64,000 bases of DNA from Geosiphon pyriformis. Lineage: Eukaryota > Glomeromycota > Glomeromycetes > Archaeosporales > Geosiphonaceae. This document shows, in pieces, positions 1 through 64,000 of this stretch. The stretch covers positions 141,859 through 205,858 of the forward strand of contig JAAOMT010000776.1 in the NCBI GenBank assembly GCA_016748015.1, in the 5' to 3' direction. The notes beneath the pieces are model-generated. The model ran no database searches. It worked only from the letters and a program-made list of their open reading frames with translations, and was not told the DNA's origin. Both the position numbers and the translations under genes were made by a program. How positions within the stretch are numbered: position 1 is the first letter of the stretch; every line of letters begins with the position of its first letter.

Positions 1-1
1 T

Positions 2-838
2 GGTCCAAGAGCAGGAAATCCAGGTTATGGTCATTCATCGTTACTACCACCAACCTCGTCATTATCACCTCATTATGGAGCAAATGCTGCTGGTCAGCGT
101 CAACCATATCAGCCAACAAATCGTTATAGTAATTCATCTTTACATTCAGATGTAAATCGTTTAAATCCTGCGTATACAATCAATGGATATCAAGGACATA
201 TACAATCAGGAATACAAAATCATCAAATGGGAATGAATTCTGTACCTCCGAGACGTAATTATAATAATCTGAATCTTGTACAAGCAGCGGCAATGAACAA
301 CTCCACTATTACATCTACTTATAATGATAATAAATCTTCACCATCGGATTATGAAAATGAAGGCAAAAATACAGAAGACTTAAGTTCAGATGATGATGAT
401 GACGGGCCTCCAAAACCACCAAGTGAAACTAATTCTATTACTCCGGTTTTAGCCCAATATAAGAAAAAAGATTCTTCATCTGGTAAACATGGGTCATCTC
501 ATTTATCAGTAGATGTAGCATATCAATTGCGATCTCAGCCAAATCGATCTAGTAAAAACAATTCATATAACAATAATAATCAATATTTAAATCGCCATAA
601 TCAATATGATTATCTAATACAACCATCACGATCAGAATCAACCACCTCATCAATAGGATCTAACGGATCAGCTGTAAGATTGAATCGTGGTGTTGGTAGC
701 GGGGCTAGTAATTCAACCCCCTCCGTTTCTGTTCGATATCAACACGAACAATACCCTCGATATGATAATAATAATGATAATAATAACTATTATGGCGCAA
801 AAGCTTCCAATCAAAGAGCTAGAGATGGTGGTTATTAA
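2..838 (+). CDS. 3' end of a host gene: Ser/Asn/Tyr-rich disordered protein (partial)
   Basis: The frame is open from the left edge of the window to a TAA at 836-838, so this is the C-terminal 278 residues of a longer protein. The visible part has no recognisable fold. It is rich in Asn, Ser, Tyr, Gln and Pro, with an acidic patch of five Asp (SSDDDDDGPPKPP), Asn runs near the C-terminus and an end reading RARDGGY. Codon use is balanced and CpG is present, unlike the transposon DNA that follows, which supports a live host gene. No intron is evident. Such a tail could belong to a regulatory or scaffold protein; the product cannot be named because the folded part lies outside the window. Confidence 0.8.
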   Translation, partial: GPRAGNPGYGHSSLLPPTSSLSPHYGANAAGQRQPYQPTNRYSNSSLHSDVNRLNPAYTINGYQGHIQSGIQNHQMGMNSVPPRRNYNNLNLVQAAAMNNSTITSTYNDNKSSPSDYENEGKNTEDLSSDDDDDGPPKPPSETNSITPVLAQYKKKDSSSGKHGSSHLSVDVAYQLRSQPNRSSKNNSYNNNNQYLNRHNQYDYLIQPSRSESTTSSIGSNGSAVRLNRGVGSGASNSTPSVSVRYQHEQYPRYDNNNDNNNYYGAKASNQRARDGGY

Positions 839-2459
839 TCGTTAAATCATTAAAAAAAATCATTCAAAGACTATTTATAATCACATTTGTTTATAGCATA
901 CCAATACACCGAATTCTCAAAAATTTTCATATTTCAACTCAGCCATTTATTCACCTAAAAGCAATTACATTGTTTCCAGAATTTTCGATTTTGGAATTGA
1001 TAACAGAGATTCATTAAAAATCTTCAATTTTTTCATCCCACTTTTTTGTACTTTTACAATTATTATATTATTATTATTATTATTATTATTTCAACTGCCT
1101 ATTTTTAATATACATATAGAATAACATTTTGTAATTCTAGCATCTGGATTGTTGAGATTTCAAAACTTTGTATCTTTAATATTTGCATTTGAAACTATAT
1201 ATAAAATCATGACCACTGATAATTCCAAGTGTTAAATCATTATGATCGAAAATATACATTATCTTTTTGCCCACTTAAGATTTCCAGATTTGCTGAACGA
1301 AAATAACGAAAATAGAAACCGTTCGTTGTTTATTATAATAATTAATAATGATATTTGTTTTTTGTTTATTTAAGTTTTTATGAAAAATATATATTTAGTA
1401 AAATTAAATTATAATACTAAACATAATAACTTTAATAAATAAAACAATTAATATTAATAATGTGTTAGTTTATTTTAAACATCTATTAAATGAATATAAT
1501 ATAAAATTTCAAGCAAAATAAGAATTTTATTATTATTATTAATTTAATGAATGCAGCCCAACTATTACCTATTACAGTACAATTATAAAAGATTCCAAAA
1601 TAAGTATGATTCATGTCTTTTTTACACGTGACCAGCCACTTGAGCCAACTCTTACATATTATTAAAACAAGACCAAAACTAACAAACTGACTTTACAAAT
1701 TCTGTTAAATTACAAATATCTACTAAAATTAAAACATTATTAAAAATTAAATCTTTTTTTTTATAATAAGCTTTTAATTTTGAATTTAAAAATTAAATCT
1801 TTATTTTATAATATATAGTCATATTATAAATATTTTTTAATAAAAGTAACTTAAAAAACCAGTTATTAAAAACAAAATTCTTGACAATAATTATATAAAT
1901 ATAAATCTTATATGATAATATTATATAGTAATTAAAAAACAAATAAGTATATAAACAATTTATTAAACAAAATAATCAACTTATTAAAATATTTATTAAT
2001 ACTAATTTTTTTATAATAAAATTAAAAATACAATAATAAATACAATTTACAGTTAAATAACTAAAATTATAAAGTTTTTTTTTATAATAATTAGTAATTT
2101 TCTGTAAAATATCTTTATAAAATAAGTACAAAAATTAATAATATTGTAATTTAACAAACCAAACTTCAAATATTTATGAAAAACTTTTTTTTTTTCTTTA
2201 TTTCAAATTCTCAAAAAAAGTCTGCTTTTTAAAAAAGTTTTTTAGTTTTTTAGTTTTTTCTGTCATATTATTTTTTAATATTCAATTAAATACTTCAAAA
2301 CTTTTTTTGTTTAATAACAAACTAGTTATTAACATTAATAATTTAATCATGAAAAAAACTGCCAAAAGCTTTGGTTTAAATTTGAACAAAGAGTTTTTGT
2401 TTTTAAAAAATAATAAAAAGGATTAAAAGTCTAAAAATCTGTCAAATCAAAAAGTATGG
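839..2459. other. Non-coding 3' flank and AT-rich intergenic DNA
   Basis: No convincing coding frame or transposon domain was seen. The first several hundred bases should include the 3' UTR of the gene ending at 838; AATAAA-like hexamers occur near 1435-1440. An (ATT)n microsatellite of about eight units lies at 1066-1090. From about 1700 the DNA becomes extremely AT-rich with poly-A and poly-T runs. I recognise no repeat family until the LTR at 2460. Confidence 0.6.
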
Positions 2460-3322
2460 TGTTAGAAATGATTATTTGGGGTCTTAAATCAAATAACAAA
2501 CTCATAACTTAATGCTTAATAGTTGTTATGATTGGTAATATCTAAAGATTTTGTATCTAAAAGTTTTGGTTGAGTTCTTTATATAATAGACAGAGATTCA
2601 AGTGTTGTAATCCATAGCTTCTCAATATTGCAATTCTATCAAATTTTTTTCTTAACATGATGGCCAGTAATTTTCTTAGTAAGCTATTCTCAATTGAGTG
2701 TTTTACTCTTATTTCTGGGTCTTTTACCAATCACTTTGATGTCAATAACTCCATGTATTGATCTTTAATTAATTAGTAAATAACAAAAAAAACCAAAGAA
2801 AAGAAAAAAAATAAAAGAAAAATAAAAAAATTAAGCCAAGACAAGTAATATTAGTATCTCATCAATAATTGTAATCAAGAGCTATTGTTCTAATATGGTC
2901 AAGTATTGGCAGTTATTAACATAAAATATTAATAGTTAGAGTTTAATAAATGTTTCTCAATCCAATGATAACAACATAAATTGGATGTGAATAAGTATTT
3001 TTATTGATATTTTAATAATTTCACTTTAGTGGATATGAACTATCCTTGAAGTAATTAATGAACAAATAAGAAAAAAAGTCTAAAACTAAAAGATCTGTTT
3101 TTTCTGCTTCTAATTCTACTTCTATATATACATAATTTTTTTTATACAAGAAATTCTTTTTCTTTGCTAGATTTTCTACAAAATTCTTAATTTCTTGAGA
3201 AATCCTCAACTTTTCTGAAATATCTTAAATTTTTTAAATAATTCTGGATTTTCTGAAACATTCAGGATTTTTTAAAAATTCTTTTTCTTTTCTTCTATTC
3301 TAATTGGCTAATTTATAATCAT
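2460..3322 (-). repeat. Solo LTR of Gypsy family A, truncated
   Basis: The sequence runs collinear with the two LTRs of element A (24670-25547 and 33762-34671), from the TGTTA terminus at 2460 through shared blocks such as the GGCCAGTAAT segment near 2665 and the AATTGGCTAATTT block near 3303. The last ~45 bases and the expected TAACA end are missing, so it is cut off on the right where LINE sequence begins. No internal region adjoins it. The 62-codon minus-strand frame at 3021-3209 lies inside it and is not a gene. Confidence 0.75.
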
Positions 3323-4990
3323 GTGTTTTTTTTTCGATTATGTATTATTTTTCTCTTTTCTAAGTGTAATAATGGATATAAAAAAAATATATTTGGTAAA
3401 AAAAATTAGTATTAACAATAGTAGTAAAAATAAAATTAATAGTAGAAATATTAATAATACTTTAAAAAAACTAAAAATTGTAATCAAATATGTTTTGGAA
3501 AAACTTCTAAGCAAAATTAATTTTTTTGATAACAATAATAATATTAAAAAAGCCATTTCTTTTTTACTTTCTTCTTTTTTTAAGAATCTAATTCAAGTTT
3601 TAATTAAGAAATTTTTTATTTTAAATATTAATTTTAATAGTATAGTAAAAAAGTTTTTTCAAAAAAAATTGAAAATAATTAGAAAGTTACTTATTAAAAT
3701 CAATAATTTTAAGAACAAAGTTTTTATTCTCTTAAAATTTACTGAGATTATTGGTGTATTATTTACTTTCAAATAAAGTTTAATATAAACTATAAAAAAA
3801 GCAAATATTATGAACATTTTAGTAAACACTAATCTCAAAAAATTGACTGGACATTTAGATTAGACTGTAATTATTAAAAAAATTTTAGTGAAAACATTTA
3901 TAAAAACTGTATATATTGTGTTGTTTAGATTTGGAATTATTAAGTTAATTAAAATACAATTAATAAAACTATAACAAAAAATAATTATAAAATTTAAGCA
4001 ATCAAGTTATATTAATCTAACTATAATAAAATAGTTTATCTTAATTAAGAAAGACATTGTGTAAATTATTAAGACTAATAAAAATAAAGAAACATAAAAT
4101 ACAAAAGATTATAATAAAATACTGTTCTATACTCTTTTTATAAAAACAAATATTCATGATTTTTAGAACTTTTTAAGTTCTATTGATGAGAAAATCTGTA
4201 TTATAAATTGTTATCCAATTATATATATCTAAAGCCAAATGTATTGTAATTTGTTTCAATTTAAAGTTTTTATTAAATACTGCTATAAAAATTACACCAG
4301 TGTTAAAAAAAGTTAATTTGTATTAGTTTTGCTTAAACTTAGCCAAGTATACCAAATATAAGAAATTAAGTTACATATTAGTTGGCTGTATTGCTAATAA
4401 AAAAGATTTTCTGATTGGTTCTCTTTATAAAATCTTGTTAATATTGAATAAAAACAGATTTACTATTATTTAGATTAAACAATTAGTCTTTATTATTTAT
4501 TTAGTTTTTTTTAATAGTGTATTTTAAACAAAGGTTGTTAGTAATTTTTTATTTTTTTGTGTAATAAGTTCTCAAAAATTGGCTTTTTTTAAAAGTAAAA
4601 CCTTTTTTATCAATTATATTAAAAATAAATAATAGATTTATCATTCTTAAATACAGTTTTGCCAATCTTACAAAACAAGTTGATATGCTGATTAAGAAGT
4701 TGAATGCATTTAAATTAACAGTTTTTTAGCTTAGTTTTAAATATTAATTGTTAGTAATTTTTTTACTACAGAATTAAAGAATAAGTATAATAATAAGTGA
4801 AAATTTAAATGTGGCTATTGATAATAAAGCTGTTGTAAAAGCAATATCTTCAAATTTATTAAGTTTTTTAAGATTAAAAAATAACATGAAAAATTTGTCA
4901 AATATGATTTTGGGTCTTTTGATTAAAGTAAACAATCTTAGATTAGACTTAGACTCTTATTTTTTTCAATAATCAGTTTTGTTTGAAAAG
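3323..4990 (+). pseudogene. LINE ORF1 relic (RRM-like segment plus zinc-knuckle remnant)
   Basis: A 151-codon frame (3321-3776) ends in a segment alignable with the ORF1 of the 46-kb LINE (pattern K-F-INxxxV...IRK...F..II...FT). It continues after a stop as a segment matching the RRM-like part, for example FGIIKLIKIQLIKL at about 3940, the counterpart of KIASIKMQLIGLWQK at 47.15 kb. A zinc knuckle with Cys changed to Tyr lies near 4340-4400. The high Lys/Asn/Ile content of the first frame is what G-to-A change of an acidic, Glu-rich ORF would give. ORF1 proteins of LINEs bind the element RNA; this copy cannot make one. Confidence 0.6.
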
Positions 4991-4999
4991 TTGTTATAT

Positions 5000-7900
5000 A
5001 TAATATTAAAAAAATAAACAATATAACTAAACAAAAAAACATTGTTTGTTAACATATAAAGTTTGGTAATGTAATTTCTATTATTATAAAAACAAAATTA
5101 AAATTTAACATTAGACTGTAGATTATAAATAAATTTAATAGAATTTATATTTTTGTATCTAGTATTATTTATAGAAATAGAAATTATAATAGATAGAAAA
5201 TAGCCAATCAAAAAAGAGTATAGTAAATAGAAGAATTCTGGAATTTTTCTTAAAAAATTGCAAGATTTTAGAATTCCAAAATTCTTTTTAAAAGAATTAA
5301 AAAATTTTAAGGAATCTTATATAACACAAATTATGTATATATAGTGAAAGTATTAGAAACAGAAAAAATAATTCAGATTCAAATATAAAACAATAGGTAA
5401 AAACAAGTAATTATTTAATACTTTTCTTTTTAAAAAATAACTTAAAGTGAAATCATATTTATATTAATAAAATATCTATTATTATTCAAATCTATATTAT
5501 TATTACTTAATTAAAAAATATTAATCACTTCTATACTATCAATACTTTATGATAATAGAATTCAATACTTTATGATAAAAGAATTCAATACTTAATCATA
5601 CTGAATTAATTGCTCTTAATTATAACTTTTAACAAAATACTAATTTTTTATTTTATTTTATTTTTTTTATTAATTAAAAGAATTAAGCACCAAATAATTG
5701 ATGTTAAGAATAGTTTGGTAAAAAATCTAGAAAACAAGAATAGAAAACTTAAAGATAGCTTACCAAAAGATTATGACTGCCAAAATAAACTGGCTATTAC
5801 ACTAAAGAAAAAAATTCATAGAAAAAACATAAATTGAATTTTTGTTTATCATATAAAAAACTTAACCAAAATTTTTAAACTCCAAAATCTTTAGAAATTA
5901 CTATTATCTATAGCTATTAAGTACCAAGTTACAGATTTGTTATTTGTTCTAATATTCCAAATAATTACTTGTAATATTGGTTTGAATAAAAGCTTTTTAG
6001 TATTAATATAATCATTATTATAAATGGCTTTTTAACTTAACATATTTTAAAGATAAAAAAAGTTTTAGACTAGGTTATTTTAGTATATTTTTTGTTTAAA
6101 AGTAAACTTTTAATGACTATTTTAGATTTGTATGTTGGTGTTTCTGCTAAAATTAGATTTAATCAAGCATTAAAAATTAATTTTTTTAGTATTAAGATGA
6201 TTAACTCCAGCTTTTTTATAGTTTTGGGTAAAAATTTCAATAAAAATAATTTTAAAAAAAGTACAAGTTTCAAGTTTTGTTTGGAATTGGGCTTAGCCAA
6301 TTTTTTTAGTGATTATTTATTAATTAAAACTTTTATTTAAAACAACTTTAAAGAAGTTAAGAAAATTATTGCTTATGTTTTTGTAAGTAAAATTTTGTAA
6401 TTTGCTATTGCTGGTTATAAGATCGACTTTGTGTTTAACTTTTTTAATACTAATTATAAGATGGTTTTGGTTTCAATTAGTTTAAAAAAATTTTTGAATG
6501 TTTATTTAAATAACATATATAAGTAGACTAATAAAAATTGTTAGAAACTTAAGATAAAAAATACCAATAAGTTTAAGTAAAGCTTTAAAAAACACTTTTT
6601 TGCTAAGTTTTTAATAGAGTTGAATGAGTTTATAAATGCTTAAGATTTTGATAATTTAGATATTATGTAGAAAATACTAAAAAAAATAATAATGAATTTA
6701 ATAGATAAAATGTTTTCTAAATATTGATTTAATAAATTTGTTTGTTCAAAAAACAAATAGTTTTCAAAGTTTTTTAAGTTGGAACTACTAATTTTTAAGA
6801 TTGTAAAAAAATTGAGTTTAATAACAGATTTGAGTTTAATTATCTTATTAAGATTTAATTAACTATTAATAAAGTAAAGATTTTTAGAGTTAATAATATG
6901 ATTAATAAAAATACGAGTTCTGTATATATAATTTAACATTTGTCAAAGATTAAAAAAGTTATTATAAGTTCAAATACTATAAGTTTGAAATGGCCAAAAA
7001 TACATTTATCAAAAAAACAATTAAAAAGTACATAGAAAATTTTAATTCAAATAAAGAAAACATAATAAGAAGTATTTTAAAGTAGGTATTTTAAAAGATA
7101 ATTCTGAATTATTTAGTAGTTGAAAAAAAGTTGGTTTTAAAGCCATAAAATTATAGTAAAATAGATAAAAAAATATTAGGTGTTTTTAGTTTTATCTGAT
7201 TTGTGGTCTTACCAGTATGTATTTTTGAACTATTTAAATAAAAGCATTTTTTTTGGTATAATAAATGTAATCAGCATAGAAAAATTGATTCTAATAATTA
7301 ATAGTCTGTTTAATAGCAAAGCTGCTAATTTTTTTGGCATTTTTAATAAACTTTAAAAACATTGTAATAACATGGTATTAGAATGCTTATTGAATTTAAT
7401 AAATACTTATTTAACTCTTAGTAATATCCCAGTTTTTTTAAAAAAAGTGTGAGTTTTTAATCTTTAAGTCTTATGATTAAGATGGCATTTTAACAAATAT
7501 ATAATCTATAACACTAATTAAAATAACTAAAAAATTTTGTTTAAGATTTTGTCTGCTTATAATAAATTTGGTATTTTTTATAGCAATAATTTCTCAGTTT
7601 TAAAGAGTATTTTAATTCAATTTTTTGTGTTTGCTGTAGGTTTAATTATAAAAAATATTTTAAAAAAAGACCAAAAGCTTTAGTTGGTTTTATAAAATAT
7701 ATACAAAACATATAATTTAATTAAATAGTATTATTTAGAAGCTAGTTTAAAATATATTAAGATATATAACAAGTTTATTAAGCTCTTTAGTAAGATATAT
7801 AAGGACAAAATTAAAAAATAATAACTAATTTTGGCCTTTTAAATAGTAATAAAGTACATAATAAACTGGATTAAAATAAAGTCTTATTACTTCTTTAAAA

Positions 7901-9348
7901 AATTTTTTATAATTTTTTATTATATAAGATAAAAAGACATAAATATTCGTGCAAATATTAAATTAATACTAATTTTTTGGCAAAAATGGACAAAGTGAAA
8001 GTTAGTAGAAAAAAAACTTTTTTTTTTGTTACAAATATTTTTGTTAATAATATAATTTAAATAAGAAATAGTTAAGCTTTAATACAGCATATTTTGGATA
8101 TAACTAGTTAATTTTTTAAGATTAATAATATTTTTATTAACAATTACAAACAATTGTAATTTTTATTAACTAAAGAGTTGTGAATATTTTTTTGTATATT
8201 AGTGATTAGCCAATTTTTATTGTCAAGTATGACAAATTTTATAAATATTTAAGAATTTTTTTGTTAATAAAAGATATGTTTAAGCTAAATTTTGTTAAGA
8301 TATACTTAAATGTTAAATTTTTTTTAAATATAGTGTTCAAGAAAATATTGTTAAATAAACAGTTTTTTTATTTAGTTTTAATAATCTTATAGTCTATACT
8401 TAATTATTAAATACAATTCAGTTTTGTGTCTAAAAATATGTGTTAAAAATAAGATATTATAATTAGAAAAGAACTTAAATTCAAGATTAATTTGCCAAAA
8501 AACTTTTTTAATGAAATCTTATATTACTTATCTCTATATAAATTAAAATTTTTTAAGCAAATATAAGCAGAAAGCAAAGTAACTTTAATAGTTAGGTTTT
8601 TTAATATAATGAAAATTTTTAGTCATCTGTTTAAATACAGTTTTTTGAACTTATAAATTACAAATTAAATGTTAATAAATCTGTTATAATATTTAGTTAA
8701 ATTAAAAGTTAACTTTATAAATAATTTTTTGGCAAACATAATAAAAATTATTTTAACCATTAAAGTTTTTTTGGCAAATAACTTGTCTAATGTATTTTGT
8801 TTTTCTGGCCACTTTTTAATATTTGAAATACTAAAAGACTCTTATTATTTTGATGTAATTTGCTTTTTAAAGCATTTGAACATTGTTTTTGGGAATAGAT
8901 TGTTAAATAAGTATAAATTGATTATAAATTAAAAGATTTTTTATTATTAAAAAAGATTAAATCCAAAAGATCTAATACTAGTATGATTTATAAAGACTTT
9001 AGTTTACATAAATAATTATTTTGTTAAATTTAATAAGATTACTTTCAATTTTGGTTGTTCAAATCTATTTTGCTTAAAAAAATTTTTGAATGTTTAAAAG
9101 TATTTACATAGATTGTAAACAGAAGCAATAAATATATATACTAATAATTTATTGAAGAACTTAAATACTGTAAAAATAGTTGATAGAATAACAGCTTATT
9201 TTTTTAATATTAAGATGGATGTTGGTATTAAGATTTATAAATTGTTGTTATTAATAATATCAAAGTTGCAGACAATTGCCTTGGCATTGAAATGTGTTTT
9301 TTTTTGTTTAATAGTTCTGTATACAAATAGCCAAGTTGCTATAAATGC
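5000..9348 (+). pseudogene. LINE ORF2 relic: endonuclease, reverse transcriptase, RNase H
   Basis: The endonuclease segment at 6092-6340 retains IILG-like core sequence (SSFFIVLGKNFNKNN) matching SSFIILGGNFNED of the 46-kb LINE. Around 7640-7800 a stretch reading with stops (ILKKDQKL, then KFIKLFSKIY) matches its RT. The RNase H piece at 9152-9358 keeps QTIALALKC and SQVAINA, matching QAIALALEC and SQAALDA. The frame is broken by many stops and by the solo LTR. Function is inferred from the better copy; none is retained. Confidence 0.7.
5161..5976 (+). repeat. Solo LTR-A inserted in the LINE endonuclease
   Basis: About 815 bp matching the reverse complement of the element A LTRs. It starts in a TGTTATTACTC-like end (now TAGTATTATTT) and finishes in TGTAATA at 5976 (TGTAACA in A). 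LINE endonuclease sequence stops just before it and resumes after it at about 6000, showing insertion into an existing LINE. The same repeat recurs at 11747-12521 in the same orientation. The frame at 5610-5837 is LTR sequence, not a gene. Confidence 0.75.
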
Positions 9349-10339
9349 TGTTATTTAAGTAAAAAAGCCAATTTAAAAGCTATTAAAAAAATGTGATAAT
9401 ACAAAATAACATAAAATAATATATAATAATTCAGGATAATACAAGATAATACACAATAATATAAAATAATACAAAAAAATTAATTATAATATAAAGTAAC
9501 TAGTTATAATGTAAAATAAAAAAGCAATAACAAAAATAGTAAATAATAGCTAATAATAATAAACAATCAAAAGCAATTTTGTAAAATTAAAAAATATGTA
9601 TAAAAACAAGTAGTTTTAGCAAATAGAAAAAAAAACACAAGACAAAAACTTTTTTTTTAAATAATATCTTATTTCTAAACTTAAAAAAAATCTTTTTATC
9701 TTATTTTTTCTATATTTTTTTACTATTTATTTAATAAAATATTATTCAATTTTATTGTATATAATCTCAAAATTTGTATTGTTATAATTAAATTAATCAT
9801 ATTTTTTATCTTTATTTCAGATCAGATATTATTAGCATAAACAACTTTAAAATTCTAATAACTTAAATTAATCATTTTTAATTATAACAATTAATAATAT
9901 TAATTTCTTTTTTTTCTTTTTTTTTCTTATTTTTTTTTTCTTGATTTTTTTTTTGGTAAAGCAGTAATATTAAAAAAATCAACTGTCTGAAAATAAACTT
10001 TGTAATAATCTGATAAAAAAAAAGCTCTCTTTAAGTTTGAATATTAATTTTATCTTGTTAGTTTATCAAAAAAATAAAAAGACAACACCAAATTTTAGTA
10101 ACTGTGCTTAATTAGCTAAAAAAATAGCTTATATATACTAAACTACAGACAATTAAACCACCTTTTTGTGTTTTATAACCAAAAAATTCTACAAATAAAT
10201 TTATATTTATTAAAAATTTTTAAAGACTAATAATTTTGATTTATTACTTGTGTAAACAAAAAAAAACTTCTCAAGTTTTTTTACTCAAATAGAGAGCACT
10301 AAATATTACTATCTTATTTTATCAAGTTTATTTATAATA
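9349..10339 (+). repeat. 5' LTR of Gypsy element C
   Basis: 991 bp running from TGTTATTTAAG to TATAATA (the decayed form of a TG...CA LTR). It aligns along its length with the reverse complement of 57284-58319, including the TTCTTTTTT-rich block near 9900-9960 and the segment CAACTGTCTGAAAATA at about 9980. Two bases after its end comes a PBS-like sequence, which fixes this as a 5' LTR. Confidence 0.75.
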
Positions 10340-10341
10340 TT

Positions 10342-10357
10342 TGGTGCTCTTTATAAA
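10342..10357 (+). other. Primer-binding site of element C
   Basis: TGGTGCTCTTTATAAA begins two bases after the LTR. TGGTGC is the complement of a tRNA 3' end (GCACCA). It differs from the element B site TGGTGCTCTCTATAAG by only two C/T or G/A changes. Confidence 0.7.
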
Positions 10358-10359
10358 AT

Positions 10360-13300
10360 TATAAAATTCATAAAAACAAAAAACCCCAAAAATTTACAAA
10401 AATAGTAATTAATAAAACTATAGAAAAAGATTACTTGTTATTTAAAAAAGTATTATATTATTATTTTAGGGAAGACTTAAAAATACCAACAAAAACTGTT
10501 ATTGTCAAACGTAATTTTATTTATTATGTACATATTAAAATTGACTATTTATTAAACTAAACAATAAATATAAAAAAACTTGAAAAACAAATTTACCAAA
10601 AATTATTAACCTATTTTATATTAACTACTATAAAAGCCATAATTAAAATTTTTTTCTTAGTTAACAAAGAAATTGAAATATATACTCAAAAACAATACTT
10701 TCAGTTAAAAAAAAACATTGAAATCTGACTCTAAAGAATTTAAATTTAACTCTAATAATAATTTACAAACTATACAAAAAAGAGCTCTATTTATAATTAA
10801 TAAAAAATTAAGGTTTTTCTTATCAATAACTTTTTTTCTATTATCAAACTTTAGAAAGCAGAGTTTTACTTAATTAATCTACCAAATCACAATTAAAAAC
10901 TTTAAAGACTTTTAAAAATCTGTATTTATAAGATTTTAATCAAAATTTTTGGATTAAATCTTTAAAAAAATATGAATCTTTGTTTAAAAATTTTATATTA
11001 ACAACCAGTAACTTAGGTGAAAACACTTTTTTATGAGCACCACTTTTAGCTTGACCACTAATTAAATCAACAACTATTTTTTTAGAAAAAACATTTGTAT
11101 TATAACTTATTAAATTAACTAATAAAGAAAAACAATCTATTTTAAAACTAACAAAGCAATCAAACATATCTCTGTTAACATTTTTTTGTTCATATCTAAA
11201 CAAACTTCTATTATTCAAATCATAATTTACAGAAATATTATTAGACTGAAAATTTTTTTATAAAAGAAAACAATATATATATATAAATTATAAAAGCTAA
11301 AAAAGCAATTAGAACCAATAATTAAGATAAAACCAGAACAATCCAAGTCCTACTTTTTTTTAACAGAATTGCAGACTTATGATACCAAAGTTTTAATAAA
11401 AACCAACTGATTTTGCCATTTTTAAACTTGTTTTTTTACAGTATTTTTGTGATTTAAATATGTTTATTAGACTACAAAATCAATTTAATATAATAAAACA
11501 GAAAAATTATAAAGCTGTAACCACTTATTTTAAAAAATTTAATCAACCTTTTTGCCAAATTTAAGTAATCAAAAAAGACTATTACATTTCAGATCAAATT
11601 TTTAACCAATTTATTAAGAAATTAAAGAGCAGTATCTTTTAATCTATTAAACTCTAATATCCAGATAGCTTGTAAGTAATTTTTATTTGTAATTTTAAAT
11701 TTGCAGAACAGAAAAGCAATTATATTCAAACCATTAATTTGGCCATTGTTACTTATAAAAATTAGGAATTATAATAATAGGTAAAATAACCAATTATAAA
11801 TAAATATAATAAAAAAAAGAATTGCAGAATTCCCAAATTTTTTTTAAAAAAATCGAAGAATTTTAAGGAATCTCATATAACATAAATTATGTATATATAA
11901 TAAGAGTTTTAAAAACAAAAAAAATAATTATAGAATTCAATTCAGTTCAGAACACAATACTTCTTTTTTTAAAAGATAGTTTCTATAAATTAAAATAAAA
12001 TTATTTTTATATTAATAAAATTATTTATTATTATTCAATCCATATTATTATTACTTAATTAAAAAAATATTAATCCATTCCACTCTATTAATATTCCATA
12101 TTGATAGAATTTAATACTTAACTACACTAAACTAATAGCTCTTAATTATAATTATTAACAGAATACTAATTTTTTATTTTTTATTTTTTTTTCTTTTATT
12201 TTTTTTATTTTATTTTTTAGTTGTTTACTAATTGATTAAAAAAATTAAGTGCTAAGTATTTAACATTAAGAATAATCTGGTAAAAGACCTAAAAACAAGA
12301 GTAGAAAACTTAAGAATAATTTATCAGAAGAGCATAACTGTTAAAATAAACTAGTTATCATACTAAAAAAAAAATTCACAGAAAAAACTATCAATTGAAT
12401 CTCTGTTTATTATACAAAAAACTCAACCAAAATCTTCAGAGATTATTAACATTATTAGCTATTGAGCACCAAGTTACAAGTTTGTTATTTGTATTAATAC
12501 TCCAAATAATTATATATAGCATTATAAACAAAACATCAGATATTAACATAAAACTTAATTAAATAAAAAATTGATTCAGAAAATTAAAAAATTCTTAGCA
12601 GAAAATTTTAGAACTTATTAATTATCACAATATAAAAAAAATACTAATAATTATTAATAACAGTAATACTATTAACAACAACAATAATTCTAAAAACAAA
12701 ATTTTTGTAATTACTACTATTGTTAAAAGTTTAAACATATTACAAAAGATTGTTACAAAAAAATTTCAAATCAGAACTATAAAACCAATATCAACAACAA
12801 TTCAGATATTTTCAATTTATGTAATTGTAATATTTAGTATTTTCATATTAACAATTTTTATACTTACTCTAACTATCACCAAATTATTATTAATTTTTAC
12901 TAGCAATATTATAAACACTACCTTAGTACCAAGTTCTACTATACAACAATTCAAGACCATAAGTTATTAATTACAATCAAACATAACAAAACAATAGTAG
13001 AAATTAGATATAACCTCTTAGTAAGCCAACTTAATCTATAAATTATAGCAATCTACTATTTTAAGCAATCTTAACAAAATATCCAAACCAAGTCTTATTT
13101 TTTAGTTTTATAGAAACTCTGAATTTTAATAATACTATATCTTTGGAAGAAAAAACTATAGTTGGAATCACCAATTTTTTTTTAACAATCAGATTACTAT
13201 TATTATAATTTCTTTTGCTATAATTACAAAAGATAACATACTTGCTGTTATATTTCTATTTAATATTGATATTTTAAACAGCATTAATCTTTTTAGTAAA
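10360..13300 (+). pseudogene. gag relic of element C, split by a solo LTR
   Basis: Recognisable capsid-type segments align with the gag of element A: ELQTYDTKVLIKTN near 11.37 kb, then a stretch containing CQI, IFNQFI and NYIQTINLAI at 11.52-11.74 kb (A has CQIQAI, ILNQFIYG, NHTQAINLVI). After the LTR at 11747-12521 the frame resumes with NKTSDINIKLN. Stops are frequent. Gag forms the virus-like particle in which a Gypsy element reverse transcribes; this copy is inactive. A 92-codon minus-strand frame at 10940-11218 overlaps it and is treated as an antisense shadow. Confidence 0.65.
11747..12521 (+). repeat. Solo LTR-A inside the gag of element C
   Basis: 775 bp from TGTTACTTATA to TATAGCA, matching the reverse complement of the element A LTRs and the solo LTR at 5161-5976. 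Flanking tetramers are CCAT on the left and TTAT on the right, which is a 4-bp target duplication if two C-to-T changes occurred. The gag frame is interrupted precisely here and continues afterwards. Confidence 0.75.
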
Positions 13301-13319
13301 GCTGCTATAAACTAAAATA

Positions 13320-13660
13320 AATTGATTATGACAATATATACCAATACTAAAATAAGATAAATAAACATTAAATTAATACTTGATAGTAGATTAGCAGACA
13401 GCATAATTACAAAACAGCTTATAAATTAACTAGATTATTAAGTAGATTATGCAACTATTATTAGAATAATTATTACAAATAGAAATACCAAAATAATAAT
13501 AAGAAAGATCAACAATTTTTTATTTAAAATCTACAAAATCAAAATTCTAATTAAAGAACTTATAATAAAAGCCACTTAGTATCAAACTCTTATGAAAATA
13601 ATTGGTTAACTAAAGCTCATATTATACTTAACTGCAACACCCAAAAATTTCAGATTATTT
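13320..13660 (+). pseudogene. Retropepsin-like aspartic protease relic (element C)
   Basis: IKLILDSRLADSIITKQL at about 13.37-13.43 kb matches the active-site region of Ty3/Gypsy proteases (consensus LDSG, with Gly changed to Arg by G-to-A). The upstream TIYTNTKI is the usual start of the domain in these elements. Downstream, stops accumulate. Proteases of this type cut the gag-pol polyprotein. It occupies the same place relative to the dUTPase-like domain as in element A. Confidence 0.6.
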
Positions 13661-14467
13661 TTAACAAACAACATACTAAAATACTTGTTATATATGAATA
13701 TTTCAGAACTGTAATCTCAGAACAACCTCTAATAGAATCTAAAAAACTTACTCTTTAGCCAACTTTGAAAACTTGTTAAGTTTTTTGAATTAACAACTTC
13801 AGAATAGAGTTACCACTACCTTTTACATAAAAAAAAAGCAAAAAAAGAGTTAATAAAAAACTTTAAACATTATAATCAGTTTATTTAACTCTAAATCAAA
13901 AAAATCAACTATATCAATTTTCAAAATTAATTTGTGTTAATTGTGAAAAAAAGTTATCTTCAATAAGTATATAGATTAAAGATAATAAAGTATGGCCAAC
14001 TGCTACCAGATACTATTGCTGATCTTATATACTAAAACAATTTAAATGATCAAAATAACAAGACAAATAAGACAATAAACCATGTCTTATATATTGCAAA
14101 ATTTTATTAAATAAAAAACTATGGAATAATATTTTTAATAAAAATAAAACATATAACAAATTCTATTAGTATACTATTCTAATCAATAACTAGATTCAAA
14201 AAAAAACTTTATTTACTGCAGTTTATAGTCAAATAATAAACTAATTAAATTTATATCTTTATAATAAAGAAAAAATTTGGAAAATAGCCACCACAAAATA
14301 AAAAAATACTATAATTAAAAAAATACATATTATAAAAATGCTTCAATAATTATTAAAAAATAAATAATCTATTTATAAATGATTTCAAAGTATTCTAAGA
14401 CCAATATTAAGAATTTGTTCTTATTTAAAAAGAATAAAAACAAAGACTAATCAACCTTAATACAAAA

Positions 14468-14650
14468 TTGTATAATTATTATTTAATCTTTTGTTATTTT
14501 CAATATTGTAATAAGTGTAATCTCTTATTTAATTTAACTTTACAAACATTTTACCTTATTTTTAAACTCGAAAAACTTAAGGAAAAGTATGCTTTAGCAA
14601 CAAAAAACACAATATTTCAAGAGTCAAATATAATTAATAAAATAGAATAA
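14468..14650 (+). pseudogene. CxxC-rich linker of element C pol
   Basis: The frame contains FCYFQYCNKCNLL, matching the CHFQYCNECDL segment of element E (about 62.96 kb) and the LCDYCLILCDF region of element A (about 30.2 kb). In E two CxxC pairs are intact, suggesting a small zinc ribbon just before the dUTPase-like domain; in C the first pair has become Tyr. Role unknown. Confidence 0.5.
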
Positions 14651-14730
14651 TACCTTGCTTATTTTGATCTTTTTAAAAAATTAGAGCTGAAATAATACAA
14701 TAACAATAATAAAAAAATATGCTCTGAAAA

Positions 14731-15112
14731 AACACATGTAAATAATATTAAATTTAATTTAAAATATCTAAGACAATTCTTTATAATTATAATACTTTAT
14801 TCTCTTATAAAAATAAATTTCAAATTAGCTTTAAAAATTTTTATTAGCACCATAATTCAAATTGCATTTTAGTTTAGTCTTGCAAACAAAAAAATTAATG
14901 TTAAAAAAAATAATTAATGTTAGATATATTGAAAATATAATTATAATTCTTTAAAACAATTTTAATAAATCTTATATAATTGAATTACAAAAAAAAATTG
15001 CACAAGCCATTTTTCTATTTTTTATAAAAATTTTTCAACTGATTTCCATAATCACATGTAAAGAATTAAGTTTTATCATTCAAAGAATCCAAAAATTTGG
15101 ATCAAGTAAAAA
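14731..15112 (+). pseudogene. dUTPase-like domain relic in element C pol
   Basis: Ordered remnants of the five trimeric-dUTPase motifs are visible: motif 1 THVNNIKFNL (14.73 kb, from an AxDxGFDL-like original with Asp changed to Asn), a motif 2 remnant ending FSLANK, motif 3 IINVRYIEN (14.91 kb), motif 4 KKIAQAIF (14.99 kb) and motif 5 QRIQKFGSS (15.08 kb). Spacing equals that in elements A and E. dUTPases hydrolyse dUTP and keep uracil out of DNA; in this relic a stop and Asp-to-Asn changes rule out activity. Placement between protease and RT is shared by all three elements. Confidence 0.75.
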
Positions 15113-15229
15113 AAAATATACAAGTCAATTTTGTAGAAAATACCAATAATCAGATAGAATTTATTTATACCAATACAGTTATTTTTATTTCTCTGTATTG
15201 ACAGTACATTTTGAAGATTAATTAAAAAA

Positions 15230-17570
15230 TTCAGAACCAAGTTCTACTATTCAAAGCAGCTTTAAAAATTTGTTTTTTAGCCAATATTTCTAATTTGTAT
15301 ATACTTGTCAAAGCTTACAAACATTTCAAAATTTTTATTCACAACTTCGCTAAAAACATTATTGGAATTTCTGAAGAGACTTTTATTGGGTTTATTTCTA
15401 TAAACATTCAAAATTTTGAAAAACTCCAATTTATTTTTGACTTTGCACAACTATTTTTATTTTGTAATATTACTTTACAAATATAGAATTTGCTAAAAAA
15501 AAAGCTATCTATTTATTATAGAAAAAATTGATAAACTAAGCTTGAAAAACTTAAATATCTTATAAAAAATGTAACTCAAGATTTTTTTGAACTAATATGC
15601 CAATATTTTTGCTAACAAAAATAAATTTGAACACACTAATATTGTAAGACATAAAATCAATACTGGTAATACCAGATTTATTAAATAACAAGTCTATTAA
15701 ATAATTTTAAATAACAACAACTTAATTAAACAAGAAATACAACAAATATTAGATAATAGATTAATCAAAAAAATGCCAAATCTCTGGTTCTTACTTATTA
15801 TGTTGGTTATCAAAAAGAATGAAAAAATCTATTTTGTGTAAACTATTAAAAACTAATTACCCAACTTCTCTTATTTAGAAAATTTTGGATAATTAGAAAA
15901 TAAAAAATAGTTTTTATTTTTAAATCTTATTAATAGATATTGACAAGTTAGAATAAATTTCTTAAACCAAAAAAAATGATATTTACTACCCAAAATAGAA
16001 ATTTTAAATTTAATATAATGCTTTTTAAACTTTATAATACTTTAACTATCTTTTAATATTTAATAAATATTGTATACAAAAAAAAATTTTGGAAAACAGT
16101 TATAGTATATTTAAATAATACTAATGTATTTTCCAAAATCTTTGATAACAATTTGTTCTACTTTTAATAAGTTTTCAATTGCTTATAAAATACAAAACTA
16201 AAACTTAACTCTAATAAATATTTCTTTGAAAAAACTAAACTAAAATTCTTAAAACATATAATTGACAAATATAGAATAAAACCAGATTTTAACAAAGTTC
16301 AGAAAATAAAAAAATTTCTGGTTCCAACTAATTTGCAAGAACTAAAAAAATTTCTAAGATTAACAGAATACTATTGCCAATTTATTAAAAACTTCTTTAA
16401 CATTACCAAATCTTTTTATTACTTATTATCAAAACATATTTTATATATATAGAAACTAATTAACAAAATATTTTTGACTATTTCAAACAACAATTTATTA
16501 AAGCTCTAATTTTGATTTATCTAAACTTTAATAAGCACTTTATTATGACTACAGATACTTTAAAAAATGCATTAAAAACTATCTTATCACAAATTAAACT
16601 AAATAATTAAGAATATCCAATTGTATATACTAGTTGTAGCACTAGTGCTGCTGAAAAAATATATAGTACTATTGATTTAAAATGTTTTACCATTTACTGA
16701 ACTGTACAAAACTAAAAAAATTACTTTTACCAATCATTTAACTTATATACAAATCATAAAAAACTAATTTGGTTACTTAATAAATTATAACTTAAAAAAA
16801 AGTATACAAAATAAAATACTTATTTGCAGCAATTTTTATACAAAATATATTATAAAAAAGAAGCCAAAAACACCAATACTAATAGTTTGTCAAAAATAAC
16901 TTAAATTTAATTACAAACCAATAAACACAATCACTTACTAATAATTATATTAATATTTATTAACACTTCAATTTAAAAAAAAATTATTTTAACAAAACAA
17001 AGTGTATTATAAAAACAAGCTTAAACCTATTTTTTGCATAATAACCAATTATATTGTTAAAAATGTTGAAATTATTATATATCTCAATGAATTATAAAAA
17101 ATACTAAAAAAAATCATCTTATTTAATATGTACTTTAACAAAAAAGCTATCTTAAAAAGAACAATTAATTTATACTATTGGCTTATAATATATAAAAATA
17201 TATTTAAATATGTCTATAATTATAACTTTTGCCAAAAAAAAAAAGAACCAAAACAACAAACCACTTTAATTTATTTTAGTTAAAAATTTATTTGATAGAA
17301 TTAAAATTGATTTGGTTGGACTTTTCTTTATTATCTCCAAAAAAAATTGTTATATCACTATAGTTGTATATTATCTTATTAAATAGCCAGAAATTAAAGC
17401 TATTTAAGTAATAAACACTAAAACAGTAGTTAAATTTGTATATTAAGATCTGATTTGCTGAAATAAATGCTTAAAAAAATTATTATCTGACCAAAAAACT
17501 CATTTTATCAATAGTATACTTACTAAACTAAGCTAATAATTTAGAATAAAATGACTATTATTATTATCAT
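15230..17570 (+). pseudogene. RT-RNase H-integrase relic of element C
   Basis: Starts with a beta-rich segment (AYKHFKIFIHN at 15.31 kb) conserved in A and E. RT follows; its catalytic YxDD motif at 16108-16119 reads YLNN, both Asp changed to Asn. The thumb region keeps KLKFLKHIIDKY-like sequence near 16.24 kb. RNase H lies at 16.5-16.9 kb. Integrase at 17.0-17.57 kb retains IKIDLVGLF and LLSDQKTHF around the first two catalytic Asp and ends after TNRLV, where the Glu-bearing segment should follow. Many stops, mostly at Trp or Gln positions. Together these domains would copy RNA to DNA and integrate it; none is functional here. Confidence 0.75.
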
Positions 17571-18250
17571 ATTACTTTTAAACAAATAGACTAGTAGTTA
17601 TTATCATTAAGTAGCCAAAACTAAAGCTGTTATTATTGTAAAATTCCAAAATATTGAAAATAAGACTACAAAAAATTACAATAAGATTAATAAAACAGAA
17701 ATAATTAATATTATTTTTTACTACAACAATCTTACTACTAGTCTTTCTTACAAACTTATTATTTTCTAAGATTTTAATATTAAAACAACTATTATCAGTT
17801 TGTTTTACAACCAATACAACAACAATATTAGTAACTTTTACCAGTTTAACAATATCAATTATCACTTACACAATAATACCAAGTACTTACTTAAAGATTA
17901 ATTTAACAAAACCAATTCACACCACAAAATCAATTTTCAAACAATAACAAAATTAATTCCAATAATCAATTAGTTCCTAATAATAAAATTCAACAAAGAT
18001 CTAATTATTTCTACATCTAACTTGACTATTTAACAATGCCTAAAAAATTGGATTTTTATCAAACTGCATTTTCTGAAAGTAAAATTACAATACCAAGACA
18101 AAATTTTTTTAACAACAATTATATTATTTTACTAATTAAAATTGCCAAAAATGCTAATTTTTTTGATATTTTTTATTTGAATTTGAAAAAAATAAATAAC
18201 TATTTTTGCTTAATAATACAGCAATTAATAAATAAAAAGCAATTAGCTTA
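17571..18250 (+). pseudogene. Orphan gag fragment with zinc-knuckle remnant
   Basis: At about 17.63 kb the plus strand reads CYYCKIPKY with two stops, then DYKKLQ, a CCHC zinc knuckle in which His and the last Cys have become Tyr. It is followed by Asn/Gln-rich sequence and the frame 18036-18251 (SESKITIPRQ...). That layout resembles the spacer between gag zinc knuckle and protease of a Gypsy element. It does not continue the integrase of element C and is opposite in orientation to element D, so it is an isolated fragment between two truncated elements. The family is not assigned. Confidence 0.45.
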
Positions 18251-18339
18251 ATTAATAGTTGTTTTTTTGGAAAAGCTTTAAAATAATTGCAGATGGCAAA
18301 TGCTTAATTATGCTGATTACTAAAGATTAGCTAGAGTTT

Positions 18340-18651
18340 TTAGGTGTTTTAGTTGAATATAATATTGGTTTTAGACAGTTAATCATTACTAATAAGAGTT
18401 TAATATTGCATAGCTTTTATAACAAAAACTTTAATTAGCATAGTAATGCTATTAACTTTGAATAAAAAGTTATTAATTTTGTCAATAAAAGTTTTGATTA
18501 CTTTATTAATAATAATAATTTTGGCACTAACAACATAATCAACTTAACAATCTAATTAGTCTATAAGTTATCTGATAATAATATTGTCTGCTAACCTACT
18601 ATCAAAAATAAATTTGATAGATTGGCCATTAACTTTAATATCAGTATACAT
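18340..18651 (-). pseudogene. Retropepsin-like protease relic (element D)
   Basis: From the ATG at 18649-18651 the minus strand reads MYTDIKVNGQSIKFIFDSR, the protease start and active-site region (DSG with Gly changed to Arg), then LADNIIIR. Homologous positions in element A read IKLILDSKSASNII. Later parts are interrupted by stops. The overlapping 89-codon plus-strand frame at 18584-18853 is its antisense shadow. Confidence 0.65.
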
Positions 18652-18659
18652 AATAATAA

Positions 18660-20800
18660 TTGGTTTAGTGTCAAAAACAGCTTTACTAAATAACAATATG
18701 TTTACTGAGTTTTTTAACTTAAAGAGAAATATAGTGACTAGTAATTTATTTTTAATAATAGTTGCTAATAGAATATTGTTAATAAGTAATTTGTTGTTGG
18801 TTTTTAATGAGTTGAGTGTTGTAATTTTTAGAGTTACCAAGAGACTTAAATAGTTCTGAAAATTTGGGTTTTGTGTATATTTATTTTCTGAATTTTTTAA
18901 GCAAAATTTTAATGATTGGTTGAATAAACTAATATATATCTATTAACAATCTTCAATTTTATTAGATGTAAATAATTTTTGATCTTTAATTTCTATTGGA
19001 AACTTGAACTAAAATTTGGAATAATAGTTGAATTTGTTAAAGTTGATAAATTATCTGCAGTTACAGTAGTTAATAGATTACTGATATTGAAATTTAATAG
19101 ATTAAAAGTATATATATTGGTTATTATATCATTGGTGTATATTGAAGTTAATATTGGTATAGTTCTGATAATATATTATTGGTGTAGTTTAAGATTTGAA
19201 ATCTGTAATTAGAGTTTTAATATTGATTTCCTGATTATTAATTACTTAATTTTGCTTTATAATCTATTTTTAAGTATTTTTGTTTACTATAGTAGTGGCA
19301 AATACACATTTTTTGCTACTATTGTTAAGTTGCTAGAGCTAATAATAATGAATATAACTAATTTTAAAACCAATTAAAAGTTTTTTAATAGTTATAGTAT
19401 TGAGAAAATTAATAAATTGTCTAATTGTTAGCTAAGTATCTCTCAATTTTCTGATTAATTGTTTTATCAAATTGCTTTAACTTGGTATCCAGTTTAAATA
19501 ATTCATTTATCATTAGATTTATAACTTAAGCATAGTTGATTTTAAGTTTAGCTAATTCAAAATCTTTAGTGTATATAACTGTATCTTAGAGAGTATTTAG
19601 ATATAATAACCATATTTGTTACAAAAAACCACTGTATAATTTGTGAATAAACTGATTCAAAATCTGTAAAACTGTAAAGTAGTTAGCATTAATTGCTTAA
19701 ATTTAGTGCAGATTTCTATGGAAGCATTTCAAATAAGTTGTAATTGCTTCAGTATTACTTTGCTTAATTGTAATAAAACTAGTTAATAAATAATTAATGC
19801 TATTATAATTACTAAAATACTATGAAAATGCAGTTTTAAACATGTTAAAATTTTGGAGTTTGTTTACAAAATTCTGGTACCATAAGTCAATTATATTTTG
19901 TAAAAAGTAGAGAATTGCTAAAGAGCTCTGGTGTTATTTTATTTATTGGCTGTAATAATTTTTGCCATATTATTCAACTAAACTTGGGCATTGTCTTCTT
20001 TGCCAATAAATTTTTTTAATTTAACAATTGATACATATGTTATTAATACTAGTAATTGTTGTTATAATTATGAAAAAATAACAATTAATATAACTGGTAG
20101 TAAATTGATCTAGATAACTGGGTTTTACTGAATTTGAATAATTGGAGTTTGATTTTTGGATTATTTGGAATCAGGTTTTAATTATTAATTTTCTGATCAT
20201 TATTTTTTTTTCTTCTGATTCAGTTTTTATCTAATTATTAATAGATCCGAAATTTGGTTGAGGTTGCAATAATCAAAGTTCTAATAATGTTGCTGGTCAT
20301 AACTTAAATTCTTTAAAATAATTGTCATAAGTTTTTAATAATTTAGATTTTTTTTAATTGCTTTAAAATAAGATTCTTGTAATAATTGGTTTTATTATAG
20401 ATAATGACACAAATTCTGATAATATATTAATAATATTTTTTAGTGTATAATAGTATAATGAATATATTGGAAAAACAACTTTGAGTTTCTTTTAGTTAAG
20501 CAGTTATAGTGTTTTAGATGTGTTTGCTAGTTTTTGTCTTTGTTTGTAAATTTAATTGAAAATTTTTGCTAAGTGTATTTTTCAATTTTGTGATCAATTT
20601 TAGTAATAATTGTAACAAAATATAATTCAGTAGTAAGCTAATGTATTAAAGTAATTTGTTGTAGAAATTTTTTCTTATTAATTCAGAATCTGTTTGTTTT
20701 TTTAGAAAATATACAATTTTCTTATTAACATAGAAATTAATAGTTAATTTGGTTAAAAAATAGTTGTTGGTTAATTTTAACTGTTGTTAATAATAATGAT
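18660..20800 (-). pseudogene. gag relic of element D
   Basis: The segment is collinear with the element A gag (31.95-33.7 kb) on the minus strand, including the capsid-like middle part near 19.5-19.9 kb and the zinc-knuckle spacer near 19.2-19.3 kb. Stops and frameshifts are frequent. A C-to-T/G-to-A decay pattern is obvious on comparison with A. No intact frame longer than about 80 codons remains. Confidence 0.55.
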
Positions 20801-21259
20801 TTCTAAAAGATTTGTAATCTGAAGATTTTGGTTGAGCTTTTTATATAATAGACAAAAATTTAATTTGATAGGTTTTTTTCAATTTTTGTTTTTAGTATGG
20901 TAACCAGTTTAATCTAACAGTTATGCTTTTTGGTAAGCTATCCTTAAATTTTCTACTCTTGTTTTATGAGCTTTTTACCAAGCTATCTTTGATGTTAATT
21001 ACTCAATACTTAATCTTTGAATTAATTAATAAACAACAAAAAAAATAAATAAAAAAAATAAGAAATTAGTATTCCATCAATAGCTATAATCAAAAACTAT
21101 TAGTCTAATGTAGTTAAATATTAAATTCTATTAATATGAATTATTAATAATGTAAAAGTGATTAATATTTCTTAATCAAATAATAAGAACATAAATTAAA
21201 TGATAATAAATATTTTTATTAATATAAATATAATTCTATTTTAAATTATAGAAAACTAT
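20800..21259 (-). repeat. LTR-A fragment (5' LTR of element D)
   Basis: Matches the inner ~440 bp of the element A LTRs, from the TATCTAAAGGTTTTTGT block (here GTAATCTGAAGATTTTGG) to AATTATAGAAAAC, where the LTR of element B starts. It lacks both termini. Confidence 0.7.
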
Positions 21260-21344
21260 TATTACAATTGAAATCCATAGTTTTATTAGTTATTACATGT
21301 ATTAACTACTAATATTATATAATTAACCACTCTATTTTTAGATA

Positions 21345-23791
21345 TATTTTTTTGTTAATATGTACCTACACTGATTGTTTATTAGTTATGTCCACAAAAT
21401 TGTAACACTTTTATAAAGCCAGCTTATCCAATAATACAAAAATTACAAGATGCAGCTAATCACAAGTGAAAAGCTCTAACTACATGCTAATACTATCTTT
21501 GCTACCTAATGTATTAAACAAATCTAATTTATATATCTTACTTATAATGCTAACAAGTTCATAATTATTCTTAACAAGACCATTCATCTATTTAACAATC
21601 TAATCAGGATCAGATTTGATACTAAAGAGTTGATCTTTCCATAAATATATTATAACATCAAAGATGTCATTATAAACTAAGAAATTTTTATCATTATTAT
21701 CATTATTATTATTTATATTATTATTATCAGATATTTTTTCTAAGCAAGTCTGTTCACACTTCTTTTTTAGATTTACTATTCTTTTCTGTATTATAGAAGT
21801 CACAGCATCAATAGCTTTAATTTGCTTAGCCAATCTAACCACATTCTTTTTTATTAATACATTCATAACAGGTAGAGTAAACAGCAATTTGGTAATTAAT
21901 ACAACCAGAGAGTTAACAGGTTTAACTAAAAATTTTATCAGCAAAAAAAGTTCACTAAAATAAAATTCCAAAAAAGCCAATCTAAATTCAACAGCATTAT
22001 TGAGAATAGAAAAAACAACAAACAACATAAGTGTTAGAGTTTTGAGAAGATTACCAAGAGCTAAGTTCATATTAATAGCAGCAACAGCAACACAAAAAAC
22101 CACAAAAGCAATAGCTTTGGCATAAGATTTAGATTCAGTAAATAAAAATTTGAAAACTTTAAGACCACCAGCAGAGTTGAAAAAAAAATTGAGAGAAAAA
22201 AGTGACAACACCTTGTAGTTTACAGCCAAATGATTCAAGTTTTGACATTTGTAATAATGGCAACATCCAGAAGTTTCTCATTAAATATGGCAATTATACA
22301 AGATACCAGTTTTTAACACAACAATATTCAAAGATTCTAAGAAATCAAAGATAATCACAGCAAAGCATTAATATTGGTATGATTTAAGAAAATAGAGAAT
22401 AAAACATGTTTGGCCATTAACTTGAAAAACCAACTCACTTATTTCAAAGGCAGTATAGCCAAAGAAAAGATTGACCAACTTAGCTTTAAAAACATCTCTT
22501 GAAGTAATAACTTCTTTTTGATTAACAATAAAAAAATCTTAATATTGTCTTTTTTAATTAGAACAGATTAGTAAATAAGAGCAATAAAAGCAATAACAGC
22601 AGAAAAAGAAGTGTCTTTGAATTAAATTACAGCATATTGCTATAGGTCAGCAGGCTTTAACTTAATAGAAGTAACAACACCAAAAATGTCAAAAGCAGCT
22701 TTGATGTTATTAGAAAAAATACTTAAAGGTATATTATAAAGTACAACTAACAGAAAAGAAAAAGAAACAGAGGCTATACCAAAAAATTGTGCAATCTTAA
22801 GAATGGTCAAAAAAACTTTATTACTAATAATCACTTTAATAGCACTATTTAAACTCTCTTGAAATACAAATTCCATACAGAACAACTTAACAGCATCTTG
22901 TAAAACTGATTTAAGCCCAATAAAACCAGACAACAACTAAAACAAAGAATTAAGCAAAGCCATTTTGATCTTAAATATAGTACCAGGCATTAGAATAGAG
23001 ACCATTTATTCAAAAAATCTTTAATAACTATTCACATTTACCCAAGTATTACCATTAGCAGCACTAAAAATTAAAGAAGAAGTAGTTGATTCTATCTTTA
23101 TCTGATCAGTTCAATTTTTAAGATTATTTGGAGTAATAGACTGTTTTACTTCTAAGACAGATAATAATCTGCTGAAAAGTACCATATTAAGCAATATAGT
23201 CAGTAGTTAATCTTGTCTTATTTTGAGAAATGTGTTGTTGCTGTTATTATCTATATTAAGAAGAAGATTGGCTAATGCTGTAAAGATTTTTTCCAAGATT
23301 TCATTTGAAACCACAAAAAAATTTGGTGTTACCAAAGCAGTTGTAAGTACTTGCTGCTGTTTTTTGAATTTTTTGGCTTTTTTAGCCATTTGTAAAGCAG
23401 TAATAGTAATAGTAGTAGTAATAATAGTAATAGGAGTAATAAGAGCAAAAAAAACCAACTTGTTGACTGGTCTGTTATTAAAAATCTTTGGGTTTTTAGA
23501 AGTAGTAGAGACAACACTAGGATTAACTTGAGTGTGTTTTTTTAAAGAAATTTTGACAAAAAAAGAACCACTAGCCAAAAATAAAAAAAATACACCAGAA
23601 GTTGCTAAAGACAGCTTTTTACTAATATTTTTAAAGGAAATATAGCCAAAACATTTTGTCTAGCTGCTTGAGACCCTTTCATGTTAAAACTTTATTAGTT
23701 ACTGTAAGAAAAATAATATTTACAACTTTTTTACTCTTAGCTCTTATCATAATTATAAAAAATAGAAAAGAAAAATTTTTTTTACAACTCT
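21345..23791 (-). mobile_element. ORF1-only LINE-derived element, copy 1 (2447 bp)
   Basis: Flanked by 12-bp near-identical duplications TATTTTTAGATA (21333-21344) and TATTTTTAAATA (23792-23803). Read on the minus strand it starts with the ORF1 N-terminus, has the ORF1 stop at 21480-21482, a 135-bp 3' UTR and a short A-run at the end (T-run 21347-21353 on the plus strand). Copies 2 and 3 have the same limits. No RT or endonuclease sequence is present. It inserted into the 5' LTR of element B. Confidence 0.8.
21480..23760 (-). pseudogene. ORF1 (RRM-like, CCHC zinc knuckle, coiled-coil-like) of half-LINE copy 1
   Basis: In minus-strand order: a Lys/Ser/Pro-rich N-terminus (AKKAKKFKKQQQ at 23.38 kb), an RRM-like segment ending FGVVTSIKLKPADL (22.65 kb), a second similar segment (about 22.4 kb), a zinc knuckle YYKCQNLNHLAVNY at 22.23-22.27 kb with two Cys changed to Tyr, then a long Leu/Val-rich heptad-like region (ELFLLIKFLVKPVNSLVVL), and a C-terminus with an Asn/Asp run and DPDQ. 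The last 212 codons (21600-22238) are still open. LINE ORF1 proteins of this design bind RNA. Stops upstream show that the copy is dead. Plus-strand frames here are shadows. Confidence 0.7.
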
Positions 23792-24669
23792 TATTTTTAA
23801 ATAGTAATCATTAATCTAATCAATAACCTAACTATTAACTTGATTATTGATCTAATTATTAACCTGATTGTTGACTACTTTTAATAACCATATAAGTAAT
23901 AAATCTCTTAGCTGTAGAAATATCAATATAACAAATAATTAAAAATAAATAAAATAACAACTATCATATTAATTTTTCTTATATTACTTATTTTTTTTTC
24001 TTTACTTTTAAGTATCTGAATATCTTAGAATAAAAAATTATTTTTTGGTATTTATCTACCATTTTTCTAACTTATATAATTGTAGTATTTAAAGATTATT
24101 AAATAAAATATTGTTTTGGTTGAAAATCATATTTTTTATTAGTTATTACATATATTAGTTACTAATATTATATAATTAACCACTCTATTTTTAGATAATA
24201 ATTATTAACCTAATCATTAATTTAGTTGTTGACTTAGTTTTTAACTATTTTCAATAGCTATATAAGTAATAAATCTCTTAACTATAGAAAAACATGATCA
24301 AAGTAACAAAATAAAACCCACTATCAATTATTTCTTCTTATATTGCTTATTCTCTTTTTCTTATTTTTAAGTATTTGAACATCTTGAAATAAAAGATTAC
24401 TTGTTGGTATTCATATATCTTAACTTTTTTTCTTTTTAATTTGTATTGTTAGAATTAGCTTAAAAAGCAATTGCTTGTTTTTGTAATTTATTAAATAAAA
24501 AAATGATTGAAAAGCACAATAATATCTGTTATTGATTTTAAGATTTATTGAGTTGAAGCATAGAATAATAGCAGTGGTATTATCTTGTTGACAATCACAA
24601 AATATTTCTCTACCTTCAAATTTCTAGAAAAAAATTGTAACTGTAATTTTTATAAGACTAATTACATAT

Positions 24670-25547
24670 TGTTACAGAAATAGGTGAAGTAAATAACAAA
24701 TCTGTAACTTAGTACTTAATTAATATGATAGTGTTGATAATATCTAAAGGTTTTTGTATCTGAAGGTTTTGGTAAAGTTTTTTGTATAATAAACAGAGAT
24801 TTAAGTATTTGTTTTTATCTATTGCTTTCTGAAATCACAATTCTATCAAATTTTTTTCTTAGTATAATGGCCAGTAATTTTTTTAGTAAGCTATTTTCAA
24901 TCTGTGAGTGTTTTACTCTTATTTTTGGGTCTTTTACTAATCACTTTAACATTGATAACTCCATATATTAATCTTTAATCAATTAGTAAATAATAACAAA
25001 ACAAAACAAAAAAAAATAAAGAAATAAGCCAAGACAAGAAAGAGTTAGTATCCCGTCAATAGCCATAATCAAGAGCTATTAGTCCAGTATAGTTAAGTAT
25101 TAACAATTATCAACATAAGTTGTTGATAGCAAGAAGATATATAGTAATAATTTAATAAATATTTTATTGATATTTGATGTTTTCACTTTAAGTTATAGAA
25201 TACTATTATATAAAGAGATAGATAGGGATTAGAACTGAAGATTTTAAACTAAGAATTCTAACTTGGAGATTCTGCTCTTTTTGCTTCTAATACTATTGCT
25301 ATATATACATAATTTTCATTATACAAAATTCTTTGAATTTCTCAATTTCTTACCCAGGAATCCTGTAATTCTTCGAGAAAAATCTTAGAATTCTGGAATC
25401 CTGCAATTCTTCTTACTGGAATTCTGTAATTCCGAAATCCTGTAATTCTTCTGAGAAGAATTCTGGAATTCCACTTTTACTGTATCTTATTTTAATTGGC
25501 TAATTTGTATATTAATATATAATTTCTATATTCTATAAATAATATTA
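24670..25547 (-). repeat. 3' LTR of element A
   Basis: 878 bp; on the plus strand it begins TGTTACAGAAATAGG and ends at ATAAATAATA next to the polypurine tract. It contains an imperfect internal repeat of the unit AATCCTG(T/C)AATTCTTC at about 25360-25460. Confidence 0.85.
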
Positions 25548-25548
25548 T

Positions 25549-25559
25549 CTTCTCTTTTT
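25549..25559 (-). other. Polypurine tract of element A
   Basis: On the minus strand AAAAAGAGAAG lies one base before the 3' LTR. It is the expected plus-strand primer site of an LTR retrotransposon and fixes the inner edge of the LTR. Confidence 0.7.
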
Positions 25560-25563
25560 AATA

Positions 25564-26190
25564 TTAAGCTCCATTAAGATTTTCTATACTTCTTAACTCT
25601 TCTTCTTTAATTAACTTCTGAACTTCTTTTTTGAAAATTACTTGTGTTACTTTGATCTGTAATTCTTCAAATTGGGCATTGGTCATTTTTTCCAATTGAT
25701 TAATGGTAATTATATTCATCATTAAGTTAAGTAGTATGATTGGTTGATCTTAAAATCCTATATATAGCCAATATATGGCTTATGCTTGTGTAAACAGATT
25801 GTTTTTCCTTACAAATTGTTTTAGTTGTTGTAGTATTGTTGTATTGAATATTTGTTTTGTCTTGTCAGTATATAAATTCTGGATATTAAGAGTCTGTCTC
25901 AAGTGGTAATAGCAAAAGTTTTTTGAACATTATTGTAATCACCAAATTTAAGTTTTTTTGGTCATTTCTTGGTGTGATACAGTTTTTTCTGGTGTTTTTA
26001 TTAACAACTTTACTTTTGCTATTATTTTGTTTATGGTGTTTTCCAATTTTCTGTGCTCTTTGTATTGAGTTTTCTTTTTATTGTCCTTGTACTGAATGAT
26101 TTGTTGGTTAATTGTAATTTTCAAGTTTGTTTGTTGAATTAATTGGAATAGTTGTTGTGTAAGTAAATAAATATTATTGGTAATTTCCAT
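25564..26190 (-). pseudogene. ORF3 of element A, between integrase and 3' LTR
   Basis: One frame runs from the ATG at 26190 to a TAA at 25564-25566 (208 codons) with some internal stops, mostly where element E has Trp or Gln. It has no resemblance that I know to env or other named proteins, and no signal peptide or membrane segment. The N-terminus is Gln/Leu-rich with a heptad-like pattern (LTQQLFQLIQQTN), the middle is Lys-rich, and near the end MNIITINQLEKMTNAQFEEL matches MITVNNIEQITNRQFEDL of element E. QQLKQFVRKNNL matches QQIKKFVERSNL. Conservation over the full frame between two diverged families argues that it was coding. Function unknown. Confidence 0.65.
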
Positions 26191-26559
26191 TTTTTTTTGT
26201 TGCTTTTGGTTGTGTCTATAGTGTTTTTATATACTATTCTGTTTGATTAATTTGATGTGTTTATATTAATGACTATAATTGGTTTCCAATTTTGTGGAAT
26301 TTTATTTGGTTGGACTAGTATTTGTTGTACTTCCAATTGTGAAATATTACTGATGGATGATAATACTGTATTGTGATATAGTTTTAGTCAATTTTTATAT
26401 GCTGCTTTAGTTAAAATTTTGTTGTCCCATCTTAATCTATAAGCTTCATTTCTTAAAATTTCTTCTATGTAAAATAGTCTATCTCATTTGGAGTCAAACT
26501 TTCCACTTTATTGTTTTTCTACTTTGATATGATATAAGAGTACTTTGTCTCCAATCCTG

Positions 26560-27500
26560 AATTCAATAGGTTTATTCAGTAATTAGTTATCATGTCATTC
26601 TTTCTGTTTTTCTTGTAACTTTTAAATATTATCAGCTGCTCTTTGTCTTTTGTTTTCCAATGTTTTCATTAGCTTGTATGTTTTTCTTAACAATATTTTT
26701 TGGAAATTGGCTTTTGTTATTGGTTTAGTTGAATATGTATTGACTTTTATTTTAACTAGTAGTATTACTGTTCTATTATAAACAAGTTTAAATGATGTTG
26801 CTTGTGTGGTATTTTGCTTCATTGTCTTATAAGCAAATAATACTGATGATATAAACAAATCCCATTTATCCTGGTTTTTTTGATTAATTTTGACAATTGC
26901 TTCACACAATGTTCTGTTAAACTTTTTAACTAAACTATTTGTTTATAAATAATATGGTGATAATAATAATCTCTTGATTTCAAATCTTTAATTTAATTCT
27001 GCCAATATTTTGTTTACAAAATAAGTTCCTTGGTCTGATAACAATTTTTTTGGACATTCATATTGGCAAATCAAATCTTGATGAACAAATTCAGTTACAA
27101 ATTCTGCATCTGTTCTTTGAATTGCTTTTGTCTCTGGCCATTTTATAAGATAATCTATGGCTACTGCTATATAATGATTGTCTCTGCTGGTTATTGTTAA
27201 TGGTTTTACTAAGTTAATTTCAATTCTATCAAATAGTTGTACTTTAATTGATCTTAATGGTTTATTGGGTCTTGTTTTTTTTCTTCTCTGATAAGCATTA
27301 CAACTTTGAATATATTGAATGATGTCTAAATACATTAATGGCCAGTAATATCTCTTTCTGGTTCTTTCTATGGTTGTTTTTTTATGAAAATGTCCTGTTG
27401 TTGAATCTAAATGCATGTTATATAATATTGTTTCTCTTTTTGGTTTTGTAATTATTCTGAATAATTGATTTGAATCCTTTCTGTTTTTCCAATATAATAT
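26560..27500 (-). pseudogene. Integrase of element A
   Basis: The 142-codon frame 26988-27416 holds the end of the HHCC zinc-binding region (HFHKKTT...CNAYQRR) and the catalytic core. The first catalytic Asp is changed to Asn (EINLVKPL, codon 27213-27215); the second remains (LLSDQGTYF). The Glu-bearing part follows at about 26.9 kb (next to the frame 26622-26909 that contains YKTMKQNTTQ). Integrases insert the element cDNA in the genome. The Asp-to-Asn change and stops make this copy inactive. Neighbours are RNase H upstream and ORF3 downstream. Confidence 0.85.
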
Positions 27501-27699
27501 ATTTTGATAAGTAATAAAGTATTTTAATTGTTGTTTTATGTTGTTTTGTTCCTTTTAAGATAATTTTTTCTTGAACTGTTGGGTATTAATATAGTGTTGA
27601 AGTTGTTGATATTTTGTGTATTCATCTTTTATTATATTTTTAGATTAAAATGTTCTTAGATTTGTCTCATTTATGACAAACTATTAGCATTTTTATTTT

Positions 27700-29090
27700 T
27701 TTTTTCCTTTTTATAATGTACTGTATATTTAAATAGTGAAAGTTCTATTTTCCCTTTAACATAACAATTGTCTCCAAATTTTTGCTTCTGGATTGATGTC
27801 AATTTTTTGTGATCAATATATACTTCAAACTTTTGGCTTAAATACTTTTTCTATTTAATAACTGTCTAATAGATAGCTAAGTATTCTAGTGCTGGTGTTT
27901 TATAGTTTTTTTCTACTGGACTCAAGCTTCAGCTGGCATATACTACTGAATGTTTTCATCTATTCAGTTCTTTCTGAGATAGTATGACTTTCAATGCTTG
28001 ACCAAATGCATTGGTAGTAATAATGAATAGTTTGTTGTAGTTTGAATAGATTAATACTGGTGCTTAAATAAACTTTTTTTTTAGAATGTCAAAAGCTTCT
28101 TGCTGAGTTTCAGTCCATTCATATTTCACGTTTTTAGTTTAAAGTTAGTGGAGTAGTTAAGTTAGTTTAGAGAAGTTTTGGATAAAACAGTGATAATATC
28201 CAGCAAATCCCAAAAATGCTCTTAATTCTGTAAGATTTGTTGATATTAGAAAGTTTTTGATGATCTCAATCTTGTTTAGATCTGTTTTGATTCCATCTTT
28301 GCTCACAACATGCCCCAAAAATTTTAGTTCTGTTTTGCCAAAAAAATACTTGTTTGTATTTAGTTTCAATCCAGCTCTTTTAAGTCTCTTAAATACTTAC
28401 TGTAAATAATAAAGATGATCATCAAATGTTTTTGAAAATACATTGGTGTTATCCAAATAAAAAACTACTGATTTTCATAACAGTCTAGTATAAACAATTT
28501 CTATAAGTTATTGGAAAGTGGCTGGAGCATTAGTTAAGCCAAATAGCATTACTTCAAATTTGAAATTCCCTTCTCTGATGGTAAACACAGTTTTCTCTTT
28601 GTCTTTTGGTTTTATGGCTATTTGCTAATAGTTACTGTTTAAATCTAATGTTGAAACTCATTTCTTTCCTCCAAAAACATCAAATAATTTCTGAATCTGT
28701 GAAATTGGATAGCTGTTTCTATAAGTAATACTATTGAGTTTTCTATAATCTACACAAAAACATATTTTTCTATTCTTCTTATAGACTAATACCACTGGTA
28801 ATAACCATGAACTTATTAATGGTTGAATTAATCTATTGTCTAATATCTGGTTGATTTCCTGTTAAATAATTTCATGACTTGCTGATAATATTCTATATAC
28901 TTTTTGTTTAATTGGCATTGCATTTTCAGTTTTGATTTGATACTAAATAATGTTAGTTCTGCCAAATTTATTTTCACTGGCAAAGATATCAGTGAAATTA
29001 TTAAGCAACATCTTGAATCTGTTAAAGTGGATCTAGATTTTTCAAGTTCATTTGTTTTAATTGTTTTGGTTGGAGCAAATAACATTTTTC
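27700..29090 (-). pseudogene. Reverse transcriptase and RNase H of element A
   Basis: The RT runs from a leader with TDIFASENKFGRTN (about 29.0 kb) through FCVDYRKLNSIT (28.75 kb), STLDL, FGLTNAPATFQ and YLDN at 28448-28459, the catalytic YxDD with the last Asp changed to Asn. The thumb segment 28157-28369 (ELKFLGHVVSKDGIKTD...) is intact. RNase H follows at about 27.75-28.1 kb. The domain order and motifs are those of Ty3/Gypsy pol. In-frame stops occur at expected Gln and Trp positions. Confidence 0.85.
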
Positions 29091-29099
29091 TTATCCATA

Positions 29100-29470
29100 T
29101 ATTGCTTGTAATATAATATCCACATATTTGCATAGTTGTGGAAAGTCTGAAATAATGCTTAGTAGTTGGTCTTTAACTTTAGTGCTTAAGTATCCAATAA
29201 TGATTTCTTTTGGTATTTTAATAAAATTTTTAGTTGTATTGTGAATGAAAATTTTGATGTGTTTGTGGCTTTTAGCTAGTATGTAGAAATTGGTAATAGC
29301 AATCTCTTCTAATTCACAAATAGTAGCTTCTGCTTCAAAAATCTGGAACTGGTCTCTTGCTTTTCTTTCTATAACTACTAAATACTGGTCATATAATAGA
29401 ATAAAAATTGATTGACAGGTGGAGATAATTTCTTTCTTGTCAATAACTTTTTTTCTGTTATATTAACTGA
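29100..29470 (-). pseudogene. Beta-rich domain after the dUTPase-like domain (element A)
   Basis: The minus strand reads LAKSHKHIKIFIHNTT near 29.25 kb followed by a segment with IPKE. The same domain is at 61976-62218 in E (KAHKHFKIPIYNLTEDVIEI) and at 15295-15486 in C. The pattern (alternating hydrophobics, N-x-T, I-x-I-P-x-G) resembles a beta-sandwich and could be a partial second dUTPase-like fold, but this is inference. It links the dUTPase-like domain with RT. Confidence 0.45.
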
Positions 29471-29482
29471 TATATCTATTCT

Positions 29483-29870
29483 ATCTATAAATCTAAATCC
29501 ATTTTTTCTCTTGGCTGTAATCTTTAATTCTTTTTTTGTTCCCACTAATACTAACTAAGCTATTTTCACTAGAAGTAAGAATATTGCTTGTGCTATTTTT
29601 TCATTTGGTTCAATAACATATTCTTTTTCCAAGTCATTTTGTAGTATTACAATAATATTTTTTATATATCCTATATTAATTATTTCTTCTCTAATATTGA
29701 TTTCCTTTTTTGCTAAATTAGATCTAGATGCTAATTAAACTATGGTTGTTGTTAGAATTTTTAATACTACTTTCAGATTAATACATGTGTGTGAATGTGG
29801 TTCTAATTTGATGGCATCTTTTCTCAAATATCTTAAATCAAATTTTATATTAGTATTATGTGTGTATTCT
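29483..29870 (-). pseudogene. dUTPase-like domain in element A pol
   Basis: All five motifs of the trimeric dUTPase family are traceable in order: motif 1 HNTNIKFDL (29834-29860), motif 2 ASRSNLAKK (about 29.72 kb), motif 3 EIINIGYIKN (29.67 kb), motif 4 NEKIAQAIF (29.59 kb), motif 5 ITAKRKNGFRFIDR (29.48-29.52 kb). The catalytic Asp of motif 3 reads Asn and glycines read Arg, Lys or Glu, all by G-to-A. Length, about 128 residues, fits the family. It lies between the CxxC-rich linker and the beta-rich domain, upstream of RT. Confidence 0.8.
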
Positions 29871-30099
29871 GACATAATATTTTTATTATTATCACTAAAC
29901 TATTTGAGTTTTTATTTCTTTAAAAAATCAAAAAGTGCAATATATTGTTTTGAATTTGAATTAGAGTTAAAATTTTTACTGTTGTTATTGCCATATTGAA
30001 CAGAGCTGAAACTATTATTATTATTATTATTATCATTGTCAGAGTTTGAATCAGGATTGAATTTCGATTCCAATTTTACAGTGCATTTACTGGTTGGTT

Positions 30100-31020
30100 C
30101 TTTTTCTTCTGAGATCATGTAGATTATGTGTAGTGGTGGATTGTAAATAAGATTACAATTATTGTAATACTAAAAGTCACATAGTATTAAACAATAATCA
30201 CATAGCCAGATGTTTAATTGTTCTAAATATTGCTCTTGTTCTTGTTTGGTTGGTGCTAAATTCTTGTAATGTTCATGAAATTTTTCTGAGTCAGCTTCGA
30301 TATCAAAAAATGCATCTGGATTGGAAATAAAGACAGTTTCAACAGATTCTGGTGGGTTGTTTTTGATTTCCAAGATTTTACTGGGTAATGTATCTTCAAT
30401 CTTAGCAGTGGTCATTCACCAAATCTTGTCTTCATTGTGTGGTTAACCATCTAAGTATAAAATTGCTTGGTTTTATGTGACAGTAAAAGATGTTCTATGA
30501 CTTATCCAGTTACTTATAAAAATTATGTATTGGCATGAAGCATCACATGTTCTTTTTTAACCAGGAATGTTGTTCCACATTTCTTTGTTAAATAGGGTTT
30601 TTCTACAAGTGAGACATGATTTGTTGTCCCACTTTTCTTGTCTTTTTGGGTAGCTATAATGTTCATAATAGCACAGCTTATAGTAATAATGTGTATATGT
30701 TCAGTAATCTTTATTGGATGCAATCCAGGCTTTCATAGAGAACAGCTTTTTCTTGCAGTTCTTGCACTTGAGTAGAATATATAGTGGCTCTGATTTGGTG
30801 TTAGTTGAATAAAATTTTTCTCAACTACTGGTAGTTTTATTGATGGTGATATCTTCTTGTGGCTTATTTTTTTTTTCCTTTTTTTTTTATCATTCCAAGA
30901 GAAAATTGGTGGCAATTTGTTGTAATCAGTGTTAGTTCATAAGACTTGGTAGGCTTTTTAAGTAGGTTTTTTTTCTTTTTCCTTAAATTTTATAAGTGGT
31001 GCCAGTGTAATGTTGGGTTT
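30100..31020 (-). pseudogene. CxxC-rich linker between protease and dUTPase-like domain (element A)
   Basis: The minus strand shows SCLTCRKTLF and TCDASCQY at about 30.53-30.65 kb and LCDYCLILC at about 30.2 kb, with an acidic Glu-rich stretch between (frame 30170-30415, containing EQEQYLEQLNIW). The arrangement suggests two or more small zinc ribbons. After them comes an Asp/Asn/Ser-rich tract (29912-30118) leading to the dUTPase-like domain. No function is known to me; the same linker is in C and E. Confidence 0.55.
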
Positions 31021-31059
31021 AAAATAACCACAGATGACTGGTACTTGAGTGTACTGACT

Positions 31060-31392
31060 ATTTTGGCTAAGTTGCAATTCTTGGGTGGTCTAGTTAAGTA
31101 TAGCATTGGTCTTAAACAGCCAGTCATTACTAACTAATGCTTGGTATTGGATGGCTTTTATTACAAAAATTTTTATAGACATAACAATACTGTTGACTTC
31201 AAATAGAAAGTTGTCAATTTTGTCAATAGGAGTTTTAATTGCTTTATCAGTTGTAATAATTCTGGCATTGGCAATACGATTAATTCAACAACTTAATTGG
31301 TCTATGAGTTGTCATGTGATGATGTTGCTGGCTGATTTACTGTCTAGGATCAGTTTGATGGACTGATTATCTACTTTAGTATTTGTATACAT
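31060..31392 (-). pseudogene. Retropepsin-like protease of element A
   Basis: From the ATG at 31390-31392 the minus strand reads MYTNTKVDNQSIKLILDSKS; the active-site triad DSG has become DSK (Asp codon 31342-31344). Downstream, FEVNSIVMSIKIFV and NDWLFKTNAILN complete the usual length of about 110 residues. It matures the gag-pol polyprotein in active elements. At least one in-frame stop is present. Confidence 0.75.
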
Positions 31393-31949
31393 TGCAGTAA
31401 TAAGTTTTAATTTAAGAGTAGCTCTACTGAATAGCAGTGTTTTGATTGGTCTTTTTAGTTCCAAAAAAAAAATGGTGGTAAGTAATTTGTTTTTGGTAAT
31501 AGTGGCTGAAGATATGTTATTGGTAAGTAGTTAAATTTAATTGGGTTTCTGTTCACTGAATTTGGTGTCTTTTGAGATAACCAAAAGACTTAAATAGTTT
31601 TGGAAATTTGGGTTTTAGTTGTACTCAATTCCTGAACTCTATTGGTAAGATCTTGATGGTTAATTTGATGAATTAAAGATCAATTGGTACATTATTATTA
31701 CTGATCTCCAGTTTTAATGTGTATGTGTAATTCTCAGTCTTTGGTTTCTAGATAACATCTGAACTGGATTTTGTGATGGTGTTAGAATAGATTAAAGTTA
31801 ATAGACTACTGGTGGCTGTGGTTAATAAATGACTGGAGCTGGTGTTTGATAAATTGGAGGTATGTATATTGGTTGTTACATTATTTGTGAGTAATGGGGT
31901 TAATATTAATCCTAATTTAGTGAATAATTTGGAGTTTGAAACCAGCAAT

Positions 31950-33700
31950 TGGGGTTTTTATATTGATTTTCTAATCATGAGTTACCATTATAATGGCAGT
32001 CAATTTTGATGTGACCTTATTTACCATAATTGTGGCAGGTATGCATTTTTGGCTCCCATGGTTAATTGGTTGATAATAAGGAATGTGATTGATTTTAAAA
32101 CCAATTTGAGTTTTCTTGATTATTATATCATTGTGAAGATTGATAGATAACCTGATTATTAGCTAAGTATCCCTCTAATTTTTAATTAATAAAATTACTG
32201 AATTGTTTTAACTTAAAGTTCAATTTAGATGATCTATTTATCACTAGATTAATGGCTTGGGTGTGATTAGCTTTGAGTTCAACTGATTTGAAATTTCTGG
32301 CATAGATAACAGCATTCTAAAGTATTTGTGAATATATTAAATATATATATTGTAGGAAACTACTGCATAGACCATAAATAAATTGATTCAAGATTTGTGA
32401 TATGGTGAAATAGTTTGTGTTAATTGCTTGTATTTGGCATAGGCTTCTATGAAAACATCTTAAGTAAGTGATGACTGCTTCAGTTTCTCTTTGTTTAATG
32501 GTTGTAAAAGTATTTGCTAGACAATTGATACTATTATTATTACTAAAATATCTTAAAAATTCAACTTTGAATGTATTAAAGTCTTGGAGTTTTTGGATCA
32601 GGCTTTAATATCATGAATTGACAGTATTTTAAAAAAAATATGAGATTGCTTATAATGCTCTGACATCATCTCATTCATTGGCTATGATGGTTTTTTCCAT
32701 GTTATTGAGCCATATTTATATGTTGTTTTCTTTGCTGGTAAATTTTTTGAGTTTTACAATTGATATATATGTTATTAGTGTTAATAGTAGTTGTTGTTAT
32801 GGTTGTAGTTACTGTTGAAGCTGCTGTTGAGATGGTAATTGTGGCTGTTGTTGTTGCTGTTTAGCAATTGATACAACTGGTGATGAATCTATTATGATTA
32901 CTGAAGATAAGTTTTGATGAACAATAGGGGCAGAGTTTGGATTGTTTGAGTTTGGCTGAGTTAAAACAATTGAAGTTTGAGTTTCTGGGTTTTTGAGATT
33001 AGGTTTTGATAATTAAATTCCTGATTCTTGTCTTTCTCTTTTTCTAATTCTGTTATTTTCTAAGAACTAGTGGTTCTGAAATTTGGTTGGAGTAACAATA
33101 ATCAAAATCCTGATGGCATTGATAATTATGATTTAAATCTTTCAAAATAATTGCCATAAGTTCCTAATAAATTGGCTTTTTCTTGGTTGCTTTGGAATAT
33201 TATTCTTACTGATAGTATTCTTGCAGTTGATGTAGACATGTCTGCTAATGTTATGTTAATGATATTTCCTGATATATAGTAATATAATGAATAAATAAGA
33301 AAAACTACTCTTGGTTTTTTCTAAATAGATAGTTGTATTCTTTTTGGTGTTCCTGCTAATGTTTGTAGTTTTTTCTTGCCTTTTTCTGCATAAGTAATAA
33401 AAAATGTTTGTTAGGTGTAATTTTTAATTTCTCAGTTGATTTTGGTAATAATTGATGTGAAGTTATAATTTATTGGTAAGCTGGTATATTGAATTAATTC
33501 ACTGTAAAAATTTTTTTTTGCTGATTTTGTATTTATTAGTTTTCTTAAGAAATATTTAATTCTTTTGTTGATGTAAAAGTTGAAGGCTAATTTCACTAAT
33601 AGTTGGTTGTTGGTTAATCTCAAATGCTAACAATAATATTGAAATAAAGATTTGGCAAATCTTAAATAGTTTGTTCTTCTTCTTTCTAATTCTGCCACTT
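31950..33700 (-). pseudogene. gag of element A with zinc knuckle
   Basis: The capsid part (about 32.2-32.75 kb) reads with few stops: FNTFKVEFLRYF, TYLRCFHRSLCQIQAI, ILNQFIYGL. A Gln-rich tract occurs at 32790-32865. The zinc knuckle CHNYGK, stop, GHIKIDC is at 31996-32037, with the second Cys changed to Tyr and a stop in place of one residue. Gag packages the element RNA. The region is the whole span between PBS and protease. Confidence 0.75.
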
Positions 33701-33742
33701 TTGAATAGTTGTTTATTGGTGCTGGTTCTTTGTAGAATTATA

Positions 33743-33759
33743 CCTTATAAGAAGCACCA
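33743..33759 (-). other. Primer-binding site of element A
   Basis: On the minus strand TGGTGCTTCTTATAAGG follows the 5' LTR after two bases. It is nearly the same as the sites of B (35097) and C (10342). Confidence 0.75.
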
Positions 33760-33761
33760 AA

Positions 33762-34671
33762 TGTTACAAATAATTATTTGGGTAGGTGAAATAAATAACA
33801 AATCTGTAACTTAGTGCTTAATTGATATGATGGTGTTGGTAATATCTAAAGGTTTTTATATTTAAAAATTTTAGTGGAGTTTTTTGTATAATAAACAGAG
33901 ATTCAAGTGTTTGTTTTTATCCATTGTTTTTCAAAATCACAATTCTGTCAAATTTTTTTCTTAATATAATGGCCAGTAATTCTTCTGGTAAGCTATTCTC
34001 AATCCATGAGTGTTCTATCCTTATTCCTAAGTCTTTTACCAGTCACTTTGATGTTAATAACTCTGTACATTAATCTTTAATCAATTAGTAAATAATAACA
34101 AAACAAAAGAAAAAAAATAAAAATAAAGAAATAAGCCAAGACAAGAAAGAGTTAATATCCTATCAATAGCTGTAATTAAAAGTTATTAATTCAGTATAGT
34201 TAAGTATTAGCAACTATTAACATGAATTGTTGATAATAAAAAAATGTATGATAATAATTTAATAAGTATTTTATTAATATTTAATGTTTTCACTTCAAGT
34301 TATAAAATACTATTATATAAAGGGATAGATAGGAATTAGAACTGGAGATTTTAAACTAAGAATTCTAACTTAAGAATTTTGCTTTTTCTGTTTCTAATAC
34401 TATTACTATATATACATAATTTTTGTTATATGAGATTCCTTGAATTTTTCAATTCTTTAGTCAGGAATTCTAAAATTCTTGGAATCTTGTAATTCCTTGA
34501 GAGAAATCCTAAAATTTTGGAATCCTGCAATTTTTCTTACTGGAATTCTGTAATTTTGAAATCATGTAATTTTTCTAAGAGAAATCCAGAAATTCTACTT
34601 TTATTGCATCTTATTTTAATTGGCTAATTTGTATATTAATATATAATTCCTATATTTTATGAGTAATAACA
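33762..34671 (-). repeat. 5' LTR of element A
   Basis: 910 bp; plus-strand ends TGTTACAAATA and GAGTAATAACA. It aligns throughout with 24670-25547. The two LTRs differ at many sites, largely C/T and G/A differences, so insertion was not recent or was followed by deamination. Confidence 0.85.
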
Positions 34672-35096
34672 TATTGAATATTTACTCATTTAATTTGCTT
34701 TCTTATTGTAATTTTCTCTTTGATTATTTCTATTACTCTACAATCTTGTTCTCTCTTGCTATTTATTAGCTTGTTACTTCAATCTATAATAATATAACTG
34801 AAAAGTATATCTAATACCTAATATTAAATTCTAAGAGTGCTGATATAAAACATAGAATTATATTAGTGTATTATCATTTGTTAACAGTATAAACTATCTC
34901 TCTATCTTCAATTTTCTGGTTATTCTTTAAAAAAAATAGTAATTAAAATATTTTATGAGACTAATCTTACACATTAAATTCATACTTATTCAATTTACTC
35001 TTTGAAGTTAAATTTCTTTTGGTTAATTCTATTATTCTACAATCTTGTTCTTCTTTGCTATTTTTTAGCTTATTATTTCAATCTATAACATAAAAG

Positions 35097-35112
35097 TGGT
35101 GCTCTCTATAAG
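35097..35112 (+). other. Primer-binding site of element B
   Basis: TGGTGCTCTCTATAAG lies six bases after the 5' LTR end. TGGTGC complements the tRNA 3' terminus. Confidence 0.75.
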
Positions 35113-35199
35113 ATTGTTAAAATCTATTTATTTTTTTATTGTATAAGTGATTATTTATACCTATTACAACAATTAAAAAAACACTTTAAAGCACACAAC

Positions 35200-36560
35200 A
35201 AAAACAATCTAGATTTTATTGCACTCAATTTTTTGTCCTCTTGTTTGATTTGCTTTTTTCTTAAAAAACAATTCAGTAGACAATTTTAAGACTTTTAGAA
35301 CTGGTTTTTGAACAAACATTTAGCTAAAACTTATACAGCCTATATAACCTACTTCTTTAATCAAGTTTACTTTGAAAAAACTTCTAAAGAAAAAAACAAC
35401 AGCATTAATCAGCTTTTATACTCAACAATTTTGAATATCTAAATTACCAAATTTACAGAAAAAGAAAGATACCAAACTGTTCTTGTTTTTAATTTCTTCT
35501 TAAGTAAATTAAAACATTTTACACAAACAGCTATTTCTGAATCAATAATTGTTAACTCCATACAAGCAAACATTTTGGTTGTTCTCTAAGGTATACAAAC
35601 TGCTTTAAGGTAAAGAAACAACATCTTATTACTCTCATTCAGAAATAATGCACAAAATTTAATTAAATAGTTGGATGACTTTGAAAAAGCTATTACAGCC
35701 AACCAATATGATAATAAATACAAGTTCTAAATTGTTGATGGGTATCATTAAGACTTTTTTGCCACCTGGTTTTTACAAAAAACTGATGCCAATATCCAGC
35801 AAAAAATTATTAGATAAACACCAGCAAATGCTGAAAAAGACGATATTTTTTTTATTACTTGGTTTGAAAATAAATTCAGAACTGCAATCTTAATATCTAA
35901 GTGGCATATAGAATTAAAAAAAAAAACTCAAGATCTTGGTAAAGTTGTAATTGAATATGCCAAAACAATCAAAAAACTTATCAAACAGATAAACTTTAAA
36001 AGAAACTAAACAGAAGAAAAAAAGATTTATTCCTTTACAAAAAAATTGAGAACTGATTTTTTATATGCTTTTTGGTTTCTCTTGGCTTTAAAAAATAATT
36101 CCATTATAAATATGACTATTGAACTTGTTCAGAAAATTAAAAATAACCAAAAGATGTATTTGAAATCCATATTTCCAGTTTTTGTTTCTGCTTTTTATAT
36201 GACTGTTATTTTTTTTGTTGCTTAAACTCCAGATCTCAATAAATAATTGATAGATAAACTTACAACCAATCTTATCTGGTTATTAAAACCTTTGGCATAA
36301 GCAGTTAAAAATAACCAACAATTACAAAAATCTAGATTTGAACTATAGTTTAATTAGTTTCAGCAGTCTTCTTATTAAAGACAGCAAAATTGTGGTCCAT
36401 CTGTGTGCTATCATTGTGAATTTACTGAATAATTTTCCAGAAATTGCAACAATTCTTTATTGTTTTCTTTAGCTTTTAGAAACAATGACATTCAAAACAA
36501 TAGACTTAATAATAATAATATTCTTAATCAAAAATTTAATCATGCTAACATTAATTTCTT
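35200..36560 (+). pseudogene. gag of element B with CCHC remnant
   Basis: The capsid part is readable as DDFEKAITANQYDNKYKF and TPANAEKDDIFFITWFENKF near 35.67-35.87 kb. It continues with EYAKTIKKLIKQI-type sequence at 35.95 kb. The zinc knuckle is at 36406-36447: CYHCEFTE, stop, FSRNC. The inverted B-like relic at 56.1 kb has CYYCRITEHF there, showing the His. Numerous TAA/TAG stops. It lies directly after the PBS, as expected for gag. Confidence 0.75.
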
Positions 36561-36949
36561 TGGAAAGGATTTTTTAGTTAAAGCTACTGTTTATTAGTTT
36601 TTAAATTAGTAAACACATTTTCAAAAAATAAGGGTATAAGCCAACCAGAAAAAAATCTTTTTTATGCTTTTAATTTAACTAATAATAATTATAATATAGA
36701 TGAACTGGCAATTAATCCCTCTGATTTAACAAGAAAAAAAATAAAAGCCAAGATTAATTTTATTTTGAAGCTCAATAAAGCTTCTATATTAACTGTTAAT
36801 AACAATAAATTATCAAAGGCTAAAGTTTTTAAGAATTCTTCAAAATTGAAATTTCCAAAAATAGTACAAAAATCTGGTTTCTATTTTGTTGTTAAAAATT
36901 TCATAGAAACTTTAGCACATATAACTTTTGGTTAATTAATAACTTATTT

Positions 36950-37420
36950 ACAGTTCAGAAAAAATTTTCACAAATTCTTGATTCCTAAAAAGAAAACACC
37001 AAAGACTAACAAGTGCTCTTATCATATTGGACTTGTTAATAATAGCAATATTACTTTTTTGATTTGCAAAACAGAAGTGGCTGATTATTTTATAGACTTG
37101 ATTCTAAACAGTAGATTATTTGTCAGCATTATTGCCAAACACTTCCTTAAAGCTATTGACAAAAAAATAAATGAACTTTTAACCAAATCTATGACCAATA
37201 TACATAATAACAAAAAAAACTTGGTATTCCCAAAGCTATTTCTGTTTACATTAATAATATTAGCATTGAAACTGACATAGAAGTATTTAAAGCCAAGAAG
37301 TATACTATTGGCAATAAATAATTTAAAAAAGCTAAAGTTTTATTTGACTATGAACTATGTGAGTTAACTATTAGATATAATAAAAAATCCATTGTGGTTA
37401 AGTATCATTATTAAACATTT
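36950..37420 (+). pseudogene. Aspartic protease of element B
   Basis: The frame 36978-37280 contains the active-site region DLILNSRLFVSIIAKHFL; catalytic Asp is changed to Asn (codon 37107-37109) and DSG reads NSR. Downstream a second segment (GIEIETDIEVFKAKKYTI-like, 37.26-37.42 kb, with one frameshift) is preserved as an open frame in the inverted relic at 53842-54042. Protease activity is lost. Confidence 0.75.
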
Positions 37421-37439
37421 TCTCTAATATTCAAACAAA

Positions 37440-38210
37440 GTTTAAAAAAACAATCAAACAAATTAGATGATGATAAAAGTAAAAAAAAAAAGAATGAAAA
37501 AAAACAAGAAAAAACTGCTAAACTTGCTTATACTATCTTTATCAGTAATAGCAAGCCATTGGACAATATTAAAACTGACAAAAAAAAAATCATTATAAAT
37601 AACAAGCTAATTTGTTGGTTTTACTATAACATATTCAAAAAAATCTTTAACAAAAAGCCTAACAAAAAAGCCAAATATAGTTATTAGTAGCATGATTTTT
37701 GTGTCTGGTACTGGTGTAATAAATTATTATATTTTTTTAGTAATAAATGTATGTTTTGCCTAATCTATTACAAAGATTAAAAATTTATTATCCTAATACC
37801 CAAAAAAAAAAAATTACAAAAGTTCTTTAAAAACAAAGCACTTGAGATCTAATTACCAATAATAAAATACTGAAAACTCTTTTTTAAAGAAAAAAAAGTG
37901 GACATTGAAAATCTACTGGCTAAAAACAGCTTAGTTATATTAAAAAAAAATAATACTTCTGGACATATTTATGTGATACAACATACTATTACTACCAAAG
38001 AAACTTGCTCTATTGACCTAAAGCCTTATCAATCTAATTAACACAATAATAAATTTATTAAGAAAAAAATAAACCGAATAAAAAATTTTGAATTTATACA
38101 AAAAACCAAGAATAAATAGACATTTTTAGTTGTAATAATATTCAAGAAAAGTGAAATCCTACACTTTTGTGTTAATTACTGTCAATTAAATACTATTACT
38201 GAAAGAGATA
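37440..38210 (+). pseudogene. Cys-rich linker and first part of RT, element B
   Basis: After a Lys-rich tract the sequence shows paired Cys (FCVWYWCNKLLY, then KCMFCLIYYKD) at 37.70-37.79 kb, a zinc-ribbon-like linker different from that of family A. The RT leader follows (ENLLAKNSLVIL; HVIQHTITT-like at 37.98 kb) and the RT core begins with LHFCVNYCQLNTITERD at 38.16-38.21 kb. It is interrupted there by the half-LINE copy 2. Confidence 0.7.
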
Positions 38211-38345
38211 TTTTTTTTTGTTAACATGTAGTCATGCTGATTGTTTATTAGTTTGTTTAACAATATAGTTGACACTTTTATAAAGCCAGCTTATCTAATA
38301 ATACAATATTACAAGATATAGCTAACCACAAGCAAAAAATCTTAA

Positions 38346-38557
38346 CTACATATTAGTACTACTTATGCAATCTAATGTATTAAACAAGTCCAATTCATAT
38401 ATCTTACCTATAATGCAAACAAGCTCATAACTACTCTTAACAAGACTACTTATCTACTTAGCAATCTGATCAAAATTGGATTTGATACTAGAAAATTGAC
38501 TCTCCCATAATTTCATTATTGTATCAAATATGTTATTATAGACCAAAAAATCTTTAA

Positions 38558-38635
<78 letters not shown>

Positions 38636-40660
38636 TGTCTTCATCTTCAAATACATTAACAAAGCAGATTTTTTCACTTCTTTTCTTAAGATTCACCATT
38701 TTTTTTTACAGCAAAGAAGCTACAGTATTAATAGCTTTAATTTGGGTTGTTATTTCAACCATATTTTCCTTTAATGCTTCTGTCATGACAAGTAAAGTAG
38801 ACAATAATTTAGTAACCAACACAACCAAAAAGTCTACAGACTCAATTATAAATTTTATCAACAAAAACAGTTCATTAAAATAGGTTTTTAGAAAAGCCAA
38901 CTTAATATTAACAGCAGTATTCAGACCAGAAGAAACAACAGACAACAAAGATGTTAAAACTTTGGAGGAGACACCAAAAGCCAGATTCATATCAGCAGCA
39001 GCAGCAACAAAAGAAACTACAGAGGTAACAGCTTTGACATAAAATTTAGTTCTAATAAAAGATAACTTGAAAACTTTGAGACCACCAGCAGAGTTAAAAG
39101 ATAATTTAGAAGAGAAAAATGATAACACTTTGTAGTTCACAGCAAATGATTCAAATCTTGATATTTGTAGTAGTGGTAATATTCAAAAGTTTCTCACCAA
39201 ATACAGCAGCCATGTAAAATACCAGTTTTTAATACAGCAATGTTTAAAAAATCCAAAAAATTAAAAATAACCATAGCAAAACATTAATATTAATATAACT
39301 CAGGAAAATGGAAAATGAAACAAGTATGGCTGCCAACTTGAGAAACCAAATTACTAATCTTAAAGACAGTACAACCAAAAGAAAAATTGATTAACTTAGC
39401 TTTAAAAGCATTTTTTAAGGTGATAATTTTCTTTTGGTTGACTAAAAATAGAATCCTAATACTGTTTTTTTTAACCAGTACCAATTAATGAGTAAGAGCA
39501 GCAGCGGCAGCAGAAAAAGAGTCTTTAAATTGAACCACAGCATATTGTTACAAGCCAACAGACTTCAACTTAACTGAAATAACAACACCAAAAATGCTGA
39601 GAGAGATTTTAATGTCATCAGAAAAAGTACCTAAAAGTATATTACAAAGTACAACTAACAAAGAGAAAAAAAAACAAAGGCCACACCAAAAAACTGAGCA
39701 ATTTTAAAAATAATCAGAAAAACTTCATTACTAATGGCCACTTTGGTGGTACTATTTAGACTTTTCTAAAATGCAAATTCCATACAGAACAATTTAATAG
39801 CATTTTTTAAAACAAACTTAAGTCCAATACAACTAGGCAGCAACTAAAACAAAGAACTAAACAGTGCTATTTTAATCTTAAATATAGCACCAGGTACTAG
39901 ATTGAAGGCCACCCAACCAGAAAACTTTTAACAACCATTTACATTTTTCCAAGCATCACTATTAATAACACCAGAAACTGGAAAAGAAGCAGTTAATTCT
40001 ATTTTCATTTAATCAGTCCAATCTTTAAAATTATCTAAAATAATGGACTGTTTTGCTTCCAGGATTAATAACAATTTACCAAAAAGTATCATATTAGACA
40101 ATACAGTCAGTGGTTAATCTTGGCCTATTTTAGAAAATGTGTTGCTGCTGTTGCCATCTATATTAGGAAAAAAGCTGACTGTTGCTGTAAAAATCTTACC
40201 CAAAATTTCATCTAAAACCACAAAGAGATTTGTTGTAATTATAATAGTTGCAAGTACCAGCTGCTGTTTTTTGGAATTTTTGGCTTTTATAGTCATTTAT
40301 GAAGCACTAATAGTAGTAGTTATAGAAATAATAAGAGCAGAAAAGACCAGCTTGTTAAATAGTCTGTTATTAAAAATTTTTGGGTTCTTAGAAATAGTAA
40401 AAACAACACTAAAACTAATTTAAGTATGTCTTTTGGAAGAAACTTTGACAGGAGAAAAACTATCAACCAAAAATAAAAAAATAAACCAGAAGCTATTAAA
40501 GGCAGTTTTTTACTAATTTTTTTTAAGAAAAATGTAGCCAAAACGTTTTGTTTAGCTGCTTTAATAACAGAAAGACTCTTTTGTGTTGGAATTTTATTAG
40601 TTACTATAAAAAAATAATATTTGCAACTTTTTTACTTTTAGTTTTAATCATAGTCTTAAA
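38346..40660 (-). pseudogene. ORF1 of half-LINE copy 2
   Basis: Same domain order as copy 1: Lys-rich N-terminus with KNSKKQQ (40.27 kb), RRM-like segments (39.3-39.7 kb), zinc-knuckle region (39.15-39.2 kb), Leu/Val-rich heptad-like region (frame 38706-39140: ELFLLIKFIIESVDFLVVLV), then a C-terminal part (38454-38699) with an Asn run encoded by the (ATT)n repeat. The ORF ends in TNM then TAG. Stops and frameshifts break it. Confidence 0.7.
38559..38633. repeat. (ATT)25 microsatellite within half-LINE ORF1
   Basis: 75 bp of perfect ATT repeat. On the minus strand it reads as an Asn (AAT) run within the acidic C-terminal part of ORF1. Copy 1 has a short interrupted Asn/Asp run at the same place (about 21.69-21.73 kb) and copy 3 a shorter one (41.60-41.63 kb), so it expanded in this copy. 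Confidence 0.9.
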
Positions 40661-40685
40661 AATTAAGAAAAAAAAAGTTTTTTTT

Positions 40686-41247
40686 AAAAGAAACATATAT
40701 CTACTTCCCAAGATTAATATAATATTAGACAAATTTAATAGTGCTACTTTCTTCTCAACTATTAACTTAACTGCTAAATTTTGGCAAGTAGAAATAGATC
40801 CAGAAAGCAGAAAAAAAATTGCTTTTATTACCAAGTATAATACTTATAAATAACAATTATGTCTTTTGGTCTTACTAATGCTTCTTCCATCTTTCAATGC
40901 TTGATAGACAAAATATTTGAATCAGTCAAAGAAAACTTTGTTTTGGTTTACTTAAACAATATAATAATATACTCAAAAACCTGAGATAAATATCTTGAAT
41001 ATTTGCAAAAGATTTTTAATCTCTTTAAAAAAGCTGGTCTTAAAATTAACTCAATTAAATCTTTCTTTGGACAACAATTTACACAGTTTTTCAGTCATCT
41101 TATCACAAAAAATGAATTTTTTCTGATTCAGCCAAGATTAAAAAAGTCTAAAACATTAAGCAACCAATAAATATTCATAAATTATGATTTTTTCATAGTT
41201 TGGCCTTCTATTATTGAAAATTTGTCAAAATTTTTCCAAAATTGTCT
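40686..41247 (+). pseudogene. Second part of RT of element B
   Basis: Continues the RT: IYLLPKINIILDKFNSATFF, FWQVEIDPESRKK, then after a frame break FGLTNASSIFQC-like sequence at 40.87 kb and LVYLNN at 40946-40960, the YxDD motif with both Asp changed to Asn. The thumb (FSHLITKN) and FFHSLAFYY segments follow. It ends at the duplication AAAATTGTCT at 41238-41247, the insertion site of half-LINE copy 3. Confidence 0.8.
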
Positions 41248-43629
41248 TTTTTTTTTATGTTAATATATAGCTATACCAGTTGTTTATTAGTTATGTTTAC
41301 AAAATTATAGCATTTTTCATAAAGCCAGCTTATCTGATAATACAAAAATTACAAGATGTAGCTAATCATAAATAGAAAGCTCTGACTATATATTAATGCT
41401 ACTTATGCTATCTAATATATTAAACATATTTAATTTATATATCTTATTCATAATACTAACAACCTCATAATTATTCTTAACAAGACCACTCATCTATTTA
41501 ACAGTTTAATCAAGATTAGATTTATACTAAAAAACTGATCTTCTTATAAATTCATTATAATATTAAAAATGTTATTATAAACTAAGAAATTTTTATCATT
41601 ATTATTATTATTTCTATATCATTATTATCAAATACTTTTTTCAAGCAGATCTGTTTACATTTTTTCTTTAAGTTTACTATCTTTTTTTGTATTATAAAAA
41701 TCACAACACCAATGGCTTTAATTTTTTTTACTGTCATATTTATGGCAAATAAAATAAATAACAATTTGATAACTAATACAACCAGAGAGTTAACAGATTC
41801 AATTATAAATTTTATCAACAAGAAAGTTCACTAAAATGAGATTCCAAAGAAGTCAACTTAAATTCAACAGGATTATTGAAAGTAGAAAAAACAACAGGCA
41901 ATATAAGTATTGTAGTTTTGGGGAGGCCACCAAGAATTAAGTTTATATTAGCAGCAACAATAACAGAAATAACCACAAAAGCAGCAGCTTTAGCATAAAA
42001 TTTAGCTTTAGTAAATAAAGATTTGAATACTTTAGGGCCATCAATAGAGTTGAAAAAAAATTTGAAAAGAAAAAATGGTGGCACTTTGTAGTTTACAGCC
42101 AAATAATTCAAGTCTTAACATTTGTAGCAGTGGCAATATTCAGGAGTTTCTTACCAAATACAGCAACCATGCAAGATACTAATTTTTGACACAACAATAT
42201 TCAGAAATTCTAATGAATTAAAAATAACCATAACAAAGCATTAATATTTATATAATTTAAAAAAGTGAAAAATAAAACATGTTTGGTCACTAATTTGGAA
42301 GACCAAATTATTTATCTTAAAAACAGTACAGCCAAAAAAAAGATTAACCAACTTAACTTTAAAAGCATTTGTTAAAATAATAACTTTTTTTTGGTTGACA
42401 ACAGAGAGAATTCTAATACTGTTTTTTCTAACCAAAACAAACTAATAAATAAAAGCAACAGCAGCAAAAGAGGTGTCTTTAAAATAAACTATAACATATT
42501 GCTACAAACCAATAGGCTTTAACTTAACTGAAGTGACAACACCAAAAATACCAAAAGCAGTTTTGATGTTATTAAAAAAAGTACCCAAAGGTACATTACA
42601 AAGTACAACTAACAGAGAAAAAACAAAGACCATACCAGAAAACCATGTAATCTTAAGAATGGTCAAAAAAATTTTATTACTAATGGCCACTTTGATAACA
42701 CCATTTAGACTCTCTTAAGATGCAAATTCTATATAAAACAACTTTACAGTATTTCATAAAACAAACTTAAGCCCAATACAATTAGACAACAACTAAAACA
42801 AAGAACTAAGCAAGGCTATTTTGATTTTAAATATAGTATTAGGTATTAAAGTAGAGACTACTCATTCAAAAAACTTTTGGCAATCATTTATATTTATTCA
42901 AGCATTACTATTAACAGCACCAGAAACTAAAAAAGAAGTGATTGATTTCAGTTTTATTTAATTAGTTTAATCTTTAAGATTATTTGCAATAATAGACTGT
43001 TTTGCTTCTATAATAAATAATAATCTGCCAGAAAGTACTACATTAAGCAATACAACTGGTAGTTAATCTTGTCTTATCTTAAAAAATGTGCTGTTGTTGT
43101 TGTTATTTATATCAGAAAGAGAGCTAACTGCTATTGTAAAGATTTTTTTCAAGATTTTATTTGGAACTGCAAAGAGATTCAGTATTACCATAGAAATTAT
43201 AAGTGTTTGCTGCTGTTTTTTGTATTTTTTGGCCTTTTTAGCCATTTGTAAAATAGTAATAATAGTAATAATAATAGTAGTAATAAAAATGATAAAAGCA
43301 GAAAAGACCAATTTAACTAGTCTATTATTAAAAATCTTTGAACTTTTAGAAATAGTAGAAACAATACTAGAACTAATCCAAGTATGCTTTTTTGAAAAAA
43401 CTTTGACAAAAAAAAAACCACCAGCCAAAGATAAAAAAAATAAACTAGAAACTATTAAAAACAGCTTTTTATTAATGTTTTTTAGAAAAAATATAACCAG
43501 AATATTTTGTCTAACTGCTTTAATAACAAAAAAACTTTTTTGTGTTGAAATTTTATTAGTTACTATAAAAAAGATAACATTTACAACTTTTTTACTCCTA
43601 GCTTTTGTTGTAATTATAAAAATTAAGAG
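41248..43629 (-). mobile_element. ORF1-only LINE-derived element, copy 3 (2382 bp)
   Basis: Flanked by perfect 10-bp duplications AAAATTGTCT at 41238-41247 and 43630-43639, inside the element B RT-to-RNase H junction. Minus-strand ORF1 stop at 41396-41398, a 148-bp 3' UTR and terminal A-run. The ORF1 pieces (42502-42690 with FGVVTSVKLKPIGL; 41815-42111; 43063-43428 with AKKAKKYKKQQQ) follow the same order as in copies 1 and 2. No ORF2 sequence. Confidence 0.85.
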
Positions 43630-45450
43630 AAAATTGTCTCTCTTTTTAATCAGCTACTTAAAAAAAATGTTATTTATTATTGAAATATATATCAACAAAA
43701 AGCATTTGAAACTTTAAAAAAAAATGAATTACAGAATTTATTTTTATGCAACCTGATCTGGATCAACTTTTTATTTTTTATACTAATACATTTGGCTATA
43801 AACTTGGTGCTGTTTTCTCACAAAAAAATAAAGAAAACAAGAAATATATTATAACATATGCCAATAGAATACTCTTATCAACAAAACAAAATTATTTAGT
43901 TACTAAGCAAAAATACTTAGCAGTAGTTTGGACTACTAATTATTAGAACAAATATCTTTTTAGTTTAAAGTTTTTGGTGGTAATAGATCACCAAGCTTTG
44001 GTTTGATTACATAACAAAAAGAAGTTAATACATAAACAGATAACTTGCTAAATACTTTATTTAGATGAATTTGATTATAATATTTAATATTACAAAAGAA
44101 TAAATCATCAAAATGCCAATGCTTTTTTTAGACTTATTATTCAATAATAATACAACTTTCATAAACCAAACCAATCTAATTATTAATAACTCTCTCTTAA
44201 ACAAACACAATAATAGACTTAAACAACTACTTTGCACTAATAAAATTTTTGAATAAAAAATAATACCCATCAGAATACAATTGACAGCAAAAAAAACATT
44301 TGCACAAACAATCCAATTTTTATTTAATCTGTTAAAACTAGTTATATAAAAAAACAGAAAAAATTCTGACCATTCTTAAAGAGTCATCAAATTTGAAAAA
44401 AAAGAAATTGTAATTTACAACATTTACATTAATCTATTAGCTAAATACTTTAGAAAAACAAAAACAATTCAAAAAATCTTAGCTTGTTATTATTGACCTA
44501 CTTTAGAAAAAAACATTGCTAAATACATTAAAACCTGTAATACTTGTTAAAAAAAAAGAAAACCCAATTACAAAAAAGATATCTATTTAATTTTTGTTGG
44601 TCAATTATTTAACAAAATTAATATAGATATTGTTAGATCTTTAACAATAATCTTTGATGACAACAGATATATTATTACAGCTATTAATTATTTTATAAAA
44701 TAAGTAAAAAGAAAAGCCACTTTAGATCAAATAGCAGTCTCCATTGTTAATTTCATTTATAAAAATATAATTTGTTATCATAACTGTTCTAAAGAACTTT
44801 TATTTGATAGAAAAAAAGCTTTTCTTAGTACACTAGTTGAAGAACTTTGTAGAAAAATGGAAATATATTATAAACTATTTTTTCTTTATTACTTTTAAAC
44901 AAATGGCCTAGTAGAATATTTCAATAGAATACTATGTAAAATTTTAGCAAAAACCAATAAAAAAACAAACTTATAAGACAAAATATTGTATTTAACTTTG
45001 TTTGCTTATAAGACTATAAATCATAACATAACAAGTTATAAATTTTTTTATTTGCTCTATAGATAAATGACAATTCTACCAATAGAACTAATATTGAAAC
45101 AATATTTTTTAAAGAAATAACAATAGAGAATTACAAAGATATTTTGCAAAAAAAACTTGATATCATTTTTGATTCCTTAGTAGAAACATATATAATTGTC
45201 TTTAAAAAAATAAAACAGTTTCAAGAAAAGCTTAAGAAAAAAAAACCTATAAAATACTTTTCTTAAGTATTGGTAACTTAGTTTTGAAATATTGCTCAAA
45301 CAAAGACAATATCTATAGTGATAAATTTTTTAGCTGGTAAAAAAACTTTTTATAGTCAACAAAGTTTTAAAAAATAGTTTATATATTCTATACTTTTCAT
45401 AAGTATTGGATCAAAAATCATCTATATACTATTTTAACTATTAGAAAACA
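43630..45450 (+). pseudogene. RT end, RNase H and integrase of element B
   Basis: Resumes with KIVSLFNQLLKKN at 43.63 kb. RNase H (43746-43946) reads DQLFIFYTNTFGYKLGAVFS, its first catalytic Asp changed to Asn, then QNYLVTKQKYLAVVW. Integrase: zinc-binding region with CYY, CNTC (44.48-44.55 kb), first Asp in KINIDIVRSL (44.62 kb), second in LLFDRKKAFL (44.80 kb), Glu in TNGLVEYFN (44.91 kb), so the DDE triad itself survives. A C-terminal segment with IGNLVLKYCSNKDNIYSDKF lies at about 45.27 kb. Stops at Trp and Gln positions. Confidence 0.8.
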
Positions 45451-45970
45451 GACCATTATAATTGATAATAGTAAAACACATATTATTATTAAGCCAAAAA
45501 AAACAACTACTAAAAGAGAAAAAATTGATAAAAAAATAGATAAATATTTGCTAAAAAGTATAACAACAGCAATACTCTTATTTTTTATTACATTGGAAAA
45601 ACAATCTTAGAAATCTTGTCCATAAATAAAAATTTGTTATATAAAAAACAACTAAATCTTATAGTTGCCTTAATAAAATTATAGAAAACATAAATTTTTT
45701 AAAAAAAACAACTTCAGAAATACAGATAAAATTTTGGGCATTATACAATTAAATATTTTAAGAGTTTTGACCATTGCTAAAAAAACCAGAACTCTTATAC
45801 AAAGATTTGGTTTCTTGAATACAAAACTTATTTTGCCTTAATTATTATATATCTTATCCACAAAAAACTTCAATAAACTAGTTAAGTTTTAAGCTAAACA
45901 AAATCTTTTAAATAAATTATTTTATAAATAGTTTGATTTTGCCAGAGCTTAATCTCTTTGGAAAGAATGA
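45451..45970 (+). other. Region between integrase and 3' LTR of element B
   Basis: About 520 bp with Lys/Thr-rich broken frames (for example KPKKTTTKREK at 45.49 kb) that are probably the integrase C-terminal tail and untranslated DNA. I see no counterpart of the ORF3 of A and E. A purine-rich GGAAAGAATGA at 45960-45970 next to the LTR start is a possible polypurine tract. Confidence 0.4.
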
Positions 45971-46550
45971 TATTATAATTGAAACTCATAGTTTTTATTA
46001 GTTATTACATATATTAATTACTAATATTATATAATTAACTATTATATTTTTAGATAGTAATTATTTACTTAATTAATAATTTGACTATTAACCTAATCAT
46101 TGACTTAATTAATAACCTGATTGTTGACTTAATTATTAATCTGGATAAAATTAAAAAAGTTTTTCTTTCTTGTCAATCCCTTGACCATGATGAGAGCAAA
46201 ATATGTACCAAAGTTATTACTATTCCCTTTTCCTCTTCCCTGTTTATTCCCTAGTTATTTCTTTGTACACATCTTTATTTGTTATAATAGAACCAGTAGA
46301 CTCATCTACTAGTGGTTTTGGATCTGGCTTGGCTGGTTTAAGAATCTGCCATAATACCAAAAAGAAGTGTGTAGAGAGTATCTACTCTCATGATGCATTG
46401 TTCAAAAAACCAAAAAAACCTGAGTTGGGTAGTATTGTGGTCAACTTTTCTACTGGTTTTATCAATTTAGAGAATATTATTGGCTTTGGCATCAAATCTG
46501 TAATGTCTTGAAAAAGTGACATTAGTAGCATTACAAGTAGTATTAGTAGT

Positions 46551-48220
46551 TTGTTAAATATTGAGAATATGAAAAACACAGTTATGAAAGAGACCAGTTA
46601 TGTTAATTTGGACAATTTGGTGGGTGACAAAATGATAGACAACACCACATCTAAGAAAACCTACACTTACATGTACATATTGGGGCACCCACTAGAAGTG
46701 TCAAAGTTTAATACTATAAGTAATAATGACAACATATTGAAACTTTTTTCTCTCAAATTTGCCAGCCCTAAGCAGTTATCTATTGATAAGTTATGTGTTT
46801 TTGAAATTAAGCACAACTTTGTGCTGGCTAAGTCTTTTGCATTGGATATTAATTTATTGGCTGTACTTGGCAAATATAATAAAGATAAATTACTTTTTGT
46901 TAAAAAAATTTTTTATTGTATTAATGGTTTTGGAAGAGCTTCAACTTCCAGGAATCATTAAATTTTCATTTATATTTGAATCTAGTCTGAATAAGACTAA
47001 GAAATTGGCAGTCTGTAAAAAATTTTTTGTTAATAATAATTTTAGAAAGATAAATAGCCAATTGGATCAAGAAGTGATCATCAAGAAGATCTCAATGGAT
47101 CTTCCCAAATTGGCTGTAAAGTCTGTTTTTTCTAAGTTTAAAAAGATTGCATCAATCAAGATGCAACTGATTGGTCTGTGGCAAAAAGCTTTAGTGAAAT
47201 TTGAATTATCTGAAATAGCTGATTTGGTTGCAGCTAAATGGTCTGTCTTTATGAAAAAAAATTCTGTTTATGTGGCAAAGGCCATTGATGATAAACAATT
47301 GTGAGTTTCCAGAGATCAACATCAGGCATTACTTTATACCCTTCCAGTTGGTACTATGGCTTATAATCTTTCTGATTTATTGAAATTATATGATGGAAAA
47401 ACTTGTTTATCCTAGCTCATATGTGCATAATAGATGTGCAATAGTGTGTTTTGCTAATGAAGCATTTAAATTGACTGCTATTAGTTTTAATCCGGTATTT
47501 AAGAGTGTGAATTTGCACTGGGCTGGTTTTTTGTTGGCCCATTGTGCTCATTGCAAACAGTTTGGTCATATCTCTATGGAGTGTTCATTGGATGGGAATT
47601 TTGGAGTTCATCATAAGCGGGTGGTATCTTCTTAGAATTAGGTACATTTAGCTAATATTTATAAAAGGAAGCAGGTTTCAGTTGCTCACCTGGTATCTTT
47701 TGGTGGAAAAACTTGGGCTCAAATTGCAGGTGGCTTTCTTTCTTGTGTGGTCTCATTAGTTTCTTCTAGTGCTGGTTTATTTGTAGATGCAAAACCTTTG
47801 ATAATGGCTTCCAACCCTTTTGATAATTCTAATTTGACTGGCCATATAGCTTCTTTGTAGTGCTTCATGGAGCTTTTTTTAGATCAAATTTCTGAGATTT
47901 TGAGAAAATTAAGCTTCGTGAAATTGGTGCCAATGTCATCTCTATCTTGTGTCCTCCCCTCTATTGTTGCCTCTTCTCTAGACTTGGCTTTGATTTTGGA
48001 TATGACTGTGGATAGCATGGTAATGCCTTCTTTTCCTTCTCTTTTAGTGGTTGAAAATACTACCTCTAAACTAAGTTTAAGCAGCTCAAAAGTTCTTACC
48101 ACTAAGATGGGTGGTTTGGAATTGAAAATGATGGCTTTGGAAATATTGGTCAGTTCAGTATTGGCGAGGTTGAACTCTTTATGTTCTAGTTTGGATTTGT
48201 TAGCTCCTCCTCCACCTTAA
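46551..48220 (+). pseudogene. LINE ORF1 with RRM-like domain and intact CCHC zinc knuckle
   Basis: In order: an N-terminal region (46551-46961) ending with AKSFALDINLLAVLGK, an RRM-like part with KKIASIKMQLIGLWQKALV (about 47.14-47.20 kb), a zinc knuckle CAHCKQFGHISMEC at 47543-47584 with all four ligands (C-X2-C-X4-H-X4-C), and a C-terminal Ser/Leu-rich, coiled-coil-like part (47867-48220) ending KMMALEILVSSVLARL then LAPPPP. Stops and frame changes occur at about 46.96, 47.30 and 47.63 kb. ORF1 proteins of this type are thought to bind LINE RNA. Confidence 0.75.
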
Positions 48221-51200
48221 TGATTGATTTAATTTGGAAAATTGCTATGTGCAATATCAGAAGAATGAACAATCCTGCAAAGCAGAGTGATATAATTTGT
48301 TGGCATAAAGAGATGAACAATTTGATTTCCATTGTTACTAAGATTAAATTAAAAAACAAGGTCTGTCCATAGATTATGAACAGATTTGATAATATCTGTG
48401 TCTTCATTTCTGGAGTGGATTCTGGTTACTTGGATTTTGGTGTTGCTATTATTATAGACATTTTTTTAGCTTATCATGTGTGCAAAGTCTCTGAGGTGCC
48501 TGGTCAAATTCTTTCTGTCAAGTTGCTTTTTAAGAACAAACTTTCATTGTCAATTTTGGGGCTGTATGCTGGTGCTTCTTTAGTAGTTTGGTTTTCTCAA
48601 GCTGGTGACATCAATTCACTTATTACAAAGACCGTAAACAAGTCTTCTTTCATTATTCTTGGTGGTAACTTCAATGAGGATGAATCTCATAAATGTGCCA
48701 GTTTCAGAAAATGCTTTGATTTGGATCTGGTTAACTCTTTGGCCAGAAGCTCACTTGCTAAGATACCTACATAGTGCAATTCTTATGGAATTGCTAAGAC
48801 AATTGATTATGTGTTTTTTTCCTCAAATTTAGTTAATACAATGGTAGATCACAATATGGCTAGTGTTGTGGATTATTTTGATATTGATTATGTAGCCATT
48901 TTTGTTTCTGTGAGTCTGAGTGGTTTGTTGGATGTTCAGCTGTTTTTGCTGTGCAAGCAAGCAAACAAAGATTATTGGAAGTTTAATGTTAAGAGTGTCA
49001 ATGAAAGGAAGTAGTGTGAATTTAGGAATGCAATAGCTGCTAATGCTGCTATGTTTTCAAGTGCATTTGTGGTGGCTAAAAGTCTTCACATCTGAATGCA
49101 ATATGAAATATTGTTCATAAAGTCATAGTTTTTTTAGCCAATGAGACATTTAAGAGAAAATAGTTCAAAAGATATGACAGTGTTTTTACCAAGGTGTCTT
49201 CTAAGTTTCATAAACTGAAATTGCTGGTGTTCAGGCTGGTGAAAGCTTCTCATTTGGTTTTGAGTGAGAATTTTGCTTCATTGCTGGATACATGAAACAG
49301 AATTAACTATAGTAGTGTGGCAGAAGTGAAGTCTCTTTTTCTTTTAGGTTCTACTTTTGATGCTATTTATTCTGGGTTGGCAAAAACAAAGAAGTTTTAC
49401 CATTTTTCCAAGTTGCTGAAATTCAAGCACACTGAAAAATCTCACATCAAACAGATCATTACCAGTAGAATGGAAAGTTTTGAATTGGATAAGAGTTATA
49501 TCATCAAAAGTGTGTTGGAACATCTTTTTCATAAGATGGTGTTGGATCATTTAGTTGTGAGTGATGAGTTGATTTTGGAGCCTGATTTGGTTAAGTCTAA
49601 AGTAGATGAGATTATGGAGAGTTAGACTAGAAAACATAGAGTGGTGTCCAATATCTCTGATGATTGGACTCACTAATATCAGCCTTTAGATCATGTTTTT
49701 GATGGTGCATTTTCTGGTGTAATGTGTCCAATTGGTTCTAATGAATTGTTTGCTGTGATTTCAAATCTGCCTGATGGAAAAGCAGCCAGTTTTTTTGGCA
49801 TCTCTAATGAGTTGTGGAAACATTGTGATAATTCAGTCTTGGATATGCTTTTTGTGCTCTTGAATCTGTGTCTGACTCGTGAATTAGTATCTGGACCTTA
49901 GAGGGAAGCTTGGATTTCAATAATTTCTAAGCCATATGAATGAGAAGGTGTTCTAACAAATATCTGTTCTATTGCTTTGATCAAAACAGCTTGTAAAGTT
50001 TTTTCCAAAATTCTTTTAGATAAGATTTCTTCAGTTTGTAGTACTTATAATGTTTTATATGAGAACAATTTCTCTGTTTTAAAAGATATGATAATACAAT
50101 TGCCTATTTTTGCCATCAGCTCAGTGGTTGAAGATGTCTTGAAAAAAAACCGTGAACTGTGACTGGTTTTACAAGACATGTGTAAGGCCTATGACTTTGT
50201 TGGTTGGAAGCATCTTAGAAGGAGTTTGGTTAGAATCAAGATGTGTAACAAGTTTATTAGATTTTTTGGTAGTATTTACAATAGTTGTGTCAACAAAGTA
50301 ATGACAAATTTCGGTTTAACTGATAGGTATTGTGTTCATGATGGTTTGGACTAAGAGAAAGTTTTCTCATCTCTTTTTTGGCACATATTTTATGATTTGC
50401 TTCTATGTAAAGTCAAAAGGCAGAAGAGTGTGTATGGTTACAGATTGAACTCTTATTATGTTTCCAAGTCTGGCCAGGCAGAATCTCAGACCAGGATAAC
50501 ATTATTTTTTGCTGCTGGTGCTTTTGTCAATAATACAATTTGAATTGGTAGTAACCAGGCTGTTATACAATACATCCTCAATATTACTAGTGAATTCTTT
50601 AGGTTTAATGATATTTTCATAAATAATAACAAAACTGTGGCCATCCCCATTAACTGCTAGGTTTCAAATCCTTATCTGACTCTCAGTGGCTCACCTATTT
50701 TTGTTGTCAATAAGAAGAAATTTCATCATTATTTGGGTATTTTTTTGTCTTCTAATGGTTTGTTAAAATTTAGCTTAGCTAAGATGCATTCAGATGTTCG
50801 GTTTTTTGTTAATCTTGTTCTAAGGAAAGTGATCTCAGATAAACAGTTTGCATATTTGGTGTTAGCGGTCTTTTTTCCTATTATCAATTACAGGACTCAA
50901 TTCAGTTTTGTTCTTATTGGCATTTGTAGTAAATGGGATACTATGATTTACAAGAGCTTGAAGTCTAGGTCTGGTTTTCCACATGATTTCTCCACTGATG
51001 CAATCCATCATCTTTCTTTGTATGATTTGAAAACTTTTAAACAAACTCAGGCTGAGAGCAAATCAGCTTCTCTTGTTTTCTTTGCAAATTTATTGGGTAT
51101 TTTGGGTAGGTTGTTTTCTTACAGGGCTCACAATCTTCAGGTTCTTAGCTGGTGTTTTTACCACTCTCTACAATTTCTGGCTTGTGTTAGAGTCAACCTC

Positions 51201-52900
51201 TCAGACAATTTTTTGGCTGGTATGGTCCACATTTTTTTTGGATGTGATTTGTCCTGAGTAGTTCTCTGGCCAATATATTTCATTTTCGGAGTGATACTTC
51301 TATGTCTTTTGTTCTTGGTGAGCCTAATTATTTTAAGTATGTCTCTTCTCTTCGGCATTATGGGGTCGCTTTCGTGGACCAGCTGCATGACAAGCATGAT
51401 GCTGTTTTCAGTTGGACTACTTTCAAGTGGTAAAAGCAATTGGACTTTTGTAGTTCTATTCCTATTTGGTTTAAGCTTTTTGTTCATTTTTTTAGTGGTG
51501 AGATCTCTTCTTCTGCTTGTTTCCTGCCTTTGAATGTCTCTTTTGATATTCTTCGGTTTTATGATTTTGGTGTCATCTGTAACAGTTTGTTACATGTTAA
51601 TGCTGCTCATTTTTTTGTATACACAGATGGATCTCTGAGTGGTCTAGGAACTTCTGATGTGATGACTGGTGCTGCTGTTTTTTTTGAAGACATTAATTTA
51701 GGTCTGGGTGTTGGTGTCTCTGGTTTGGTCTCTTCTATAATGGTGGAGTTGCAGGCCATTGCTCTGGCTCTTGAGTGTATTCTTTCTTCCTGTTCTGTCA
51801 ACTTGTTTTTGGACAGCCAGGCTGCTCTGGATGCATGCAAATCAGAGTCTGTGTTGGCTCATCTGGATTTTAGAAATCAGTATTGGGTTGAGTGTTACCA
51901 TATTACTAATGTTATTTGTCACAAGAATTTGAATGTTAATTGGATTAAAGTTAAGGATCACTCTGGTGTCTTCAGCAATGAGCATGCTGATGCTTTTGCT
52001 AGGGCTGCTGCTTTCTCTAATAGGCACTTACCTTACATGGTCAGTGAATATTTTCTTTAAAATGATGGCATGGCAGTTTCTGGTAATTCTTGGCATTTTG
52101 TTCATAATATTTTCTGATCTATTTATCATGTGTGTTGAAAGGTTGGTTCTGGTTCCTGTGTCTTAATGGACAGCTTGTGTGCTAATATTAATTGGTCCAG
52201 ATCTTTGTTGGTGTGGCATTCTGATTCTTACTTGGCTGCTGGTTTTACTAGTACACACACTGCCAGTCTTTGTTCATATTTTATAAAGGCATTGCATCAT
52301 TGTCTTCCTGTTATAGTATGTAAGTGACTTTATAATAAGTGTTATCCCAGTGTGATGTGTTTGTTCTGTGGAGATGTTGAGATCTCGGATCATGTTTTTT
52401 CTTGTCTTTTTGACACTGCTAATCATGCTCAGTTGATAGAAGTTCATGCATTTACTTGGAAGACATGCTTTGGTTTATCTCACTCTTTTTCTTGTGTCTT
52501 ATAGTTGTTGCATACTTGTGTTTCTGATTTGGTTGTTGGTACAGCTCTGTTTAAAGGCTTTGTTTTTGACAATTGGTATCATGAATCTGTTTTAGTCTTT
52601 AAGGATCCTAAAATTGCAGCTCAGAATATTGTATCCTTTGTGTGCAAATTTTGTCTCACTTTCCAGGATAATATTTGGCTGGTGCATGTCAAACACCAGG
52701 TTATTATGGAAAAAAGTGGCTTGATCTCACAGAATGGTTCTGTTTCTGTCTCAGTTTTTGGTTTTTCAGTAGTGCTTTCGGCTGGTGTGATTAAATTATT
52801 AGGTGTTGCTGATACATTTGGTATTAGTTTTGGATTTCATAAGTCTTGTCCATTTTTCTCAGATATTGAAAACATGGTCTTTGTTTATATAAGTGTCTAG
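48221..52900 (+). pseudogene. LINE ORF2: APE-type endonuclease, RT, RNase H, C-terminal zinc finger
   Basis: Endonuclease: GLYAGASLVVWF and SSFIILGGNFNED (48.54-48.68 kb; the usual GGDFN has Asn for Asp) and DYFDIDYVAIFVSV (48.87 kb). RT: KPYE-, SSVVEDVLKK, QDMCKAYDFVGW (50.1-50.2 kb) and the catalytic FVDD now FVNN at 50523-50534. RNase H (51440-52060) keeps the acidic residues in VYTDGSLSGLG, VELQAIALALE, LDSQAALDA and NEHADAFA. A C-terminal finger CLFCGDVEISDHVFSC lies at 52358-52405. The end at 52898 follows FGISFGFHKSCPFF. Several in-frame stops (Trp and Gln codons) interrupt it. A live copy would carry out target-primed reverse transcription. Confidence 0.85.
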
Positions 52901-54324
52901 TGTTGTCTTGATTGGCTTAAGTGGTTGGTCACATATAGCAAATACATGATTCGCACCTAGTTTAGATCATTAAAGTAATGTATAGTACTAGGCCACATTT
53001 GGACTTCACTTATTAAATATATATAAAAAAATTAATCTGATTATTGACTTAGTCATTAACCTGATTGTTAATTACTTTTAATAGCTATATAAGTGATGAG
53101 TCTTTTAGCTGTAAAAAATATTAATGTAGTAATTAATGTAATAAATAATTTAAAATAAATAAAATAACAACTATTATATTAATTCTTCTCATATTGCTTA
53201 TTTTCCTTTTCTTATTTTTAAGTATCTGAACATTTTAGGATAAAAAATTACTTGTTGGCATTTACTTATCCTTTTTTTGACTTATATAATTGTAGTATTT
53301 GAAGATTATTGAATAAAATATGATTAAAAAATACATTTAATATCTGATATCAAATTTTAAAAACACTAATATAAGGCATAGAATTATACTAGTGTGTTAT
53401 TATTTGTTAATAATATAAACTATTTCTTTATCTTCAAATTTTTCAGTTATTTTTTTCAAAAAATAGTAACTGAAATATTTTATGAAATTGATCTTGTACA
53501 TTAAATTCATATTTATTCAATTTGTTTTTTAAAGTTGAATTCTTTTTGATTAATTCTATTATTCTACAATTTTGTTTTTTTTTGTTATCTGTTAACTTGT
53601 TATTCCAACTCATAAAATTATAAAACATTTTTCTTAAGTATTGGTAACTTAGTTTTGGAATATTACTTAGACAGAAACAATGTTTATAATAATAAATTTT
53701 TTAATCAGTGGTAAAAATAGTATAAGCAAATTTAGCAGTTTTTTCTTGTTCTTTTTTATTTTCTTTATTATCACTTTTTTTATTATTTGATTTATCAGAT
53801 TGTTTTTTTTTTAAGCTTTACTTGGATACCAGAAAAGTTGTTTAATAACAACACTTAATTATAATGGGCTTCTTATTATATCTGATAGTTAATTTACATA
53901 GTTTATAATTAAGTAAGACTTTGGTTTTTTTAAGCCATTTATTATCAATAATAATAGTGTATTCTTTGGCTTTAGATACTTCTATGTCAGTTTCAATATT
54001 AATGCCATTAATGTAAACAAAAATAGCTTTAATAATACTCAAATCTTTTTTTTATCTTTATGTATATTAGTTATTAGTTAAGTGAAAAGTTCATCAATTT
54101 TTTTATTAATTGCTTCAAAAAAATGTTTGGCAATAATACTAATAGATAATTTACTGTTCAAAATTAAATCAATAAAATAACTAGCTATTTGGGCTTTATA
54201 AATTAGAAAGATAATATTACTATTATTAACAAATTCAGCTTAATAAAGATATTTATTGGTTTTTGGTATCTTTTTTTTGGAATTAATAATTTATAAAAAT
54301 CTTTTCTAAATTGTGAATGAGTTA

Positions 54325-55614
54325 TAGTGTGAGACAAAAAAAATTGAACACAAAAAATTAATTATTGTGTTTTAATTAATGGACCAAATTTTACAAAAAA
54401 TATATTATTAGAAAGATAAAAAACATATTATTTTATTAAAAAAATTAATAGAATATTAATATGATATTCTTTTCTTTTTATTTGCAATTACCATCTCACA
54501 ATGCTGTTTTATTAATTCTACTAATCTGATAAGAGTAGATCTGGAAATCATCTATCACTCTTTTTCCATAAACTGTATTAACTTGTCATAATTTTTGAGC
54601 ATTTGCTTTTCTATCTTATTCTTAACAATAGCCCACAAGTTTTCAATAGAGTTCAAGTCAGGTGAATTGGCAGACCAGTCAAGAACATTATTAATATTGG
54701 CAGTTATAAAGACTTGAGAAACTTTGCTTTTGTGTTTTGGATTATTGTTTTGCTGAAACTGCCACTTATGCCCAAGCATTTTTCTAATTTCAGGCAGGTG
54801 AGTATAAAGAATTTCTATGTAAAAATGACTATCTATTATTCCAGTAAAACAAAATAAATTTGTCTTTCCTCTTTTATAGAAACCACTCCAAGTAAAGACT
54901 TTTGTTTGATTTCTTGGAATGGCATGAGTGGGCCATAAACCTTTATATCAATGCTCTAGTGTGTTCTGGAATAAACAAAAGGCTGTTTTATCTGTAAAAA
55001 CAGTTTGGTCCCAATTGTTATTTAAGTGTTGATAAGCCCATTCCAAATGCTTCTTTTTATATTTATTAATAAGCATTGAGATGACCCAAGAAAGATCTTT
55101 TTTGTAACCAAAAAATGCTAAATGCCTCTCAATTGTTCTATAGGATACTTTTACATTTATTTTTAACAACTTTGTTGTCAAAGTTCTCGTTAAAATTGAG
55201 GAATCCTGTTTGATGTATAATTGTAATACTTGCAAAGCAATTCTTTTAATCTTTCTTGGCTGACCATTTTCATTTATATGCTCTACCACTCCAGTTTTTT
55301 CGAGTTTTTTAAGAATATTGTAAATAGTAGAATGTGGTATATTTGTTTGCTTCTGTATTTCTACTACAATTCATATTTCTTGGTTCCAAAAATACAATAC
55401 TGTTTGTTGTTGCATTTTTTGCTTGGATGTTGCTATTTTTGCATGAAAATTAAAAAAAAAATCAATAAAATACACAAAAAAAACATATAAGCTAATAGCC
55501 ACTTACTTTCACATTTATTTCCAACTAATCTTGTTACAATCTAACCAAAATTAATTAAATTAAATCAAATCTTGTAAGATGCATTTTTTTGTTTAATTTT
55601 TTTGTTTCAGACTG
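54325..55614 (-). mobile_element. Tc1/mariner DNA transposon, 1290 bp
   Basis: Ends are inverted: left TAGTGTGAGACAAAAAAA, right (reverse complement) CAGTCTGAAACAAAAAAA, 15 of 18 identical, flanked by TA at 54323-54324 and 55615-55616. The B-like sequence is continuous across it when one TA is removed (compare 36.93-36.96 kb), which confirms the borders. It carries one transposase gene. Confidence 0.9.
54555..55415 (-). pseudogene. Tc1-like transposase, two in-frame stops, catalytic Asp changed
   Basis: One frame of 287 codons from the ATG at 55413-55415 to the TGA at 54555-54557. It is broken only by TGA at 55371-55373 and 54948-54950, both likely from TGG. An N-terminal helix-turn-helix region (PHSTIYNILKKLEKTG; then a second at SYRTIERHLAFFGYKKD) precedes the catalytic domain: first Asp in VFTDKTAF (codon 54990-54992), second Asp now Asn in QQNNNPKHKS (codon 54747-54749), Glu in SPDLNSIENLW. 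Such transposases cut and paste at TA. With Asn at the second site and two stops this copy is inactive, but it is the best preserved gene after the host gene. Confidence 0.85.
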
Positions 55615-57283
55615 TATTAGCTGGCCAAAAGTAATATGAATTAAAGTTTCCATAAAATTTTTAACAACAGAATAGGATTCAAATTTTTGTTCAATTTTTA
55701 ATGGTTCTAACTTTGGAGAATTCTTAAAAACTTTGGCCTTTAGTGGTTTATTGTTATTAACAATGAAAGTTGAGGCTTTATTAGATTTTAAAATGAAATC
55801 AATCTTAGCTTTTTTTTCTTGTGAATTCAGAGGAGTTGATGGCTAGTTTATTTATATTATAGTCATTATCAATTAGATTAAAAGTGTAAAAAAAGTTTTC
55901 TTTTAATTGACTTGCATTTTAACCCTTTAGAAATGTGTTTACCAGTTTAAAAACTAATAAACAGTAACTTCAACTAAGAAATTTTTTCTAAAGAAATTAA
56001 TATTAGCATTATTAAATCTTTGATTGAAAGCATTGTTGTTACTAGTTTTGTTGTTTGATTATCATTATTTCTAAAAGCTGATGAAATTAAAAAAAAATTG
56101 TTGTAATCTTTGAAAAAATGTTCAGTTATTCTACAGTAATAACACACAAATGGACCATGATTTTGTTGTCTTTAATAAAAAAATTACAAAAAGATTGAAA
56201 GCTAATTTATCTTATGTTCTTTGGTCTTTTTTAGCCCTGAAAAATAATCTTATAATAAATATAATTATTAAGCTTATATAAAAAATAAAAGGCAATTAAA
56301 GAATGTATTTGGAATTAACATTTTTAGTTTTTGCTTCTGCTTCTACTCTGGCTCTTGGTTTTCAAATGGCTACTACTTTTTTTGCTGTTTAAACTCAAGA
56401 CTCCAATGAATAATTAATAGATAAATTTACAGCCAATCTTGTTTAGTTATTAAAACTATTAGCCCAAGCTATTAGAAAAACTCAGCAATCTTAAAGATCT
56501 AAACTTAAATCCCATTTTAATTAGCTCTAGTAAAGAAATAAATTTTTTGTTTTTTTGTCTAATTTTTTCTAAAATTTACTTATTTAATAAGTTTTTTTAT
56601 TATTTTAGCATATTTAATTACAATTTTACCAAAGCCTTGAGTTCTTTTTTCTAATTCTATGTATTATTTAGATATTAAAATTGGAATTTTGAATTTTTTT
56701 TCAAACTGGATAATAAAAAAAATGTTTTCTTTTTCAGCTTTTATTAATAGTTATTTAAAAATTTTTTAAAGAGCATTAGCATTAATTTTTTGTAAGAACC
56801 AAATAGCAAAAAAGTCTTGAAAATAGCCACTAATGATTTGGAACTTGTAATTAGCATCATATTAATTGACTGTAACTGTTTTTTCAAAATTGTTTAACCA
56901 TTTAATTAGATTTTATGTATTATTTCTAAATAGTAGTAGTAAAGTATTGTTTTTTACTTTAAAACAGTTTGTATTTTTTAAAAAGTGGCCAGGATGTTTG
57001 CTTATATAGAGTCAGCAGTTATTAGTTCAAGAATAGCTGTTTGTGTAAAATAGTCTGATTTACTTAAAAAAAGATCAAAAATAAGAACAGTTTGGTAATT
57101 TCTTTCTTTTGTTTCAAAAAAAGTTTTAGCTAACTGATAAGCAGCAATCTAAATGTGAATTTAATGATTTAGGTATTTAAAATTAAAGAGTTATTGTTCA
57201 AAAATTGTTGAATATAAGAGTTGATTAATGTTATTGTTTTTTTTAAGAGCTTTTTCAAAGTAAGTTTGATTAAAGAAATATGT

Positions 57284-58319
57284 TGTTATGAGTAAACTTG
57301 GTAGGTAATAGAAATAGTAATGTTTGGTGTTATCATTTATTAGTGATGCATCTTCCGCGTGATTCTGTTGGCTTAATTTCGATTATCAGTCTCTGAAGAT
57401 CTATTTCTGGATGTGAATTTACCTATTGAGTTCTTTGATTATAAGACATAGAGTTTGTCTTTCATCAATTGCAACATCTTCTGTAAATGTAAGCTTTTTT
57501 CTCCAAGCTAATGAGTGCAGTTGTTAGGGTCTGGCAGTGTCTTTTCACCCTTCTGGTAAGCTAACAAGATAACATTAATATCCAAAACCTAAGGGGAGCC
57601 TTTCTCTTTTATCAGGCTATTACAAAGTCTATTTCCAGACAGTCAATTTTACTATGTTGCTGCTTTACAAAAGAAGATAAAAAAAAAAGAAAAAAAAGAA
57701 AATATAAAAAAAGAAAAAAGAAAAGATAAATTAGTATTGTCAATTGCTGTGATCAAGAGCGATTGGTCCAAATTGTTAATAGTTCAAGGTGGTTATGCTA
57801 AGAGCATCTGTCCTAAAACAAAAGTATGAAACAATGGTTAATTCATGTAAATCCCACACAGTTCGAGAACATAAATTTGTGATTCTGATTTCTTTAATAA
57901 TTGATTTATTTCAGAAGATGAATATGAAAATATAATAAATAAAGAGAGGTAATGGATATTTGTATCTTGTTTAGTGGTTCATATCTAACTGTCTGTCTTT
58001 TTTCTTCTACAACTACTCACTTTTATACATTTTTTTGGTTTTATAGGATTGCTTCTAATTGTTTTGTTATTGCTAACTATTGCTTTTGTTATTTCTGTTA
58101 TTGCTTTGTTCTTCTACATTATTTCCAGTTATTCTACATTATAACATATTATCTGGTGTTATTACATGTTATTCTGTATTATTCTATGTTATAACACGTT
58201 ATTCTGTGCTATTCTAAGTTATAACGTGTTATCCAACATTATTGTGCACTATTCTGTGTTATGTCACATTCTGGTCACATTTTTTCTAACTTTGGATCGG
58301 TTTTTCTACTCAGGTAACA
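57284..58319 (-). repeat. 3' LTR of element E
   Basis: 1036 bp; plus-strand ends TGTTATGAGTAAAC and CTACTCAGGTAACA. It aligns with the element C LTR (9349-10339) in reverse complement. The Phe/Cys/Tyr-rich frames at 57952-58426 are LTR sequence. The part near the polypurine tract carries a set of ATAAC-palindromes, described separately. Confidence 0.85.
58141..58232. promoter_or_regulatory. Array of ATAAC(N)2GTTAT palindromes in the LTR
   Basis: ATAACATATTAT (58141), ATTACATGTTAT (58161), ATAACACGTTAT (58191) and ATAACGTGTTAT (58221) occur at 20-30 bp steps; the last two are exact reverse complements of each other. They lie 90-180 bp from the LTR's upstream end in element orientation, that is in U3, where LTR promoters have their enhancers. 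Binding of a factor is inference. Confidence 0.45.
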
Positions 58320-58322
58320 TTA

Positions 58323-58336
58323 TCCCTCTCCTTTTA
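58323..58336 (-). other. Polypurine tract of element E
   Basis: On the minus strand TAAAAGGAGAGGGA lies three bases before the LTR start TGTTACC. Confidence 0.7.
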
Positions 58337-58357
58337 GTATTGAGCTTTTGTGAAATT

Positions 58358-59071
58358 TTATGTATCTGTTTCTATGTTTTTGTTCATGTAATATTTGATA
58401 GTTGTGTTGAGTATTGTTTTTTGTAAGTCTTCAAACTGTCGATTGGTAATTTGTTCTATGTTGTTAACTGTTATCATTTTTATAGATTCATACAATAGTA
58501 CATTTGAACAATGTTGGAAAGCAGTATATAATCAGTATGCTGCTTTGTAGTATAGAGTCAGGTTGCTTCTTTCTACAAATTTTTTTATTTGTTGTATTGC
58601 TTCTTTGTTGAAAGTTTTCTGGCTGAAGTCTCTATATGGTGTCTTTAAATCTAGTTGTTTACCAATTTTGTAGAACCAATATGCTGGAGAAAGTTTTTCT
58701 TTCTATTTCTGGGTGTTGTCAGGTGTCCACTTCCTTGTTTCAGGGAGTTTGATCCCACGAGCTAAAGCTTCTTTTATTTCTTCTAGCTCGGGGACCAAGT
58801 ATCTTCATTTATAAAATAATTCTCATTCCTCCATGCTTTCTTCATGCCCCACCCAAGACAAATTAATTTTTTTTTGTAAAATTTCTTTCTCGGATGGGGT
58901 ATAAAGATGAGAATGGTTAGTTCTAGTTGAACTTTTGCCCATTCTTTTCTTTCCCTTATCTCTATATCTTATTTTTTTTCTATCAATTATAATTTCTATT
59001 TGAGATGTCAATTTTTGAATTGTTTCAAATAATTGTTTAGATAATTTTAAAATTTGATCTAAAAAGTCCAT
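58358..59071 (-). pseudogene. ORF3 of element E, between integrase and 3' LTR
   Basis: A single frame of 238 codons from the ATG at 59071 to the TAA at 58358-58360, broken by four stops: TGA after HEESMEE (58823-58825), a TGA in YK-RY, a TAG in TQK-KE and a TGA in AAY-LY, each readable as a former Trp codon. It starts MDFLDQILKLSKQLFETI, has a Lys/Arg-rich segment, then ELEEIKEALARGIKLP, FNKEAIQQIKKFVERSN and MITVNNIEQITNRQFEDL. Element A has a colinear frame at 25564-26190. No signal peptide, membrane helix or known motif is visible; the sequence looks helical and charged. Function unknown. Confidence 0.7.
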
Positions 59072-59229
59072 GTTGAAATTTCTATTGTTTTTTGCTGCTT
59101 TTCAGATGCTATATATATTTGAATTCCCCAATTTAATTTGCTGTACATTGTCTATGTTTTGATGATAATAATTGGTTCCAGATCTTGTGGTATATCTTCT
59201 GGTCTGATTAATGAAATTTGTGTTCCTAG

Positions 59230-60340
59230 TTAAGATACTGATGACAATGATTCTTGTTTTGCATGATACATTTTTAACCAATTTCTATGTGCTACTTTCT
59301 TTAAAATCTTGTTTTCCAATTGTAATTTGTAAGCTTCATTTCCTAATGTTTCGTGTATATAGAATGAACTGTCCCACTTTGAGTCAAACTTTCTACTCCA
59401 TTGTTTCTCCACTTTTGTATGATGTAACAGTACTTGGTCTTTAATCTTGAATTCCATTGGTTGTTCTGGTAGGCAGTTATTATGTCTTTCTTTTTGTTGT
59501 TCTTGAGTGTGATTAATATTGTCAGCTGTTGTTCTTTGATTGCCTTCCAACATTTCCATTAGCTGGTACGTTCTTCGGTATAAGGTAGCTTTAAAATTTT
59601 CTTCATTGATTGTTTCTGTTGGGTATGACAGTATTACTTGTTCAATCAGTAATGTAGCTTTTCTTCCATAAACTAGTTCGAACAGTGTGAACTGAGTTGT
59701 ATTTTGTTTCAATGTTTGGTATGCAAAGAGTACAGAAGATATGAATAAGTTCTATTCTTGTCTGTTTTTATGACTTATTTTTGCTAGTACTTCACACAGT
59801 GTTTGGTTAAATTGTTCTACCAGTTCATTTGTTTGTGAGTGGTATGATGACAATAAGAGTCATTTTATTCCAAATCATTGGCTTAGTTCAGTTAGTGTAT
59901 TATTAATGAAATGTGTTCCTTGATGAGATAATAATTCTTTTAGGCATCCATGTTAGCAAATTAAGTCTTGATGCACAAATTTGGCTACTGTTTTGGCATC
60001 AGCCACTTGGATTGCTCTGGCTTCTGGCCATTTTGTCAAATAGTTTATGGCAACAGCAATATAGCAATTTCCTTGGGATGTAATCAAGAGAGGTCCAACC
60101 AAATTGATTCCAATTCTATTAAATGGATTTTCAACTGGAATGGGTCAAAGTGGTTCTGTTGATCTTGCTCTTCTTTTCACTGGCATGCATCACAATTAAG
60201 CATGTATTCAAAAATGTCTTTGTACATTGTTGGCCAATAGTATAAATTTAGTGTTCTTTCGAGGATAGCATCTTTGTTAAAGTATTCTGTGGTTGGATCA
60301 GAATGCATATTATGTAATATAGTTTTTTTTTTACTGTTTT
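59230..60340 (-). pseudogene. Integrase of element E
   Basis: The zinc-binding part is at about 60.2-60.33 kb. The core has FNRIGINLVGPL with first Asp changed to Asn (codon 60103-60105), the second catalytic site reading LLSHQGTHF with His for Asp (about 59.93 kb), and the Glu in SQTNELVEQFNQTL (about 59.82 kb). The C-terminal part (59230-59712) is an intact 160-codon frame containing FELVYGRKATLL and the FKIKDQVLLHHTKVEKQWSR segment, the region that in Gypsy integrases binds DNA non-specifically. Two catalytic sites lost, so inactive. Confidence 0.85.
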
Positions 60341-60539
60341 TTATAACTTGTTGTGAGGTGGGACAGTTTTGACATTCTTGTTAATATAGTTGGTTGTCTT
60401 AAATAAAATAATTTTGGGCTTGTTTTCATATGGTACCTCATTTCTGTTGAGATAATATCTCTTTGAAACATAGTGTCAATAGATACTGATGTAATTATTA
60501 ATATGTAAGTGTGTTCATGAGTCTGGGATTAGATTTGTG

Positions 60540-61975
60540 GCATCCTCAACAAACTGTCGGCATTAGTGTTCTTGGATCCTTTCTTGTAATGGACTTTGAG
60601 TGGGAATTGTTGTAGATAAGTACTCCATCTTGCATATTTTTTTTTAATTGTAGATTATTGAGTAATCAAATAAGTTCTTTGTGGTCAATATATAGGTTAA
60701 ATGGTTGACTAAGATAATGTTTCCAAGTTTGTATTGCCCAATAAATGGCAAGACATTCCAAATCTGTTGTGCTGTAATTCTTTTTTGCTGGGCTCATACT
60801 GCAACTAACATAGGCAACTGGATGTTTTCTATTGTCTGGTTCTATTTGTGATAAGATTGCTCTTAGAGCATTTTTCGAGGCATCTGTAATGACAATGAAT
60901 CATTTAATAAAATCTGAATAAATCAGGATGGAGGATGTGATCAAACACTGCTTGAGATAGTCGAATGCTTTCTGTTGATCTTCCTTCCACAAGTACAATA
61001 CGTATTTAGACAACAAATGATGGAGTGGTTTTGTGATGTTCAAGAAATCTTTGACAAATCAACAATAATAATCTGCTAATCCTAGAAATCCTCGTAATTC
61101 TTTGAAGTTGATTGAGGCTGGAAAATCCTTGACTTTTTGGACCTTATCTGAATCGGGCTTGACTTCATCTTTGCCAATTACATGTCCTAGGAACTTTAAC
61201 TCTGTTTTTTCAAAGAAGCATTTATTGGGGTTGAGTTTCAATCTGACACTATAAAGACGTTTAAAGACTTGTTACAGATGGAGCAAATGATTATTGAACA
61301 TTTCAGAGAAAACATTGGTGCCGTCTAAATATACTATAACTGATTTCCACAGGATTCCTTTGTATATGATATCCATAAAGTGTTGGAACATGGCAGGAGC
61401 ATTACAGAGTCCAAAAAGCATTACGTTAAACTCAAAGTTTCTGTCTTGGGTAGTGAATGCTGTTTTTTTTTGTCTTTGGGATCCATTTCAACTTGCCAGT
61501 AACTACTTGCTAAATCTAATAATGAGAACCATTTCTTTTTTTTTAGATTATTCAGAATTTCTTAGATGAGAGGCATGGGATAACTATCTCTTTGCATGAC
61601 ACTATTTAGTTTTTGGTAATCTATGCAGAATCGCACTTTTCCATTTTTCTTGGTGACCAAGACTACTGGGGAAGACCAAGGGCTTAGTGATTCTTTTATT
61701 AAGCCATTGTCAAACATTCGTTGGACTTCTTGTTTGATAAGATTGTTGTCAGATGGGGGTACTCAGTAAGCTCATTGTTTAATAGGTTGAGTGTTTTCTG
61801 TATCAATCTGATGCTTTACAATATCAGTGTGTCTGAACTCATTTTTGCTGGCAAAGACATTGGCATACTGATTCAGAAGGACTTTGAGTTGCATTTGTTG
61901 CAGGGTACTTAAGTTTCCTAAATTTAATTTATTGATCTCTTCTGGTGTGAACAAGTAACTTTTTTTTGGCAAATT
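60540..61975 (-). pseudogene. RT and RNase H of element E
   Basis: The leader frame 61772-61972 (LTPEEINKL-type, with NVFASKNEFRHTDIVKHQI) precedes RT: FCIDYQKLNSV (about 61.62 kb), LLDLASSYWQVEMDP (about 61.49 kb), then a frameshift in a poly-A/T run at about 61.47 kb. The catalytic motif at about 61317-61340 reads YLDG, an Asp-to-Gly change that is not of the C-to-T/G-to-A type. The thumb segment 61059-61241 (ELKFLGHVIGKDEVKPDSDK) is intact. RNase H follows at 60.56-60.95 kb (ITDASKNALRAILSQ, SCSMSPAKKNYSTTDLECLA). Confidence 0.85.
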
Positions 61976-62218
61976 TCATATTTGTAAGGTAATGTCGCAA
62001 AATAAAAATAGCTGTGCAAAATCTGGAATGGACTGGAGTTTTTCAGGATGTTGAATGTTTAATGAGATAGAACTAATAAGGGTTCCTTTGGGGATTTCAA
62101 TTACATCTTCTGTGAGATTGTAGATGGGGATTTTGAAGTGTTTATGGGCTTTGGCCAGCAGGTATAAGTTAACAACATTGGCTAGAGAACAGATTTCAGG
62201 ATTAGCTTTAAATAACAA
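61976..62218 (-). pseudogene. Beta-rich domain of element E pol
   Basis: An open 80-codon frame with ANVVNLYLLAKAHKHFKIPI, then EDVIEIPKGTLIS and IPDFAQLFLFCDITLQI. It is conserved in A (29.1-29.47 kb) and C (15295-15486). It lies between the dUTPase-like domain and the RT leader. The alternation of hydrophobic residues and the I-x-I-P-x-G-T pattern suggest beta strands; identity unknown. Confidence 0.5.
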
Positions 62219-62349
62219 GGCTTGATCTTGGATTTTTCGATTTACCTTAAGAAGATATTATTGGTAAGAGGGAATAAAGATGACTGTGTTGGTGTAGATA
62301 AGTTCTACCTGGTCACTGTCTTCCTCCATGAAGTTGATTGGTACATTTC

Positions 62350-62736
62350 CTCTTCCATTTGATCCAAACCTGTTGATTCTTCAGGTAGTGAGACCTAATT
62401 CTTTTCAGATTGTTATCAGAACTAATTGGGATATTTTGACTAAGGATAGGAAGATAGCTTGGGCAATTTTTTCTTGTGATTTTATTTTGTAGGATCTGTC
62501 CAAATTGTTTTGTAGCATTATGATGATGTTTTCTGTGTAACCAGCATCGATGATTCCTCCTTTTACATTGATTCTTTTCTTGGCTAAACTAGATCAAGAG
62601 GCAATTTGTATCATTGTGCTAACAGAAATTTTTAACACTATCTTAAGATCTATCTTTACAAGAGAATGTGGGGCTATAATTATGGGTGATTGTCTAGAGT
62701 ATTGTAGGTTGAAACCAGTATCAGTGTCATGTGCTT
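62350..62736 (-). pseudogene. dUTPase-like domain in element E pol (best preserved copy)
   Basis: Motif 1 AHDTDTGFNL (62708-62734), motif 2 AS-stop-SSLAKK (62579-62602; CGA to TGA), motif 3 GGIIDAGYTEN (62528-62560, with the catalytic Asp present), motif 4 EKIAQAIF (about 62.47 kb), motif 5 RINRFGSNGR (about 62.35-62.38 kb). The spacing and about 128-residue length fit trimeric dUTPases. An active enzyme would lower dUTP during reverse transcription. The stop in motif 2 inactivates this copy, but the motif residues are close to consensus, so loss appears recent. Confidence 0.8.
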
Positions 62737-63330
62737 TTTTGGGGCAGATTCTTTCTTCATTATTACTGTACCATTTTAATTCTAATTCTTTGAATAGGTC
62801 AGGATATGCGAGATATTGCTCTGTTTTGGTAGTCTCATTAGGCTCTTGAAATGGCATGTCCTCAACTATTAACTCAGCTTTTTCTTCAGGTTTTGGTAGT
62901 TCATCAATAAGGTGTAATATTCTTGGCAGTGGATTGAACATGAGATCACATTCATTACAATACTGGAAATGGCAAGAGATTAGGCAATGATCACATAATT
63001 TCGTGTTTAAATCAGCTAGTTTTTGTTCCTGTTCTTCTTAGGTCAAGACCAATTCTTGGTAATGGTCCTAAAATGCATCCGGGTCATCAGTAAAAAAATC
63101 TTCAGTAATGTAATCGGGTCTTTTGTATTTGGATACAAATGGGTTTTCTTTGATTTCTCATATTTTGCTGAGTGTGGCACCTTCAGCTTTGACACTGGCC
63201 ATTCTCCATATTTTGTGCTCATTATGTGGATAACTGTCCAATTAATTGAGTGCTCATCTTCAGGCATTCTCGATTGGGGTTTCCTTTTGTATCCAATTAT
63301 TGATCAAGATAGTATATTGACATTGTTACA
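62737..63330 (-). pseudogene. CxxC-rich linker of element E pol
   Basis: The minus strand reads TKLCDHCLISCHFQYCNECD at about 62.94-63.0 kb, two CxxC pairs plus an extra Cys, a likely zinc ribbon. Upstream are a Glu-rich helix-like stretch and, in a second frame, WRMASVKAEGATLSKI (about 63.17-63.2 kb), matching the corresponding region of A. Downstream the frame 62594-62941 leads into the dUTPase-like domain without a break. Homology to A and C ends at about 63.33 kb. Confidence 0.6.
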
Positions 63331-63425
63331 GTTTAAGAATTTAGCAAAAAGAATCATAAAAATAATACAAACTATTCAATCATAATATAGCACAGTAATA
63401 ATCTTAGAAAGGTAATGATTAACAT
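63331..63425. other. Unassigned DNA at the edge of element E
   Basis: The element E homology fades here; no LTR, PBS or target duplication was recognised, so the nature of the break is open. Confidence 0.4.
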
Positions 63426-63517
63426 AGTAGCAAACACCATCTTGCGATAGTGGCAAGCACCAGTTCACAATAGCAGCCAACACCAACTGGTGATAGCAGC
63501 AAGCACCAGGTTGAAAT
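63426..63517. repeat. Tandem repeat, four copies of a 23-bp unit
   Basis: Units start at 63426, 63449, 63472 and 63495; the common form is AG(T/C)(A/G)GCAA(G/A)CACCA followed by a more variable half ending in AT. Units are exactly 23 bp with substitutions only. GC content is higher than in surrounding DNA. The minus-strand frame 63376-63621 passing through it is a product of the repeat. Confidence 0.85.
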
Positions 63518-64000
63518 ATCAAAAAGAAAGTATTTTCTCGTAGAACTACAAACATGTATATATACAGTAGTTTTAATATTGGAAAAGAATTAATCAAGTA
63601 ATAAAAATCATAACTTATCAAGCAATAGATCCAATTTTATCCAACAAACTCTACTTTAAATCATACTTTCAAATTAAATATCCCAAGAAACCTTTAAAAT
63701 CAAAAAGAAATGAAAAAGAATATTTAAAAACGGAACTATCACAACCCAAAGTATTAAGAAACTTACTTGTATTATTTATTGAATGAAACTATTATTCATC
63801 AACTGAATCCCTTGGAAGAATAATTCTTGATCAAGATTATTCACGTTGTTACTAATTGATAAAAGCTTTATTGTGAGAATTAGAAAAGCGCTAAAGACCA
63901 TTAACATTTTGTGTTTCTAGATTAGAGAAACACATCAGGCAATTGCAAGGATAGCCTCAGAGAAGACCCCAGACAGTGGGTAGATTTCAGTTCAGTCTCT
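63518..64000. other. Right-edge DNA, no gene supported
   Basis: No transposon domain was recognised. Base composition becomes more balanced in the last ~100 bp, which may mark the approach of a host gene or another element. A 43-codon minus-strand frame (63776-63907) starting with a hydrophobic stretch is too short to support. Confidence 0.4.

Follow-up and report, generated by a model that had tools for sequence, protein, structure and literature searches.

The window, as we call the whole stretch of 64,000 nucleotides of Geosiphon pyriformis DNA analysed here, has a G+C content of 25% and contains decayed copies of three Ty3/Gypsy retroelements, E, A and C. An earlier note on this DNA had placed a dUTPase-like domain between a Cys-rich linker and the reverse transcriptase (RT) in each of them, and this arrangement was recovered in all three by tblastn with natural Geosiphon proteins and with pieces of L017, a Geosiphon relative with a natural open frame. 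Element E contributes the following features.

62948-63322, minus strand: Cys-rich linker, C-terminal part; 43% identity to L017 linker residues 157-276
62351-62749, minus strand: dUTPase domain, decayed, three in-frame stops; PF00692 E=1.5e-13; 50% identity to the stop-free L017 dUTPase over 62354-62749
61943-62335, minus strand: domain X, in the dUTPase-RT interval; 28% identity to L017 X, E=1.6e-13
61167-61747, minus strand: RT in two frames; RVT_1 in both frames; 61-66% identity to L017 RT
60681-60995, minus strand: RNase H; PF17919 E=1e-31, PF17917 E=2e-26
59842-60341, minus strand: integrase, H2C2 zinc domain and weak core; PF17921 E=2.7e-10; rve E=7e-4, under cut-off

The Pfam profile has a cut-off of 22 bits, and the E dUTPase scored 51.1. 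Motif 2 contains a stop and motif 5 is altered, and among the nearest PDB sequences are dUTPases of yeast, a chlorella virus, lentiviruses and plants. The span begins at 62354 with the L017 probe, and the earlier note had given 62350-62736; its coordinates are correct within about 15 bases. The RT shifts frame near 61470, and the protease lies past the window end. The linker of E is found in two parts about 5.6 kb apart (L036 3181-8763), and the intervening DNA, which starts near 63323 and lies mostly outside the window, is mostly masked; an insertion is the likely cause of this split. Element A extends further upstream, to a remnant of gag.

32368-32598, minus strand: gag remnant; PF03732 E=5e-4, under cut-off
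31054-31401, minus strand: protease; 53% identity to L017 protease, E=3e-33
30179-30673, minus strand: Cys-rich linker; 38% identity to L017 linker
29477-29878, minus strand: dUTPase domain, decayed, two in-frame stops; PF00692 E=1.2e-8
29067-29441, minus strand: domain X; 31% identity to L017 X, E=6e-14
28292-28876, minus strand: RT; RVT_1 E=4e-23
27713-28126, minus strand: RNase H; PF17919 E=3e-20; 41% identity with the L017 probe
26952-27449, minus strand: integrase, H2C2 and weak core; PF17921 E=3e-15; rve E=1.4e-3, under cut-off

The A dUTPase (29495-29878 with the natural probe) also passes the cut-off of 22, with 35.3 bits (E=1.3e-6 in a long frame), and its protease gave no Pfam protease match at E 0.01. 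The claim of a real dUTPase domain stands. Element C lies on the opposite strand.

13319-13665, plus strand: protease relic in two pieces; 43-48% identity to L017 protease, E=4e-9
13921-14289, plus strand: Cys-rich linker relic; 28% identity with the L017 probe, E=3e-11
14717-15116, plus strand: dUTPase relic in two frames; tblastn with P0001, P0002, P0026 and others
15112-15474, plus strand: domain X; 28% identity with the L017 probe, E=1.7e-13
15961-16269, plus strand: RT, part; 43% identity with the L017 probe, E=4e-22; Pfam RT match absent
16464-16757, plus strand: RNase H; 38% identity with the L017 probe; PF17919 E=5e-16

In C the domain is a relic divided between two frames. PF00692 was not matched in any single frame, but tblastn with natural Geosiphon proteins recovered one piece at 14717-14884 and, adjoining it in another frame, a second at about 14910-15116, both on the plus strand, with a joint E of 7e-24 for P0001 and of 6e-34 for P0002, whose match also spans the upstream linker. 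These two E-type proteins are the nearest to C, in agreement with the suggested division into two families, A versus C and E. In the same search, at E up to 1, the reversed sequence of the window gave no match, and all matches fell in the real window. The order protease, Cys-rich linker, dUTPase, X, RT, RNase H is complete within the window for A and C, and no integrase was seen after the RT and RNase H of C. The copies in the window have stops or frame breaks and are dead. A further Gypsy element on the plus strand (about 37250-45000) has RT, RNase H and H2C2 matches and no dUTPase match, so that the domain is not universal among the Gypsy elements here. Protease-like fragments at 18310-18672 and 53875-54012, both on the minus strand, likewise have no dUTPase match nearby.

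Relatives elsewhere in the Geosiphon genome show the whole element, ordered gag, protease, Cys-rich linker, dUTPase, domain X, RT, RNase H and integrase. In the open frame of L017 the aspartyl protease occupies residues 117-226, the stop-free dUTPase residues 566-697 (PF00692 E=1.3e-24) and RT residues 931-1090, followed by RNase H. Locus L020 adds, on the upstream side, Retrotrans_gag, Ty3_capsid and protease; downstream it continues with H2C2, rve and a weak match to the SH3-like end of the integrase. The integrase follows RT and RNase H in L020, L034 and L024, as it does in E and A, with the core under cut-off in the latter two. A chromodomain, by which chromoviruses are recognized, was found neither in L020 (E 0.01) nor in L034 or L024 (E 0.1), the three Geosiphon loci checked. 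Direct repeats of at least about 300 nt, several of them truncated where the retrieved sequence ends, lie 8.6-8.8 kb apart and are 95-97% alike in all four family-I loci checked, L020, L034, L024 and L026; this likeness of the LTRs indicates that these copies are fairly young. Loci L017-L035 are a non-random set chosen for long frames. In all 19 of them L017 pieces used as probes detect protease and linker ahead of the targeted dUTPase, and in 14 they detect RT behind it; of the other five, L018, L023, L027 and L029 are masked there and L025 is broken after X. Protein P0061 is also ordered protease, dUTPase, RT, RNase H, and its dUTPase runs into RT without X.

Two unnamed modules adjoin the dUTPase and are a notable feature of these elements. 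The Cys-rich linker (L017:2977-3960), which has no Pfam match in L017, carries several CxxC pairs that are conserved in A and E and in both families I and II; the partial protein P0130 of Racocetra fulgida likewise has a Cys block ahead of its dUTPase. Domain X (L017:4372-4785) is about 135 residues long. It comes after the dUTPase in family I and in the A, C and E types, with 28-38% identity between the former and the latter. It belongs to no Pfam family, the sole Pfam match among five sequences having E=0.66. The family-II stretch at this position is only 22% identical to X, and the L017 X probe found no match in family-II loci L023 (masked there), L030 and L035; the presence of X in family II is doubtful. 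The idea that X is a second, degenerate dUTPase is unsupported at this depth, with a profile comparison probability of 0.1%.

Five ordered motifs, the motif-3 Asp included, are present in L017 and other relatives. We assume the borders of these motifs in our sequences, and we take the motif-3 Tyr, motif-4 Gln, motif-5 Phe and motif-2 Arg to be active-site residues. Residues were counted in 41 copies, 25 of family I and 16 of family II, a high-scoring and ungapped sample from which A- and E-type, short, gapped and identical matches were excluded. The Tyr, Gln and Phe occur in every copy (25/25 and 16/16), the motif-3 Asp in 24/25 and 16/16, and the motif-2 Arg in 18/25 and 16/16, respectively; 22 of the family-I and 10 of the family-II copies are stop-free. 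According to the available text of PMC4531489, the motif-3 Asp steers dUTPase catalysis.

The structure check suggested with the original proposal gave a dUTPase beta fold, as a prediction for the natural relative P0071 and not for E itself. The AlphaFold2 model of P0071 has a mean pLDDT of 76; across residues 51-180 its ten-residue means run from 82 to 98, and confidence drops at the motif-5 end (60 and 42); an earlier model of A1 from a narrow alignment was unusable (pLDDT 46). In Foldseek, 248 matches to the P0071 model pass 0.001, and the top PDB match is yeast Dut1 (3hhq, E=1.7e-9, TM-score by target 0.77). Matching viral models include dUTP diphosphatases of large DNA viruses, polyproteins of bacilliform viruses and lentiviral pol.

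A survey for selection within Geosiphon found stop-free copies and evidence of constraint. Between families, dN/dS of the dUTPase was 0.144 (16 copies) and, in another set of 17 sequences, 0.168, and that of the protease was 0.187 (10 copies), values that are rough given the many synonymous changes (dUTPase tree length 6.1). This comparison covers dUTPase and protease; no near-full-length stop-free RT copy outside family I passed the filter. Within family II the dUTPase gave 0.206 (10 copies). Within family I values were high in every part measured, with kappa at its bound: 0.49 for dUTPase (22 copies), 0.56 for protease (15), 0.52 for X (13) and 0.66 for RT (10). There the selection signal is swamped by decay after insertion, and constraint is clear only between families. 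The low between-family values, 0.14 for dUTPase and 0.19 for protease, indicate that the dUTPase was selected while the elements were active. Moreover, the domain occurs in four Geosiphon types, in the partial Racocetra P0130 and in further proteins, as expected if it has been kept for long.

The descent of the domain was followed in an unrooted tree of 20 dUTPase domains, a short domain that leaves several inner branches weak. The host DUT, yeast, 3so2 and chlorella-virus enzymes form one group with support 99. A split of support 98 places these four and P0069 on one side and, on the other, the four Geosiphon types together with Racocetra P0130 and six further proteins. The element dUTPases are thus apart from host DUT, with the exception of P0069, which falls on the cellular side; the RT tree was weakly supported, hence unused. 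P0069 is a protein of 1,937 residues with gag, protease, dUTPase, RT and RNase H, and a separate capture of its dUTPase would fit this position in the sequence tree.

These elements are abundant in the Geosiphon genome of 124.7 Mb in 406 contigs. Searching it with PF00692 yielded 3,181 loose candidates, and all 150 of those scored passed the family cut-off. The codon pattern of IAQAIF in motif 4 has 1,089 exact matches against none for the reversed-pattern control, so that about 1,000 or more copies retain motif 4; this number is a lower bound for motif-4 tags and not for whole elements, with family II (IAQAIY) uncounted. An RT pattern has 296 matches, a count that is not comparable with 1,089 because each hinges on the conservation of its own motif. 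The host DUT is a separate multi-exon gene, split by introns, at C262:402677 (L057, C262:401177-404202), and all five motifs can be read by eye from its frames, with GVIDADYRG as motif 3. The idea that the host lacks DUT and relies on the element enzyme was dropped when a motif pattern located this gene. A piece of yeast Dut1 searched against the genome gave no match above 37% identity among the 150 scored of 2,908 candidates.

We consider it very probable that the stretch at 62351-62749 is what decay has left of a true dUTPase domain of the trimeric type, fixed in pol of an abundant Ty3/Gypsy lineage of Geosiphon and, seemingly, of related fungi. In live copies the protease may free the Cys-rich, zinc-binding-like linker with the dUTPase, presumably a trimer, beside RT. 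The enzyme would hydrolyse dUTP to dUMP, and RT would thereby make low-uracil cDNA in nuclei or hyphae poor in host dUTPase, to the putative benefit of the element. A role of dUTPase in non-dividing cells is stated for lentiviruses in the available text of PMC4531489. Several points count against this reading: constraint is clear only between families, the host owns a DUT, which calls into question the need of the element for a second dUTPase, the motif-2 Arg is present in only 18 of 25 family-I copies, and the model is of low confidence at its motif-5 end.

The existence of host DUT would also suit a domain that has kept the dUTPase fold for a mainly non-catalytic role, such as nucleotide-gated binding or holding of RT or RNA, comparable to the regulatory side roles of some phage dUTPases. 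Phage dUTPases with a regulatory role in their entry titles are among the fold matches, and the Cys-rich module directly precedes the domain in Racocetra P0130 as well as in four Geosiphon types. However, active-site residues are retained in most of the 41 copies, which would be needless in a purely structural domain, and we regard such a role as unlikely.

Protection of the element against heavy C-to-T change, as proposed in the earlier note, must be weighed against the pattern of decay. C-to-T and G-to-A changes account for 1,977 of the 2,105 non-majority cells in family-I pieces, and the available text of PMC4531489 links the loss of lentiviral dUTPase to G-to-A changes in non-dividing cells. 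Outside CpG, where these two changes also dominate far above all others, there is a slight G-to-A excess (ratio 1.24, CI 1.06-1.47; at third codon positions 1.25, CI 0.91-1.72; intervals here and below resample sites and ignore the relatedness of copies). CpG methylation does not explain this non-CpG share of the decay with its slight excess. However, mean T or A frequencies are 0.22 and 0.21 at CpG against 0.04-0.06 elsewhere, about five times higher, and the changes at CpG are strand-symmetric (ratio 0.95, CI 0.85-1.08); a strand bias of the kind seen upon lentiviral dUTPase loss is not dominant in family I. By analogy, the CpG part of the decay resembles what deamination does to methylated DNA once it has been inserted. 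The available part of PMC8647823 reports that transposon loci of Rhizophagus irregularis are more CpG-methylated than the regions flanking them, and that no RIP signatures were detected in Gigaspora margarita. A dUTPase lowers dUTP and cannot act on deaminated cytosine in inserted DNA; the suggested match between domain and decay is therefore unsupported, and a protective role of this kind seems very unlikely. The dUTPase and the C-to-T decay, once joined, are now separated. A hypermutation that spares CpG was rejected as well: it was derived from singletons only, which seemed to spare CpG because variation at a CpG site is nearly always shared by several copies, and counts over all copies showed the reverse.

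It is highly improbable that the dUTPase is an idle passenger of one capture, carried along functionless, to which the within-family dN/dS of 0.49 and the stops in 3 of 25 family-I and 6 of 16 family-II copies could point. Between families dN/dS is 0.14-0.17, by point estimate no weaker a constraint than on the protease, and the domain is retained in four Geosiphon types, P0061 and P0130. Chance likeness of motifs in AT-rich relic sequence, conceivable for decayed copies in a window of 25% G+C, is refuted to a negligible residue by the profile E of 1.5e-13, the empty reversed-window control, the fold match and the stop-free relatives.

With a true dUTPase as the preferred reading, its position can be compared with known systems. 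Retroviral dUTPases have the same fold, with EIAV among the PDB matches and EIAV, FIV and maedi-visna pol among the viral models. They lie either with NC before the protease or between RNase H and integrase. The Geosiphon domain, after the protease and before RT, has neither the betaretroviral nor the lentiviral type of placement. In its available text, PMC4531489 gives two other genomic locations for the retroviral gene and describes NC as part of the betaretroviral dUTPase protein, which is loosely like the Cys-rich part with dUTPase in Geosiphon. The available part of PMC1142308 mentions the dUTPase of HERV-L only. Host fungal DUT is of the same enzyme family, and differs as a separate intron-split gene with its own tree group (support 99).

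A placement between protease and RT, which the earlier note had contrasted with the known positions of dUTPase, is already published. According to the available text of PMC2864245, Gypsy elements of Postia placenta have dUTPase at varying places, in PosPlaTy3-5 between protease and RT, and dUTPase had been reported earlier in Phanerochaete and Tuber elements. Postia (PosPlaTy3-3/-4/-5), Phanerochaete chrysosporium and Tuber Tmt1, as described there, are like Geosiphon in having Gypsy elements with dUTPase in pol; they are compared here by description and not by sequence, and the Geosiphon elements have the long Cys-rich linker and domain X. A supplement title of PMC2864245 refers to dUTPase domains from chromodomain-containing elements, in contrast to the three Geosiphon loci without a chromodomain match. 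The bdelloid elements Juno, Vesta and TelKA all share the placement between protease and RT, as given in the available text of PMC5408684. Juno has an extra zinc knuckle, which by this description comes after the dUTPase, whereas the Geosiphon Cys-rich part comes before it; the hosts differ also. In Entomophthora muscae the dUTPase Pfam family is enriched along with transposon domains (available part of PMC11105155). No report of a Gypsy dUTPase in Glomeromycotina appeared in titles or abstract starts among the matches listed, mostly from non-subscription literature. Hence the position is known, and what is new is the host group, as far as searched, the abundance and the two companion modules.

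A more speculative proposal, possible though doubtful, is that Glomeromycotan Gypsy elements own a cassette of zinc module, dUTPase and X, reached separately from the betaretroviral NC-dUTPase and from Juno. The Cys part would tether the dUTPase to the RNA being copied, and the cassette may have helped to drive more than 1,000 copies into a slow-growing multinucleate fungus.

With these elements, a fungus of arbuscular-mycorrhizal type joins the few groups whose Gypsy elements bring their own dUTPase, one under selection across diverged families no weaker than that on the protease. More than 1,000 motif-4 tags offer a large natural sample for asking when a retroelement needs a dUTPase despite that of its host. 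In addition, many annotated Geosiphon hypothetical proteins (G9A89_*) look like pieces of these retroelements, and such pieces annotated as genes would inflate dUTPase counts in gene-family surveys.
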